This document shows positions 1 to 64,000 of a stretch of DNA of 64,000 bases, one piece after another. Origin of the DNA: Closterium sp. NIES-65 (Eukaryota > Streptophyta > Zygnematophyceae > Desmidiales > Closteriaceae); assembly GCA_948144175.1 (NCBI GenBank), contig CANXME010002549.1, forward strand, positions 682,001 through 746,000. The letters run 5' to 3'. The notes under the pieces are model-generated. The model made no database searches. It worked only from the letters and a program-made list of their open reading frames with translations, and had not been told where the DNA came from. A program made the position numbers and the translations under genes. Position 1 is the first letter of the stretch, and every line of letters begins with the position of its first letter.

Positions 1-1883
1 TTCTGCCAGTCCGACTGTCACTGGTCTCCTCGCCACGTTTGTGACCGACCCTTCCTTTAAGTCTGCTGCTGGGTCTGCCTTAGTTGCTGAGCTTGTTGAC
101 TTAGCTGCTTTGTGCTGCATTGACTACGCTGCGAGTCTTGTTTTTTACTCTTGTTGTCCTCCGTCGGTGGGGGGCGAGCTTGCCCTTGGTTGTGATGTTC
201 TTGAGGACAGGCAGTTTGAGCTGGAGTGCCTAGCGGCCGCTGCACCTCATCTCTCGTCCATGCTACTTTGCCCTGAGGGAGACCCGGATGCACCAGACAT
301 CCCGACCCCGCGCACTTACGCAGAGGCGATCACGGGTCCGTACTCCTCTCAGTGGCAGATAGCCATGGATATAGAGATGTCTTCCTAGAATTCCACAGGC
401 ACCTACGTCGACGAGGTTCCCTCACCTGGGGCGAACATAGTCGATGGCATGTGGATTTCATGGTGAAGCAACCGCCGGGTTCTCCACCTGCCTTCAAGGC
501 GTGTCACGTTGCACGAGGCCTCAATCAGCGTAAGGGGGTCGATTTCTTCCGGACCTTCTCCCCCAACCCAAAGATGACCACTCTTCGGGTGCTACTACAC
601 GTTGCAGCAGAGCGCGACTACGAGCTGCACTCCCTCGACTTCTCGACAGCCTTCCTGGATGGCAGTCTTTACGAGGCTATCTGGTTGCGCCGCCCACGCG
701 GCTTCACTGGGTCGTTTCCTAATGGTACCCAAAGATGACCACCCTACGGCGACCAGTCTATGGCCTACGACAGGCACCCCGTGAGTGGCATGACACACTG
801 GGGACTACACTTGCGGCTCTTGGCTTTGCTCTCTCTACTGCAGACCCTTCCTTGTTTCTACGAACAGACAATTCTCTACTGCCATCCTACGTTCTCGTGT
901 ACGTTGACGACTTGGTTTTTGCTACTACTGACATTGAGGCTCTGGCCTTGGTGAAGGCGGAGCTGCAAGAGAGACACACCTGCACTGACTTGGGTGAGCT
1001 ACGGAGCTATCTTGGCTTGCAGATCACCTGATACAGAGCACACCACACCATCACCCTCACTCAGTCACACATGGTGGAGCAGGTCCTTCAGCACTTCGAC
1101 TTCTCGTGGTCCTCACCACAGCCCACTCCTATGTCTACCGGCCACTCGCCCCCAGCTCCACCTTCGGACGAGTGCGTAGAGCCGAGTGGTCCATACCCAG
1201 AGCTTGTGGGTTGCCTCATGTACCTGATGGCGTGCACACGACCTGACCTCTGGTACCTTCTCAGCCTCCTGGCTCGCTACGTGGCTCCCGGTAGACACCG
1301 AAAGGTGCACTGGGAAGCTGCGAAGATGGTATTGCGCTACTTCTACAGTACATTGGGCATGGGGCTCGTGCCTGGAGGACGGGGTTCAGTTGTTCTCACC
1401 AGTCACTCAGACACTTCTTGGGCTGATGACCAGACGACTCACCGGTCGACACAGGGGTACAGTTTCAGCCTCGGCATTGGTTCTGTGTCGTGTAGGTTCA
1501 TTCGCTCTTCTTCTGTACTCAGTTCCAGCTGTGAGGCCGAGATCTACGCTGGGGTTATGGCTGCACAGGAGCTCTGCTAGCTGACTTACCTGCTGACCGA
1601 CTTGGGTGAGCGGCCTCGTTCTCCTCCAGTTCTCTACGCCAACAACAAGGCCATGATTGCATTGTGTCAGGACCAGAGACTGGAGCACAAAACGAAGCAT
1701 ATTGCTCTTCGTTACTTCCTCACGCGAGAGCTGCAGCAACGTGATCAACTTTGTCCTGCTTACGTGGCCACACAGGCCAACACTGCTGATGTCTTCACCA
1801 AGGCCCTTGGGTCTAGTGATCATCAGCTTTTCTGCACTGCTCTTAGGCTTGTGCCTACTCAGCCTCACCTGCTTGTCTCTTGA
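1..1883 (+). pseudogene. Copia reverse transcriptase-RNase H remnant (element A)
   Basis: Remnant of the C-terminal half of a copia polyprotein, which copies element RNA into DNA. Recognisable pieces in order: the pre-RT segment (VAELVD, CPPSVGGE) from about 41; RT N-terminal part from about 440 (PKMTTLRVLLHVAA, LDFSTAFLDGSL); the RT catalytic YVDDLVF near 897-918; and RNase H from about 1390 (SCEAEIYAG, YANNKAM, ANTADVFTK). It is broken by a TAG at 386-388 where relatives have Trp, frame changes near 430 and 735, TGA at 1029-1031, and TAG at 1578-1580 (again a Trp position). The RNase H motif normally YVDN reads YANN, so a catalytic Asp is also lost. It ends at TGA 1881-1883. Non-functional. 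Confidence 0.92.
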
Positions 1884-2131
1884 TCTTGCCTTGCACTTGT
1901 TGTACTCTGATATTTACGATTATACCTGCATGTTTACGCTTGCTAGGTTGTGATTAGTGCACGGCAATTGCTTTTATCAACTCTGCATGTGAACTGGCAT
2001 TGTTGCCGCTTGCTTGTGCTCAGAATGCGTGGTGATCTTGAGATTCACCTTGAGATTTGCTTTGCTGCTTTGTTATCTTGCTTGACTGGTCTTGTGACTG
2101 CTTGTTGTCCCCCAGTTAGCCTATGGGGGTG

Positions 2132-2261
2132 TGTCAAATTATGCACTTATAGTGTTGTAGTCTATACTGGGGTACACTGTAGAGGGGACAACCCTTTTTG
2201 GGTTTACTACTTGTATCCCCATTCTGCATAGTTCATTCATTCATGTCTTCCTATTTTAACA
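2132..2261 (+). repeat. 3' LTR of element A
   Basis: A 130-bp LTR that starts TGTCAAATT right after the PPT (CTATGGGGGTG) and ends TTAACA. It shares with the other LTRs the core 'tactggggtacactgtagag' and the GGGTTT block followed by 'tactt-gta', but is clearly diverged from them. Confidence 0.8.
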
Positions 2262-2262
2262 G

Positions 2263-2451
2263 TTGCCCCTTAGCACCGTGGAGTGCGAGAGGGACTTCTC
2301 CAGGCAAAATATCATGAAGTCATGGGATTGTGTTGCACTTACTGATGCTAGGATGGGGGAGCTCATGACTAAGAAAATGGTGGACTACCCTGTAGACTGG
2401 GTAGAAGCCTACGCCCCTTTTGAGGGAAAGGGGCGGAAGCCTGCCACTTAG
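2263..2451 (+). pseudogene. hAT transposase C-terminal (dimerisation) fragment
   Basis: A 62-codon open frame beginning directly after the copia LTR and ending at TAG. The peptide contains STVECERDFSRQN, followed by a region ending in ARMGELM. This matches the C-terminal hAT dimerisation block (Ser-x-x-Glu-Cys-Glu-Arg-x-Phe-Ser), as in Ac/hobo-type transposases and zinc-finger 862-like domesticated genes. Only the last part of the protein is present and the upstream part is interrupted by element A. The remainder (2452-2600) shows no coding signal. The function in the intact family would be homodimerisation of a cut-and-paste transposase. The assignment rests on this one motif. Confidence 0.65.
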
Positions 2452-2600
2452 GGTTGCATTGCATGATCAATAATTGCAAGTAGGGTAGATTAAGAGTTGT
2501 AGAAGCTGTAGGTGTGTAGATTTGATTAGTTAGTGTGCTCCTGTGAGTAGCTAGTACATGTGAGTAGTTAGTGCTTGCTCATTACTGCTACGTAGTTTTT

Positions 2601-2732
2601 TGTCAGAATATTATAGCTTACTTATTTGTGTAGGCTATAGTGGGGTATCTCATAGGGGGTACAACCCAACTAGGGTTTCCTATTTGTACTCACTTCGTTC
2701 ATAGTCATTCCATTCTCGTTCTAACTTTCTCA
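2601..2732 (+). repeat. 5' LTR of element B
   Basis: 132-bp LTR, TGTCAGAATA...CTTTCTCA, immediately followed by the primer-binding site TGGTATCAGAGC at 2733-2744, complementary to the 3' end of initiator Met-tRNA. This is the usual plant copia PBS. Confidence 0.92.
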
Positions 2733-2947
2733 TGGTATCAGAGCGGTCTCGGGTTCGATTCCCGGTATATGCACATGTAGGCCGTTGCCGCTGTGCTTAG
2801 TCCTGGGCCTCCCAGTGTGGGGGGGTGTCAGTAGATCTGCACTGTGGATGCCCGATTGATCCTTGAGAGGGTTACAGGCGCGTTCGCCTGGGGGGTTATG
2901 GGCGCACTGACCCGTTACTGAAACAAGCCCCTTTATCCCAATGGTCT
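2733..2947 (+). repeat. TRIM-derived segment captured inside copia B
   Basis: Nearly identical to the minus-strand TRIM at 45880-46254. It has the PBS (2733-2744), the B-box-like GGTTCGATTCC just downstream, the TRIM internal region, the TRIM PPT (GTGGGGGGGTG), and then the TRIM LTR from TGTCAG at 2826 to its TGGTCT at 2942-2947. There the sequence switches to copia integrase sequence (TGGTCTCCCCCGG occurs in the intact copia at about 57540). TGGTCT is common to both parents, so the join is a 6-bp microhomology. Confidence 0.85.
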
Positions 2948-3858
2948 CCCCCGGTCCCTCCCCCCCCTTCCTCCAGGCCCTGGCCCTGCCTGTGTCCCCT
3001 GTGTTGAGGGGCGCCAGCGTGCTGCCCCTCACTCCTGCCAGTTTCCTCCAACAGAGGCTCCGTTGCAGACGCTTCACATGGACGTGTGGGGCCCTGCCCG
3101 CGTCCGTGGACTCGGTCACGAGCGCTACTTCCTGTTGGTGGTTGACGACTACTCGCGTTACACCACAGTCTTCCCCTTGCGCAGCAAGGGTGATGTCACT
3201 GAGGTGCTGATCGACTGGATCCGCGCAACTCGTCTCCGACTCAGGCAGAGCTTTGGCTCGGACTTTCCTGTGTTGCGTCTGCACTCGGACAGAGGCGGAG
3301 AGTTCTCCTCTGGCCTTCTGCGTGCCTTCTGTCGTGCGCGAGGCATCCGCCGGACCTTCACGCTTCCGGACTCACCGCAGCAAAATGGGATTGCAGAGCG
3401 CCGCATTGGCATGGTCATGGACGTTGCTCGTACGTCTATGATGCATGCGGCGGCCCCCCATTTTCTGTGGCCGTTTGCGGTCACGTACGCGGCGCATCAG
3501 ATCAACCTCCACCCCAGGGTCTCCAGGCCGGAGACCTCCCCAGCCCTGCTGTGGACGGGGAAGGTTGGCGATGCGTCGGCGTTCCGGGTCTGGGGATCTC
3601 GGGCGTTTGTCCGCGACTTGTCTGCGGACAAGCTGTCCCCTCGCGCTGCTCCCTGCGTCTTCCTGGGGTTCCCCCCCCGACGCCCCTGGGTGGCAGTTCT
3701 ACCACCCCACCACTCGACGTGTTCTGTCCTCCCAGGACGTCACGTTCGACGAGTCGGTACCCTACTACCGCCTCTTCCCCTACCGCACTCCGTCCCTCCC
3801 CCCGCCCCCGCTCTTCTTGGTACCAGGTCCCCCCCCGGTAGACCCCCCTCCCCCTTAG
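2948..3858 (+). pseudogene. Copia integrase core remnant (element B)
   Basis: Integrase catalytic region of copia Pol, which inserts the cDNA ends. The HHCC zinc domain is absent except for its last part (CV..RGAS region in shifted frame). Motifs of the DDE core are visible from 3063: HMDVWGP (first Asp), VVDDYSRY, HSDRGGEFSSG (second Asp), then QQNGIAERR with the catalytic Glu, and later AAHQINLHP and SADKLSPRA. Compared with element N there is one extra C in the C-run near 3671-3678 (8 instead of 7), which shifts the frame after VFLGFPP. A further TAG lies at 3856-3858. The domain core is intact but not joined to RT in one frame. Confidence 0.88.
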
Positions 3859-3876
3859 GGTCCTGCCCCTTCAGGT

Positions 3877-6282
3877 GTGTCCCAGGTAGACGCGGTCGAG
3901 CCTGTCGAGGTCACTGGTGACTCTGGTGCTGCTGCGGGAGCTGAGCCTGGGGGTGCTGGGACTGGAGGTGCTGAGCCTAGGGGTGCTGAGCCTGGGGGTG
4001 CGGAGTCTGGGGGTGCTGAGCCTGGGGGTGCTGAGCCAGGGGGTGCGGAGCCTGGGGGTACTGAGTCTGGGGGGGCTGAGCCTGGGGGTGCTGGGCCTGG
4101 GAATGCTGAGCTTGGGGGTGCTGAGACTGGGGGTGCTCCGCCTGGAGGTGCTTTGCCTGAGGGTGCTGAGCCTGGAGGTTCTTCGCCTGGAGGCTCTCCG
4201 CCTAGAGGTGCTTCGTCTCGCCGAGAGCCACTCTCCCCACAGGAGCTGCGTAAGTGGTTTGCCCGGCGCTGGAGGCGTACTGCTGGTGCTGGAGGTTCTT
4301 CGGCTGCAGAGGGTACTGCTCCTCTGCGTGCCCCTTTGCCTTCTCCTCCTGAGTCCTCTCTTCTTGCCCTTGCCGACCCGGAGTCGGACTCTCTTCGTGC
4401 TGCCAGTCCTACTGTCATGCGTCTCCTTGCTACTGCTGTCACTGACCCTTCTTTCGAGTCTTCTGCTGCGTCTGCCCTTGTCACTGAGCTCGTCGACTTT
4501 GCTGCGCGCTGTCCTCTAGACTACGCTGCTAGTCTTGTCGCTGAGTCTGAGTCTGCCTGTCCTCCGTCCGTCGGGGGTGAGTGTGCCCTTGGCACGGACG
4601 TCCTTGAGGACAGGCAGAAGGAGGTCCAGTGTCTGGCCGCCGCTTCACCTCATCTCACGTCTGTACTGCTCGCCCCTGAGGGAGACCCGGATGCACTAGA
4701 CATCCCGACTCCGCGCTCTTACGCGGAGGCGATAGAGGGTCCCTACTCCTCTGAGTGGGAGGCAGCTATGGATGCAGAGATGGCTTCCTGGAAGTCCACA
4801 GGCACCTACGTTGACGCTGTTCCCCCTCTTGGGGCGAACATAGTCAGTGGCATGTGGATTTTCAGGGTGAAGCGGCCGCCGGGTTCTCCGCCTGTCTTCA
4901 AGGCACGTTACGTGGCTCGTGGCTTCAGTCAGCGGCACGGAGTTGATTACTTTCAGACCTTCTCCCCTACCCCGAAGATGACCACTCTTCGGGTACTGCT
5001 GCACGTTGCTGCCCACCGTGAATACGAGCTGCACTCTCTCGACTTCAGCACTGCTTTCTTGCAGGGCAGCCTGCACGAGGAGATCTGGCTGCGTCGCCCA
5101 CCTGGCTTCACTGGGTCTTTCCCTCCTGGTACCCAGTGGAGTCTCCGGCGTCCAGTCTACGGTCTCCGCCAGCCTCCACGTGAGTGGCAGGACACACTGA
5201 GGACTACACTTGCGGCTCTTGGGTTTGCTCCTTCTACTGCCAACCCGTCGCTGTTTCTACGCACCGACACCTCTCTGCAGCCGTTCTACATCCTCGTGTA
5301 CGTCGACGACTTGGTCTTTGCCACAGCTGACACTGCTGGACTCGCCTACGTGAAGTCCGAGCTGCAGAAGAGACACACGTGCACAGACCTGGGTGAACTG
5401 CGCAGCTACCTTGGCTTGCAGATCACCCGGGACAGAGCACGCCGCACCATTACCCTGACTCAGTCACACATGGTGCAGCAGGTCCTTCAGCGCTTCGGCT
5501 TCACGTACTCCTCGCCTCAGGCCACTCCTCTGCCTACTCGCCACTCGCTCTCAGCTCTGCCTTCGGATGAGTCCGTAGAGTCGAATGGTCCGTATGCAGA
5601 GCTTGTTGGCTGCCTCATGTACCTGATGACCTGCACACGACCTGACCTTGCATACCCTCTTAGCATTCTCGCACGCTATGTTGCTCCTGGGAGACACCGA
5701 CCAGAGCACATGGCTGCAGCGAAGAGGGTGTTGCGCTACTTGTGCAGTACGTCGGGCATGGGGCTAGTGCTTGGAGGGCGCAGTCCAGTGGTCCTCACTG
5801 GGCACGCGGACGCTTCTTGGGCTGACTACCAGGCTACGCAGCGGTCGTCACAAAGTTACACCTTCAGCCTTGGTTCCGGCTCTGTTTCGTGGCGGGCTAC
5901 CCGCTCGTCTTCTGTTCTCGGCTCCAGTTGTGAGGCTGAGATCTACGCCGGGGCTATGGCTGCTCAGGAGCTTCGCTGGCTCACCTACCTGCTGACCGAC
6001 CTTGGAGAGCCGCCTCGTTCTCCTCCAGTGCTGTACGTAGACAACAAGGCCATGCTGGCCTTGTGTCGAGAGCAGCGACTGGAGCACAGGACAAAGCACA
6101 TTGCTCTCCGCTACTTTCTTGCTCGTGAGCTGCAGCAGCGTGGACAGTTGCGACTTGCGTACGTGGCCTCTGAGGCCAACACTGCTGATGTCTTCACCAA
6201 GGCATTTGCGCCTTGTGATCATCAGCGTTGCTGCACGCAGCTGGGTCTTGTGTCTGTCTTGTCTCACTTGCTCACTTCTTGA
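3877..6282 (+). CDS. Copia linker-reverse transcriptase-RNase H, open frame (element B)
   Basis: An 801-codon open frame that continues the polyprotein, so it probably has no start of its own; the first codon is GTG. In order: an acidic/glycine linker of GAEPG-type pentads (residues about 25-100); a conserved LSPQELRKWFARRW block; the pre-RT region; RT with the palm motif (PKMTTLRVLLHVAA, LDFSTAFLQGSL, then YVDDLVF near 5299); and RNase H with ADASWAD, SCEAEIYAG, YVDNKAM and ANTADVFTK, the four acidic positions. It ends at TGA 6280-6282. No stop interrupts RT or RNase H, so those domains may still be catalytically competent. Compared with N and F, a 5' piece of the pre-RT proline-rich segment is deleted. 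Confidence 0.9.
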   Translation: MSQVDAVEPVEVTGDSGAAAGAEPGGAGTGGAEPRGAEPGGAESGGAEPGGAEPGGAEPGGTESGGAEPGGAGPGNAELGGAETGGAPPGGALPEGAEPGGSSPGGSPPRGASSRREPLSPQELRKWFARRWRRTAGAGGSSAAEGTAPLRAPLPSPPESSLLALADPESDSLRAASPTVMRLLATAVTDPSFESSAASALVTELVDFAARCPLDYAASLVAESESACPPSVGGECALGTDVLEDRQKEVQCLAAASPHLTSVLLAPEGDPDALDIPTPRSYAEAIEGPYSSEWEAAMDAEMASWKSTGTYVDAVPPLGANIVSGMWIFRVKRPPGSPPVFKARYVARGFSQRHGVDYFQTFSPTPKMTTLRVLLHVAAHREYELHSLDFSTAFLQGSLHEEIWLRRPPGFTGSFPPGTQWSLRRPVYGLRQPPREWQDTLRTTLAALGFAPSTANPSLFLRTDTSLQPFYILVYVDDLVFATADTAGLAYVKSELQKRHTCTDLGELRSYLGLQITRDRARRTITLTQSHMVQQVLQRFGFTYSSPQATPLPTRHSLSALPSDESVESNGPYAELVGCLMYLMTCTRPDLAYPLSILARYVAPGRHRPEHMAAAKRVLRYLCSTSGMGLVLGGRSPVVLTGHADASWADYQATQRSSQSYTFSLGSGSVSWRATRSSSVLGSSCEAEIYAGAMAAQELRWLTYLLTDLGEPPRSPPVLYVDNKAMLALCREQRLEHRTKHIALRYFLARELQQRGQLRLAYVASEANTADVFTKAFAPCDHQRCCTQLGLVSVLSHLLTS

Positions 6283-6494
6283 CCTTGCCTGTACCTTGAC
6301 GTATATATACTCTTGTTCTTGCTTGCTTGACTCTTGTATATCTCTATATATGCTCTTGCATGTGAACTGGCCTTGTGGCCCTTGAACTTGTGCTCGGAAT
6401 GTGTGGTGACTTTGTGATCCACCCTGAGCTTTGCTTTGCTTTGCTTGACTGGTCTTGTGACCCCTTGTTCTCCCCCACTTTGCCTATGGGGGTG

Positions 6495-6627
6495 TGTCAG
6501 AATATTAATAGCTTACTTATTTGTGTAGGCTATAGTGGGGTATCTCATAGGGGGTACAACCCAACTAGGGTTTCCTATTTGTACTCACTTCGTTCATAGT
6601 CATTCCATTCTCGTTCTAACTTTCCCA
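6495..6627 (+). repeat. 3' LTR of element B
   Basis: 133-bp LTR following the PPT 'tgcctatgggggtg'. It differs from the 5' copy by one inserted A near its start and by CCCA for CTCA at its end. It is followed by the TTTTT flank. Confidence 0.92.
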
Positions 6628-7512
6628 TTTTTTACATTTAATATCTTACCATTGCTATATAGAGCTTAACGTGCACTTTCGTAAGGAGCCCGGATTTCAA
6701 GTGTTGGAATTCACTTACGACCGTCCCCGCTAAGGGCGGACAAATGGTCACCTCCCTGAAAATCATCTTCAGACTTCAAGGTGATGTTTCCACGGTTTGG
6801 ACGACAAGTGAGTCTGCCCACGCCACTCGTGATTTGGCGGGATGTGTCTATGGTGGGGTACTGCCCCACTTAGGACATCGAAGTATAATATGCCCAAATG
6901 TCGCAAATTCAGCGGTAATTGCGCCTCCAATCACACAGCAAAACGATGTGTCAACAACCGTAACGATCTCTAGCATAGAATTTCATGTGTATTTGCTAAA
7001 ATAGTTTTGTTTGTTCGAGAGGAGAGTTTAGGACATGGTGCAGATCTGCGGGATTTACAATTTTCGAGAAGAACCAGGGGCGGGGGCGATCGGGGGAAAT
7101 CTCTCAATTGCAATAGAGGTCCCAATGGATTGTGATCGATTGCCTCAATCTAAAGATTGGGTTTGATGGTGATATGCGCGATTAGTAGCTAATACTACAT
7201 ATAATACGTCTCACCATATCGATGCAAGCAGCATGGGTGGGATCCAATTCAATATGGGGATACAATAGGGTTACAATGTAAACCCGCGATACAGACGTTT
7301 GCTACGTCTCGCCAACGTTTATGTGGAAGGGACGTGTGACTCGCCTGGAAGAAACAGTTACAACTTCGTCAGGTTTCGTTGAAATTATCTCATAAGATCG
7401 CACGGTGCGGGACGTGATCGCCGATTACGCTGGATCAGTGCAATCGCACCCGATCATCGCTGGTATGATCTAATCGATCATCGATTGCGTGCGATTGCCC
7501 CGATGTGCACCG
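6628..7512. other. Spacer without recognisable gene
   Basis: AT-richer unique-looking DNA between elements B and D. I see no open frame with conserved motifs, no splice-supported gene and no terminal repeats. It ends at the CATCC target site (7513-7517) of element D. Confidence 0.5.
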
Positions 7513-7517
7513 CATCC

Positions 7518-7646
7518 TGTCAGAAGTACAAACGAGAATGGATTGACTAACAACAGGATGAGTAAAAGTACTAACCCTAATAGGGTTGAGCCCCATATGG
7601 GCTACCCCACTATAGCCTACACAAGACACAGCATATAAGTTTGACA
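7518..7646 (-). repeat. 3' LTR of element D
   Basis: 129-bp LTR; on the minus strand it begins TGTCAAACTTATATG after PPT CCTATGGGGGTG and ends TTCTGACA. It is the uninterrupted reference for locating the MITE in the other LTR. Confidence 0.9.
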
Positions 7647-7861
7647 CACCCCCATAGGCAAAGTGGGAGAGAACAAGAGGTCACAAGACCAGTCAAGAAA
7701 AGCAAAGCAAGCTCAGGGTGGATCATGAAGTCACCACACATTCTAAGAAGGGCGCAAATGGCCACAAGGCCAGTTCACATGCATAGTTATATATAAAGGA
7801 GAACAAACAGTACAGTGATAAATAGCTAGCAAGTGTAAGCATGCATGTATAAGCATATAGA

Positions 7862-9850
7862 TCACAGTACAAGCAAAGTCAAGAAGTGAGCAAGTGAGGC
7901 CAAGTAGGCACAGAAACGCTGATGAGCACAAGGCTGAAGTGCATTGGTGAAGATATCAGTAGTGTTGGCCCGAGAGGCCACGTAAACAAGACGAAGCTGT
8001 CCACGCTGCTGCAACTCTCGAACAAGGAAGTAACACAGAGCGATGTGCTTAGTCTTGTGCTCCAGTCTATGCTCCTGACATAAGGCAATCATGGCCTTGT
8101 TGTCGACGTATAGAATGGGAGAAGAATGAGGCGCCTTGCCCAAGTCGGTCAGCAGGTAGGTGGGCCAGCGTAACTCCTGTGCAGCCATGGCCCCTGTGTA
8201 GATCTCAGCCTCACAACTGGAACTAAGAACAGAAGACGAGCGGGTAGACTGCCAAGAAACAGAGCCGCAACCAAGGCTGAAGGTGTAACCCTGTGACGAG
8301 CGCTGCGTAGCCAAGTCATCAACCCAAGAAGCGTCTACGTGACCAGTGAGGACAACTCGAGCCCGTCCTCCAAGCACGAGCCCCATGCCCAATGTACTAC
8401 ACAAGTACCGCATCACCCTCTTAGCAGCCTCCCAATGATCTCGTCGGTGTCTCCCGGGTGCAACGTAGCGTGCCAGGATGCTAAGAGGGTAAGCAAGGTC
8501 AGGTCGAGTGCAGGTCATCAGGTATATAAGGCAGCCCACAAGCTCTGGATATAGGCCATTTGGCTCTTCGGACTCATCTGAAGGCAGAGCTGAGAGCGAG
8601 GGACCAGTAGGCAGAGGAGTGGACTGTGGCGAGGAGTACGTGAAGCGGAAGCGCTGAAGGACCTGCTGCACCATGTGTGACTGAGTTAAAGTAATGGTGC
8701 GCCATGCTCTGTCCCAGATGATCTACAAGCCAAGATAATTGCGCAGCTCACCCAGGTCTGTGCACGTTTGTCTCTTCTGCAGCTCTGACTTCACGTGGGC
8801 TAGTCCCTCAGTGTCAGTAGTGGCAACGACCAAGTCATCGGCGTACACGAGAATGTAGAACGACGACAGCAAGGTGTCGGTGCGTAGGAACAGCGACGGG
8901 TCGGCAGCTGAAGGAGCAAACCCAAGCGCCGCAAGCGTCGTCCTCAGTGTGTCGTGCCACTCGTGCGGCGCCTGGCAAAGACCGTAGATTGGCCACCGGA
9001 GGCTTCACTGGGTACCTGCAGGAAACGACCCACTGAAGCCAGATGGGCGGCGCAGCCAGATCTCCTCGTGCAGGCTGCCCTGTAAGAAAGTTGTGCTGAA
9101 GTCAAGAGAGTGAAGCTCGTAGTCACGCTGAGCGGCGACATGCAGCAGCACCCGAAGAGTGGTCATCTTTGGGGTAGGAGAGAAGGCCTGGAAGAAGTTA
9201 ACTCCCTGTCGCTGACTAAAGCCTCGTGCAACGTAAAGAGCCTTGAAGACAGGCGGAGAACCCGGCGGCCGCTTCACCCTGAAAATCCACATGCCACTGA
9301 CGATGCTCGCCCCAGGAGGGGGAACCTCGTCGACGTAAGTGCCTGTGGTCTTCCAGGATGCCATCTTTGCGTCTATGGCTGACTACCACTCAGAGGAGTA
9401 GGGGCCCTCTATTGCCTCTGCGTAAGAGCGCGGGGTCGGGATGTCTGGTGCATCCGGGTCTCCCTCAGGTGCAATTAGCATGGACACGAGATGAGGTACA
9501 CCAGCTGCAAAGCACTCAAAGTCCTCCTGCCTGTCCTCAAGGACGTCTGTGCTAAGAGAACACTCACCCCTGACAGACGGAGGACTGAAAGACTCAGACT
9601 CAGCATAAGACTAGTAGCGCAGTCTAGATGACAGGCGGCAGCAAAGTCAACAAGCTCAGCAACTAGGGTAGACGCAGCAGTGGACTCAAAGGAAGGGTCA
9701 GTGAGAACAGTGGTGAGAAGACGTGTGACAGTAGGACTTGCAGCACGAAGTAAGTAAGACTCAGGGTCCGTTCTGTTAGCAAGAGAGGACGCGGGAAGAG
9801 ACGTCAGAGGGACACGCAGTGGATTAGAGGAAGGACGAAGTGCCATATGG
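7862..9850 (-). pseudogene. Copia pre-RT, reverse transcriptase and RNase H remnant (element D)
   Basis: Minus-strand remnant of the RT/RNase H part of copia Pol. RNase H is open for 270 codons (8674-7862) with CTRPDLAYPLS, VDASWVDD, SCEAEIY, YVDNKAM and ANTTDIFTN. RT N-terminal motifs (PKMTTLRVLLHVAA, DFSTTFLQGSL) are in a frame at 9364-9005. The palm segment encoding YADDLVV-like sequence lies near 8830-8870 in another frame. The pre-RT part (ADRTDPESY-like, TDPSFES, VAELVDF) is at 9846-9475. At least three frame breaks separate these parts. Not functional. Confidence 0.9.
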
Positions 9851-11081
9851 TGCGTGTCAGGGACAGGAGGAGGACGCGGACGCGGAACACGACTATCAGC
9901 TCGACCGGCGCGAACAGGCGAGGCAGGTCAAGATGCATGCTCATGACGCTCTGTAAGACCCCCGGGCTGCTCAATGTTGGGAGGAGCCGGCAGTAGGGAG
10001 GGTGGCTGTAGCTGCGGCCGGGACTGATCAGGCGGTGGACACAAAAGGGGGGAATTAGGCCAGTAGAAGGCGGGAGACCAAGAACCTGCTGAAGCAGTGG
10101 AACAATGTACGGTCGCGGCTGCACAGCATCAGCACCCCTAGGGGCAGCACCTCCAGCTCCAGGGTCACCAGCTCCAACGCTTGCAGCACCACTAGCTCCA
10201 GCAGCTCCAGTACCTCCAGCAGCTCCAGCTCTGGTAGCACCCCCAGCTCTAGTAGCTCCAGTACCTAGAGCAGCTCCAGCTCCAGTAGCACCCCTATTTC
10301 TAGCAGCTCTAGTACCTCCAGTACGAGCACCTCTGGGACAAGCAGCTCCAGCATCCCCAGAAGCTCAAGCTCTAGCAGCACCCCCAGCTCCAGGAGCTCC
10401 AACACCTCTAGTAGCTCCAGCTCCAGCAGCACCCCAAGCTCCAGCAGCTCCAGTACCTCTAGTACGAGCACCTCCAGGACCAGCGGCTCTAGCACCTCCA
10501 GTAGCTCCAGCGCCTGTAGCACCTCCAGCTTTAGGGCCTCTAGCGGCAGGCCCCTCAGCTCCAGCAGCACCATGCCGGAGACTCCAGCGCCTAGCAAACC
10601 ACTCGCGCGGCTGCAGTGGAGAGAGGGGATCCCGCCGTGACAAGACACCCGAAGGACCTTCAGGCTCAGCAGACTCGGCCTCAGCAGCCCCAGTCTCATC
10701 ACCCCTAGGCTCCGCACGCTCAGGCTCAGCACCCCCAGGCTCCGCACTCTCAGGCTCAGCACCCGCAGGCTCCGCACCCTCAGACTCAGCAACCCCAGGC
10801 TCAGCACCCCCAGGCTCCGCACGCTTAAGCCAAGCACCCCCAGGCTCTGCACACGCAGGCCCAGCACCCCCAGGCCCTGCACCTGCAGGCTCAGCACCCC
10901 CAGACGCAGCACCGCTACCAGCACCAGAGTCGACAGCTACCTCGACAGGCTTAACAGCGTCTACCTGGGACACACCTAAGGGAGCAGGACCCTGAGGGGG
11001 GAGGGGGTCTATCGGAGGAGGACCTGGTAGAAGGGCGGCGGGGGAGGGAGAAGGGTAGTGCGGTAGGGGAAGAGACGGCAA
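9851..11081 (-). pseudogene. Copia IN-RT linker with GAEPG repeats (element D)
   Basis: Minus-strand linker between integrase and RT. The 238-codon frame at 11081-10365 encodes many GGAEPGGAEP-like units, VSQVDAVKPVEV, and the LSPLQPREWFARRW block. It is followed by a Gly/Ala-rich tract and the RPYIVPLLQQVLGL segment in another frame. Repeats of about 15 bp vary in number between elements. I do not know a function; it looks like a low-complexity spacer. Confidence 0.75.
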
Positions 11082-12211
11082 AAGGGAACCAACTCGTCGA
11101 ACGTGATGTCCTGAGAGGGCAGGACACGTCGCGAGGTGGGGTGGTAAAACTGCCAGCCAGGCGCATCAGGGGGAAATCCAAGGAAGACACAGGGAACAGC
11201 GCGGGAGGAGAGCTTGTCCGCGGAAGCATCGCGGACAAAGGCACGACATCCCTAGACTCGGAACACCGACACATCGCCACCCTCTCCCGTCCAACGCAGT
11301 GTTGGGGAGGTCTCCGTCAAGGAGAAACGAGGCCAGAGGTTGAGCTGATGCGCAGCGTACCGGACTGCAAACGGCCATAGGAAATGGGGTGCAGCCGCAT
11401 GGATCATGGAGGTACGAGCGACCTCCATGACTAAGCGAATGCGGCGCTCAGCAACCCCATTCTGTTGCGGAGAGGCCGGAAGCGTGAACGTCTGGCGAAT
11501 GCCCTCCCCGCGACAAAAGTCCTGCAAGAGGTCGGAGGTGAACTCACCACCTCTGTCAGAGTGCAAACGCAGGATGGGAAGGTCCGTCTTGAACCGCTCG
11601 CTGAGCTGGAGACGAACATCGCAGATCTAAGGGACCAAAACATCAGGGACCTCCCCCTTGGTGCGCAAGGGGAAGACCATGGTGTAACACATGTAGTCGT
11701 CGACAACCAGCAGAAAGTTCCGCTTGCGGCCCTGTCTACGGACGCGGGCTGGGCCCCACACGTCCATATGGAGAGTCTGCAGGGGAGCAGTCGTTGGGGG
11801 GAACGTGGAGGAGTGAGGAGCGGCGCGCTGCCGCCCCTTGACACAGGGAAGGCAAGGAGGGGCAGGCGAGGGTTGGAGGGGAGGCGGAGACCTGGGAAGA
11901 CCAGAGTCAAGGAGACGGGAGTGCATGCCACGGAGGCGTGCCACGAAGGGGTGACCAAGGCGGTGGTGCCAAAGGAGCTTCTGGTACGACAGGGCACGAC
12001 ATGAGCAGGGGGCCGCTAGCTGACTTGACGTGGACGCTGACGCAGCTACGTGAGGAGGCGCAGTAGTCAATGTGTACAGACTCGATCCAGGCCAACGTCT
12101 GAACGTGGCCGGGTGCCTGCCGGTCCGGGAGCACGTACATATCGCCACACGCTTTCCTCTACGGGTGAAGGTATCAACCCACTCATCCTGAAGGACGGCG
12201 TTGCTCACCAA
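11082..12211 (-). pseudogene. Copia integrase remnant (element D)
   Basis: Minus-strand integrase. The zinc domain HHRLGHP...CLPCVKG and first catalytic Asp (HMDVWGP) are in the frame 12211-11627. The core HSDRGGEFTSD and QQNGVAERR (second Asp, Glu) are in another frame at 11566-11252. The C-terminal SADKL-like and FDESV parts follow in a third frame. Residue spacing matches the DD35E pattern of its relatives, but frameshifts make it inactive. Confidence 0.88.
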
Positions 12212-12268
12212 GTTCGTAGAGAACGAGGGGAGATGGCGACCTGACAGTGAGCCAGACGGAACTGCCGG

Positions 12269-13756
12269 TCATGGCAGAACAGTGGAGGAACGTGCAAGGA
12301 CTGGGCCCTCAGAGGGGTCAGCCAGAGTGACAGCAACAGGTGCAGAGAGCGGTGTGACTGTGGTACGGTCGCGAAAGAAACAACGGGAAGCACCAGAGTC
12401 AAGTGTGAAGGAGTGCAAGGCTACAGCAGAGGCAGTACTAGAGAGAGCAGACTCACCAGCACCTAGAGCAGCAGACTCACTAGCACCTAGAGTAGAAGCC
12501 TCTATACCTAGGTCTGGCGGCATACACAGGTAACAGTCACCCTCAGCACTAACAGTCAATGTATACATGGCCGAAAGGATAGCATCATAATCAAGAGCAA
12601 AGATGTCCACACCCTGCCTAAGCAGCTCTGCCTAGAAGTGGAGCTCAGTCGCGTCGGGAAACTCTGCGCGAAAGGCGTCGGTAAGACCAGTGAAGCAGCG
12701 GTACTGGGTGTGGAGCTTCCCGCATGTCTGACCAGAGCGGTCACCTGTGCGAATGACATACGGGCAAGGACCTCTACCCCCAGGCGCCCCACGCTGAGCA
12801 AACCACTCACGGAGCTCTTGGGTTGAAAGCTAACGCTGCTGCTGCTGCCTCGGACCACCGCCAAGGCCTCCCCTCTGACTGGTACCACCTCGGCCGCCAC
12901 CACTGCCGCCGCCTCCGCTCCCACTGCCGCCACCACTATCGCCGCCACTACCCCCACTGCCGCCACCACCGCCGCCACCTGCACCTCCACCCCCACCACC
13001 ACTCCCTCCGCCACCTCCGCCCCTTCCACCGCCTCCACCGCCCCCACCACCGCCTCCACCTCTGCCACCCCCACCGCCCCTTCCTCCCCTACCCCTGCCA
13101 CTATGGCGCCTCCTACTAGGGGCAGACGCTGCTCGTACCGCCTCATCACGAAGGTAGTCAACAGCTACAGCAGAGGCGCGGAGGGGACCAGGGAGGAGGG
13201 CGAACACCCCTCAAAGAAGGGAGTGCGAGGAGTGCCACGAGAAGCGCCTACAGCAACTACGCTAGTCTTAGCTGCTAGGAGGTGCTTCTCGAGCAGGTCG
13301 ACAGTGAGGTCTGTGGGGTCAAGGGCGAGAAGGAGGTCCTTGACAGCGCTAAGAGAGTCAGGGAGGCGGTTGACTATGAAGTAGATAGTGATGTACATGG
13401 GAGGAGGGTTCTTGGTGAGAAACTCGGCGGGAAGCGCAGCGCGGAAGCGAGTGTCACTAGTGCGAAGGTGAGTGACAAGGTCGGCTACTGCGGCAAAGGC
13501 GGACAACTCAGGGAACAGGTAGGGCAGGAGAAGGCGGCCTAGAGCAGCAGTGGTTGGGGAGGAGTAATGAGCGACTACAGCATCGTACAATGCTTTCGCA
13601 GTCTTGTGCTGTCCGAAGTGAGCGTGTTCGGCTAACAGCAGGTGGTTGCGAACCGTTTAGGCGAGCAGCAGCATCACGAGTAAGCCACTGTGAGCGAGCT
13701 ACTCTGTCAGCTGTGGCGGCAGAGGCAAGAAAGGTGAGAACACTGAGCGCGGCCAT
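12269..13756 (-). pseudogene. Copia gag and protease remnant (element D)
   Basis: Minus-strand Gag followed by aspartic protease. Gag starts at the ATG 13756-13754 (MAALSVLTF), then jumps to TRDAAARL. Compared with the intact Gag of element N, about 50 residues after residue 10 are deleted. The UBN2-like body is in the frame 13590-13165 (YITIYFIVNRLPDSL, TVDLLEKHLLAAK), then a Gly-rich tract (13130-12850), a Cys/His segment, and DYDAILSAMY. The protease motif LDSGASRCFFRD is near 12400 in frame 12610-12269. Gag is the RNA-packaging shell protein; the protease would mature it. Several frame breaks make it non-functional. Confidence 0.87.
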
Positions 13757-13759
13757 GGC

Positions 13760-14470
13760 GGGCAGAGCAGTCAGGCGCGCTTGCAGTAGAGCAGCACGCA
13801 GGCAGGGCAAAGTAGGGCGGCAGCCAGCAGGGCAGGGCGGCGTGGTGGCGAGCAATGCTGAGGCAAGGCGGCGCGGCGGTGAGCGGCACGCGGGCAAGGC
13901 AGGGCGCGCGGCGGCGGGCGGCGCGCGGGCAAAGCAGGGCACGCGGCAGCGGGCGGCGCGCGGGCATGGCAGGGCACGCTGCGGCGGGCGGCGCGCGGTC
14001 AGAACAGGGTGTGCGGCGGCAGGCAACGCGCGGGCAAGGCAGGGTGCGTGGCGGCAGGCGGCGCGTGGGCAGGGCAGGGCGCGCAGCGGCGGGCGGCGCG
14101 TGGGCAGGGCAGGGCGCGCTACAGCAGGCGGCGCGTGGGTAGGGTAGGGCGCGCTGCAGATGGCGGCGCGTGGGCAGGGCAGGGCGCGCGGCGGCGGGCG
14201 GCGCGCGGGCAAGGCAGGGCGCGCCGTGGCGGGCGGCGCGTGGGCAGGGCAGGACGCGGGCAGAGCAGGGCGCGCGGGCAGGGCAGGGCGCGCTGTGGCG
14301 GGCAACGTGCGGGCAAGGTGGCACGGCGCGGCGCGCGGGCAGGGCAGGGCAGGGCGTGCGTAGGCAGCGCGATGCAGGACAGCTCAAGGCAGCGCGGTGC
14401 TAACACAGCGGCGCAACAGGTGGGGTAGCGCTACTCGGTGGGCCCTAAAAAAAAACGGTCCTAGGCTAGG
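13760..14470 (-). repeat. GC-rich leader minisatellite of element D
   Basis: 5' leader of element D made of degenerate tandem units around GGCGGCGCGCGGGCAAGGCA (plus-strand reading), repeated over roughly 600 bp. The long open frames it produces in several frames on both strands are composition artefacts. The PBS complement 'gctctgatacca' follows at 14475-14486. Confidence 0.85.
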
Positions 14471-14486
14471 ACCTGCTCTGATACCA

Positions 14487-15122
14487 TATCAAAAGTATGA
14501 ACGAGAATGGATTGACTAACAACAGGATGAGCACAAGTACTAACCCTAATTGGGTTGTACCCCATATGGGCTACCCCACTATAGCCTACACAAGATACAG
14601 CATATACCGTAATACCCCGGGTATAAGATCCGGGGGTATTATAAGAATCCCACCCCAAAAAGGGGGGGGGTCTTAACAGTTGGCTACATTTTATAAGACT
14701 CGGGTCTTATCATAAGGTCATGTATACTGCTTGTGTTTTGGAAGCCATACATGTCAACACTATGTGCTCCTTTTAGCATTCAAAGGGAGTATGCACAATG
14801 AAATTCGTTTTTAGCATTTAAGATTTATATACGAAATTGACATGATGATGAGTATATGTGCGTTTGTGACTGGCTGTTACCCCTTGTTAATGAATATTTT
14901 ATGGGACTTGGTGTGGAAAAGGGGAGAAAAGCTATTAGAATTGCATTCATTGCCTATAAAACGACCGATTCTCCAGGGGGAGGGGGGTCTTATATTGTTA
15001 GCCCCCATTTTGGGGGGTATAACAAAAACGACCTATTTAGCGTACCCCCATCCGTATTATAGACCCAGGGGTCTACAACTGGAAGGGGGTCTTATATCCG
15101 GGGTATTACGGTAAGTTTGACA
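14487..15122 (-). repeat. 5' LTR of element D, split by a MITE
   Basis: The LTR copy next to the PBS. Its parts 14487-14606 and 15112-15122 match the intact 3' LTR. The break lies within the string 'cagcatataagtttgaca', with TA duplicated at the two junctions (14605-14606, 15112-15113). The PBS-proximal end reads ATA instead of ACA. Confidence 0.9.
14607..15111. mobile_element. 505-bp MITE (TA target site) inside LTR of element D
   Basis: Non-coding element with terminal inverted repeats starting CCGTAATACCCCGG. The first about 22 bases of the two ends match except for one position. It is flanked by a TA duplication proven by comparison with the empty site in the sister LTR. Subterminal GGTCTTATA-type motifs occur at both ends. 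TA target choice suggests a Tc1/mariner-related (Stowaway-like) or similar superfamily, but the termini are not those of classic Stowaway. It has no coding capacity. Confidence 0.85.
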
Positions 15123-15127
15123 CATCC

Positions 15128-16584
15128 TTACTTCGATTTCTGTATGTGGAGAGAGCTCCTTCTTGATTTTTTTAACGCTTTCACCCCGAAAGTGATTCGT
15201 TCTCGTACCTTTTGAGTGCAATCTTCATCGTAATTTGCGGATGTTATCGCCACACGTTCGATAGGGTAATAATGACAAATCTCATGATCCAGTTTGTTTG
15301 AACAATGGTGTCCAAACATGACGGGAAATCTGCGAGCCGCGTTGACAAACTCACTTGTCGTCCAAACCCGGGAACGTCTTCTAAGGGTGTATTCTTGGCC
15401 TCAGATCTTCCGGTTAAATCGTCATACGACGTTATGGGAAGACACCAGTGGAAAAACCTTATTCTGTCAGTCACGTTCGCTGAAGCTTGTCACTTTCCAA
15501 ATCGGAAGACCCGAAGCTTGAGTCGAAAAACCCGCAGCTCGAGAAAAAATATCGGGATGTCACAAACCCCAGATGACACGAAGCCGGGAATATGCCCTAA
15601 GTCCTGGCTCATGGACTTTGAGAGGCCTGCTGCACATCTCCGCTTCCTCTTATCCGCTTGCACCTTTCCTCCCTCCCCAATCTCATCCCATCTCATCCTC
15701 CCATCCAGGGCTGTCGCTACCAGGGCGTTTGCCCTGTTGGCCCTTGAATTCCAGAGCTAGGTCCCTTGAATTCCAGAGCTAGGTTACTCTTGAATCCTGA
15801 AATTGATGGGTTGCATAATTTATGGCCTGATTCTTAACATGGCTGATTTCGGGCTCGTTCCTTGTGTTTTAAGGGTGGAACTTTGGCGAGCCCTTGGAAA
15901 AAAACAAAATTCAGCTTCCCGACCCCACCCGTCCCCCCCAATCCACCTCTCCCCCGTCCCCACATTTTCCCTATCAACCTGGCCAACCACCTGCCATTTC
16001 CTAAACTGATTCCATCCAACCTAGAAAATTTGGAGTTCTTGGTTGGGGAAAACTCCAACCAACTCAACCTATAACTTCTGCTTGTGCCAATCAGAGTTTG
16101 AGTTCTTTCTCACGGCACATGAATGTTGCTCAAACTAGCAGGCATATTCTAAAGGCAGCCCATATGAAAAACTATGGGATTGGAATGTTTTTAGTGATGT
16201 TAAGCTGGATCAGCTGATTACTGTGAAAATGCTAGAGAACATGTAGAGAAGTGGACAAGATCTTCAATACAGCCAAGGTTAGAATGCCCGCTAAGCGTGA
16301 CTTACTAACAGTACTGACCAGTTTTTGTAAGTTGTGTAGTGTTTGTGGTTATAGTTGTCATATCTGTACTAGAAACGAGGCTTCAGAAATAGGAAAATAT
16401 GCTATAAGTAACAACCTTGGGACTCGACAACGTGAATGGAAAAAAAAAACACAAAAAAAAAACAAAAAACAAAACACGTACGGTCACTGTATCGGGTGTT
16501 CTGACGGGTTCGGTAAGTGAGGTGACAGATTCAGTCACTAACAACATGTAAAAAATCACGTGAATGGTCTCACATATAACTCCC
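15128..16584. other. Spacer without recognisable gene
   Basis: AT-richer DNA between D and F. A 22-bp unit (CCCTTGAATTCCAGAGCTAGGT) occurs twice in tandem at 15741-15784, and an A-rich run lies at 16440-16475. No conserved protein motif was found in any frame. It ends with CTCCC (16580-16584), the target duplication of element F. Confidence 0.5.
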
Positions 16585-16719
16585 TGTCAGAACATTATAG
16601 CTTATATATTTGTGTAGGCTATAGTGGGGTATCCCATAGGGGGTACAACCCAATCAGGGTTTCCTATATGTACTCACTTCATTCATAGTTCATCCATTCT
16701 CGTTCTAGTTTCTTTCACA
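16585..16719 (+). repeat. 5' LTR of element F
   Basis: 135 bp, TGTCAGAACA...TTTCACA, followed by PBS TGGTTTCAGAGC. It differs from the 3' LTR only in the GGGGGTAC/GGGGTAAC block. Confidence 0.94.
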
Positions 16720-16731
16720 TGGTTTCAGAGC

Positions 16732-17760
16732 GGTTACGCTCTCGGCCTGTGGGTACTACTGCTTCCGCTGCTACATGCTCTGTCGCACGCCCCGTGGCGT
16801 GCGACGCATTTTCAATCTCACCGCGCGCTTGCACTTTGGCGCGCGCCTCGGGGCACGCGGCCTCTTTCTTTTCTAGCGCGCCGCCCGTCCCGGCCCCTAG
16901 CCGCCCGCGCGCCGCCCGTCCCGGCCCCTAACCGTACGTGCGCCGCCCGTCCCGGCCCTTAGACGCCCGCGCGCCGCCCGTCCCGGCCCTTAGACGCCCG
17001 CGCGCCGCCCGTCCCGGCCCTTAGCCGCCCGTCCCGGCCCTTAGACGCCCGCGCGCCGCCCGTCCCGGCCCTTAGACGCCCGCGCGCCGCCCGTCCCGGC
17101 CCTTAGCCGCCCGTCCCGGCCCTTAGACGCCCGCGCGCCGCCCGTCCTAGCCCCTAGCCGCCCGCGCGCCGCCCGTCCCGGCCCTTAGCCGCCCGCGCGC
17201 CGCCCTTCCCGACCGCGCGCCGCTGCTCCAGCCCGTCGACGCCCGTGAGCCGCCCGTCCCGGCCCCACACTGCCCGTGCGCCGCCCGTCCCGGCCCCGCG
17301 CCGTCGTCCCGGCCCCCAGTCCGCCCGTGCGCCGCCCGTTCCGGCCCCACGCCGCCCGTGCGCCGCCCGTTCCGGCAGCGCGCCGCCGTCCCGGCCCCAC
17401 GCCGCCCGTGCACCGCCCGTCCCGGCCCCGCGCAGCTGCCCCGGCCCGTCGCCTGCTGCATTACCGAGCCGCCCCCCCCCCACCGAGCCGCCGAGCAGCC
17501 CAGCAGCCGAGCCGTAGCCGAGCCGCTGAGCAGCCCAGCAGCCGAGCCGCAGAGCGGCCGAGCCGCCCGAGCCGCCCGAGCCGCCCGAGCTGCCCGAGCC
17601 GCCCTAGCCGCCCGAGCCACCCGAGCAGCCAAGCCGCCGAGCCGCCCGAGTCGCCCGAGCAGCCGAGCCGCCCGGGTCGCCCGAGCCGCCGAGCCGCAGC
17701 TCCTGCAGTGCCACCGTGCCGCCGAGTCGCCGAGTCGTCGAGCCTGCTCTTCCCACCACT
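16732..17760 (+). repeat. GC-rich leader minisatellite of element F
   Basis: Leader of tandem units such as GCGCGCCGCCCGTCCCGGCC (about 16880-17450), then short GCCGCCCGA-type units encoding Ala/Arg runs (17520-17700). The unit sequence differs from the leaders of D, N and M. Confidence 0.85.
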
Positions 17761-19576
17761 GGTGAGCCCCAGCCTTACTAGCGCGCTGCCTGCAGCTTGT
17801 TTGGCTGCCTGCCTTACTGCTGCTACTCCTGCTCCTGCTTCTACTGGCGGCGGCCAGATGCAGCTCCAACGACGCCCTCGCGCGTCTCTCACACCCCAGC
17901 AGCTTCGTGAGTGGTACGCTCAGGGTAGAGGGTCTCTCAGTTCTGTTCGCTGCTCTTACGTGATTCGCACTGGTGCTCGGACTGGTCAGCCTTGTGGGAC
18001 GCCTAGTCATACACCGTCCCGCTGCTTTGCCCGTCTGAACGACGCCTGGCGTACCGAGTTTGGCGACGAGGCTGAGCTCCCCGACTGGGTGGAGTTGCTT
18101 AGGCGGAGGGTAGATATATTTGCTCTTGACTATGATGCTATTCTCACTGCCATGTATGCATTGCCTACTAGTGCTGACCGTGACGGTCACCTGTGCGTAC
18201 CGCCTGACCCGGGTATAGAGCCTGCTGCTCTAGCTGCTGGTGCGGCTGCTGCTCTTGGTGCTAGTGTGTCTCCTGCTCCAGGTACAGGTGCCGCTGCTGC
18301 TCTAGGTGCTAGTGAGTCTGCTTCCTCAGGTGCGGGTGAGTCTGCTCTCTCAGGTACCGCGTCGGCTCCGGCCTCTCACACCTTCACCCTTGACTCGGGG
18401 GCTTCCCGCTCCTTCTTTCGAGACCGCACCACACTAACGCCGCTTGGTCGGCCAGTTGCAGTCTCTCTGGCAGACCCCTCTGGGGGCCCTGTCCTTGCTC
18501 ACTTCTCCACTGTCCTCCCGTGTCCGGCGGCCCCCTCTGGCACCCTGTCTGGTCTTTACCTCCCCTTGTTCTCCACGAACTTGGTGAGTGGTGCTGACCT
18601 GCAGGATGCGGGGGTTCACCAGTTCACTCCTACGAGTCAGCGGGTGACCCACTGTACAGACGCTCGTACAGGCCGACACCTGACCACGTTTACTCGTCGG
18701 CCAGGGTCGAGCCTATACACACTGACCACTACGTCTCCTCTAGTTACCGAGTCTGGTAGGGTAGCTGCGTCGGGTCAGGTGTTTGCTGCAGCGTCCAGGT
18801 CTGGTCCTGAGTCTGCCCCCTGTTCGTGTCGTCTCCTGTCTCACGAGACTCTCCTCTGGCACCACCGCCTTGGTCACCCCTCTCTGCTTCGGCTCAGAGG
18901 CATGGCCTCTCGTCTTCTTCTTTCTGGTCTCCCCTGGTCCCTCCCTCCCCTTCCTCACGTCCCTGGCCCTACCTGTGTCCCCTGTGTCGATGGGCGCCAG
19001 CGTGCTGCCCCTCACTCCTCCCAGTTTCCTCCGACAGAGGCCCCGTTGCAGACGATTCACATGCACGTGTGGGGCCCAGCCCGCGTCCGTGGACAGGGTC
19101 ACGAGCGCTACTTCCTGCTAGTTGTTGACGACTACTCGCGTTACACCGCAGTCTTCCCCTTGCGCAGCAAGGGTGATGTCACTGAGGTGCTGATCGACTG
19201 GATCCGCGCAGCTCGTCTCCAGCTCAGGCAGAGCTTTGGCTCGGACTTTCCTGTTCTGCGTCTGCACTCGGACAGAGGCGGAGAGTTTTCCTCTGGCCTT
19301 CTGAGAGCCTACTGTCGCGCACGGGGCATCCGACAGACCTTCACGCTTCCGGACTCTCCGCAGCAAAATGGGATTGCTGAGCGCCGCATCGGCATGGTCA
19401 TGGACGTCGCTCGTACGTCTATGATGCATGCGGCTGCCCCCCATTTTCTGTGCCCGTTTGCGGTCAGGTACGCAGCGCATCAGATCAACCTTCACCCCAG
19501 GGTCTCCAGGCCGGAGACCTCCCCAGCCTTGCTGTGGACGGGGAAGGTTGGCGATGCGTCGGCGTTCCTGGTCTGA
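17276..19576 (+). pseudogene. Copia Gag C-terminus, protease and integrase (element F)
   Basis: A 766-codon open frame whose first 190 codons are leader repeat. The first plausible ATG is 17858 (MQLQRRPR). The conserved part starts with LTPQQLREWYAQ, then a Cys/His segment (C..G....G..CG..SHTPSRC) resembling the degenerate zinc knuckle of its relatives, DYDAILTAMYAL, protease LDSGASRSFFRD, integrase zinc domain WHHRLGHPS...CVPCVDG and core motifs WGP, HSDRGGEF and QQNGIAERR. The first integrase Asp position reads HMHVWGP, so the catalytic Asp is replaced by His. It ends at TGA 19574-19576, where relatives read Trp (VWGS). The whole UBN2-like Gag body is missing. Not autonomous. Confidence 0.88.
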
Positions 19577-19859
19577 GGATCTCGGGCGTTTGTCCGCTAC
19601 TTGTCTGCGGACAAACTGTCCCCTCGTGCTGCTCCTTGCGTCTTCCTGGGGTTCCCCCCTGACGCGCCTGGGTGGCAGTAATACCACCCCACCTCTCGCC
19701 GTGTTCTGTCCTCCCAGGACGTCACGTTTGACGAGTCGGTCCCCTACTACCGCCTCTTCCCCTACCGCACTCCGTCCCTCCCCCCGCCCCCACTCTTCCT
19801 TGTACCAGGTCCCCCCCAGGTAGACCCCCTTCCCCCCTCAAGGTCCTGCCCCTTCAGGT

Positions 19860-21593
19860 GTGTCCCAGGTAGACGCAGTCGAGCCTGTCGAGGTCACTGG
19901 TGACTTTGGTGCTGCTGAGGGTGCTGAGCCTGGGGGTACTGGGCCTGGGGGTGCTGAGCCTGGGGGTGCTACGCCTGGAGGTGCTTTGCCTGGGGGTGCC
20001 GGGCCTGGGGGTGCCGAGCCTGGAGGTGCTCCGCCAGGAGGTTCTCCGGGTGCTTCGTCTCGCAGGGAGCCACTCTCTCCACAGGAGCTGCGCGAGTGGT
20101 TTGCCCGGCGCTGGAGCCGTGCTGCTGGTGCGGGAGGTTCTTCGGCTACTGGGGGTTCTGAGCCTAGGGGTGCTGGCCCTGGGGGTGCTGAGCCTGGAGG
20201 TGCTTTGCCTGGGGGTGCTGGACCTGGGGGTGCTTTGCCTGAAGGTTCTCTGCCTGGAGGTTCTCCGGGTGCTTCTTCTCGCCGGGAGCCACTCTCTCCA
20301 CAGGAGCTGCGCGAGTGGTTTGCCCGCCGCTGGAGCCGTGCTGCTGGTGCTGGAGGTTCGTCGGCTACTAAGGGTGCTGCTGTCGCGGGTCCCGGAGGTG
20401 CTCGTCTTGGGATTACTCGAGCTGCTGGGCCTGCAGGTTCGACTCGAGCTGGTGCTGCTGAAAGTGTTGGCGCTGAGACTACCACTGGCGGTCCTGCTGG
20501 GGGTGCTCCTGGTGCTGTTGGAGGTTCTGGAGCTGCTGGAGGTGCTGCTGGGGGTTCTGGAGCTGGTGGAGGTGCTGCTGGAGGTGCTGGAGCTGCTGGA
20601 GGTGCTGCTGGAGCGGGTACTCCTGCTGGGGGTCCTGGTGGTGTCCCTGCTGTTTCTAACGTTGCCACGCGACCTCGACCGTACTTCGTTCCACTCCTGC
20701 AGCAGGTTCTTGGTCTTACACCTTCTACTGGTCCTCCTCCTTTTCCCTTAGAGGGTCCACAGCCTTCCGAATCACAGTCACAGCTACAGCCTGCCTCCCC
20801 TTTGCCCGCTCCTTCTCCCTACGCTGGTCCTAGTGGAGGTCTTACTGAGCGTCGTGAGCCTGCGTCTCGTCCTGCGTCGCCTGTTCGTGCTACGCGCGCT
20901 AGTGGTCGCGGTTCGCGTCAGCGTCCTCCTCCTGTCCCTGGCACGCACCGGATGTCTCTGCGTCCGTCCACTGCTCCTCTGCGTGCCCCTTTGCCTTCTC
21001 CTCCTGCGTTCTCTCTTCCTGCTCTTGCCGACCCGGAGTCGGACTCTCTTCGTGCTGCCAGTCCTACTGTCACGCGTCTCCTTGCTACTGCCGTCACTGA
21101 CACTTCTTTCGAGTCTTCTGCTGCGTCTGCCCTTGTTGCTGAGCTCGTCGACTTTGCTGCTCGCTGTCGACTAGACTACGCTGCTAGTCTCGTCGCTGAG
21201 TCTGAGTCTGTCTGTCCTCTGTCCGTCGGGGGTGAGTGTGCCCTTGGCACGGACGTCGTTGAGGACAGGCAGGAGGAGTTCCAGTGTCTGGGTGCTGCTT
21301 CACCTCATCTCGTCTCCGTACTGCTTACCCCTGAGGGAGACCCGGATGCACTTGACATCCCGACTCCGCGCTCTTACGCGGAGGCGATAGAGGGTCCCTA
21401 CTCCTCTCAGTGGCAGGCAGCTATGGATACAGAGATGGCTTCCTGGAAGTCCACAGGCACCTACGTTGACGCTGTCCCCCCTCCTGGGGCGAACATCGTC
21501 AGTGGTATGTGGATCTTCAGGGTGAAGCGGTCGCCGGGTTCTTCGCCTGTCTTCAAGGCGCGTTACGTGGCTCGTGGCTTCAGTCAGCGGTAG
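19860..21593 (+). pseudogene. Copia linker and RT N-terminal part (element F)
   Basis: A 577-codon open frame continuing the polyprotein after stops around 19575-19682 and a frame change near 19840. It contains two copies of the block LSPQELREWFARRWSRAAGA separated by GAEPG-type repeats (an internal duplication), Gly/Ala-rich repeats, RPYFVPLLQQVLGL, the pre-RT region (TRLLATAVTD, VAELVDF) and the RT start (MWIFRVKR, ARYVARGFSQR). It ends at TAG 21591-21593, where relatives have Gln or His. Confidence 0.87.
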
Positions 21594-21632
21594 GGAGTTG
21601 ACTACTTTCAGACCTTCTCCCCTATCCCGAAG

Positions 21633-22937
21633 ATGACCACTCTTCGGGTACTGCTGCACGTTGCTGCTCACCGTGACTACGAGCTGCACTCTCTCGACTT
21701 CAGCACTGCTTTCTTGCAGGGCAGCCTGCACGAGGAGATCTGGTTGCGCCGCCCACCTGGCTTCACTGGGTCGTTCCCTCCTGGTACCCAGTGGAGTCTC
21801 CGGCGTCCAGTCTACGGTCTCCGCCAGGCGCCGCGTGAGTGGCACGACACATTGAGGACTACATTGGAGGCACTTGGGTTTGCTCCTTCTACTGCCGACC
21901 TGTCGCTGTTTCTGCGCACTGACACCTCTCTGCCGCCGTTCTACATCCTCGTGTACGTCGACGACTTGGTCTTTGCCATAGCTGACACTGCTGGACTTGC
22001 CTACGTAAAGTCCGAGCTGCAGAAGAGACACGCGTGCACTGACCAGGGTGAACTGCGCAGCTACCTTGGCTTGCAGATCACCCGGGACAGAGCACGCCGC
22101 ACCATTACCTTGACTCAGTCACACATGGTGCAGCAGGTCTTTCAGCGCTTCGGCTTCACGTACTCCTCGCCTCAGGCCACTCCTCTGCCTACTCGCCACT
22201 CGCTCTCAGCTCTGCCTTCGGATGAGTCCGTAGAGTCGAGTGGCCCGTATCCAGAGCTTGTTGGCTGCCTCATGTACCTGATGACCTGCACACGACCTGA
22301 CCTTGCATACCCTCTTAGCATTCTCGCACGCTATGTTGCTCCTGGGAGACACCGACCAGAGCACATGGCTGCAGCGAAGAGGGTGTTGCGCTACTTGTGC
22401 AGTACGTCGGGCATGGGGCTAGTGCTTGGAGGGCGGAGTCCAGTGGTCCTCACTGGGCACGCGGACGCCTCTTGGGCTGACGACCAGGCTACGCAGCGGT
22501 CGTCACAGGGTTACACTTTCAGTCTTGGTTCCGGCTCTGTTTCGTGGCGGGCTACCTGCTCGTCTTCTGTTCTCGGCTCCAGTTGTGAGGCTGAGATCTA
22601 CGCCGGGGCTATGGCTGCACAGGAGCTTCGCTCGCTCACCTACCTGCTGAATGACCTTGGAGAGCCGCCTCGTTCTCCTCCAGTCCTGTACGTAGACAAC
22701 AAGGCCATGCTGGCCTTGTGTCGAGAGCAACGACTGGAGCACAGAACAAAGCACATTGCTCTCCGCTACTTTCTTGCTCGTGAGCTACAGCAGCGTGGAC
22801 AGTTGCGGCTTGCGTACGTGGCCTCTGAGGCCAACACTGCTGATGTCTTCACCAAGGCACTTGCGCCTTGTGATCATCAGCACTTCTGCACTCAGCTGGG
22901 TCTTGTGCCTGTCTTGCCTCACTTGCTCACTTCTTGA
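21633..22937 (+). pseudogene. Copia RT palm and RNase H (element F)
   Basis: A 434-codon open frame starting at the internal MTTLRVLLHVAA. It carries LDFSTAFLQGSL, RPVYGLRQAPREW, catalytic YVDDLVF (near 21954), LRSYLGLQITRD, and RNase H with ADASWADD, SCEAEIYAG, YVDNKAM and ANTADVFTK. It ends at TGA 22935-22937. Enzymatic motifs are intact, but the stop at 21591 cuts it from the rest of RT. Confidence 0.88.
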
Positions 22938-23150
22938 CCTTGCTTGTACTGTCACATATATATACTCTTGCTCTTGCTTGCTTAGCCTCTTTTATATATA
23001 TATATGTGATCTTGCATGTGAACTGGCCTTCTGGCCTTTGAATTTGTGCTCGGAATGTGTGGTGACTTTGTGATCCACCCTGAGCTTTGCTTTGCTTTGC
23101 TTGACTGGTCTTGTGACCCCTTGTTCTCCCCCACTTTGCCTATGGGGGTG

Positions 23151-23285
23151 TGTCAGAACATTATAGCTTATATATTTGTGTAGGCTATAGTGGGGTATCC
23201 CATAGGGGTAACAACCCAATCAGGGTTTCCTATATGTACTCACTTCATTCATAGTTCATCCATTCTCGTTCTAGTTTCTTTCACA
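23151..23285 (+). repeat. 3' LTR of element F
   Basis: 135 bp after PPT CCTATGGGGGTG, followed by the CTCCC target duplication. Confidence 0.94.
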
Positions 23286-23398
23286 CTCCCGCCAAAAAAT
23301 CTTGAAACTCAACAAAATTCCCGCTCGCGCCCAACCAATCTGATAACTTGAAAAAAAAAATAACCAAAACCCAATCAAAATTGGATGCGGTTTGGGAA

Positions 23399-23448
23399 CA
23401 AATCATCCCTAAACACCTGGCGAGTTACGTATTTAGGGTTGATTCATC
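23399..23448. repeat. CCCTAAA-type hairpin, copy 1
   Basis: Imperfect inverted repeat. Left arm AATCATCCCTAAACAC, right arm GTATTTAGGGTTGATTCAT, with a short loop. Similar hairpins lie at 30678-30723 and 53654-53716, and a half copy at 45857-45876. Confidence 0.6.
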
Positions 23449-23744
23449 AGACAATGCATCCATGTCCTTTTTGGGTTTCATTTTGTTTTGGGGGGAGTTT
23501 TATCTATGACCATTCACGTTTCTTTTACCACTCGATAGTGATTGATTACGTGAAACATTTTTTCAGTCGCATGAAAACACCCTTTGCATTGACTGTACCC
23601 TTTATTTGTTTACCAAAAATATTATAGAGTCCCATTATGGTTACAAATGATATATTTTCCCTTCGAAAATCGCTGCCCCGGCACTTTTTATGGCCCTAGA
23701 CCTACTGAATTCGGGGTTCTTCTTGCTGGGCCCTTTGATAGACA

Positions 23745-23862
23745 TGAGGGGTCTTGCAATGTCGCGAGATTTGGTACAAGGAAGAAACCTAAGGGGCTGT
23801 ACCCCACAGTATCTACCCCACTACAGCCTACCCAAACCTATAACACATATATATGTTTGACA
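23745..23862 (-). repeat. 3' LTR of element G
   Basis: Minus-strand start TGTCAAACATATATATG after PPT; it matches 29949-30068. The distal limit is set at TGAGGGGTC (plus strand), where similarity to the other copy stops. Confidence 0.75.
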
Positions 23863-24029
23863 CACCCCCATAGGCAAAGTGGGGGAGAGCAAGAGGTCAC
23901 AAGACCAGTCAAGAAAAGCAAAGAAAGCTCAGGGTGGATCACAACGTCACCACACACACTGAGCACAAGCAAAAAGGCCACAAGGCCAGTTCACATTCAG
24001 AGGTATATATGCAACAAGAACAGTATAGT

Positions 24030-25579
24030 GATCTCTACCTAGCAAGAGCAAGCATGCATGTATATGTATATAGATCTGAATACAAGCAGAGTCTAGAGCA
24101 AGTGTGGAAACGTAGGCACAAGGCCCAACAAAGCACAAAAGCGCTGATGATTACCAAACGGAAGTGCCTTAGTGAATATATCAGCAGTGTTGGCCCGAGT
24201 GGCCACGTAAGCAAGACGAAGCTGACCCCGCTGCTGCAACTCTCGAGCCAAGAAGTAACGCAGAGCGATGTGCTTCGTTCTGTGCTCCAGTCTGTGCTCC
24301 TAACATAAGGCAATGGCTGGCTTGTTCTCGACGTACAGAATTGGAGGAGAACGAGGCCTCTCTCCCAAGTCGGTCAGCAAGTAGGTGAGCCAGCGTAACT
24401 CCTGTGCAGCCATGGCTGTGGCGTAGATCTCAGCCTCACAACTGGAGCCGAGAACAGACAACGAGCACGTAGACTGCCAAGAAACAGAGCCAGAGCCAAG
24501 ACTGAAGGTGTAACCCTATGACGACCGCTGCATAGCCTGGTCGTCAACCCAAGAAGCGTCTGAGTGCCCAGTGAGGACAACGTCGCCCCGTCCTCCAAGC
24601 ACGAGCCCCATGCCCGATGTACTGCACAAGTAGCGCAGTACCCTCTTAGCAGCAACCATGTGCACCTTTCGGTGCCGAACAGTAGCCACGTAGCGAGCCA
24701 GAAGGCCAAGAGGGTACGCGAGGTCAGGACGAGTGCAGGTCATCAGGTATTTGAGGCAGCCAACTAGCTCTGGGTAAGGACCACTCGGCTCTACGGACTC
24801 ATCCGAAGGTGGAGCTGAGAGCGAGTGACCTGTAGCCAGAGGAGTGACCTAAAGCGCTAAAGGACCTGCTGCACCATGTGTGACCGAGTCAGTGTGATGG
24901 TGCGGCGTGCTCTGTCCCGGGTGATCTGCAAGCCAAGGTAACTGCGCAGCTCACCCAGGTCTGTGCACGTGTGTCTCTTCTGTAGCTCCGACTTCACCAA
25001 GGCGAAAGCCTTAGTGTCAGCAGTGGCAAAGACAAAGTGGTCGACGTACACGAGGATGTAGAACGGCGGCAGCGAGGTGTCGGTGCGCAGAAATAGCGAC
25101 GGGTCAGTAGTCGAAGAAGCAAACCCAAGAGCCGCAAGTGTCGTCCTCAGTGTGTCATGCCACTCACGTGGCGCCTGGCGGAGACCATAGACTGGCCGCC
25201 AGAGGCTCCACTGGGTACAAGGAGGGAATGACCTAATGAATTCAGGTGGGCGGCACAGCCAGATCTCCTCGTGCCGGCTGCCCTGTAAGAAAGCTGTGCT
25301 GAAGTCAAATGAGTGAAGCTCGTGGTCATGCTGAACGGCAATGTGCAGCAGCACCCAAAGAGTGGTCATCTTCGGGGTGGGGGAGAAGGTATAGAAGAAG
25401 TCAACTCCCTGTCTCTGACTGAAGCCTTGAGCAGCGTAACGAGCCTTGAAGACAGGCGGAGAACCCGGCGGACGCTTCACCCTGAAAATCCACATGCGAT
25501 CGACGATGTTCGCCCCAGAAGGGGGAACCTCATCGACGTAAGTGCCTGTGGACTTCCAGGATACCATCTCTGCGTCCAT
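24030..25579 (-). pseudogene. Copia RT and RNase H remnant (element G), catalytic Asp lost
   Basis: RT is open for 240 codons on the minus strand from ATG 25579 (MDAEMVSWKSTGTYVD) to 24857, with MWIFRVKR, PKMTTLWVLL and FDFSTAFLQGS. The palm motif reads YVDHFVF instead of YVDDLVF, so the second catalytic Asp is His and the polymerase would be dead even without frame breaks. RNase H continues in other frames (CTRPDLAYPL at 24743, DASWVDD; the YVDNKAM region reads YVENKPA-like near 24320; ANTADIFTK near 24190). Confidence 0.88.
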
Positions 25580-27100
25580 GGCTATCTGCCACTAAGAGGA
25601 GTACTCACCGGCGATCGCCTCAGCGTAAGAGCGCGGGGTCGGGATGTCTGGTGCATCCGGGTCTCCCTCAGGGGCAAGCAGTATGGCCACGAGATGAGGC
25701 GCAGCTACTGCAAGACACTCAAGGTCATCCTGTCTTTCTCAAGAATGTCCGTGCCAAGAGCACACTCACCCCCTACGGACAGAGGACAGACAGACTCAGA
25801 CTCAGCAACCAGACCATCAACGTAGTCTAGACGATAGGCAGCAACAAAGTTAACTAGCTCGGCGACAAAGGCAGACGCAGCAGCAGACTCAAACGACGGG
25901 TCAGTGACAACAATGCCTAGCAGACGCGTGACAGTAGGGTGCTCATCACGAAACCGGTCAGACTCAGGGTCCGCAACGTCACGTAGAGAAGACGCAGGAG
26001 GAGACGGCAAAGGAACACGCTGCGGAGGAGAGGAAGGACGACAGATTACGAGGTGGTGCCGGGGACAGCCGGCTGACGCGGACGAGGAATACGACGATAG
26101 GAATAACCAGAACTGACAGGCGAGATAGAACGCGACGCAGGCTCACGATGCTGAGTAAGACCCCCTGTCTGCTCAGCGTAAGGAGAAGGAGCAGGCAGCA
26201 GTGAGCCAGGCTGTAACGGAAGACCAGTAGACGAAGGGAGACTAAGAACCTTGCGAAGTACAGAGTCAGGCCGTGGATGAGACGACGGAGACGGTGGAGC
26301 GAAGAACAGGCGCGGCTGTGCAGTGCCACCAGCATCAGCAGCTCTAGTACCCCCAGCAACTCTAGCACCTCCAGCAGCTCCAAAACCCTCAGCGCCAGCT
26401 CCTCGAGGACCGGCTCCACCAGCAGCAGCACCCCCAGATCCGGCACCCCCAGTCCCAGGGTCTCAAGCCTCAGTGTCTCCGGCAGCAGCACCCTCAGACC
26501 CAGGGTCTCCAGCAGTAGCACCCTCAGGCTCAGCAGCACCTCTAGCCCCAGCAGCTCTAGTACCTCCAGTACGAGCACCTTCGGGACCAGCACCACTCCT
26601 AGCTTCAGTGACGTCAGCAGAATTACCTCCAGCGGCAGAGCCCCGAGGTCCAGAAGCGCGACCCTGACGGCGACCGTACCAGTTGTGCAGCTGCTGTGAG
26701 GTGAGAGGGACACGCGGACGAAGGCGGCTACTCCAAGGAGACCGCGCACCAGCAGACTCAGAACCCTCAGGCGTCGCGCCCCCAGGCTCAGTACCCCCAG
26801 GCTCCTCACGCTCGGGCTCAGCACCTCCAGACACAGCACCCCTAGGCTCAGAACCTCCAGGCTGCTCACGGGCACGCTCGGCACCTCCAGGCTCCTCACG
26901 CTCAGGCTCAGCGCCCCCAGACTCCGCACCCCCCGGCTCATTACTTCCTGGGTCCTCACGCGCAGGCTCCGCAACCCCAGGATCAGCACCCCCAAGCTCC
27001 GCACCCACAGGCTCAGCACCCCCACGCCTCGCACCCCCAGGCCTAGCACCCCCAAAGACAGCACCAACCCCAGCAGTACCTGAGTCACCAGTGACCTCAA
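25580..27100 (-). pseudogene. Copia linker and pre-RT remnant (element G)
   Basis: Minus-strand linker rich in GGAEPEREEPGG-like units (27100-26700), the LTSQQLHNWYGRR block, an Ala/Gly-rich tract, and the pre-RT segment at 26010-25705 (VADPESDR, TRLLGIVVTD, VAELVNF, CPLSVGGECALG). Part of it (25753-26055) is duplicated in inverted orientation at 29131-29434. Confidence 0.82.
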
Positions 27101-28224
27101 CAGGCGCAGGCACGGGAGGGTCTACCTGAGAAACACCTGAAGGAGTAGGACCTGGCGCGGGGAGGGGGTCTACCTGGGGAGGACCTGGGGCGAGAAAGAT
27201 CGGTGGGGGGGGGGGGGGGGGGGCGAGGGGTAGTGCGGTAGGGAAAGAGACGGTAAAAGCGGACGGACTCGTCAAAGGTGACGTCCTCAGACGGAAAGAC
27301 ACGGCGTGAGGCGGGTTCGTAAAACTGCCAGCCAGGTGCGTCAGGGACAAAGCCAAGGAAGACACAGCGAATGGCGCGAGCGGATAGCTTGTCCGCGGTG
27401 GTATCGCGACCAAAGGAACGAGCACCCCAGACCCGGAAACGCGACGCATCGCCAACCTTCCCCGTCCACAACAGTGTGGGCGAGATCTCCGGCAAGGAGA
27501 CACGGGGTTAGAGGTTGAGCTGATGCGCGGCGTACCGGACCGCAAACGGCCACAGAAAAATGAGGGCAGCCGCATGGATCATGGAGGTACGAGCGACCAC
27601 CATGACAAAGCCAATGCGGCGCTCAGCAACCCCATTCTGCTGCGGAGAGGCCGGAAGCGTGAACGTCTGGCGGATGTCGTGCTCTGCACAGAAGGCTGCC
27701 AAGAGGTGTGAGGAGAACTCACCACCCCTGTTAGAGTGCAGACGCAGGATAGGAAAGTTCGACTGGAACCGCTCGCGGAGCTGGAGACAAACATCGCGGA
27801 TCTAGGGGATCAAAACATCAGGGACCTCCCCCTTGCGCTGCAAGGGGAAGACCGTGGTGTAACGCGTGTAGTCGTCGACGACCAGCAGGAAGTACCGCTC
27901 GTGGCCCTGTCCACGGACGCGGGCTGGGCCCCACTCGTCCAGGTGGAGAGTCTGCAGTGGAGCCACTGTGGGAGGGAACGAGGAGGAGTGAGGAGCGGCG
28001 CGCTGCCGCCCCTCGACGCAAGGAATGCAGGGCGGCGCAGGCGAGGGAGGGAGGGCAGGCAGAGACCTGGGAAGGCCAGAGACCAGGAAGCGAGAGTGCA
28101 TGCTACGAAGGCGAGGCAGGGAGGGGTGACCAAGGCGGTGGTGCCACAGGAGAGTGTCGTGCGACAGCCGGCGACACTCACACTGGGTAGCTACCTGAGC
28201 AGACGCGTATAGCTGGGGAGACAA
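27097..28224 (-). pseudogene. Copia integrase remnant (element G)
   Basis: Minus-strand integrase in three frames. The zinc domain WHHRLGHPSLPRL...CIPCVEG and LDEWGPARVRG are at 28224-27802; the first catalytic Asp seems retained as LDEW. The core QQNGVAERR and AAHQLNL are at 27702-27508, and the C-terminal SADKLSAR/FDESVRFYRLFPYR part at 27495-27097. A homopolymer of 22 G near 27203 lies just beyond its end. Not functional. Confidence 0.85.
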
Positions 28225-28305
28225 AGGGGTGGAGCGCGACGCAGTGGTGAGGGTGTACAGACTAAACCCAGGCGCACGTGTGAACGTGGCCAGGTGACAG
28301 CCGGT

Positions 28306-29130
28306 CTAGGAGCACGTGCAGATCGCCACACGCTGTCCTCCAGGAGTAAAGGTGTCAACCCAGTGATCCTGAAGGACGGCGTTGCTCACCAAGTTTGTAG
28401 AGAACGAGGGGAGGTGGAGACCAGACAGCTTACCAGACGAAACCGCCAGACACGGAAGCACAGTGGAAGACCGTACAAGCACTGGGCCCCCAGAGAGGTT
28501 AGCCAGTGAGACAGGAACAGGTGCAGAGAGGGGAAGGACTGTGGTGCTGTCGCGAAAGAAACATCGGGAAGCACCAGAGTCAAGTGTGAAGGTGTGCAAG
28601 GCTTGTGCGAACGCAGTACCAGGAGGAGCAGACTCACAAGCACCTAGTGCCACAGGCGCTATACCTGGGGCTATACTGGGGTCAGGCAGCACACACAAGT
28701 AGCATTCACCCTCAGCACTAACAGTCAATGCATACATGGCAGCAAGAATAGCCTCATAGTCAAGATCAAAGATAGGTACATCACGCATAAGCAGGTCTGC
28801 TCAGTTGGGGAACTCATTAGCATCAGGAAACTTGACGCGCCAGGCGTCGCTAAGCCGAGCGAAGCAGCAGTACTCAGTGTGAAACCCTGTGCACTGGCGA
28901 CCAGTGCGGGGACCTGTGCGAATGATATAGGGGCAGCGCCTAGGACCCCCAGACGCCCCACGCCAGGCATACCAGTCAAGAAGCTGCTGGGAAGTGGGGG
29001 TCTAGCGCTGACGCTGCTGCTGCTGCTGCCCCTGGCCACCACTGGTGTCACCCAAGCCCCCACCACCGCCGCCACCACCACTCCCCCCTCCGCCACCACC
29101 GCCGCCGCCACCACCACTGCTCCCGTCACC
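28306..29130 (-). pseudogene. Copia protease and Gag C-terminus remnant (element G)
   Basis: The protease frame 28788-28306 contains DLDYEAILAAMYAL and the active site LDSGASRCFFRDS. Upstream on the minus strand (to about 29130) are the Cys/His segment, a Gln run (QQQQQRQR region) and a Gly-rich tract, as in other Gag C-termini here. The Gag N-terminal domain is absent; the inverted duplication takes its place. Confidence 0.83.
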
Positions 29131-29434
29131 CACCTCGTAGTCCGTCGTCCTTCCTCTCCTCCGCAGCGTGTTCCTCGGCCGTCTCCTCCTGCGTCTTCTC
29201 TGCCTGTCGTTGCGGACCCTGAGTCTGACCGGCTTCCTGCTGAGCACCCTACTGTCACGCGTCTGCTAGCCACTGCTGTCACTGACCCGTCGTTTGAGTC
29301 TGTTGCTGCGTCTGCCTTTGTCGCTGAGTTGGTTGACTTTGCTGTTGCCTGTCGTTTAGACTACGTTGCTAGTCTGGTTGCTGAGTCTGAGTCTGTCTGT
29401 CCTCCGTCCGTCGGGGGTGAGTGTGCTCTTGGCA
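29131..29434 (+). repeat. Inverted duplication of the pre-RT segment inside element G
   Basis: On the plus strand this encodes the copia pre-RT peptide (VADPESDRLPAEHPTVTR, VAELVDF, ESVCPPSVGGECALG) although G itself runs on the minus strand. It matches 25753-26055 reversed, about 300 bp, and sits exactly where Gag N-terminal sequence is expected. Confidence 0.82.
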
Positions 29435-29918
29435 GGCAGGTGCTCAAGGCAGGCAGGCACTCAAGCCAGGGAGGCGCTCTTGGCAGGCAGGCGTTCAAGG
29501 CAGGCGCTCCAGGCAGGCTAAGACAGGTAGGCGCACGGCGCACGGGCGGCACACGGGCAGGGCACGCGCGGCTGCGGGCTGCGCGCGGCTGCTGGCTGCG
29601 CGTGGCTACGGGCTGCGCGCGGCTGCGGGCTGCGTGCGGCGGCGGGCTGCGTGGGCGGGGCCTAAGCGGGCTGCGCGTAGGCGGCTTAAGCGGCGCGTGG
29701 GCCGGCAGCAGGCTGCGCGGGCGGCTAACGCGGCGCGCGGGGCCGAAAACGGGTTGCGCGGGCTGCTTGAGCGGCGCACACGCAAAAAAAAAAAAAAAAG
29801 GGTCGCGCGTGCAGCCAAGGCGCGCGCGGGCAGCAGGCAAGGCAGGCAGGCAGGCAAGGCGGTAAGTGAGGTAACGCGGTAACCGGCGGGCCCTAATCTT
29901 AGGTCCTAAAGACCTACT
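29435..29918 (-). repeat. GC-rich leader of element G
   Basis: Low-complexity leader with GGCAGGC and CGCGCGGCTGCGGGCTG units and a 16-A run near 29785. No coding signal. Confidence 0.7.
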
Positions 29919-29948
29919 GCTCTAGATACCATCTTAGAAACTTAGGCA

Positions 29949-30068
29949 TGAGGGGTCTTGCAATGTTGAGAGATTTGGTACAAGGAAGAAACCTAAGGGG
30001 TTGTACCCTACAGTATCTACCCCACTACAGCCTACCCATAACTATAACACATATATATGTTTGTCACA
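29949..30068 (-). repeat. 5' LTR of element G
   Basis: Related over its whole length to 23745-23862. Its outer end reads GTTTGTCACA rather than GTTTGACA, suggesting a small insertion. Confidence 0.75.
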
Positions 30069-30465
30069 AAGGTCTAAAGAAGTAGCCAACTTGGGGCCTT
30101 GTGTTTCGCAAAGTGTCAAACTTGGGCAGGGCCGGTCTCTAACCAAGTCCGGGCCTCACTCGTGCGCTCTGTCAGACCTGACCATACAGAGTGACGGATT
30201 TCTCAACGGACAAGCGGAAAAAAAAAACCCCATACGGGCATGCTTCCGGTCAGGAAGGTGTCGAAATATGTTTACATATTTTCTATAATCGTTTGCAGTT
30301 GTAGTGTAGATATTGCATCATGTTTGGTGGTGCACCTCCTTGTGTTGCTGTTTACTATTTGTACTTGCTATTCTCATTAGTGAACCTCTCTTTTGGCTTG
30401 CTAAACTCTCTCGACTCTCCACCTCCTAGCTGCCATGGTTCTAAACTTAACTACCTATTTTGATA

Positions 30466-30674
30466 TGGTATCCATAGCGAAGGTCTCGGGTTCGAATCCC
30501 GGTGTATGCACTTCGGGCATCCCAGTGCGGGGGGGTGTCAGAGGTCCACTGGTGATCCCCGATCGATCCTAGGGAAGGGTTACAGGCACGTTTGCCTGGG
30601 GGGTTATGGGCGCACTGACCCGCTACTGAAACAAGCCCTTTTATCCCAATGGTCTTGTGGTTGGGATTCTGAGA
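30466..30674 (+). repeat. TRIM fragment (PBS-like, internal region, one LTR)
   Basis: Plus-strand relative of the TRIM at 45880-46254. It has a degenerate PBS (TGGTATC...), a perfect B-box-like GGTTCGAATCC (30490-30500), PPT GCGGGGGGGTG, then the TRIM LTR from TGTCAG (30537) to CTGAGA (30674). The 5' LTR is missing, and the internal region is shorter than in the intact copy. It is more diverged than the copy in element B. Confidence 0.82.
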
Positions 30675-30677
30675 GAA

Positions 30678-30723
30678 GGCATCAACCCTAAATACCGTGT
30701 CGCATGTGTTTAGGGTTGATGCC
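30678..30723. repeat. CCCTAAA-type hairpin, copy 2
   Basis: Arms GGCATCAACCCTAAATAC and GTGTTTAGGGTTGATGCC (one mismatch) separated by a 10-base loop, directly beside the TRIM fragment. Confidence 0.75.
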
Positions 30724-31739
30724 TACCCGAGTTTATGTAATCCGAATGGGTTTGATTTTATTTCCACTACGATGTTAATATTGTTGGGATAAAAGTTTTT
30801 TTTTGGGCGATTTAGCTGAAGTATCTGTACTGCCCATTGTGAATTGGCTGACGATCGCTGCTCCCGTGACCCAGGGTGCTAGCGAAATCCGTCAAAACCA
30901 GGCCAGTAGGTGGTGACCTGGCGAGAAGGCCAGACTCGGCCCAGACGTGTGGGTTGCTTCGGGCGAACGTCGTAGGGGCGCGACTCACAAGGCCACTGTA
31001 CAGTACTTGGGAAGCTCGAAACCCAAGGGGGCCAAGACGTTCCGCATCAAGTCCTAACCTGTCCCACTCGTGAGGGTCGTGCGATCGGAACCCATGTTAA
31101 CTTTGTGGGTCCTTGAGCGTCAGAATTGTACAGTAACAGTACTCTCCCGAACACTGCCGTAGCAGCTGGCTGCACGTACAAAATTTCCAGGACGAAAAAA
31201 TTGACGGCGCAACTAGAGCAGCAAATTGTCGCGCCCACACTACCGAAAACAACTCCAATCCGCTCCACCAGGTTACGCCAGGTGTCTACTGAGCGGTGGT
31301 TTCCGCCAGGTTACGGTCGCATAACCGTTTCTTCCGAATGCATGTGATTGGGTGGAAGTTTGCTGTTTGGGTTGTGCGATGGTCGTCAGACCCGTCGCTG
31401 GGCACGTGGGGTGGGTGTGGTTGAATCGGGTTACTGCCACACTGTACACAAAAATCTGCACTTTTGGGGGGCTTGAGCGCGCTTCGCTTTGAGCGAACTT
31501 GCTGTGAACGCCATCTTATCTGTTCTGCGGTGCCAAATGAAGACCTCACCGCCTTCCTTTCCTCCACCACCCGCTCTCTGCTCATCAATCATCTCCTGAA
31601 TCACAGCAGCCTGCTCAGTCACCGTCTCTAATCATGGGATTTCTCGCACCTACATCTGATGCTGCTATATCTTCCATCCTTCTACGAGGATGGGAGTCGC
31701 TGAAAACGAGCGCACCGCACGCGGTTCATGGTTGATTCG

Positions 31740-31835
31740 TATGTCACATCACAGCATGTGCTGTGTTTGTGTCACTTTCCAGAATCTTAAAAGTGACACA
31801 AGCGTCGTCAATACGGTATGTCACATCACAGCATG
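31740..31835. repeat. Direct-repeat/inverted-repeat cluster
   Basis: TATGTCACATCACAGCATG occurs at 31740-31758 and 31817-31835. Between them TGTGTCACTTT and AAAGTGACACA form an inverted repeat. It could be regulatory or a small transposon footprint; undecided. Confidence 0.6.
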
Positions 31836-32771
31836 AGCCGTGCCGTACCAGTGGAACTTGGTGATCTTTGAGTAAGACTCGTTGTCAAGGTCATCACAGA
31901 CATGCATCCTGCCGTAGTGGTGGAACGCGCCGCAGCTACTGTACGTGCACGCGAGAGTGTCACCTCGGTGTTTGCTGTTTGGCTGAGATCAAATTCCCGC
32001 GTCTCGGAGCTTAGGTTTCCCACTTACCTTGTATGCTTTGCACTCTGTGTGCTCGGCTGGATCTGCAAGGCACGTGCTTGCAGCTTCATCCCAGCTAAGT
32101 CGCACTCCCAGGAGCATGTGATCCGTGTGGGATCGCCAGACTTTCCTCGACTCATGATTGAGTCGACTCAAAAGTCAATCTGGTTGGATCGTCATTCATG
32201 GGTTTCAAGATTCATATGGTTCACTCAACTCACGCTTTCCTTGACTAATCACTAGAGCACGACATTTCTGGGAGCACGCGAACCATGGTTCCGCTGGAAG
32301 CTCCGTTGCACGGCTGAGGATGTTGCGTGTGAGCGACGCGCTTAGATTCAGTTGTTGCGGCATCCTAGCATGTAACCTAGTCAGCTTGTTAGAGTCAAGT
32401 CAGCCGCGTTCTGCCCGCAACGCTGGCAGATGAAATTCGCGCTAATCGATTTTTTTCTCCACCCTGTTCCTCGGCAATATCTACCTACCGTGAAAATCTA
32501 GCTCCTTTACGTACCTCCTTGAATTAACTGTATATAGGGCATCCGCTGCTCGCGAGCCGTGCTACTTATGCCAGCTAATCCGCGCCAGTGGTGGCTCGAG
32601 GATTTTTAGGACTTTTTTCCGTCGGCGCACGAGTGCATTCTGCTCAACTCTGTCCACTTTGTGAGGCGCCTCAGAAATCTTATATTTTCCGTCACTGCAC
32701 GAGTGTTTCTGCTCAATTTTCCACGACTGAAAGAAGAAGCGATGATTCGTCAGATTTTTTTCACAAATGAG

Positions 32772-32778
32772 TATAAAT
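32772..32778 (+). promoter_or_regulatory. Candidate TATA box of the polyQ gene
   Basis: TATAAAT, 189 bp upstream of the ATG at 32967, giving a plausible 5' UTR of about 165 bases if initiation occurs about 30 bp downstream. Motif match only. Confidence 0.35.
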
Positions 32779-32966
32779 TCCCTTGAGATTCGATTAGCCG
32801 GAATAGCGCAACGGTGGCTTTGCTTATGAGAGTTTCGAAGTTATGGCTTTAGGATTGCTGTCTGCAAGAGTCCTTCCCAGGATCCCCAGTACCGCCACAT
32901 AACAAGTACTGTTAGTAGTATTACGGTTACCAGAAGGTCCAGACTTTTGCTAGTAGTAGGGAAATC

Positions 32967-33971
32967 ATGGCGTCACGCTTTGTCGCATCAACCCACCCGT
33001 TCCATGCCACCTATCCCGTGTACCGCTCGATCCGCGCGGGAGCAGACTTTCCAGACGAGAGCGCCGGCGGGAACTACATGAGAAATTTTGTCAGCGACGA
33101 GAACGATAGCGACGACAGTAGTAACGAGGATAACGTTAAGCACTCCTTAACGATAAAATGCGACGGCAACGAAGACAACGGTAACGAGGACAACAGTAAC
33201 GAGGACAACAGATTATTGGACTTCGAGTGGGCTCGTCACCTCATCGCATCGCAGTGGAACATCCGCCGAATGGGCGTCGTCCCCCAAAAGATGATCACCG
33301 GCGGACAGAGCTTCGCAGCTGTGACGAATGGCGTTGCTGTCACCGATTGTGGCAGAGTCGCTACAGAAGGCTGCTGCGTCACTGCGAAAGGCATCCCCAC
33401 AACTCCCTCCGATGGTGTAAACCTGGGTGGTGCAGTTCGTGTGAAGCAGCTTGTTCCAAAGCAAGATACACGGGGGAAGTTTCCTGGTAGCCGCTGTAAC
33501 GGGGGAGCAGCTGCCTTGATCACAGCGACCCATGCAGCATCAAAGGCGCCACGGCTGGCAACTGCCATGGCGACTGAGAGCCATGGGAGTGCCACTGCTG
33601 GCGGTTGCCGTGGGAGCAACCATGTAAGCTGTAAAGGCGTTGCTTCTGAGCATCACTTGGTGTCTCCTTCCGCAGCTGCTCTTGCTTCTCCCAGTGCGAG
33701 CATGCGTGCGGACGTCAAACCTGGATGCGACAATTTCAAGGGTCGCTGTACCTTACAGCACCAGCACCAGCAGCAACATCAACAGCAGCGGCAGCAGCAG
33801 CACCATCAGCAGCAGCAGCAGCAGCAGCACCACCACCACCACCACCATCAGCGGCAGCAACAACAACAGCAGCAGCAGCAGCAGCAGGAGCAGCAACAGC
33901 AACAGCAGCAGCAGCAGCAGGAGCAGCAGCAGAATCAGCGGCAGCAACAGCAACAGCAGCAGCAGCAGCAG

Positions 33972-34069
<98 letters not shown>

Positions 34070-34385
34070 GCAGCAGCAGCAGCAGCAGCAGCGGAAGCAG
34101 CAGCAGCAGCAGCGGAAGCAGCAGCAGAATCAGCGGCAGCAACAGCAACAGCAGCAGCAGCAGCAGTGGCAGCAGCAGCAGTTGAAGCCGAGCAATCTTT
34201 CTCTCAGTCTTCCAACCACCTGCTCTTCACACATTCACAACACACATGACCACTTCCCTGAGCACAGTGGGGGGAGTGGCAAGGCACACGGTGGGGCAAA
34301 AGCTGTGCACAGTGGGGTAAGTAACCCCTACCATCTGGGGCGCATTGGAACTGTAGCCAGCACACGGCTGAGGCAGCCCACCACC

Positions 34386-34433
<48 letters not shown>

Positions 34434-35867
34434 GGCAGAACGGCAGTATCAAGTGCACCGGCAGATCTCCTCACAACAACAGCTGTCGCAGCAGCCCACC
34501 CCATAGTAGTTACAGCGAAAGCGAAGCCGAGCAAGTTGCAGCAGCAGCGCCAGCAGAAAGGAGGCAATCCTCCCTTCTCCCCTAGACAGCTCGCCTGGGA
34601 GGAGGCTGAGGAGGGGTTTCAGGAATACTTACACCAATCAGCTCGGGTCCAACGCGGCTCACTTCCCGGGCCAGCACCGCTCACCCCACCCAATACGCCC
34701 GTTCTCTCCCCATCGAATCTCGAGACGTCTCAAAACTCCCCGCCCAGTTCGCCTGTTCTCTCCCCGTCGCCGCCGCCCTACCCGCGCACGCATCGCCCCA
34801 TGGGGGTGCGCCGCTGCTCTCACTTCATCCTCCCAGCCAGGTCTCTCAACGACAACCTTCTCACCCACTCTGCGCCGGCAGGTGCTTTCTTGCCCTCCCT
34901 TGCCGAGTGCGAGAATAGCAGAGGGATTAAGAGTAGCAGACAGTGTCAGGTCAGCAGGGAGGTTGAGGATAGCAGAGGGTGCGTGCAACACACGCTTTTG
35001 CACGAAATGAGGCTAGTTGGCGAGCTTAAGCACGGAAGGGGCGCATCTGCATGCCCTGTGAACAGCCCCCGAGCAAGCCGTGTGGTAACTTTGGAGTCGA
35101 TTCAAAAGTCTGCCGTAAATCCAGTAAGCACCCCTCATATCAGCCGGCATGCAGAGCCGTCAAGCCCGCCACTGGTTTCACTATTGAGTCTGCCTTTATC
35201 GAGTCCGAGATTATCGAATCACCGGCAGGCTCGTACTGGCCAGCCGTCTAGTAGGCAGCAGTCAGCTAACCAGGAGCCCAGGAGCCAGCCAGGAGGCCAG
35301 CAGACACACCTGTACAGCGTCTCACCTCCATCCCCGACCAGCTTCACAGCTGCTTTTTGCCGAGGGCTGGACCGAACACAATCTTTCAACATCCCACCTT
35401 CCATGCTGCAGGCGCCCTCAAGCGACACGTCGTCGCCTGTGCTGCATCATTCGCCCGGCCATCCGTGGCAGGATCAGCACACCGGGAGAAGAAGCTTCGA
35501 CTCGGCGTGTAAGTCGCTTGGTCTGCTGCGGGCGCAGGCACCTTCACTTGACATGCCATCGCCCATGCTGCATCATTCGGCGGGCCATCCATGGCAGATC
35601 CAACCCGCTGGGAGAAGAAGTTTTGAATCTGCTCGTGTGTCACTTGGCCTGCATTCCCATGCCAAGCCTGCTTGTTCCAGCTTCAAGCGCACCAGCCGCA
35701 GTAGCAATTCGCTCAGAGTGTGCACTGAGGCTGCTGATAATCAGCCAAGAGGGCGAGGGGACAGCTCTGGAAATAGCAGCATTCGCAGCAGCAGTGATAA
35801 GGGCATGTGCAGTAGCTGTGTTAACAGCAGCAACGGCAGGGGGCTTTTGCAAGGCAGCAGCCACTAG
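32967..35867 (+). CDS. Polyglutamine-rich protein of unknown function (single exon)
   Basis: 966-residue open frame with a good start context (AATCATGGCG), ending at TAG 35865-35867. No catalytic domain recognised. Features in order: acidic Asn/Glu/Asp repeats (NEDN units, residues about 38-80); a mixed region; a long Gln tract with Trp, Arg-Lys and His interruptions (about 265-405) including 30 uninterrupted Gln; a 15-Ala run (about 475); the conserved-looking segment FSPRQLAWEEAEEGFQEYLH near 538; Ser/Pro-rich PNTPVLSP and PPSSPVLSP motifs; and two copies of a 35-40-residue unit (SSPVLHHSPGHPWQ / SPMLHHSAGHPWQ, each followed by GRRSF) near 814-895. The composition suggests a disordered, probably nuclear regulatory protein, but that is inference. 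Neighbours are transposons, so it may be the only host gene here. An intron or alternative start cannot be excluded. Confidence 0.65.
33975..34064 (+). repeat. Pure (CAG)30 microsatellite in coding sequence
   Basis: Ninety bases of uninterrupted CAG encoding Gln, inside a wider impure CAG/CAA tract (about 33760-34180). Flanking blocks around 33925-33980 and 34126-34180 are near-identical, pointing to a past segmental duplication of about 200 bp within the tract. Confidence 0.95.
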
Positions 35868-36209
35868 CACCTGTAGGACACCAACACTAGCTGTTGCGAT
35901 TGAGCCTCCAACAGCGTGCCCTCGGCCAGTGAAAGGATGCCACAGCTCGTACCAGTTGCAATGTTAAAAAAAAAAACCATCAATTCAGAACTCAACAATT
36001 CAGAATGCTTTCCCCATGCCATAAAGCCCTCGATTCCAATCATTGCTGCAGCTCAGTTGTCAAATCAATTGAGTGGTGGTACCGTCATCACCCGGATATA
36101 CCCCCAGGCCTATGTTACACCCATGCAGTTATAATCGTACTAGTGGGCTTATAGCCGGTTGCCGATTATAAGCCCACCCCAATTTCTGTCAATCTTCGTA
36201 TAAGCGCAC
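35868..36209. other. Gene-free spacer with 11-bp perfect hairpin
   Basis: Sequence between the polyQ gene and the MULE. It contains an A-run (35966-35976) and the hairpin GTGGGCTTATA (36143-36153) / TATAAGCCCAC (36167-36177). A similar ATTATAAGCCCACCC string occurs near 63000. No gene seen. Confidence 0.5.
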
Positions 36210-36214
36210 CAAAT

Positions 36215-36775
36215 GAATTCTGGTGTTTTTTTGTAGCGAAATAGCCACTAACGCGCATAAACGAACCGTCACAGACGTGCCTGACGAAATCCCCCCTGGA
36301 GAGAATTTCTCCGGTGGCCAATCGGGTGATTCATCCTCTCTAGGGGGGCCTCGAATTACTCGAGTGGCCACGCCAGGGGATTCCTGCTCGCTTTTTTTTC
36401 ACCGGCGCATTACCCTACGAGGCTTTGTAGCCCCGAAATTCCTTATTCGTGCGAGTGGTATCCCTAGGTAGTGTTCCGTTCACCTTAAAATTTCGCCAGG
36501 CTCACGGACGCGAAACTGGCCCGCCCACTGTACAAGAAACCGACCAAAACGTGCATTGACCGGTCAGTTACGGCCAAATGCGCGACCAATGAGCACGCGG
36601 TCAATCTAATTCCGAACGAATCAGCGATCGAGCATATAACTTCGCGATCATATAATCCTATTGACCCGAAGCGAACAGCCACACCCCTAATGCACCCGCA
36701 TGATTCGTCAAAAACATGCGCGGTGCATATGTTGCCATTGAGCGTCCAATCAGGCGCCATCATTGAATTCCCCAT
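36215..36775. repeat. MULE left terminal inverted repeat
   Basis: Imperfect inverted copy of 45165-45800. Strongest blocks: 36299-36340 against about 45620-45662, 36400-36416 against 45518-45534, and the block from 'cgccaggctcacggacgcgaaa' to 'ccaatgagc' (36495-36595). The string GCCATTGAGCGTCCAATCA occurs at about 36733 and again at about 36861. Confidence 0.8.
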
Positions 36776-37331
36776 CAGATACCGAAATGATCGGCCATCA
36801 ATTCGCGATAAACTAAATGACCGCGCGTGATTGGTTTGTATTAATCACAGGATATGCTTTGCCATTGAGCGTCCAATCATCCCCGTCCAAATCAAATGGC
36901 AACCATATATTTTATAGGACCGCGCACTAACAAATATTAGTGCGCATATGATTTGTCCAAGTTTGTGTGCTTAGGGTGCATATACTCTTAAATCCCATAT
37001 ACATATTCTCCCGGAGTACATTTGGTTCGTCACAGCCACTTTCTTGAGTTCTGTTTTGCCGTTATCTCTATATAACAGAGCGATCCCTTTTCATGTAGCA
37101 TGCAGTGGCAAAGGGTTATAATGCTACGCCTATATGTCTATGGGCATGTCAGAATCTACGCATGACTAACAAGGTTTAAGTGGAACGTCTTTATGTTTAT
37201 GGATCAAGCAATTTCATGTTCATCGTGATGTCACAGCAGTTATTGTGTTGCTTGACCAAGGAAGGTATCGATTATGTCGTCCGCCGCCCCTGCAAACGGT
37301 CAGAAAACAATTTCAACAGTATAATGCAACG

Positions 37332-40300
37332 TTAGGTAAATAACGGGCTCTGGTTATGCACAACTCTGACAAAACCAGACATCTCACCTGTTGCTGGCTC
37401 GCTTGCCAGTGTGGAGCCGTGAGACGGGGGGTTGGCATTGTTGGGTGCAGTTGTCATGCTCAAGCTGTACTGGGAATCTGTCATGCCAGCTACCCTAGCC
37501 TGCGCAGTTTGCTCTGAGGGCGGTACTTGTTGGACTTGTGGATGTGCCGTGCTGGGTGCAACGGCTGGTGTTGTGGGTAGGGCATGCAGATGGGGTGCTG
37601 TGTTCTGTGCTGCGACATGGCCAGCAGGGTTGGGTACTGAACGGGCTTGGGGTACCGACATAGGTGCTTGCACCTTGCTGAACGGATGGATAGGGATGTG
37701 GTTGAATGCATACTGCTGGGATGGAAAATGGGGGTTGGGCAGATGGTGGCTCTGGGTGTACGGCTGCCATCCACCATGGTTTAGGGATGCACTCGCCTGT
37801 CCCACGAAAGCGGCAGCTGGCGTGTGGTAGTTGCCGAACGTGGGTCCAGGGTGCTGGTGGGAAAAGGGAGGTGGAGCCTGTGTGTGAACTCCTGCTGACG
37901 CTGGGGTGGAAGGCTCGGGGAGGCTGCTGAGCACTACACGCCAGTTCCTCCACTCCGGCCACCGCTTGGCTTCCACAATCCTCTCAACCCCAATCGAACT
38001 TAGACCCTCCAAGCACCACCTATCCTCCTCGCTCAACTCCACCATCTTAGAACTGGAGATGGACGGTCGGCAGATGTGAGCGGCTGCTCCATAGGCTATT
38101 GCGGCATCCAAGATCTCGGTGTACTGTCCCAGCGCAAGGAACTTGTTATTAGCGCTATCGATGCACAGTCGTGCCGCCCACTTACCTTCCCGTTTGCTTA
38201 TACCTGTGTAACCCGAGCTAGGAGCTCGACCACGCGCCGTGTTGCAACTCGTTGTCCCAGTCCCTGCGCTGTGTGCAGACACCACATTCACATTCGATGC
38301 TGTCACACCATGCCCAACACCCACGGCCTCTCCAGCACCTGTGTTACCATCCGTAGTACCCATCAAGCCTCCAGCACCTGCATCATGCACCCTCGCTTTT
38401 TCATTGTCACTCCTCGCACCGTCAGCCATATCCCCCTCCACACCACCTTCACGCACACTGACATTCACTGCACCCGTCTCAACGTCAACCACAGGACCCT
38501 CACCATGTGCACCTCCAATACTGTCATGTGTGCCACCATTGTCCCCACCCATGACTACCACAGGTGCCGGGGCACCAGGTCCACCGTCCGCCGCCACATC
38601 ACCATGCCCCTCCCCTACAGCGGCAGAGTCAACACCATGATGCGGAGTACGATCAAGCATCAGCTCCCGCAATCGCCTCTCGAGCTTAGCAATAGCCATC
38701 GCCTGACTCTCGTTGCGAACCTCCAACCGATGCATCCGTTCTGCCATCTCCGCTATCCACTCCCTATCCTCCACCTCGTCACCAATCACATCGACCTCAG
38801 GTGGTTTCCTTATCTCATTGCCACAAGGGATCTCATGCCGTGTTGTCGTGAGCTTGCCGATCAGCGGACCCTCTGCAAGAGCGCACACATCATCCCGTAA
38901 CCCACGTCGGTACGCTAATGGGCTCATGCTGAACCGCACCCCATTCTCAGCACCTTCGAAGCACGCCTCCACAAGCGCATGAATGTACTGGCAGACGAAG
39001 ATGCCGCAGTAAAAAACGTTCTGCTGCAGAGGCATCAGCCACGCCTGCAATACACAATAGGCACATGCAGCGTAAAGAATAGCGGACAGGCGTGACCACA
39101 GTGCATCATTTGTTAAACGGGGTTTGTTGAATGTACTATGTCACAAGCGCACCGTGCATAGCTGAACACCCTGTACGCTATAGCAACATGCACATAAGAT
39201 GGCAACACTTAGCACCCGAGCAACATACAAATGAGAGCGTTCTAGACTGGGCATTATAATGAGCGAGAAAGCAGCATCGTGCTGAAGGGTTCACCATCCG
39301 CCTGGTTGCACCATGTTTTTAGGGTTGCAATAATAACATGGATGAACAAACGTCACGACAAGCGAACTACTCACCAACACACCTCCATGACGTGCGGCTT
39401 GAATCTTCCAAGCCGAGCTTTCATCTCCTCTATTATGCGCTTCCCATGCTCCTTCTCGAAGGCCAAGCCTAGCAAGCTGTGAGGGGGCTGTGAGAAAGCA
39501 AGAATGAAGAAGGGGTTTGCACTAGCAGCAGTTGGCATACATATAGGAAACCCTAATTGGGTTGTACTCGCTATAGAGTACCCTAGTACAGGCTAGACAA
39601 TTATAACATTCTGACACACCCCCATAGCCAAAGTGGGGTGTAATCAGCACAATGAGCAAGCAGGCATAGAGCAGGTTCACAAGGACAAGCAAAGCTAGAG
39701 GCATTCACAACGGGCAAGTGAGGAGGAGGAGGCGAGACTGTAAGAGGAGAGGAGATAGGAGGCGACGGCTGAAGCTGCAGACACACGGGCAACAGGAGTC
39801 ACACTGGCACAGCGGCTACCGGAACAGCGCCTCGGACTACTGGAGTAACTGGCTCCGCGGCTAAGACGAGCGGCATGAGCAACGGACCCACGGGCGACTG
39901 GCGCAGCTGGCTACGACTGGGCTACCGGAGCAGCGCCCCGGACTACTGGTGCTGCTGACGACACGACGACAGCCTCCGTTCAACCTCCCCCAACTATCCC
40001 ACCCCCCTTTCACACACTCCTTGCTGCACCCCTAGCTCCACTCCCACGTCAACCCCCCTTTGCACACACCCCTTGCTGCACCCTAGGTTCACTCACACCC
40101 CACCCCCTAGCACCACTCCGTCGACTCCCACACACCCACCCCCCTCAGCGGCAGCTGCAGCAGTGGGAGACAGAGGAGGAGGAGGATCAGGGGAGACCAC
40201 ACACCCGCCACCCCCTACTCGCCACCCCCAAACCCTAACACAGGGCAGGGCGGGATGGCGGGTAGGGAGGTTAAGGGGGGGGGGGGGGGGGGGGAAGGGG

Positions 40301-42316
40301 GGGGCCGACGCGCGGCCTTCCAGGGCGCCAAAGCAGGCGGCAGAAGGGGCGACGCTCGTCCCCGCCCCCCAGGTCGCCCCTCCCGTAGCCTGTCAAGGCG
40401 ACCTGAGGGGGCCGCATGCGGCCTCCCAGGGAGCCGCGACGGGCGACGGGAAAAGAGGGGGGGGGCGGTGCACGTGCCCCCGGTGCGCCGCGACAGGCGA
40501 CGGAGCATGGCCGGGGCGGGGCCGGGGCAGGGTCGAGGCAAGGCCGAAAGGGGCGGCGACGGGGCTGCAAGTGGCTGCAACGGGGCCGCTGGAGGCGGCG
40601 ACGGGGCCGTTAGGGGCGGCGACGGGGCCGCAAGGGGCGGCGACGGGGCCGCTGGAGGCGGCGACGGGGCCGATAGGGGCGGCGACGGGGCCGCGAAGGG
40701 GCCGCGAGGAGCCTGGAAGGGCGGCGACGGGCCGCTAGGGGCGGCGACGAGGCCGCGAAGGGGCGGCGACGAGGCCGCTGGAGGCGGCGACGGGGCCGAT
40801 AGGGGCGGCGACGGGGCCGCGAAGGGGCCGCGAGGGGCCTGGAAGGGCGGCGACGGGCCGCTAGGGGCGGCGACGGGGCCGCGAAGGGGCAGCGACTAGG
40901 CCGCTGGAGGCGGCGACGGGGCCGATAGGGGCGGCGACGGGGCCGCGAAGGGGCCGCGAGGGGCCTGGAAGGGTGGCGACGGGCCGCTAGGGGCGGCGAC
41001 GGGGCCGCGAAGGGGCGGCGACGGGGCCGCGAAGGGGCCGCGAGGGGCCGAGAAGGGCGGCGACGGGGCCGCAAGGGGTGGCGACGGGGCCGCTAAGGGT
41101 CGCGCGAGGGGCACGCCACGGGGCGTGCAGCACACAGAGTAGTAGCGGAAGCATTTGGGTGGGCCCACAGGCCAGGAGCGTAAATGCTCTGATAGCATGT
41201 GAGAAAGCAAGAATGAAGAAGGGGTTTGCCCTAGCAGCAGTTAGCATACATATAGGAAACCCTAATTGGGTTGTACTCGCTATAGAGTACCCCACTGCAG
41301 GCTAGACAATTATAACATTCTGACAGGGGCCGCGTTTGTCAAGCAAAAAGGCGGAGTACAGCTGTAATGAACGAAACAGAAGCGTGCACTGCAATGATTG
41401 ATGTCTAGGTTTTAGGGAATGGGTGTACGCCACCACCAACGGACACGTACTTGGTTATGTTCTTGAATGCATTGCCCCCCACAGCATGCATCCCCAGGGA
41501 GTCGTACAGCAGCAACCACGCAGGCTGGGTGGCAGTGTCCTCGTCGAGTGGTAGAGTTACTACTCCAGGATTGACGACAATCATCACGCTGAAATGTAAC
41601 CTGCATTGACAATACATTACATACCTTGTGTCACGGGTTAGGCAACACAACAACAAACGCCATATGCGTGAATGCAATACCAATGACACAATATCTTCGC
41701 ACTAACCCGCCAAATATTGGCGTGGCCAGATAGTCGTAGCTGAAGATGGACGGTCCGGCGTCGCCTCTTGCGATCTTGCCCCGTGAGCAGAAGCACTCGT
41801 AACTCTGACTGTCCAACGCAAGCCACGTCTTGCCGTTGCTCAACTTGGGCCGGCGTATATTCAGCACTCTGCGGTGATAGCGGCAATAAGTAAAGCACAA
41901 CGAGTGGAGTCGGAAAGGCGATAAAGATGACACGGTGGTTCACCACATGATTGAACATGCCCATTGCTTGGCACTTACATGTTGTGAAAGTCGATGAGAG
42001 GTTGCGTGATCGGCTGATCATCGGTGATGTGCAGTGCGTCGGCCATCGTGATAACGGCCATCATTCCGTGATGATCGCGAATGGCATTGGTGGGAAAAAA
42101 AGGATGCGTGTACTTGCCCGCCGTAGCTCTAGATTTCTCGTGAGTATTTAGGAAAGGGATTTTAGTATCTCCGAGGATTTTTGCGATGAGGTCGTCGAGC
42201 GGAGTCTCTACCAAAGGCTTGTCAAACGCCTGCTCTACGCCATAATCGTGCGGGGCTACCTTCTTCAAGACCACCAGCTCAGATGGCGTGGCGCATCGCT
42301 CCTGTTTATTCGTCAC
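37332..42316 (-). CDS. MULE-borne ULP1-like Cys protease with coiled coil and AP2-like domain
   Basis: Spliced minus-strand gene. Hand-read exons: open from about 42316 to 41979; 41868-41707; 41600-41451; 39476-39383; 39044-37332 (stop TAA). Introns 41978-41869, 41706-41601, 41450-39477 (contains element K) and 39382-39045 have GT-AG ends and phases that keep the frame. C48/ULP1 motifs appear only after joining: LHFSVMIVVNPG (His, codon 41596-41594), LLLYDSLGMH (Asp, 41503-41501), PLQQNVFYCGIFVC (Gln and catalytic Cys, 39008-39006). Canonical ULP1 has DCG where this reads YCG. After the protease come a coiled coil (EMAERMHRLEVRNESQ..), a Gly/Val-rich stretch, an AP2/ERF-like segment (GYTGISKREGKWAARL, LALGQYTEILDAAIAYGAAA; near 38240-38090) and a Pro/His/Gln-rich tail. 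ULP1 enzymes cleave SUMO-like modifiers; the AP2-like part suggests DNA binding. The 5' end is unresolved, and it may be joined to the transposase. Confidence 0.72.
39489..39616 (-). repeat. 3' LTR of element K
   Basis: 128 bp; minus strand TGTCAGAATG...CTTTCTCACA. Almost identical to 41198-41325 (differences such as CTAGTACAGG/CACTGCAGG and GTTGG/GTTAG). Confidence 0.92.
40240..41110 (-). repeat. GC-rich leader repeat of element K
   Basis: Tandem degenerate units of GGGGCGGCGACGGGGCCG(C) arranged in higher-order blocks of about 125 bp (for example around 40620, 40745, 40870, 40995). Long open frames here, in several frames on both strands, are composition artefacts. Confidence 0.85.
41198..41325 (-). 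repeat. 5' LTR of element K
   Basis: 128 bp, adjacent to the PBS complement 'gctctgatagca' at 41186-41197. Confidence 0.92.
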
Positions 42317-44880
42317 GTTTGCTTGGCCCGATCCAATCCCACATGCCCGCCATTACATAAGATACCGGCAAGATGCAGATCTTCTTAATGGCGTTGTTTA
42401 TAGACTCCACCATCTGGCTGCTGTAGATGCCAAACCGACATGTGGGGGCATAACACGGTGCCCATTGCTTGATGAGTACTGTGATTTTTTCCTCCTCTTG
42501 TTTCTCGGTCCATCCTGGCCCGTGCGCACAATAATGGCCACCCCTTCCTCCATAATGTCACTGTCCACACGCTCAGCATCCGCATTGCCCAAGCCCCCCA
42601 ATCCCGTTTCTACAGTGTGGTTGACGTCCGTGGCCTCTGCGGCGTCGTTGGCCCGACCCATGTCTGTCGTAACACCCTGCTGCGATGTTGGCTGACGCGC
42701 GCTTTGGCTCCCTTGCGTTGGCAGCCGTGCTACTGGTGTTCCGGCTCGTTCCCACCCTCTTGCACCTGCCTCTCTTGCATTCCGCCTTCCCCTAATAATT
42801 TCCATCCGCCGTTGGCGTCTCATGGCCGCTTGTTGCGCTATTGTGGTGGATAGAGGATGAGTTGCAGTATTGGTGGATTGGGAGCCGCGACCCATGTCTG
42901 CACGCTCCTCATCCTCATCAGGCTCCGGCTCCTCCCCGCAGCTGATTTGGCTCCCATCCTCCACGTCAAAGTGCTCCTTGAACACTTCTTCTGTGGTATC
43001 TGCCTCGGCCTTACTATCGGATATGGTTGTAGCTCTATCTCTTGCATTCTCGCCTGCTAAAGAAGGGTGCTCAGACGTGGTTGCTGTGACACGCTCAAGT
43101 GGATGCACGTTGTCAGCAGCCGTAGATTGAGGCTGCATGTCACTAGGGCGGTCACGGGTAAGATTTGCAGTTGGCATGGGTCCGAACCCATGGTCCCTAT
43201 GGGGCGTCTGAGATGGTTGCTGCTGAGATGGCTGCTGCTGGGATGATGGCTGTAGGGATGAATGCTGATGTACCCTTCTCTGATTTGACGGTGTTTGCTG
43301 AGATGGTGGCTGCTGAAATGGTCGTTGCTCAGATGGTGCCTGCTGAGAAGGTGCCTGCTGTGATGGTGCCTGCTGCTGTCCACTACGACCACTCCTACTT
43401 TGCCGCCGCACTTCCATCCTTGCCATTCTCGCTCTTCTTGCGGCACCCGTGCGGCTTCCTAACCCATCCCCTGCCCCTGGCTCCCATGCACGCTGGTTGG
43501 CCTCGCGTCCGCCTCGGGTCTGCTGCACACTGGTCTCCTCGACCCCAAAGAGATAGTTAGCCATTGCAGCACATTCGGCTCGGCATCTCCTCACGAGTTT
43601 GCCAAACTTCCGCTTGGTGCGGCAGTTGGCGAGCTTCTTAAAGAGTTCGGAGGCGTTAGGGCCAAACTTGAGCACATTCTGCTCCAAGTGCCAGCTGCAA
43701 AAGTAGTGGGGAAACTGGGATGGGAAAACTTCTTTAACCACCGGTATTAACCCCTTATCACGATCGATGATGAGGGAGGCATCCTGGGTGTCCGGCCACG
43801 ACGGAAAATGCTTCAACAAGTTCGCACAAAACCACATCCAACTATCTCTGTTCTCACTCTCGCACAGGCTGTAAGCAAGTGGAACAAGCTGGTTATTTCC
43901 ATCCTTAGCAGCTGCTACCAAGAGCGTGGCCCGCTGCGCACGAATGAGAAATGTACCATCCATACCAATGACTGGTCGACAAAACCTTAGAGCTGTTCGT
44001 GACGCCGATGGGGCGGCAAAAGCTCGGAAGAAAGCGTGATCCTTTGTCACCAGGTCGAGCATTGAATCTGGGTCTATCTCTTTGAACTGTTCCAAGACTC
44101 GCGGAATGTAGCGAAAAGAAGTTTTCCAATCTCCAAAACGTTCCTTCAGCATCTTTTCCTTTAGCCTGCAATAACAGACGACGGTGTACAAGAAAACAAA
44201 AGCAGGTAGCAGAAACATGAAGTGGATGGGGTGATTAAGAACGTGCATGTAACAATGGCGGTCATGTGGATCGAACGTTTGGAAACATACCGCCATGATT
44301 GCTGATAATTTATATCAGGACCACCAGTAGACGCAATCTGTTCCTTGTACGTCCCGGGAGGGTGATGTGGTGCAGCTTGGACAAGATTGCCGTGATGACG
44401 CTGCAGATATGACACTTTATTTGTCGTGTGTTTCACGTAGCGGTCCCGATCAACGACTTAGCAGCAATGGGATGATGGGGCGGACAGTTTGTCAACACGC
44501 CAAAACCCACCCACTTCGTCAGTAGAGTACTCACACCGCCACCGGCACGCAGGTTTACGACGCTCATGTTTACTCATGCATATGGCCTGGGCTCTGTTTC
44601 ACCTACTCCTCGTAACCCTAAAACCGAAGTTGTAAGCTACCGAATAGTCCTCTAGTGCTTCGTACAAATTTTTTTTAGAGGAGTATAGTTGACCTTCACA
44701 CAACGGTGCTCGATCGTCTATGGTGATTTGTGGCTATGGGGCCTCGTCGATGACCATTTCCCGCAGCAACACACGGTACATATCACTTTGTTTGGGCTCT
44801 CCAGTTCCAACGAAGCAAAACTCTGTGTCGTCATCGCCTGAGTCGGACTCTGTGTTAGAAGTATAAGACATCGAACTCAT
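42306..44880 (-). CDS. MULE transposase (mudrA-like, DDE), spliced
   Basis: Catalyses cut-and-paste of the MULE. Probable first exon from ATG 44880 (MSSMSYTSNTESDSGDDD, acidic). Further N-terminal coding near 44560-44470 (FWRVDKLSAPSSHCC) and 44457-44291 (RYVKHTTNKVSYLQRHHGN ... NYQQSWR). Intron 44290-44166 joins SWR to LKEKMLKERFGDWKTSF, the typical MULE 'AWRAKE..GDWE' block. Exon 44165-43531 has first Asp (VIGMDGTFLI), second Asp (SLIIDRDKG) and the C..H signature (YFCSWHLEQN). Intron 43530-42479 then joins YLFGVEET to LIKQWAPCYAPTCRFGIYSS, followed by QMVESINNAIKK, whose Glu is the third catalytic residue (canonical TSN.AES.N); stop TAA 42308-42306. All three acidic residues are therefore present. 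N-terminal exon limits are uncertain. It overlaps the 5' end of the ULP1 frame. Confidence 0.78.
42479..43530 (-). other. Transposase intron that stays open (Gln-rich, NLS-bearing ORF)
   Basis: If this intron is retained, the frame continues uninterrupted from the transposase exon to a stop at 42398, giving 632 codons in all from 44296. The retained part encodes Arg-rich, Gln/Ser-rich (QQAPSQQAPSQQ), acidic (EEPEPDEDEERAD) and basic (RNKRRKKSQ) stretches. Removing it restores the third catalytic Glu in frame. Either an alternative product or a relic; not decidable from sequence alone. Confidence 0.5.
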
Positions 44881-45164
44881 TGCGGCTAATATGAACGTTC
44901 TAACCGTAGGACCTCCTAGATGAACCTCCTTTAAGGACCTAACTGCCCTAATGAAAGTCTAAGGTAGATGTGAACCCTAAAACGACGAGAGGAAATGGTG
45001 TGAGCAATCTGTAGCATACAGATCAAGGGTTAAAGCGCGGGAAGTTGAAAAGGGCGTACCAAACCAGTTTGAGAGCGTTAATTCGAACCTTTTGTGTGAG
45101 AGTATTTAGTATATGATTGGCGGGATCATATAGTGAATTGTGTTTAATGAACGCGTTCAAATAT

Positions 45165-45800
45165 GATCGGCAATCCATAATGCTTGCGCCTGATTGGACA
45201 CGCAGTGGCAACAAATGCACCGCTCTATCTCCTGACCAATCGAGCGCGGTCGTTTCTGCTGTGTCGGTTCATTTCGGGTCAAATGCAGTATATGATCGCG
45301 AAGTCATATGCTCGATCGCTGTTTGGATGTTAATTAGATTGACCGAGCGCTCATTGGTCGCGCATTTGGCCGAAACTGACCGGTCAATGTACTGTTGGTC
45401 GGTTTCTTGTACAGTGAGCGGGCCACTTTCGCGTCCGTGAGCCTGGCGAAAATTTCGGGTGCGGAACAGAACGGAACACTACCTCGAATGAGGAATTTCG
45501 GGGCTACAAAGCCCCTAAGGGTAATGCGCCGGTGAAAAAAAAGCGAGAAGGAATCCCCTGGCATGGCCACTCGAATAATTATCACCGAATTTGGTGGCCA
45601 CTCGAGTAATTCGAGGCCCCTTAAGAGAGGATGATTCACCCGATTGGCCACTGGAGAAATTCTCCGGCCATTATCTCCGATACTCAGATTTTGCCTGAGC
45701 GCGTTCTCAGGTGTAATCACCAACAGAAACACAGTTTCTCGATATAGTGTAAAGCTATTTCGGCTCATGTTTGTATACAGTCACAAAAAAAAAGGAATTC
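45165..45800. repeat. MULE right terminal inverted repeat
   Basis: Inverted counterpart of 36215-36775, including TGGTCGCGCATTTGGCC, GCCTGGCGAAAATTTCG and AGGGTAATGCGCCGGTG. It has an extra duplicated stretch around 45560-45605 (GGCCACTCGA.TAATT twice) not seen on the left. It probably contains the transposase promoter. Confidence 0.8.
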
Positions 45801-45879
45801 TAGCACTTGCAATAAATAAATATAATGCCCGTAGCAAACCTATATGATTTCCGTGAAGGATCAACCCTAAATACCGAAA

Positions 45880-46254
45880 TGTCAGAATCCCAACCACTAG
45901 ACCATTGGGATAAAAGGGCTTGTTTCAGTAGCGGGTCAGTGCGCCCATAACCCCCCAGGCGAACGCGCCTATAACCCTCTCCGGGATCAATCGGGCATCC
46001 ACAGTGCAGATCTACTGACACCCCCCCACACTGGGAGGCCCAGGACTAAGCACAGCGGCAGCGGCCTACATGTGCATACACCGGGAATCGAACCCGAGAT
46101 CGCTCTGATACCATGTCAGAATCCCAACCACTAGACCATTGGGATAAAAGGGCTTGTTTCAGTAGCGGGTCAGTGCGCCCATAACCCCCCAGGCGAACGC
46201 GCTTGTAACCCTCTCCGGGATCAATCGGGCATCCACAGTGCAGATCTACTGACA
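45880..46254 (-). mobile_element. Intact TRIM (375 bp)
   Basis: Two 141-bp LTRs (45880-46020 and 46114-46254) surround a 93-bp interior. On the minus strand: LTR starting TGTCAGTAGATC and ending CTGACA, PBS TGGTATCAGAGC (46113-46102), short interior, PPT GTGGGGGGGTG, second LTR. An exact CGAAA target duplication flanks it (45875-45879, 46255-46259). The LTRs differ only at a few bases. No coding capacity. Its TGTCAG start and CA end match the copia LTRs of the window, so copia integrase could act on it. It interrupts a CCCTAAA-type half hairpin. Confidence 0.93.
46084..46138 (-). promoter_or_regulatory. Pol III-like A and B boxes across the TRIM LTR/PBS junction
   Basis: On the minus strand TGGTCTAGTGG (46138-46128, at the 3' end of the 5' LTR) matches a tRNA A box, and GGTTCGATTCC (46094-46084, just after the PBS) matches the B box. 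The gap is 33 bp, as in tRNA genes. An acceptor stem cannot be formed, so this is not a tRNA gene. Promoter activity is inferred only from the motifs. Confidence 0.5.
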
Positions 46255-46292
46255 CGAAAGCCTCCCAATATTCTAGAAAACATATTGCAACC

Positions 46293-46423
46293 TGTCAGAA
46301 CATATAGCTTACTTGTTTGTGTAGGCTATAGTGGGGTATCCCATAGGGGGTACAACACATTAGGGTTTCCTATTTGTATTCACTTCACTTCATAGTCATT
46401 CATCCTCGTTCTTTGTTTTCACA
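46293..46423 (+). repeat. 5' LTR of element N
   Basis: 131 bp, TGTCAGAACATATAG...TTTTCACA. Differs from the 3' LTR at two positions (ACAAC/ACAGC and TTCCTATT/TTCCGATT). Confidence 0.95.
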
Positions 46424-46435
46424 TGGAATCAGAGC

Positions 46436-47318
46436 AGGTTCCCTCCTAGGGACTGCTTCTAGGGCCCACCGAACCGCGCCCCGAGGCGCGTTTTTTTTAG
46501 CGACCCGTCGTGTCGCCCCTAGGGGCCCGTTGCGCCGCCCTTCCCCTAGCGGCTCCGCCGCCCTTCCCTAGCGGCCCCGCCGCCCTTCGATCGCGGCCCC
46601 GCCGCCCTCTGCTACGCGGCCCCACCGCCGCCCTTCGATCGCGGCCCCGCCGCCCTCGGCTACGCGGCCCCGCCGCCCTCTGCCACGCGGCCCCGCCGCC
46701 CTCTGATACGCGGCCCCGCCGCCCTTCGATTGCGGCCCCGCCGCCCTCTACTACGCGGCCCCGCCGCCCTCTGCTACGCGGCCCCGCCGCCCTCTACTAC
46801 GCGGCCCCGCCGCCCTCTGCTACGCGGCCCCGCCGCCCTCTGCTACGCGGCCCCGCCGCCCTTCGATCGCGGCCCCGCCGCCCTCTGCTACGCGGCCCCG
46901 CCGCCCTCTGCTACGCGGCCCCGCCGCCCTCTGCTACGCGGCCCCGCCGCCCTCTTCGGTCGCGGCCCCGCCGCCCTCTGCTACGCGGCCCCGCCGCCCT
47001 CTGCTACGCGGCCCCGCCGAGCCGCCCAGCATCAGCCGAGCCGCCCAGCAGCAGCCGAGCCGCCGCCGAGCCGCCGCCGCCTGAGCCGCCGCCCGGGCCA
47101 CCTGAGCCGCCGCCCGAGCCGCCGCTGAGCTGCGGCCGAGCCGCCGCCCGAGCAGCCCGAGCCGCCCGTGCCGCCCGAGCCGCCCGAGCCGCCCGAGCCG
47201 CCCGAGCCGCCCGAGCCGCCCGAGCCGCCTGAGGAGCCGTGCTGCTGTTCCTGAGCTGTGTTCCTCTGCTGCTGACCTACCCGACTCTCCCAGCCCGGTG
47301 AGACTTTCAGCTGCTGCC
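46436..47318 (+). repeat. GC-rich leader minisatellite of element N
   Basis: Tandem GCCCTCTGCTACGCGGCCCC-type units (about 46600-47015), then GCCGCCCGA 9-mers (47150-47230). It precedes the gag ATG at 47319. The short repeats encode Ala/Arg or Pro/Arg runs in open frames that are not conserved as protein. Confidence 0.87.
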
Positions 47319-50300
47319 ATGGCCACCCCCAATGTTCTTACTTTTGACGCTGAGGGGAGGGCCATTGACTTTGCCGTCTGGATTGAAGACCTGCAGCTGT
47401 ACTTACTGTGTGATGCGATAGATGAGGTCTCTCTCTTTGACTTTGTCTCTGGCGCTGTCCCTGCCCCACCTGCTGATGCTGACTCTGCCGTTCGCTCCAA
47501 GTGGGCGACCCGCGATGCTGCTGCACGTCTTGCTGTGCGTCGCCACCTCCCTTCCTCTGAGCGTGCCCACTTTAGTCAGTGCAAGACCGCTCAGGCCTTG
47601 TACGACGCTGTAGTTGCACGCTACTCCTCCCCTTCCTCCGCTACCCTTAGCTGCCTCATGCTACCGTTTCTCTTCCCTGACCTCGCTTCCTTTCCCACTG
47701 TCGCTGACCTCGTTACCCACCTCCGTGCTAGTGACACCCGCTACCGCGCTGCCCTTCCTGCTGAGTTCCGCGCTGCGAACCCTCCTCCCATGTACATCAC
47801 TCTCTACTTTCTCGTCACCCGTCTCCCTGAGTCCCTTCGTGTCGTTAGGGACCAGTTTCTCTCTGTCTGTCCCACCACTCTCACTGTCGACCTCCTTGAG
47901 GAGTCCCTGCTAGCGGCTGAGAAGAGTATTGTCGCTGTAGGGGCCTCTCGGGGTGACCCTCGCACCCCCATCTTTGAGGGGTGTGGTCCTTCCCCCCTGC
48001 TGCCCTCTGTCGCCTCTGCCGCTGCGGCCGACCTCACTGGTTTTGAGTCGGTCGGCGCGGCGTCTGCCCCCAGCGGCAGACGCCGCTCTGGCAAGGGCAA
48101 GGGGGGCAAGGGAGCGGGTGGAGCTAGAGGGGGCGGTGGAGGAGGCGGTGGGGGTGGCGGGGGGAGTGGGGGTGGCGGTGGGGGTGGTGGCGGGAGTGGA
48201 GGTACTGGTGGCGGCGGTGGAGGCGGAGGTGGCGGCGGAGGTGGTAGCGGAGGAGGCGGTGGGAGCGGTGGGAGCGACGGTCCTGGTGGGGGAGGTGGAG
48301 GTGGAGACGGGGGTGGCGGTGGAGGCGGGGGTGGCGGTGGAGGCGGGGGTCGGAGTGGCTCGTCCCAGCGGAGCAGCTCTAGGGGTGGTCAGCGCCAGCA
48401 GCAGCAGCAGCAGCAGCAGCCGCAGCAGCAGCCACAGCAGCAGCACCGCTCTCGCATCGTCCACGCCCCTCAGCAGCTCCGTGAGTGGTACTCGCAGCGT
48501 CAGCGTGGTGGTGCGCTTGGTCCTTGCCCCTACGTTCTTCGCACCGGTGACCGTGCACGGGAGAGGTGTGGAGGCGCCCACACAGCCCGCCGCTGCTTTG
48601 GCCGCCTGACTGACGCCTGGCGTCAGCAGTTTCCGGAGGCAGCTGAGATCCCCCGCTGGGGAGAGCTGTCTAGGGCTGGTGTAGCTATTTATGATCTTGA
48701 TTTTGATGATATTCTCTCTGCTATGTATGCTGCGATTGGTAGTGATGAGGATGACTGTTACCGGTGTTTCCCGCCCGACCCGGGCATTGGTACTGCCGCG
48801 TCAGGTACTAGTGAGGCTGCTGCTCTAGGTGCCAGTGCGTCTGTGCTCTCAGGTGCTGGTGAGTCTGCCCTCTCAGGTACTGTGTCGGCTTCGGCCTCTC
48901 ACACCTTCACCCTTGACTCTGGAGCGTCTCGCTCCTTCTTTAGGGACCGCACCACTCTCACGCCGCTGAGTCGGCCGGTTGCGGTGTCCCTGGCTGACCC
49001 CTCTGGGGGGCCTGTCCTGTCTCGCTTCTCCACTGTCCTCCCGTGTCCGGCGGCCCCCTCTGGCACCCTGACTGGTCTTTACCTCCCCTCGTTCTTGACG
49101 AACTTGGTGAGTGGTGCTGACCTCCAGGATGCGGGTGTCCACCAGTTCACCCCTGCTCGTCAGCGGGTGACCCACTGCACGGAGGCGGATACAGGTCGCC
49201 ACCTGGCTACGTTTACACGTCGGCCAGGGTCGAGCCTGTACACACTGACCACTGCTTCTCCTCCAGGTGCTGAGTCTGGTCAGGTGTTTGCTGCAGCGTC
49301 CAGGTCTGGTCCTGAGTCTGCCCCCTGCTCGTGCCGTCGTCTGTCTCACGAGACCCTCCTCTGGCACCACCGCCTTGGCCACCCCTCTCTGCTTCGGCTC
49401 AGAGGCATGGCCTCGCGAGTCCTTGAGTCTGGTCTTCCCCGGTCTCTCCCTCCCCTTCCTCCGGGCCCTGGCCCCACCTGTGTCCCCTGTGTCGAGGGGC
49501 GCCAGCGTGCTGCCCCTCACTCCTCCCAGTTTCCTCCGACAGAGGCCCCGTTGCAGACGCTTCACATGGACGTGTGGGGCCCAGCCCGCGTCCGTGGACA
49601 GGGCCAGGAGCGCTACTTCCTGCTGGTGGTTGACGACTACTCGCGTTACACCACAGTCTTCCCCTTCCGCAGCAAGGGTGAGGTCACTGAGGTGTTGATC
49701 GACTGGATCCGCGCAGCTCGTCTCCAGCTTCGGAGGAGCTTTGGCTCTGACTTCCCTGTTTTGCGTCTGCACTCGGACAGAGGCGGAGAGTTCTCCTCTG
49801 GCCTCCTGAGTGCCTACTGTCGTGCGCGAGGCATCCGTCAGACCTTCACGCTTCCGGACTCACCACAGCAGAATGGGATTGCTGAGCGCCGCATTGGCAT
49901 GGTCATGGACGTCGCTCGTACGTCCATGATGCATGCGGCTGCTCCCCATTTTCTGTGGCCGTTTGCGGTCAGTTACGCTGCGCACCAGATCAACCTCCAC
50001 CCCAGAGTCTCTCGACCCGAGACCTCCCCAGCCCTGCAGTGGACGGGGAAGGTTGGCAATGCGTCGGCGTTCCGGGTCTGGGGATCTCGGGCGTTTGTTC
50101 GCGACCTGTCTGCGGACAAGCTGTCCCCTCGTGCTTCTCCCTGCGTCTTCCTGGGGTTCCCCCCCGACGCCCCTGGGTGGCAGTTTTACCACCCCTCCTC
50201 TCGACGTGTTCTGTCCTCCCAGGACGTCACGTTCGACGAGTCGGTACCCTACTACCGCCTCTTCCCCTACCGCACTCCGTCCCTCCCCCCGCCCCCGCTC

Positions 50301-51074
50301 TTCTTGGTACCAGGTCCCCCCCCGGTAGTCCCCCTCCCCCCTCAGGGTCCTGCCCCTTCAGGTGTGTCCCAGGTAGACGCGGTCGAGCCTGTCGAGGTCA
50401 CTGGTGACTCTGGTGCTGCTGCGGGAGCTGAGCCTGGGGGTGCGGAGTCTGGGGGTGCTGAGCCTGGAGGTGCCGAGTCTGGGGGTGCTGAGCCTGGGGG
50501 TGCTGAGCCTGGAGGTGCCGAGTCTGGGGGTGCTGTGCCTGGGGGTGCTGAGCCTGGGGGTGCTGAGCCTGGGGGTGCTGAGCCTGGGGGTGCTGTGCCT
50601 GGGGGTGCTGTGTCTAGGGGTGCTGAGCCTGGAGGTGCTGTGCCTTGGGGTGCTTCGTCTCGCCTGGAGCCACTCTCCCCACAGGAGCTGCGTGAGTGGT
50701 TTGCCAGGCGCTGGAGGCGTGCTGCTGGTGCTGGTGGTTCTTCGGCTGCAGAGGGTACTGCTGCTGCGCGCCCCGCCGGTGCTCGTATGTGGGTGCTGGA
50801 GCTGCTGAGTCTGAGAGTTCTCCTGGAGCTGGTCCTGCTGAGGGTGTTGGCGCTGAGCCTGCCGTTGGCGGTCCGACTGACAGTGCTCCTGGTGCTGCGG
50901 CTGGAGGTTCTGGAGCTTCTGGTGGTGCTGCTGGAGGTGCTGCTGGAGTGGGTGCACCTGCCGGGGCTGCTGGTGCTGTTCCTGCTGTTTCTAGCGTCGC
51001 CGCGCGGCCCCGACCGTACTTCGTTCCGCTCCTGCAGCAGGTTCTTGGTCTTACACCTCCTCCTCCTCCCTTAG
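47319..51074 (+). CDS. Copia Gag-protease-integrase polyprotein (element N)
   Basis: Starts at ATG 47319 (MATPNVLTF, context GCCATGGCC); the open frame extends a few codons upstream. Residues about 1-235: UBN2-like Gag body (RRHLPSSERAHF, MYITLYFLVTRLPESL). 263-347: Gly-rich tract; then a Gln run. 403-427: Cys/His segment standing where a zinc knuckle is expected. 533: protease Asp in LDSGASRSFFRD. 680-730: integrase HHCC (WHHRLGHPS..CVPCVEG). Integrase catalytic Asp751, Asp820 and Glu856 are spaced as DD35E. Then the C-terminal integrase region and GAEPG-repeat linker. After about codon 1155 the frame is wrong (Leu-rich) and stops at 51074, because of a frameshift around 50786-50793. Gag packages RNA, the protease matures the polyprotein, and integrase inserts cDNA. 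Confidence 0.93.
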   Translation: MATPNVLTFDAEGRAIDFAVWIEDLQLYLLCDAIDEVSLFDFVSGAVPAPPADADSAVRSKWATRDAAARLAVRRHLPSSERAHFSQCKTAQALYDAVVARYSSPSSATLSCLMLPFLFPDLASFPTVADLVTHLRASDTRYRAALPAEFRAANPPPMYITLYFLVTRLPESLRVVRDQFLSVCPTTLTVDLLEESLLAAEKSIVAVGASRGDPRTPIFEGCGPSPLLPSVASAAAADLTGFESVGAASAPSGRRRSGKGKGGKGAGGARGGGGGGGGGGGGSGGGGGGGGGSGGTGGGGGGGGGGGGGSGGGGGSGGSDGPGGGGGGGDGGGGGGGGGGGGGGRSGSSQRSSSRGGQRQQQQQQQQPQQQPQQQHRSRIVHAPQQLREWYSQRQRGGALGPCPYVLRTGDRARERCGGAHTARRCFGRLTDAWRQQFPEAAEIPRWGELSRAGVAIYDLDFDDILSAMYAAIGSDEDDCYRCFPPDPGIGTAASGTSEAAALGASASVLSGAGESALSGTVSASASHTFTLDSGASRSFFRDRTTLTPLSRPVAVSLADPSGGPVLSRFSTVLPCPAAPSGTLTGLYLPSFLTNLVSGADLQDAGVHQFTPARQRVTHCTEADTGRHLATFTRRPGSSLYTLTTASPPGAESGQVFAAASRSGPESAPCSCRRLSHETLLWHHRLGHPSLLRLRGMASRVLESGLPRSLPPLPPGPGPTCVPCVEGRQRAAPHSSQFPPTEAPLQTLHMDVWGPARVRGQGQERYFLLVVDDYSRYTTVFPFRSKGEVTEVLIDWIRAARLQLRRSFGSDFPVLRLHSDRGGEFSSGLLSAYCRARGIRQTFTLPDSPQQNGIAERRIGMVMDVARTSMMHAAAPHFLWPFAVSYAAHQINLHPRVSRPETSPALQWTGKVGNASAFRVWGSRAFVRDLSADKLSPRASPCVFLGFPPDAPGWQFYHPSSRRVLSSQDVTFDESVPYYRLFPYRTPSLPPPPLFLVPGPPPVVPLPPQGPAPSGVSQVDAVEPVEVTGDSGAAAGAEPGGAESGGAEPGGAESGGAEPGGAEPGGAESGGAVPGGAEPGGAEPGGAEPGGAVPGGAVSRGAEPGGAVPWGASSRLEPLSPQELREWFARRWRRAAGAGGSSAAEGTAAARPAGARMWVLELLSLRVLLELVLLRVLALSLPLAVRLTVLLVLRLEVLELLVVLLEVLLEWVHLPGLLVLFLLFLASPRGPDRTSFRSCSRFLVLHLLLLP

Positions 51075-53260
51075 AGGGTCCGCAGCCTGTCCGGTCACAG
51101 CCACAGCTACAGCCTGCCTCCCCTTTGCCTGCTCCTTCTCCCTACGCTGGTCCGACTGGAGGTCTTACTGAGCGTCGTGAGCCTGCGTCTCGTCCTGTGT
51201 CGCCTGTTCGTACTGAGCGCGCTAGTGGTCGCGGGTCGCGTCAGCGTCCTCCTCCTGTCCCTGGCACACACCGGATGTCACTGCGTCCGTCCACTGCTCC
51301 TCTGCGTGCCCCTTTGACTTCTCCTCCTGCTTCCTCTCTTCCTGCTCTTGCCGACCCGGAGTCAGACTCTCTTCGTGCTGCCAGTCCTACTGTCACGCGT
51401 CTCCTGGCTACTGCTTTCACTGACCCCTCCTTCGAGTCGTCTGCTGCGTCTGCCCTTGTCACTGAGCTTGTCGACTTTGCTGCGCGCTGTCGTCTAGACT
51501 ACGCTGCTCGTCTTGTCACTGAGTCTGAGTCCGCCTGTCCTCCGTCCGTCGGGGGTGAGTGTGCCCTTGGCACGGACGTCCTTGAGGACAGGCAGGAGGA
51601 GTTCCAGTGTCTGGCCGCCGCTTCACCTCGTCTCGCGTCTGTACTGCTAGCCCCTGAGGGAGACCCGGATGCACCAGACATCCCGACTCCGCGCTCTTAC
51701 GCGGAGGCGATAGAGGGTCCCTACTCCTCTCAGTGGCAGGCAGCTATGGATGCAGAGATGGCTTCGTGGAAGTCCACAGGCACCTACGTTGACGCTGTTC
51801 CCCCTCCTGGGGCGAACATCGTCAGTGGCATGTGGATTTTCAGGGTGAAGCGGCCGCCGGGTTCTCCGCCTGTCTTCAAGGCGCGTTACGTGGCTCGTGG
51901 CTTCAGTCAGCGGCAGGGGGTTGACTACTTTCAGACCTTCTCCCCCACCCCGAAGATGACCACTCTTCGGGTTCTGCTGCACGTTGCTGCTCACCGTGAC
52001 TACGAGCTCCACTCTCTCGACTTCAGCACAACTTTCTTACAGGGCAGCCTGCACGAGGAGATCTGGCTGCGTCGCCCACCTGGCTTCACTGGGTCTTTCC
52101 CTCCTGGTACCCAGTGGAGTCTCCGGCGTCCAGTCTACGGTCTCCGCCAGGCGCCACGTGAGTGGCACGACACACTGAGGACTACGCTCGCGGCACTTGG
52201 GTTTGCTCCTTCCACTGCCAACCCGTCGCTGTTTCTGCGCACCGACACCTCTCTGCCGCCGTTCTACATCCTCGTGTACGTCGACGACTTGGTCTTTGCC
52301 ACAGCTGACACTGCTGGACTCGCCTACGTGAAGTCCGAGCTGCAGAAGAGACACACGTGCACTGACCTGGGTGAACTGCGCAGCTACCTTGGCTTGCAGA
52401 TCACCCGGGACAGAGCACGCCGCACCATTACCCTGACTCAGTCACACATGGTGCAGCAGGTCCTTCAGTGCTTCGGCTTCACGTACTCCTCGCCTCAGGC
52501 CACTCCTCTGCCTACTCGCCACTCGCTCTCAGCTCTGCCTTCGGATGAGTCCGTAGAGTCGAGTGGCCCGTTTGCAGAGCTTGTTGGCTGCCTCATGTAC
52601 CTGATGACCTGCACACGACCTGACCTCGCATACCCTCTTAGCATTCTTGCACGCTTTGTTGCTCCTGGGAGACACCGACCAGAGCACATGGCTGCAGCGA
52701 AGAGGGTTTTGCGCTACTTGTGCAGTACGTCGGGCATGGGGCTAGTGCTTGGAGGGCGCAGTCTAGTGGTCCTCACTGGGCACGCAGACGCTTCTTGGGC
52801 TGACGACCAGGCTACGCAGCGGTCGTCACAGGGTTACACCTTCAGCCTTGGTTCCGGCTCTGTCTCGTGGCGGGCTACCCGCTCGTCTTCTGTTCTCGGC
52901 TCCAGTTGTGAGGCTGAGATCTACGGTGGGGCTATGGCTGCACAGGAGTTACGCTGGCTCACCTACCTGCTGACCGACCTTGGAGAGCAGCCTCGTTCTC
53001 CTCCAGTCCTGTACGTAGACAACAAGGCCATGCTGGCCTTGTGTCGAGAGCAGCGACTAAAGCACAGAACGAAGCACATTGCTCTTCGCTACTTTCTTGC
53101 TCGTGAGCTACAGCATCGTGGACAGCTGCGACTTGCGTACGTGGCCTCTGAGGCCAACACTGCTGATGTCTTCACCAAGGCACTTGCGCCTTGTGATCAT
53201 CAGCGTTGCTGCACGCAGTTGGGTCTTGTGCCTGTCTTGCCTCACTTGCTCTCCTCTTGA
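50795..53260 (+). CDS. Copia linker end, reverse transcriptase and RNase H (element N)
   Basis: Continues the polyprotein in the +1/-1 shifted frame (open from 50696, but homologous only from about 50795: GAGAAESESSPGAGPAEGVG). Contains RPYFVPLLQQVLGL, the pre-RT segment, RT with MWIFRVKR, PKMTTLRVLLHVAA, LDFSTTFLQGSL and catalytic YVDDLVF (YVDD at 52277-52288), then RNase H with ADASWADD, SCEAEIYGG, YVDNKAM and ANTADVFTK. It ends at TGA 53258-53260. All expected catalytic acids are present. Other copies read through the linker in one frame, so the shift is probably a mutation rather than programmed frameshifting. Confidence 0.93.
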   Translation, partial: AGAAESESSPGAGPAEGVGAEPAVGGPTDSAPGAAAGGSGASGGAAGGAAGVGAPAGAAGAVPAVSSVAARPRPYFVPLLQQVLGLTPPPPPLEGPQPVRSQPQLQPASPLPAPSPYAGPTGGLTERREPASRPVSPVRTERASGRGSRQRPPPVPGTHRMSLRPSTAPLRAPLTSPPASSLPALADPESDSLRAASPTVTRLLATAFTDPSFESSAASALVTELVDFAARCRLDYAARLVTESESACPPSVGGECALGTDVLEDRQEEFQCLAAASPRLASVLLAPEGDPDAPDIPTPRSYAEAIEGPYSSQWQAAMDAEMASWKSTGTYVDAVPPPGANIVSGMWIFRVKRPPGSPPVFKARYVARGFSQRQGVDYFQTFSPTPKMTTLRVLLHVAAHRDYELHSLDFSTTFLQGSLHEEIWLRRPPGFTGSFPPGTQWSLRRPVYGLRQAPREWHDTLRTTLAALGFAPSTANPSLFLRTDTSLPPFYILVYVDDLVFATADTAGLAYVKSELQKRHTCTDLGELRSYLGLQITRDRARRTITLTQSHMVQQVLQCFGFTYSSPQATPLPTRHSLSALPSDESVESSGPFAELVGCLMYLMTCTRPDLAYPLSILARFVAPGRHRPEHMAAAKRVLRYLCSTSGMGLVLGGRSLVVLTGHADASWADDQATQRSSQGYTFSLGSGSVSWRATRSSSVLGSSCEAEIYGGAMAAQELRWLTYLLTDLGEQPRSPPVLYVDNKAMLALCREQRLKHRTKHIALRYFLARELQHRGQLRLAYVASEANTADVFTKALAPCDHQRCCTQLGLVPVLPHLLSS

Positions 53261-53457
53261 CCTTGCTTGTAACTTCGCATATATATACTCTTGCTCTTGT
53301 GTATCTCTATATATGATCTTGCATGTGAACTGGCCTTGTGGCCTTTGAACTTGTGCTCGGAATGCGTGGTGACTTTGTGATCCACCCTGAGCTTTGCTTT
53401 GCTTTGCTTGACTGGTCTTGTGACCCCTTGTTCTCCCCCACTTTGCCTATGGGGGTG

Positions 53458-53588
53458 TGTCAGAACATATAGCTTACTTGTTTGTGTAGGCTATAGTGGG
53501 GTATCCCATAGGGGGTACAGCACATTAGGGTTTCCGATTTGTATTCACTTCACTTCATAGTCATTCATCCTCGTTCTTTGTTTTCACA
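53458..53588 (+). repeat. 3' LTR of element N
   Basis: 131 bp after PPT CCTATGGGGGTG; followed by the CAACC duplication. Confidence 0.95.
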
Positions 53589-53600
53589 CAACCTACTTGA

Positions 53601-53634
<34 letters not shown>

Positions 53635-54247
53635 CACCTCGGAAAGGGATGCGACTCGGGAGGCACCAACCCTAAAAACAATGCCCATCCCCATGTTTAG
53701 GGTTGACCCCTCTCGAAAATGCATCCAGGTTCCCTAGGTGTTTTATTTTTTTCTGCCATGCCCGAATAGGTCTCAGTAGCGTCGTCTAGTGCTTTCGGTA
53801 GCGTTGTTTAACGGTCGGTTGAGCTACTGAGCACTACCAAGTGAATTATATGGGCTTCATTCTCTTACTACATTAATTTCCGTACCTATATCCAAGTCGG
53901 AAGGGTAAACTGGATGGTTTTGTTTTTGTCACTTCCTAATGAATTCGACCAGCGTGAGAAATGTGACTAAATAGCGACGACTAATCAACGTTGAGAGAGT
54001 CCAGGTTGATTACACCTGAAAAAACGCTCAGAAAAAATATGAGTATCGAAGATAATGGTAGGAAATTCTCTCTCCCCCTTGGCTCGCTTGGCAAAATTGC
54101 CGGAAGAGGTGCACGTGTGTGAAGTCTGCAACATTTGAGCAGGTGCTGACTGGGATTCTTGACTGTACGTCACATTCTCGGAACTTTTCAGCAACGATCC
54201 TCTTTGTTTTAGCATCGATTTACATGGCCAGGGTGAAATCTACATTC
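53589..54247. other. Spacer with A31 run and CCCTAAA hairpin, copy 3
   Basis: Contains 31 consecutive A (53602-53632), possibly a retroposed poly(A) tail, and an imperfect hairpin at 53654-53716 (GGCACCAACCCTAAAAACA / TGTTTAGGGTTGACCCCTC). No gene detected. It ends with CATTC (54243-54247), the left target duplication of the M-L composite. Confidence 0.55.
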
Positions 54248-54380
54248 TATCAGAACATTATAGCTTATACATTTGTGTAGGCTATAGTGGGGTATCCCAT
54301 AGGGGGTACAACCCAATTAGGGTTAGTACTTGTACTCACTCATTTCATAGTTGATTCATTCTCTCGTTCTCATTCTCACA
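54248..54380 (+). repeat. 5' LTR of element M
   Basis: 133 bp; begins TATCAG (G to A change in the usual TG end) and ends TCTCACA. PBS TGGAATCAGAGC follows at 54381-54392. Confidence 0.92.
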
Positions 54381-54479
54381 TGGAATCAGAGCAGGTCCCC
54401 TCCTAGGGACTGTTCCTAGGGCCAACCGAAGCGCGCCTCGAGTCGCGCTCTCCCCTTTTTTTTATTAGCGGCCCGTCGT

Positions 54480-55360
54480 GCCGCCCTTACGGTCGCGTCG
54501 AGCCGCCCTAGCGGCCCCGCCGCCCTACCTAGCGGCCCCGCCGCCCTACCTAGCGGCCCCGCCGCCCTACCTCGCGGCCTCGCCGCCCCATTGCGCGGCC
54601 CCGCCGCCCTACCTAGCGGCCCCGGCCGCCCTTACTTGCGGCCCCGCCCCCCCCATCGCGCGGCCCCGCCGCCCCATCGCGGCCCCGCCGCCCCATCGCG
54701 CGGCCCCGCCGCCCTACCTAGCAGCCCCGCCGCCCTTCCTCGCGGCCCCGCCGCCCCATCGCGCGGCCCCGCCGCCCTACCTAGCGGCCCCGCCGCCCTT
54801 CCTCGCGGCCCCGCCGCCCCATGGCGCGGCCCCGCCACTCTACCTCGCGGCCCCGCCGCCCTACCTCGCGGCCCCGCCACTCTACCACGCGGCCCCGCCG
54901 CCCTATCTCGCGGCCCCGCCGCCCTACCCAGCGGCCCCGCCGCCCTTCTACAGCGGCCCCGCCGCTCCTCTACAGCGGCCCCACCGCCCTACCCAGCAGC
55001 CCCGCCGTCCTTCTACAGCGGCCCCGCCGCTTCTCTGCAGCGGCCCCGCCGCCCTATCTAGCGGCCCCGCCGCCCTCTCTGCAGCGGCCCCGCCGCTCCT
55101 CTGCAGCGGCCCCGCCGCCCTACTTCAGCGGCCCAGCCGAGCCGCCTAGCAGCAGAGCAGCCGAGCCGCCCAGCAGCAGAGCAGCCGAGCCGCCCCGCCG
55201 CCGAGCCGCGCTGCAACCGAGCCGCCCGGCCGCCCACCAGCCGAGCCGCCGTGCAGCCGACCGCCCAGCCGCCAAGCCGCCCAGCTGCCGTGCCGCCCAG
55301 CCACCGAGCCGCCCAGCTGCCGAGCCGCCCTGCAGCCGAGCCGCCCGAGCAGCTCTGTCC
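54480..55360 (+). repeat. GC-rich leader minisatellite of element M
   Basis: Tandem CGGCCCCGCCGCCCTACCTAG-like units (about 54510-55130), then GCCGAGCCGCCC-type units up to 55350. It precedes the gag ATG at 55429. Confidence 0.85.
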
Positions 55361-55428
55361 GGTGAGCACAGACCCTCTGTCACTGCGTGCCCTTCCCCTA
55401 CTGCTTGCACTGCTGGTCTCCTACTGTC

Positions 55429-56541
55429 ATGGCTACCCCTAGTGTCCTCTCTTTTGACGCTGAGGGTCGGGCCATTGACTTTGAGGTCTGGGTAGATGAC
55501 CTACAGCTGTTCTTACAGTGCGATAGGGCGGACGGCCTCTCTCTCTTTGACCTCACCTCTGGCGCTTCCCCTGCCCCTGCTGCTGATGCTCACGCCACTG
55601 TTCGCTCCCAATGGGCCACGCGCGATGCTGCTGCACGTCTTGCTGTGCGTCGCCACCTCCCTACCTCCGAGCGTGCGCACTTTAGTGAGTACAAGAGTGC
55701 TCAGACCTTGTACGACACTGTAGTCGCGCGCTACTCCTCCCCTTCCACTGCTGCACTGAGCCGTCTCATGCTGCCGTACCTCTTCCCTGACCTTGCTGCC
55801 TTTCCCATCGTTGCTGACCTCATTACGCACCTCCGCACTAGTGACACTCGCTACCGCGCTGCACTTCCTGCTGACTTCTGCACCGCGAACCCCCCCCCCA
55901 TGTACATCACTCTGTACTTCCTAGTCACTCGCCTCCCTGACTCCCTTCGAGTAGTCAGGGACCACTTTCTCTCAGTCTGTCCCACCACACTCACTATAGA
56001 CCTCCTCGAGAAGGCCCTCCTCGCGATAGAGAAGAGCATAGTCGCTGTAGGAGCCTCTCGAGGTGACCCGCGCACCCCCATCTTTGAGGGGTGTTCTCCC
56101 TCCCCCCTGCTGCCCTCTGTTGCCTCTGCTGCTGTGGCCGACCTCCTTGGTCTTGAGTCTGTCGGCGCGGCGTCCGCCCCTAGCAGGAGACGCCGCTCTG
56201 GCAAGGGCAAGGGGGGCAAGGGAGCTGGAGGAGCGGGCGGTGGAGGTGGAGGTGGAGGCAGTGGGGGGAGTGGGGGTGGCGGTGGAGGTGGAGGTGGGGG
56301 TGGGGGGGTCGGTGGCGACAGTGGAGGCGGAGGCGGCGGCGGCGGTGGCAATGGGAGCGGAGGTGGCGGAGGAGGCGGCGGTGGAGGCGGCGGTGGAGGC
56401 GGCGGCGGCAGTGGAGGCAGCGGAGGCGGTGGAGGCGGTGGGGGTGGCGGTGGAGCTGGTCGCGGGTCTTCGCAGAGGAGTGGCTCAGGTGGTGGCTCGC
56501 ACCAACAGCAGCAGCGTGGTCGTGCGACCCTGTCCCCTTAG
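55429..56541 (+). pseudogene. Copia Gag (element M), premature stop
   Basis: Gag from ATG 55429 (MATPSVLSFDAEGRAIDF), homologous to N Gag, with TRDAAARLAVRRHLPTSERA, MYITLYFLVTRLPDSLRVV and a Gly-rich tract longer than in N. It stops at TAG 56539-56541, just before KLREWY, where N continues with QLREWY. The UBN2-like body is intact, so a shell-forming Gag could still be made, but no fused Pol. Confidence 0.9.
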
Positions 56542-57315
56542 AAGCTCCGTGAGTGGTACACTACACGCCAGCGGGGTGGGGGTTTTGGTCCGTGCACCTA
56601 CGTCCTGCGCACCGGCGACCGTGCGGGTGAGCAGTGTGGGGCTCCGCACCCCACCCCGCGCTGCTTTGGCCGCCTGACGGACGCGTGGCGGCACCAGTTC
56701 CCGGAGGCCTCAGAGATCCCTCGCTGGGACGAGCTATCTAGGGCGGGGGTTGCCATCTTTGATCTTGACTTTGATGCTATTCTCTCTGCCATGTATGCTG
56801 TGTCTCTTAGTGATGAGGTTGACTGATACCGGTGTTTCCAGCCGGATCGGGACATTGAGACTGCTGCTCTAGGTACAGGTGCGGCTACTGCCCTAGGTGC
56901 TTACGACGTTGCTCCTCTAGGTGGTGGTGTGTCTGCGTCCTCAGGTACTGGTGAGTCTGCGTTCTCAGGTACTACGTCGGCTTCGGCCTCCCTCACCTTC
57001 ACTCTTGACTCTGGGGCGTCTCGCTCCTTCTTTCGGGACCGCACCACACTCACGCCGCTTAGTCGGCCGGTTGCGGTGTCTCTGGCTGACCCCTCTGGGG
57101 GTCCGGTCCTGTCTCGCTTCTCCACAGTCCTCCCGTGTCCGGCGGCTCCCTCTGGCACCCTGTCTGGTCTCTACCTCCCCTCGTTCTCGACGAACCTGGT
57201 GAGTGGTGCTGACCTACAGGATGCGGGTGTCCACCAGTTCACTCCTGCGCGTCGGCGAGTGACCCACTGTACAGAGGCTGGCACAGGCCGACACCTGGCT
57301 ACAATCACCCGTTAG
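56542..57315 (+). pseudogene. Copia Gag C-terminus and protease (element M)
   Basis: Continues the frame after the Gag stop: LREWYTTRQRGG, a Cys/His segment, FDLDFDAILSAMYAV, a TGA at 56824-56826, then protease with LDSGASRSFFRD and VSGADLQDAGVHQF. TAG at 57313-57315 replaces an Arg-type codon before the GSSLYTLT region. Inactive as part of a polyprotein. Confidence 0.87.
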
Positions 57316-58455
57316 CCAGGGTCGAGCCTGTACACTCTGACCACTGCGTCTCCTCCAACTGCTGAGTCTGGTAGGGTAGCTGCGTCGGGTCAGGTGTTTG
57401 CTGCGGCGTCCAGGTCTGGTCCTGAGTCTGCCCCCTGTTCGTGTCGTCTCCTGTCTCACGAGACTCTCCTCTGGCACCACCGCCTTGGCCACCCCTGTCT
57501 GCTTCGGCTGAGAGGTATGGCCTCCCGTCTTCTTGTGTCTGGTCTCCCCCGGTCCCTCCCTCCCCTTCCTCAGGGCCCTGGCCCTGCCTGTGTCCCCTGT
57601 GTCGAGGGGCACCAGCGTGCTGCCCCTCACTCCTCCCAGTTTCCTCCGACAGAGGCCCCGTTGCAGACGCTTCACATGGACGTGTGGGGCCCGGCCCGCG
57701 TTTGTGGACAGGGTCACGAGCGCTACTTCCTGCTCGTTGTTGACGACTACTCGCGTTACACCACAGTCTTCCCCTTGCGCAGCAAGGGTGATGTCACTGA
57801 GGTGCTGATCGACTGGATCCGCGCAGCTCGTCTCCAGCTCAGGCAGAGCTTCGGCTCAGACTTTCCTGTTCTGCGTCTGCACTCGGACAGAGGCGGAGAG
57901 TTCTCCTCTGGCCTTCTGCGTGCCTACTGTTGTGCACGGGGTATCCGTCAGACCTTCACGCTTCCGGACTCACCGCAGCAAAATGGGATTGCTGAGCGCC
58001 GCATTGGCATGGTCATGGACGTCGCTCGTACGTCTATGATGCATGCAGCTGCCCCCCATTTTCTGTGGCCGTTTGTGGTGAGGTACGCGGCGCATCAGAT
58101 CAACCTCCACCCTAGGGTCTCCACGCCGGAGACCTCCCCAGCCTTGCTGTGGACCGGGAAGGTTGGCAATGTGTCTGCGTTCCGGGTCTGAGGATCTCGA
58201 GCGTTTGTCCGCGACGTGTCTGCGGACAAGCTATCCCCTCGTGCTGCTCCTTGCATCTTCCTGGGGTTCCCCCCTGACGCGCCTGGGTGGCAGTTCTACC
58301 ACCCCACCTCTCGACGTGTTCTGTCCTCCCAGGACGTCACGTTTGACGAGCCGGTCCCCTACCGCACTCCGTCCCCCCCCCCACCCCCACTCTTCCTGGT
58401 ACCACGTCCCCCCTAGGTAGACCCCCTCCCCCCTCTGGGTCCTGCCCCTTCAGGT
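57316..58455 (+). pseudogene. Copia integrase (element M)
   Basis: Open for 265 codons from 57394: HHCC domain WHHRLGHPCLLRL..CVPCVEG, core HMDVWGP, HSDRGGEFSSG and QQNGIAERR, then AAHQINLHP. TGA at 58189-58191 replaces the Trp of VWGS (the same change as in element F). The C-terminal part (SADKLSPRA, FLGFPPDAPGW) follows, and a small deletion removes the YYRLF block present in relatives. The catalytic triad is intact. Confidence 0.87.
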
Positions 58456-59187
58456 GTGTCCCAGGTAGACGTAGTCGAGCCTGTCGAGGTCACTGGTGAC
58501 TCTGGTGCTACTGAGGGTGCTGAGGCTGGGGGTGCTGAGCCTGGGAGTGCTGGACCCGGGGGTGTGGAGCCTAGGGGTGCTGAGCCTGGGGGTGCTACGT
58601 CTGGGGGTGCTGAGCCTAGGGGTTCTACGTCTGGGGGTGCTGAGCCTGGGGGTGTTACGCCTGGGGGTGCTGAGCCTAGGGGTGCTACGCCAGGGGGTGC
58701 TGAGCCTTGAGGTGCTCCGCCTGGAGGTTCTCCGAGTGCTTCGTCTTGCCGAGAGCCACTCTCTCCACAGGAGCTGCGTGAGTGGTTTGCCCGGCATTGG
58801 CGTCGTACTGCTGGTGCTGGAGGTTCTTCGGCTGCTGAGGGTGCTGCGGTCGCGGGTCCCGGAGGTGCTCGTACTGGGAGCACTGGAGCTGCTGGACCTG
58901 CGGGGTCGACTGGAGCTGGTGCTGCTGAGAGTGTTGGCGCTGAGACTACCGCTGGCGGTCCTGCTGGGGGTGCTCCTGGTGCTGCTGGAGGTTCTAGAGC
59001 TACTGGTGGTGCTGCTGGAGCGGGTGCTCCTGCTGAGGGTTCTGGTGCTGTCCCTGCTGCTTCTGGCGTCGCCACGCGGCCTCGACCGTACTTCGTTCCA
59101 CTCCTGCAGCAGGTTCTTGGTCTTCCACCTTCTACTGGTCCTCCTCCTCCCTTAGAGTGTCCACAGCCTGTCCCGTCCCAGCTACAG
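58456..59187 (+). pseudogene. Copia IN-RT linker (element M)
   Basis: VSQVDVVEPVEVTGDSG followed by GAEPGG/GATSGG-type pentads, a TGA at 58708-58710, the LSPQELREWFARHW block, Gly/Ala-rich repeats and RPYFVPLLQQVLGL. A second stop (TAG near 59153) precedes the RT frame. Confidence 0.8.
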
Positions 59188-61340
59188 TTGCAGCCTACCT
59201 CCCCTTTGCCTGCTCCTTCTCCCTACACTGGTCCTACTGGAGGTCTTGCTGAGCGTCGTCAGCCTGCGTCTCGCCCTGCGTCGCCTGTCCGTGCTACTCG
59301 CACTAGTGGGCGCGGTTCGCGTCAGCGTCCTCCTCCTATCCCTGGCACGCACCGGATGTCTCTGCGTCCGTCCACTGCTCCTCTACTTGCCCCTTTGCCT
59401 TCTCCTCCTGAGTCCTCTCTTCCTGCTCTTGCCGACCCGGAGTCAGACTCTCTTCGTGCTGCCAGTCCTACTGTCACGCGTCTCCTTGCTACTATTGTCA
59501 CTGGCCCTTCTTTCGAGTCCCCTGCTGCGTCTGCCCTAGTTGCTGAGCTTGTCGACTTTGCTGCTCACTGTCGCCTAGACTACGCTGCTAGTCTTGTCGC
59601 TGAGTCTGAGTCTGTCTGTCCTCCGTCCGTCGGGGGTGAGTGTGCTCTTGGCACGGACGTCCTTGAGGACAGGCAGGAGGAGTTCCAGTGTCAGGCAGCT
59701 GCTTCACCTCATCTCGTGTCCGTACTGCTTACCCCTGAGGGAGACCCGGATGCACTTGACATCCCGACTCCGCACTCTTACACGGAGGCGATAGAGGGTC
59801 CCTACTCCTCTCTGTGGCAGGCAACTATGGAAACAGAGATGGCTTCCTGGAAGTCCACAGGCACCTACGTTGACGCTGTCCCCCCTCCTGGGGCGAACAT
59901 CGTCAGTGGCATGTGGATTTTAAGGGTGAAGCGGCCGCCGGGTTCTCCGCCTGTCTTCAAGGCGCGTTACGTGGGTCGTGGCTTCAGTCAGCGGCAGGGA
60001 GTTGACTACTTTCAGACCTTCTCCCCCACCCCGAAGATGACCACTCTTCGGGTACTGCTGCACGTTGCTGCTCATCGTGACTACGAGCTGCACTCTCTTG
60101 ACTTCAGCACAACTTTCTTGCTGGGCAGCCTGCACGAGGAGATCTTGCTGCGTCGCTCACCTGGCTTCACTGGGTCTTTCCCTCCTGGTACCCAGTGGAG
60201 TCTCCGGCGTCCAGTCTACAGTCTCCGCCAGGCGCCACGTGAGTGGCACGACACGCTGAGGACTACGCTTGCGGCTCTTGGGTTTGCTCCTTCTACTGCC
60301 GACCCGTCGCTGTTTCTGCGCACCAACACCTCTCTGCCGCCGTTCTACATCCTCGTGTACGTCGACGACTTGGTCTTTGCCACAGCTCACACTGCTGGAC
60401 TCGCCTACGTGAAGTCCGAGCTGCAGAAGAGATACACGTGCACAGACCTTGGTGAACTGCGCAGCTACCTTGGCTTGCAGATCACCCGGGACAGAACACG
60501 CCGCACCATTACCCTGACTCAGTCACACATGGTGCAGCAGGTCCTTCAGTGCTTCGGCTTCACGTACTCCTCGCCTCAGGCCACTCCTCTGCCTACTCGC
60601 CACTCGCTCTCAGCTCTGCCTTCGGATGAGTCCGTAGAGTCGAGTGGCCCGTACCCAGAGCTTGTTGGCTGCCTCATGTACCTGGTGACCTGCACACGAC
60701 CTGACCTTGCATACCCTCTTAGCATTCTCACACGCTATGTTGCTCCTGGGAGACACCGACCAGAGCACATGGCTGCAGCGAAGAGGGTGTTGCGCTACCT
60801 GTGCAGTACGTCGGGCATGGGGCTAGTTCTTGGAGGGCGGAGTCCAGTGGTCCTCACTGGGCACGCGGACGCTTCTTGGGCTGACGACCAGGCTACGCAG
60901 CGGTCGTCACAGGGTTACACCTTCAGCCTTGGTTCCGGCTCTGTTTTGTGGCGGGCTACTCGCTCGTCTTCTGTTCTTGGCTCCAGTTGTGAGGCTGAGA
61001 TCTACGCCGGGGCCATGGCTGCACAGGAGCTTCGCTGGCTCACCTACCTGCTGACCGACCTTGGAGAGCCGCCTCGTTCTCCTCCAGTGCTCTCGTAGAC
61101 AACAAGGCCATGCTGGCCTTGTGTCGAGAGCAGAGATTGGAGCACAGAACAAAGCACATTGCTCTCCGCTACTTCCTTGCTCGTGAGCTACACCAGCGTG
61201 GACAGTTGCGGCTTGCGTACGTGGCCTCAGAGGCCAACACTGCTGATGTCTTCACCAAGGCACTTCCGCCTTGTGATCATCAGCGCTTCTACATTCAGCT
61301 GGGTCTTGTGCCCGTCTTGCCTCACTTGCTCTCCTCTTGA
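59188..61340 (+). pseudogene. Copia reverse transcriptase and RNase H (element M)
   Basis: Open 636 codons (59188-61098): pre-RT segment, PKMTTLRVLLHVAA, LDFSTTFLLGSL, RPVYSLRQAPREW, YVDDLVF (near 60358), and RNase H ADASWADD and SCEAEIYAG. A 2-base deletion near 61090-61096 (LYVDN region) shifts the frame; the rest (MLALCREQ, ANTADVFTK) continues at 61110-61340. The RNase H third acidic residue falls at the break. Confidence 0.9.
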
Positions 61341-61552
61341 CCTTGCTTGTACTCTCACATATATATATACCTGCTCTTGCTTGTCTAGCTTTTTATATAT
61401 GTGTGTACTCTTGCATGTGAACTGGCCGTGTGGCCTTGACCCTGTGCTCGGACTGTGTGGTGACTTTGTGATCCACCCTGAGCTTGCTTTGCTTTGCTTT
61501 ACTTGACTGGTCTTGTGACCCCTTGTTCTCCCCCACTTTGCCTATGGGGGTG

Positions 61553-61685
61553 TGTCAGAATGCTATAGAGCTTATACATTTGTGTAGGCTATAGTGGGGT
61601 ATCCCATAGGGGGTACAACCCAATTAGGGTTAGTACTTGTACTCACTCATTTCATAGTTGATTCATTCTCTTGTTCTCATTCTCA
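61553..61685 (+). repeat. 3' LTR of element M (lacks terminal CA)
   Basis: Matches 54248-54380 but has a 2-base insertion near the start and ends ATTCTCA, lacking the last CA. It joins directly to L sequence at 61686. Confidence 0.9.
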
Positions 61686-62924
61686 AAGTCCCGTCGTCGA
61701 CCCTAGCGGCCCCGTCGCTGCTCCTATCGGCCCCGTCGCCGCCGCCAGCGGCCCCGTTGCGCTCCTATCGGCCCCGTCGCCGCTGCCAGCGGCCCCGTCG
61801 TCGCCACCAGCGGCCCCGTCGCCGCCTCCAGCGGCCCTGTCGACGCCACTTGCAGCCCCGGCCCCGCCTCGGCCATGCCCCGTCACCAGCCGCGGCGCAC
61901 CGGGGGCACGTGCACCGCCCCCCCCCCCCCCCCCTTTTCCCGTCGCCCATCGCGGCTCCTTCGGGGGCCGTGGCGACCTGGGGGGGGGGGGGCGAGCGTT
62001 GCCCCTTCTGCCGCCTACTTTGGCGCCCTAGGAGGCCGCGCGTCGCCCCCCCCCCCCCCCCCCTTCCCCCCCCCCCCGTAACCTCCCTACCCGCCATCCC
62101 GCCTTGCCCTGTGTTAGGGTTTGGGGGTGGCGAGTGGGGGGTGGCGGGTGTGTGGTCTCCCCTGCTCCTCCTTCTCCTCTGTCTCCCACTGCTGCAGCTG
62201 CCGCTGAGGGGGGTGGGTGTGTGGGAGTCGACGGAGTGGTGCTAGGGGGTGGGGTGTGAGTGAACTTAGGGGTGCAGTAGGGGGTGTGTGAAATGGGGGT
62301 GGGATAGTTTGGGGAGGTTGAAGGGGGTGGCCGCCGTGAAGCCAGCAGCTCCAGTCGCCCGTGAGAGCGTTGCGCTAGTCGCCCGTGAGCCCGTTGCGCC
62401 AGTCGCTCGTGAGCCCGTTGCTCCAGTCGCCCGTGAGTCCGTTGCTCCTGCCGCTCAGAGTTAGCCGCGGAGCCAGTTACTCTAGTAGCCCGTGTGCCAG
62501 TTGCTCCAGTTGCCAGTGTGCCAGTTGCTCCAGTTGCCCGTGTGCCAGTTGCTCCAGTTGCGCCGTGTGCCAGCAGTTTCAGCTGCCGCCCACTACCTCC
62601 TCTCCTCTCATAGTCCCTCCTCCTCCACACTTGCCCTCTGCGATAGCCTCTAGCTTTGCTTACATTTGTGAACTTTAAACTGTTGCTTCTTGTACTTGTG
62701 CTCAGAATGTGTGGTGACATTGTGATCCACCCTGAGCTTGTTCTGCTTTGCTTGCTGTGCTGATTACACCCCACTTTGACTAGGGGGTGTGTCAGAATAT
62801 TATGTTTCTCTAGTCTGCAGTGGGGTACTCTATAGTGAGTAAAACCCTTTTAGGGTTTGCTATATGTATCCCAATGTTTGCTAGTGAACCCCCTTCTCTC
62901 TTCTTCATTCCTCATTTCTTCACA
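61686..62924 (+). mobile_element. Non-autonomous element L, 5'-truncated, fused to M
   Basis: Related to K in reversed window orientation. Shared features: GC-rich leader (AGCGGCCCCGTCGCCG units), the GGGGGCACGTGCACCG block, the GTGTTAGGGTTTGGGGGTGGC stretch, the CTGCTGCAGCTGCCGCTGAGG block, and a PPT (GACTAGGGGGTG). No 5' LTR or PBS, and no coding domain. Long G and C runs at 61919-62090. Confidence 0.83.
62790..62924 (+). repeat. 3' LTR of element L
   Basis: 135 bp, TGTCAGAATATTATG...TTCTTCACA; related to the K LTR (GGGTACTCTATAG core), not to the M LTR. Followed by CATTC, the right target duplication of the composite. Confidence 0.9.
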
Positions 62925-63270
62925 CATTCCAGTATTATAAAATCAAAATTCCATAAGTGTCATTTATTCAGCCGATGGGGTTATAAAATTTACCACATTA
63001 TAAGCCCACCCACCATTTTTCCAGGTATTTCGAAAGCGCAGCTGCTTGTAACGCATGTTTTGGCATCGTCGAACTTCTCCAACTACAAATCGTGGGTTGG
63101 AGCTCATTTCCCTCCACCCACGTCTCTCATTTTTCCAACGGCTCATAAACTCTAGTTTCTCAAGCTCACTTCTAGTTTTACCGTTCAAGCTGGCGAGAAC
63201 TTGCTCGTTGCCTAGAGGCGTTTCCCCTTCAACTTTATTTGCCGACACCCTTAACCAAAACCGCTCAACT
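62925..63270. other. Upstream spacer of the 3'-terminal gene
   Basis: AT-rich. It contains ATTATAAGCCCACCC (about 62996), as near 36166. No gene; it probably includes the 5' UTR of the following frame. Confidence 0.45.
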
Positions 63271-63702
63271 ATGGCTGCAACGCCGACACTTAACCATGCT
63301 AACAACAACGTTGCCAATGACCCGATCATTTCCGACAACGACCGTAACGCCCGTGAAACGACAGGCGAGCGTCGCAACAAGTGCCGGACAGACGGCGAAA
63401 CATCCGGCCCGACTGCCGTGGACGTGCTGCTGGGCGGGCTCGAAGTCAACAAAAACGCCGAGCAGCACCCCGAGCACCCTTCGGCGCCAGTGGCGCCAGT
63501 GGCACCTGTGGCGCCAGTGGCGAACGTGGCGACACACGCCACTGACGCGGAGCACGTGCCAGCGGCACACGCCTCCGGCCGGCTGTCGCGTCAGCGCCAG
63601 AGGCGTCGTACGGCCGCTTCGTCTGACGCGACGGCTGACCAAGCCTTGACTGAGGTGTTGACCCCGGACCAAGTCAAGGCCCTCCTGTCCCTGTTACAGT
63701 AG
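63271..63702 (+). pseudogene. Unknown gene, 5' part with in-frame stops
   Basis: Frame from ATG 63271 (MAATPTLNHANNN) to TAG 63700-63702, 143 residues. No known domain. It has Asn/Asp-rich and charged stretches, a tandem APV repeat (APVAPVAPVAPVA), a basic stretch RLSRQRQRRR that could be a nuclear localisation signal, and an Ala/Leu-rich end (LTPDQVKALLSLL). The same frame continues after the TAG and a TAA (about 63736) with KKKKGAKG, an acidic NNDSDDSDDDA stretch and a possible splice donor GCGGTGAGG near 63891. The gene is therefore probably longer and broken here, or the stops are spliced out. It could be a transposon-associated gene. Confidence 0.45.
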
Positions 63703-64000
63703 CATCCTGCTAGCGCGACCGCCGCCGAAACTACATAATCTGCAGCATCTGCATCGGCTAAAAACGACATAGCAAAAAAGAAGAAAGGAGCAAAAGGACC
63801 ATCAACACGCTGCCACGACAAGGAGGCAGTGACCAGTGCTCCTGAAGCCGCAGCAATCAACAACGACTCCGACGACTCAGACGACGACGCGGTGAGGCTC
63901 CGAACAACGCAACAAATTTTGCCTCCATGGAAAATCTCCCCCCCCTCCCTTCCACTAACCCCACTTTTTCGGCGGCAAACTTCATCGACCCGATCGTGCG
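63703..64000 (+). other. Continuation of the unknown gene to the window edge
   Basis: Coding-like composition in the same frame as 63271-63702, with two stops. Lys-rich then Asp-rich peptide, then a candidate 5' splice site. It cannot be resolved without downstream sequence. Confidence 0.35.

Follow-up and report, generated by a model that had tools for sequence, protein, structure and literature searches.

The ULP1-AP2 gene and the MULE that carries it

We analysed a window of 64,000 nucleotides, the whole stretch presented here from Closterium sp. NIES-65, and found in it a MULE with an additional gene that combines a predicted ULP1-type protease with an AP2-like segment. The features are as follows.

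36301..45664, minus strand: MULE, host of the ULP1-AP2 gene (alignment of its two terminal arms)
36301-36826 and 45120-45664: long TIRs of the MULE (arm-to-arm alignment)
36557..36566, no strand: palindrome TGACCGGTCA in one TIR (motif search)
37240..37289, minus strand: exon 6, ending ..GAADDIIDTFLGQATQ and a stop (the GT..AG of intron 5 recurs in sister copies)
37388..39044, minus strand: exon 5, with Gln/Cys box (39026-39006), helical linker, AP2-like domain and Pro-rich tail in a single frame
37929..38216, minus strand: AP2-like domain plus conserved W..W..W extension, a 96-residue aligned segment
39383..39476, minus strand: exon 4 (splice model and sister copies)
39489..41325, minus strand: small LTR element within intron 3 (empty site in sister copies)
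41451..41600, minus strand: exon 3, with the catalytic His (41596-41594) and Asp (41503-41501) (window sequence and splice model)
41707..41868, minus strand: exon 2 (splice model and sister copies)
41979..42316, minus strand: exon 1 remnant, N-terminal region, start codon lost (splice model and sister copies)
42331..42333, minus strand: internal deletion junction (sister copies L012, L021, L026, L028 and others retain the missing stretch)
42398..44314, minus strand: MULE transposase ORF, DDE part (PF10551, E 1.1e-15)
45377..45386, no strand: palindrome TGACCGGTCA in the other TIR (motif search)

The four introns proposed in a preliminary description of this DNA (41978-41869, 41706-41601, 41450-39477 and 39382-39045) all have GT..AG borders, and the splice is open over 818 codons. 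Across the 11 sister copies tested the splice sites are conserved apart from three losses, at donor 1 (L017), acceptor 3 (L025) and acceptor 4 (L018). Both ends given for the gene had to be revised: the stop at 37332 arises from read-through into a fifth intron (37387-37290), with the last exon at 37289-37240, and 42316 marks no true start, as it adjoins the deletion junction (42333/42331), the start codon used by sister copies falling inside the stretch deleted here. The proposal of one minus-strand gene with both domains held, as the Cys box and the AP2 segment share the uninterrupted exon 39044-37388 and are therefore not parts of different genes. This excludes the outcome that the description itself had named as contrary, protease and AP2-like exons in different genes, and likewise rules out two genes joined by wrong splicing. 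The coiled coil that it reported is plausible, with a weak match of sister copies to ADIP, a coiled-coil family (E 0.15-0.19).

The transposase domain of the window ORF identifies the element as a MULE; long TIRs together with a 9-bp target duplication were found in L028 and L021, and the window copy has the TIRs only, a search for a 9-bp TSD at its ends having found none. Relative to sister copies it lacks about 2.6-2.7 kb of internal sequence, a deletion that L009 shares and that took the start of the protease gene and the end of the transposase. In L021 the transposase ORF stays open beyond the point where coding in the window ends by deletion, and this extension contains what we take to be SWIM- and CCHC-like zinc-finger motifs. 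Intron 3 owes its length to the small LTR element inserted there (LTRs about 41325-41198 and 39616-39489), whose TSD, GCCCC at 41330-41326 and 39488-39484, was read by eye, and the site lacks the element in L011, L012, L015 and L016. Because of the deletion and this insertion, we consider the window copy a relic whose gene start is missing.

The predicted protease and AP2-like domains

The full ULP1 set described earlier was confirmed in the window codons, in the order that characterizes Peptidase C48: His (CAT, 41596-41594), Asp (GAC, 41503-41501), the oxyanion Gln (CAG, 39026-39024) and Cys (TGC, 39008-39006). Within the Cys box, Q, N, C and G are invariant across the nine ORFs compared, and the DCG motif reads YCG in the window copy. 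The expected C48 match was obtained through spliced sister copies, with L021 (27.1 bits, E 4.5e-6) and L012 (26.3 bits, E 8.1e-6) both passing the PF02902 cut-off of 20.7 bits, whereas the window splice alone is sub-threshold at 13.5 bits.

For the second domain we built a profile of the AP2 segment from 11 sequences and searched it against PDB sequences, which returned five at E up to 1, all of them AP2/ERF, among them WRI1 (1.7e-10, the best match), TEM1 (7.9e-6) and AtERF1 (2.4e-4). This places the segment with AP2/ERF by sequence homology and rules out a chance resemblance of an Ala-rich stretch. Pfam AP2 matched 4 of 9 ORFs (best 6e-7) but gave no match to the window protein, so that the earlier AP2/ERF-like assignment stands by the profile of relatives but not for the window protein alone. 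The PF00847 cut-off (33.3 bits) is not reached by distant ORFs (17.7-24.3 bits) or by loci of the window copy's group (up to 28.0 bits in the genome search), and we therefore limit the claim to a domain that is AP2-like by profile, as distinct from a family member by curated threshold. Although both window domains fall under their Pfam cut-offs, their identity is settled because relatives match. A single-sequence fold model of the window AP2 segment, built without relatives, had a pLDDT of 41.

Other copies of the element are better preserved. Some sister copies are 99% identical, and 9-bp TSDs were present in both of the two examined, L028 (TIR about 520 bp, TSD TTGTGGCCG) and L021 (TSD ACACAGAAT, beside one changed end base, by eye from the alignment); some copies are thus young. 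An intact protein of 860-896 aa is encoded by 6 of 10 assembled sister copies; L021, L022, L025, L027 and L028 are intact copies. Between L021 and L012, dN/dS was 0.12 (0.07-0.19) for the ULP1 core and 0.17 (0.08-0.33) for AP2, with 0.41 for the linker and 0.60 for the tail. Comparisons of L022 and L025, each with L012, agree with these values, and the close copies L021 and L025 gave 0.39 and 0.47 with wide intervals. By these ratios, the ULP1 and AP2 domains are both under purifying selection in the window MULE family.

Several of the residues that contact DNA in AtERF1 are missing from the window AP2, and DNA binding by it is therefore not assured. The AP2-like part may instead be a protein-protein or dimerisation module that has lost DNA binding, with targeting left to the transposase or to chromatin. 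The altered contact residues would fit such a module, as would the extension with its three invariant Trp, which falls outside the AP2 core; the purifying selection on the domain and the more canonical-looking AP2 sequences of distant families argue against it, and we regard it as rather unlikely.

Recurrence of the fusion across the genome

Genome-wide, 60 of 76 C48 matches are followed on their own strand, at a distance of 595-847 bp, by an AP2 match; within 5 kb, no pair has its AP2 match upstream or on the opposite strand. Five of the remaining 16 were checked and three of them have an AP2 segment downstream, bringing the matches with this arrangement to at least 63 of 76. In a distance count over 149 MULE and 133 Plavaka rows, a MULE transposase lay within 15 kb of 22 of the 29 close AP2 matches, each time upstream and on the same strand. 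Among the matches listed, only 2 of 119 distant AP2 matches had Plavaka within 15 kb (9.1 kb, converging), in a list for which 123 of 1397 Plavaka candidates were scored and which does not contain the L029 Plavaka copy. The Plavaka assignment of L049, L050 and L051 comes from tblastn to L029; Pfam gave no match for three L049 and two L051 ORFs, and for L050 gave Plavaka only at 0.052. A DDE_1-like ORF lies near L051 and L029, but it is no more than suggestive. On viral contigs, 32 stretches fit the pattern and tblastn confirmed none of them. The genome also has 98 GRAS matches (best 1.6e-54), in keeping with a source among zygnematophytes or land plants.

Among the loci examined, the carriers comprise two MULE lineages and Plavaka elements, and these sequence comparisons show that the fusion recurs across deeply diverged transposon families of this genome. 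Its presence on more than one kind of transposon suggests that transposons may aim the protease at particular DNA. MULEs often pick up pieces of genes, according to passages of a 2026 review (PMC13317346), and the window gene could in principle be such a Pack-MULE-style capture of host fragments, passive and functionless. The purifying selection on both domains makes this unlikely, and the frames intact in 6 of 10 assembled copies, together with an identical architecture at no fewer than 63 of the 76 C48 loci over deep divergence, also argue against it, leaving passive capture highly improbable. That a MULE carries ULP1 linked to an AP2 module is strongly supported by the sequences, and the gene is best explained as a MULE accessory gene for a ULP1-type (C48) cysteine protease with a helical linker and an AP2/ERF-type domain.

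A candidate binding site, a proposed role and known systems

A palindrome in the element DNA offers a candidate binding site. The form ATGACCGGTCAT occurs in the spacer between transposase and ULP1, and one subfamily has it in its terminal repeats too. Of the 256 palindromic 8-mers, GACCGGTC holds the top rank both in L012 and in the L028 element; it does not occur in the remaining 54.6 kb of the window, nor in 71.4 kb taken from other loci. The 10-mer count in L012 (4) only equals the maximum of 20 shuffles. Within the stretch fetched, the motif is missing in 4 of 20 copies (L013, L015, L016 and L017), and it was found in the window MULE family only, with none in the loci of the other families. 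TRF gave a single row for L021 and two rows for L012; none is an array of the palindrome, although one L012 row (25-bp unit, 2.4 copies) includes it, and in these two copies the VANC style of tandem target array was therefore rejected. The tandem arrays in L016 fall for the most part outside the gene blocks, and from where they lie they may be parts of inserted retroelements.

As the best, though tentative, reading we propose that the ULP1-AP2 protein could be a deSUMOylase tethered to DNA, which would counteract the silencing of the transposon that encodes it. The AP2 part would bind noncoding sites of the element, perhaps ATGACCGGTCAT, and so bring the protease to element DNA, where it would strip SUMO from silencing factors or chromatin. 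The element would stay expressible and the rest of the genome would be spared, an action like that of VANC of Arabidopsis VANDAL elements through a DNA-binding module of another kind. Instead of SUMO, the substrate could be a different ubiquitin-like protein, and the palindrome could be a site for the transposase or for a host factor.

Alternatively, the protein may bind the element as a transposition cofactor, deSUMOylating the transposase or repair factors in a role unrelated to silencing. A cofactor would fit the presence of TGACCGGTCA in each TIR of the window element and close to the 3' end of L012, the unrelated transposases beside which the fusion is found, and the Ginger1 transposases fused to ULP1 and OTU, for which passages of PMC2836005 propose a transposition role. 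Against it, the four GACCGGTC sites of the L028 element all lie outside its TIRs (three in the internal spacer, one in the transposase ORF), and we consider a cofactor role less likely than the anti-silencing one.

MULE, CACTA and Ginger transposons are all reported to carry ULP1-type proteases, with Hoen 2006 the earliest reference in the passages available, and the 2026 review (PMC13317346) still calls their precise function unknown. Our literature search found ULP1 on transposons to be known and did not find an AP2 fusion. Here ULP1 is fused to a plant-type DNA-binding domain at 63 loci or more and accompanies unrelated transposases, and purifying selection acts on the fusion in the one family measured. 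The fusion offers a concrete handle, namely a candidate binding site, a mutable active site and a predicted family-specific effect on silencing that could be measured. More speculatively, and more probably wrong than right, MULE and Plavaka (perhaps also DDE_1-type) elements of streptophytes might have in common an ancient anti-silencing effector, a SUMO protease that its AP2 domain directs to the DNA of each family, ATGACCGGTCAT being the target in the window MULE family, as an independent counterpart of VANC. If true, this would help explain the repeated appearance of ULP1 on transposons.

VANC is a sequence-specific anti-silencing protein of Arabidopsis VANDAL elements (PMC5735166, PMC10398659) with DUF1985 and DUF287 domains (PMC5735166). 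Some VANC genes are said to carry Ulp1 in the review PMC13317346, which classes VANDALs as non-TIR; the passages available of PMC5735166 do not mention Ulp1. In what these sources describe, VANC and KIU resemble the window gene as MULE accessory genes for a DNA-targeted protein (here predicted), in some cases with Ulp1, and perhaps also in having short motifs in noncoding element DNA, for which the enriched GACCGGTC, not arranged in tandem arrays, is a candidate here. The window MULE differs in its AP2-type module and long TIRs, and no tandem motif array was found. A Pfam search of L021 (residues 1-441) and L012 (residues 1-429) at E up to 10, in which HMMER filters discard most weak matches, gave neither DUF1985 nor DUF287 and so lends no support to homology with VANC.

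The Kaonashi type, which the preliminary description named for ULP1-carrying MULEs, does not fit: as described in passages of PMC2528002, Kaonashi (KI) MULEs are non-TIR with ULP reverse to mudrA, whereas the window MULE, which likewise bears a ULP1 domain, has TIRs of about 520 bp, ULP1 in the orientation of the transposase, and AP2 in addition. For melon and rice, ULP1 MULEs with ULP in direct orientation are reported, and for melon also a TIR-MULE with ULP, and ULP in either orientation (PMC2528002, citing van Leeuwen 2007); passages of that source mention no AP2 domain for either. ULP1 on grapevine CACTA elements and Ginger1 (PMC2528002, PMC2836005) likewise ties the protease to several transposon superfamilies; in Ginger1 it is fused to the transposase itself, and the term AP2 does not occur in the available passages of PMC2836005. 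WRI1, TEM1 and AtERF1 share the AP2 domain by profile, the TEM1 match running beyond the AP2 core, but the AP2 of the ULP1-AP2 protein is fused to a protease and borne by a transposon.

Structure of the ULP1-AP2 gene and its sister copies

The ULP1-AP2 gene of the window MULE (42316-37332, minus strand) splices with the four introns named in the preliminary description to give an open frame, and the ULP1 residues were found where that description had placed them. The linkage it proposed between the protease and an AP2-like domain also stood, since a single exon contains the codons for Gln and Cys as well as the AP2-like stretch, which makes the linkage independent of all splice calls. The 5' exon did not hold as a real exon start: comparison with twenty fetched copies of the family, from the 874 Mb assembly (2400 contigs) that contains the window, places the apparent start of this exon at a deletion edge, and ~2.6-2.7 kb are missing from the window copy between transposase and protease. 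The introns and the kinds of transposon present mark the assembly as eukaryotic. We further observed that Tyr replaces the Asp preceding the catalytic Cys in the window copy, and that a small LTR element (TSD GCCCC) lies within intron 3, at a site empty of it in sister copies L011, L012, L015 and L016. An additional intron near the 3' end has its GT..AG in sister copies as well, so the protein finishes in a short sixth exon. Another copy, L009, carries the window deletion, is 99-100% identical over nearly all aligned sequence and may be an allele of the window copy. The following features lie near the MULE in the window.

32919-35867, plus strand: 982-codon open frame adjoining the MULE, in which CAG-type repeats encode long Gln tracts
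47106-51074, plus strand: 1322-codon open frame, Copia-type polyprotein-like by eye
30484-30739 and 45841-46294: short repeats in inverted orientation flanking the MULE, 93-96% alike in parts

Sister copies L021, L026 and L028 share 99% identity across >9.1 kb, and by sequence this subfamily is judged young. The L028 element measures 9682 bp; its TIRs are ~520 bp long and its 9-bp TSD is perfect. A 9-bp TSD was seen by eye in L021 too. Splicing was done for ten of the twenty fetched copies, and six of these read through intact. The usual start is absent in L023, consistent with 1.6 kb of inserted sequence within exon 1, and the L020 sequence includes 1371 N.

Spliced products of sister copies
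Intact, 896 aa: L021, L022, L027, L028
Intact, 891 aa: L025
Intact, 860 aa: L012
Interrupted by a stop: L026 (at 749), L016 (at 84), L017 (at 28)

Between L021 and L012, the protease core has a dN/dS of 0.12 and the AP2 segment one of 0.17, compared with linker and tail values of 0.41 and 0.60; comparisons of L022 and L025 with L012 were consistent with these values. For the close pair L021 and L025, the values of 0.39 and 0.47 say little because their intervals are wide.

Domain identity and frequency of the fusion

By itself the window protein is weak sequence evidence for its domains, and its relatives decide: its Pfam C48 match (13.5 bits) falls below the cut-off, the same search returned no AP2 match, and 1gcc (E 0.18) and SENP8 (E 0.13) came up in single-sequence searches. 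Spliced L021 and L012 exceed the C48 cut-off, and a distant ORF at locus L029 holds C48 (2.8e-5) and AP2 (0.0044) in a single frame. Among nine ORFs tested, C48 was detected in eight and AP2 in four (best 6e-7), and no AP2 bit score seen in the ULP1-AP2 group reached the curated threshold of 33.3 bits. A PDB search with a profile of 11 AP2 segments produced five matches, all AP2/ERF (1.7e-10 to 5.6e-4). Relatives establish C48 and MULE membership; AP2 membership holds by the profile, with Pfam scores staying below the curated threshold. Every AP2 segment aligned (alignment A1) carries an extension with three invariant Trp after the AP2 core, and the TEM1 match in PDB runs on into it; the pattern would fit descent of segment and extension from a TEM1-like AP2 protein.

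A genome-wide Pfam C48 search, with the best 150 of 339 candidates scored, gave at least 76 matches, and 60 of the 76 listed are followed on the same strand by an AP2 match, at a downstream distance of 595-847 bp; many matches are near-identical pairs on separate contigs, so alleles may be counted twice in these locus counts. The pairing used 148 of 150 AP2 rows (two overlapping rows left out; 150 of 288 AP2 candidates scored), and among the matches listed no C48-AP2 pair within 5 kb had the wrong side or strand. When five of the 16 C48 matches without a paired AP2 were fetched for inspection, AP2 was recovered in three, in frame with C48 in L053 and L054 and in frame beyond one stop in L055. 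The 561-aa frame carrying C48 in L056 contains no AP2, and the L057 match resembles a host SENP exon and has no AP2. An AP2 segment therefore accompanies at least 63 of the 76 C48 matches listed (60 paired plus three of the five inspected). The ULP1-AP2 fusion is genuine and cannot be a chance resemblance.

Two loci deserve separate mention. The C48 ORF at L056:1-1683 (minus strand; 1e-5) has a zf-C4H2 match (1.6e-5) below its cut-off, and may represent a ULP1 lineage with a different partner. A second ULP1-AP2 locus on the window contig, G000:C2251:664608-665759, lies ~16-17 kb before the window start, with an AP2 score and a 481-aa frame identical to those of the L029 locus.

Transposon carriers

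A MULE transposase was found within 15 kb of 22 of the 29 close AP2 matches, always upstream on the same strand, and within 15 kb of 5 of the 119 distant ones, always downstream on the opposite strand. Carriers among distant loci were examined at L029, L049, L050, L051 and L052. At L052, one of the distant cases of this kind, a MULE transposase (1.1e-14) converges with the ULP1-AP2 ORF, whose AP2 part scores 1.1e-21 with a custom profile and whose C48 match reaches 13.9 bits, below the cut-off. At L029, a Plavaka transposase (1.1e-10) diverges from the ULP1-AP2 ORF, and L049 and L050 match pieces of L029 at 50-78% in a like arrangement. A DDE_1-like ORF at L029:9132-9899 (PF03184, 1.1e-6) and its counterpart at L051:3182-4201, based solely on a 26% match to L029, both lie near ULP1-AP2 genes, and a DDE_1-like element is perhaps a third carrier type. 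The two MULE lineages cluster in a 15-ORF tree with support of 0.94, a grouping that the very long branches of the tree make weak.

A candidate target and comparison with known systems

Besides poly-A, the commonest noncoding 8-mers in both subfamilies are parts of one palindrome, ATGACCGGTCAT, a possible target of the protein. ATGACCGG occurs eight times in the L028 element and ACCGGTCA eight times in L012, each against a shuffle maximum of four, where counting palindromes on both strands inflates the 8-mer counts and the shuffles likewise; the 10-mer count in L012 (four) merely equals the shuffle maximum. GACCGGTC was found four times in L012, four times in the L028 element (once within the transposase ORF) and twice in the window element (once per TIR), with zero occurrences in the remaining 54.6 kb of the window and in 71.4 kb of other-family loci. 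The intergenic spacer is mostly without BLASTN match between subfamilies, yet palindrome sites occur within it, spaced alike from the transposase stop in both. The fetched stretches of L013, L015, L016 and L017 contain no palindrome site.

Among the open-licence papers listed in searches on ULP1 with MULEs, other transposons or Plavaka and on Closterium/Zygnematophyceae genomes, none describes a ULP1-AP2 fusion on transposons in its title or abstract, and PMC6446971 and PMC12062965 contain no match to the terms searched. KI-MULEs, ULP-bearing TIR-MULEs of melon and ULP in CACTA are covered in PMC2528002, and Ginger1 in PMC2836005. According to a review, Ulp1 is carried by some VANC genes, with its precise function unknown (PMC13317346). 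VANC21 binds a short motif, and DUF1985 and DUF287 are named in the same paper, where Ulp1 goes unmentioned (PMC5735166); PMC10398659 is a further source on the VANC precedent.

The window MULE does not fit the published description of Kaonashi MULEs. Its gene product is VANC-like in inferred function only, as distinct from an established VANC identity. In such action the AP2 part would guide the SUMO protease to the DNA of its own transposon, and a SUMO protease so aimed, as VANC serves the VANDAL MULEs of Arabidopsis, is the best reading we can offer, tentatively held.
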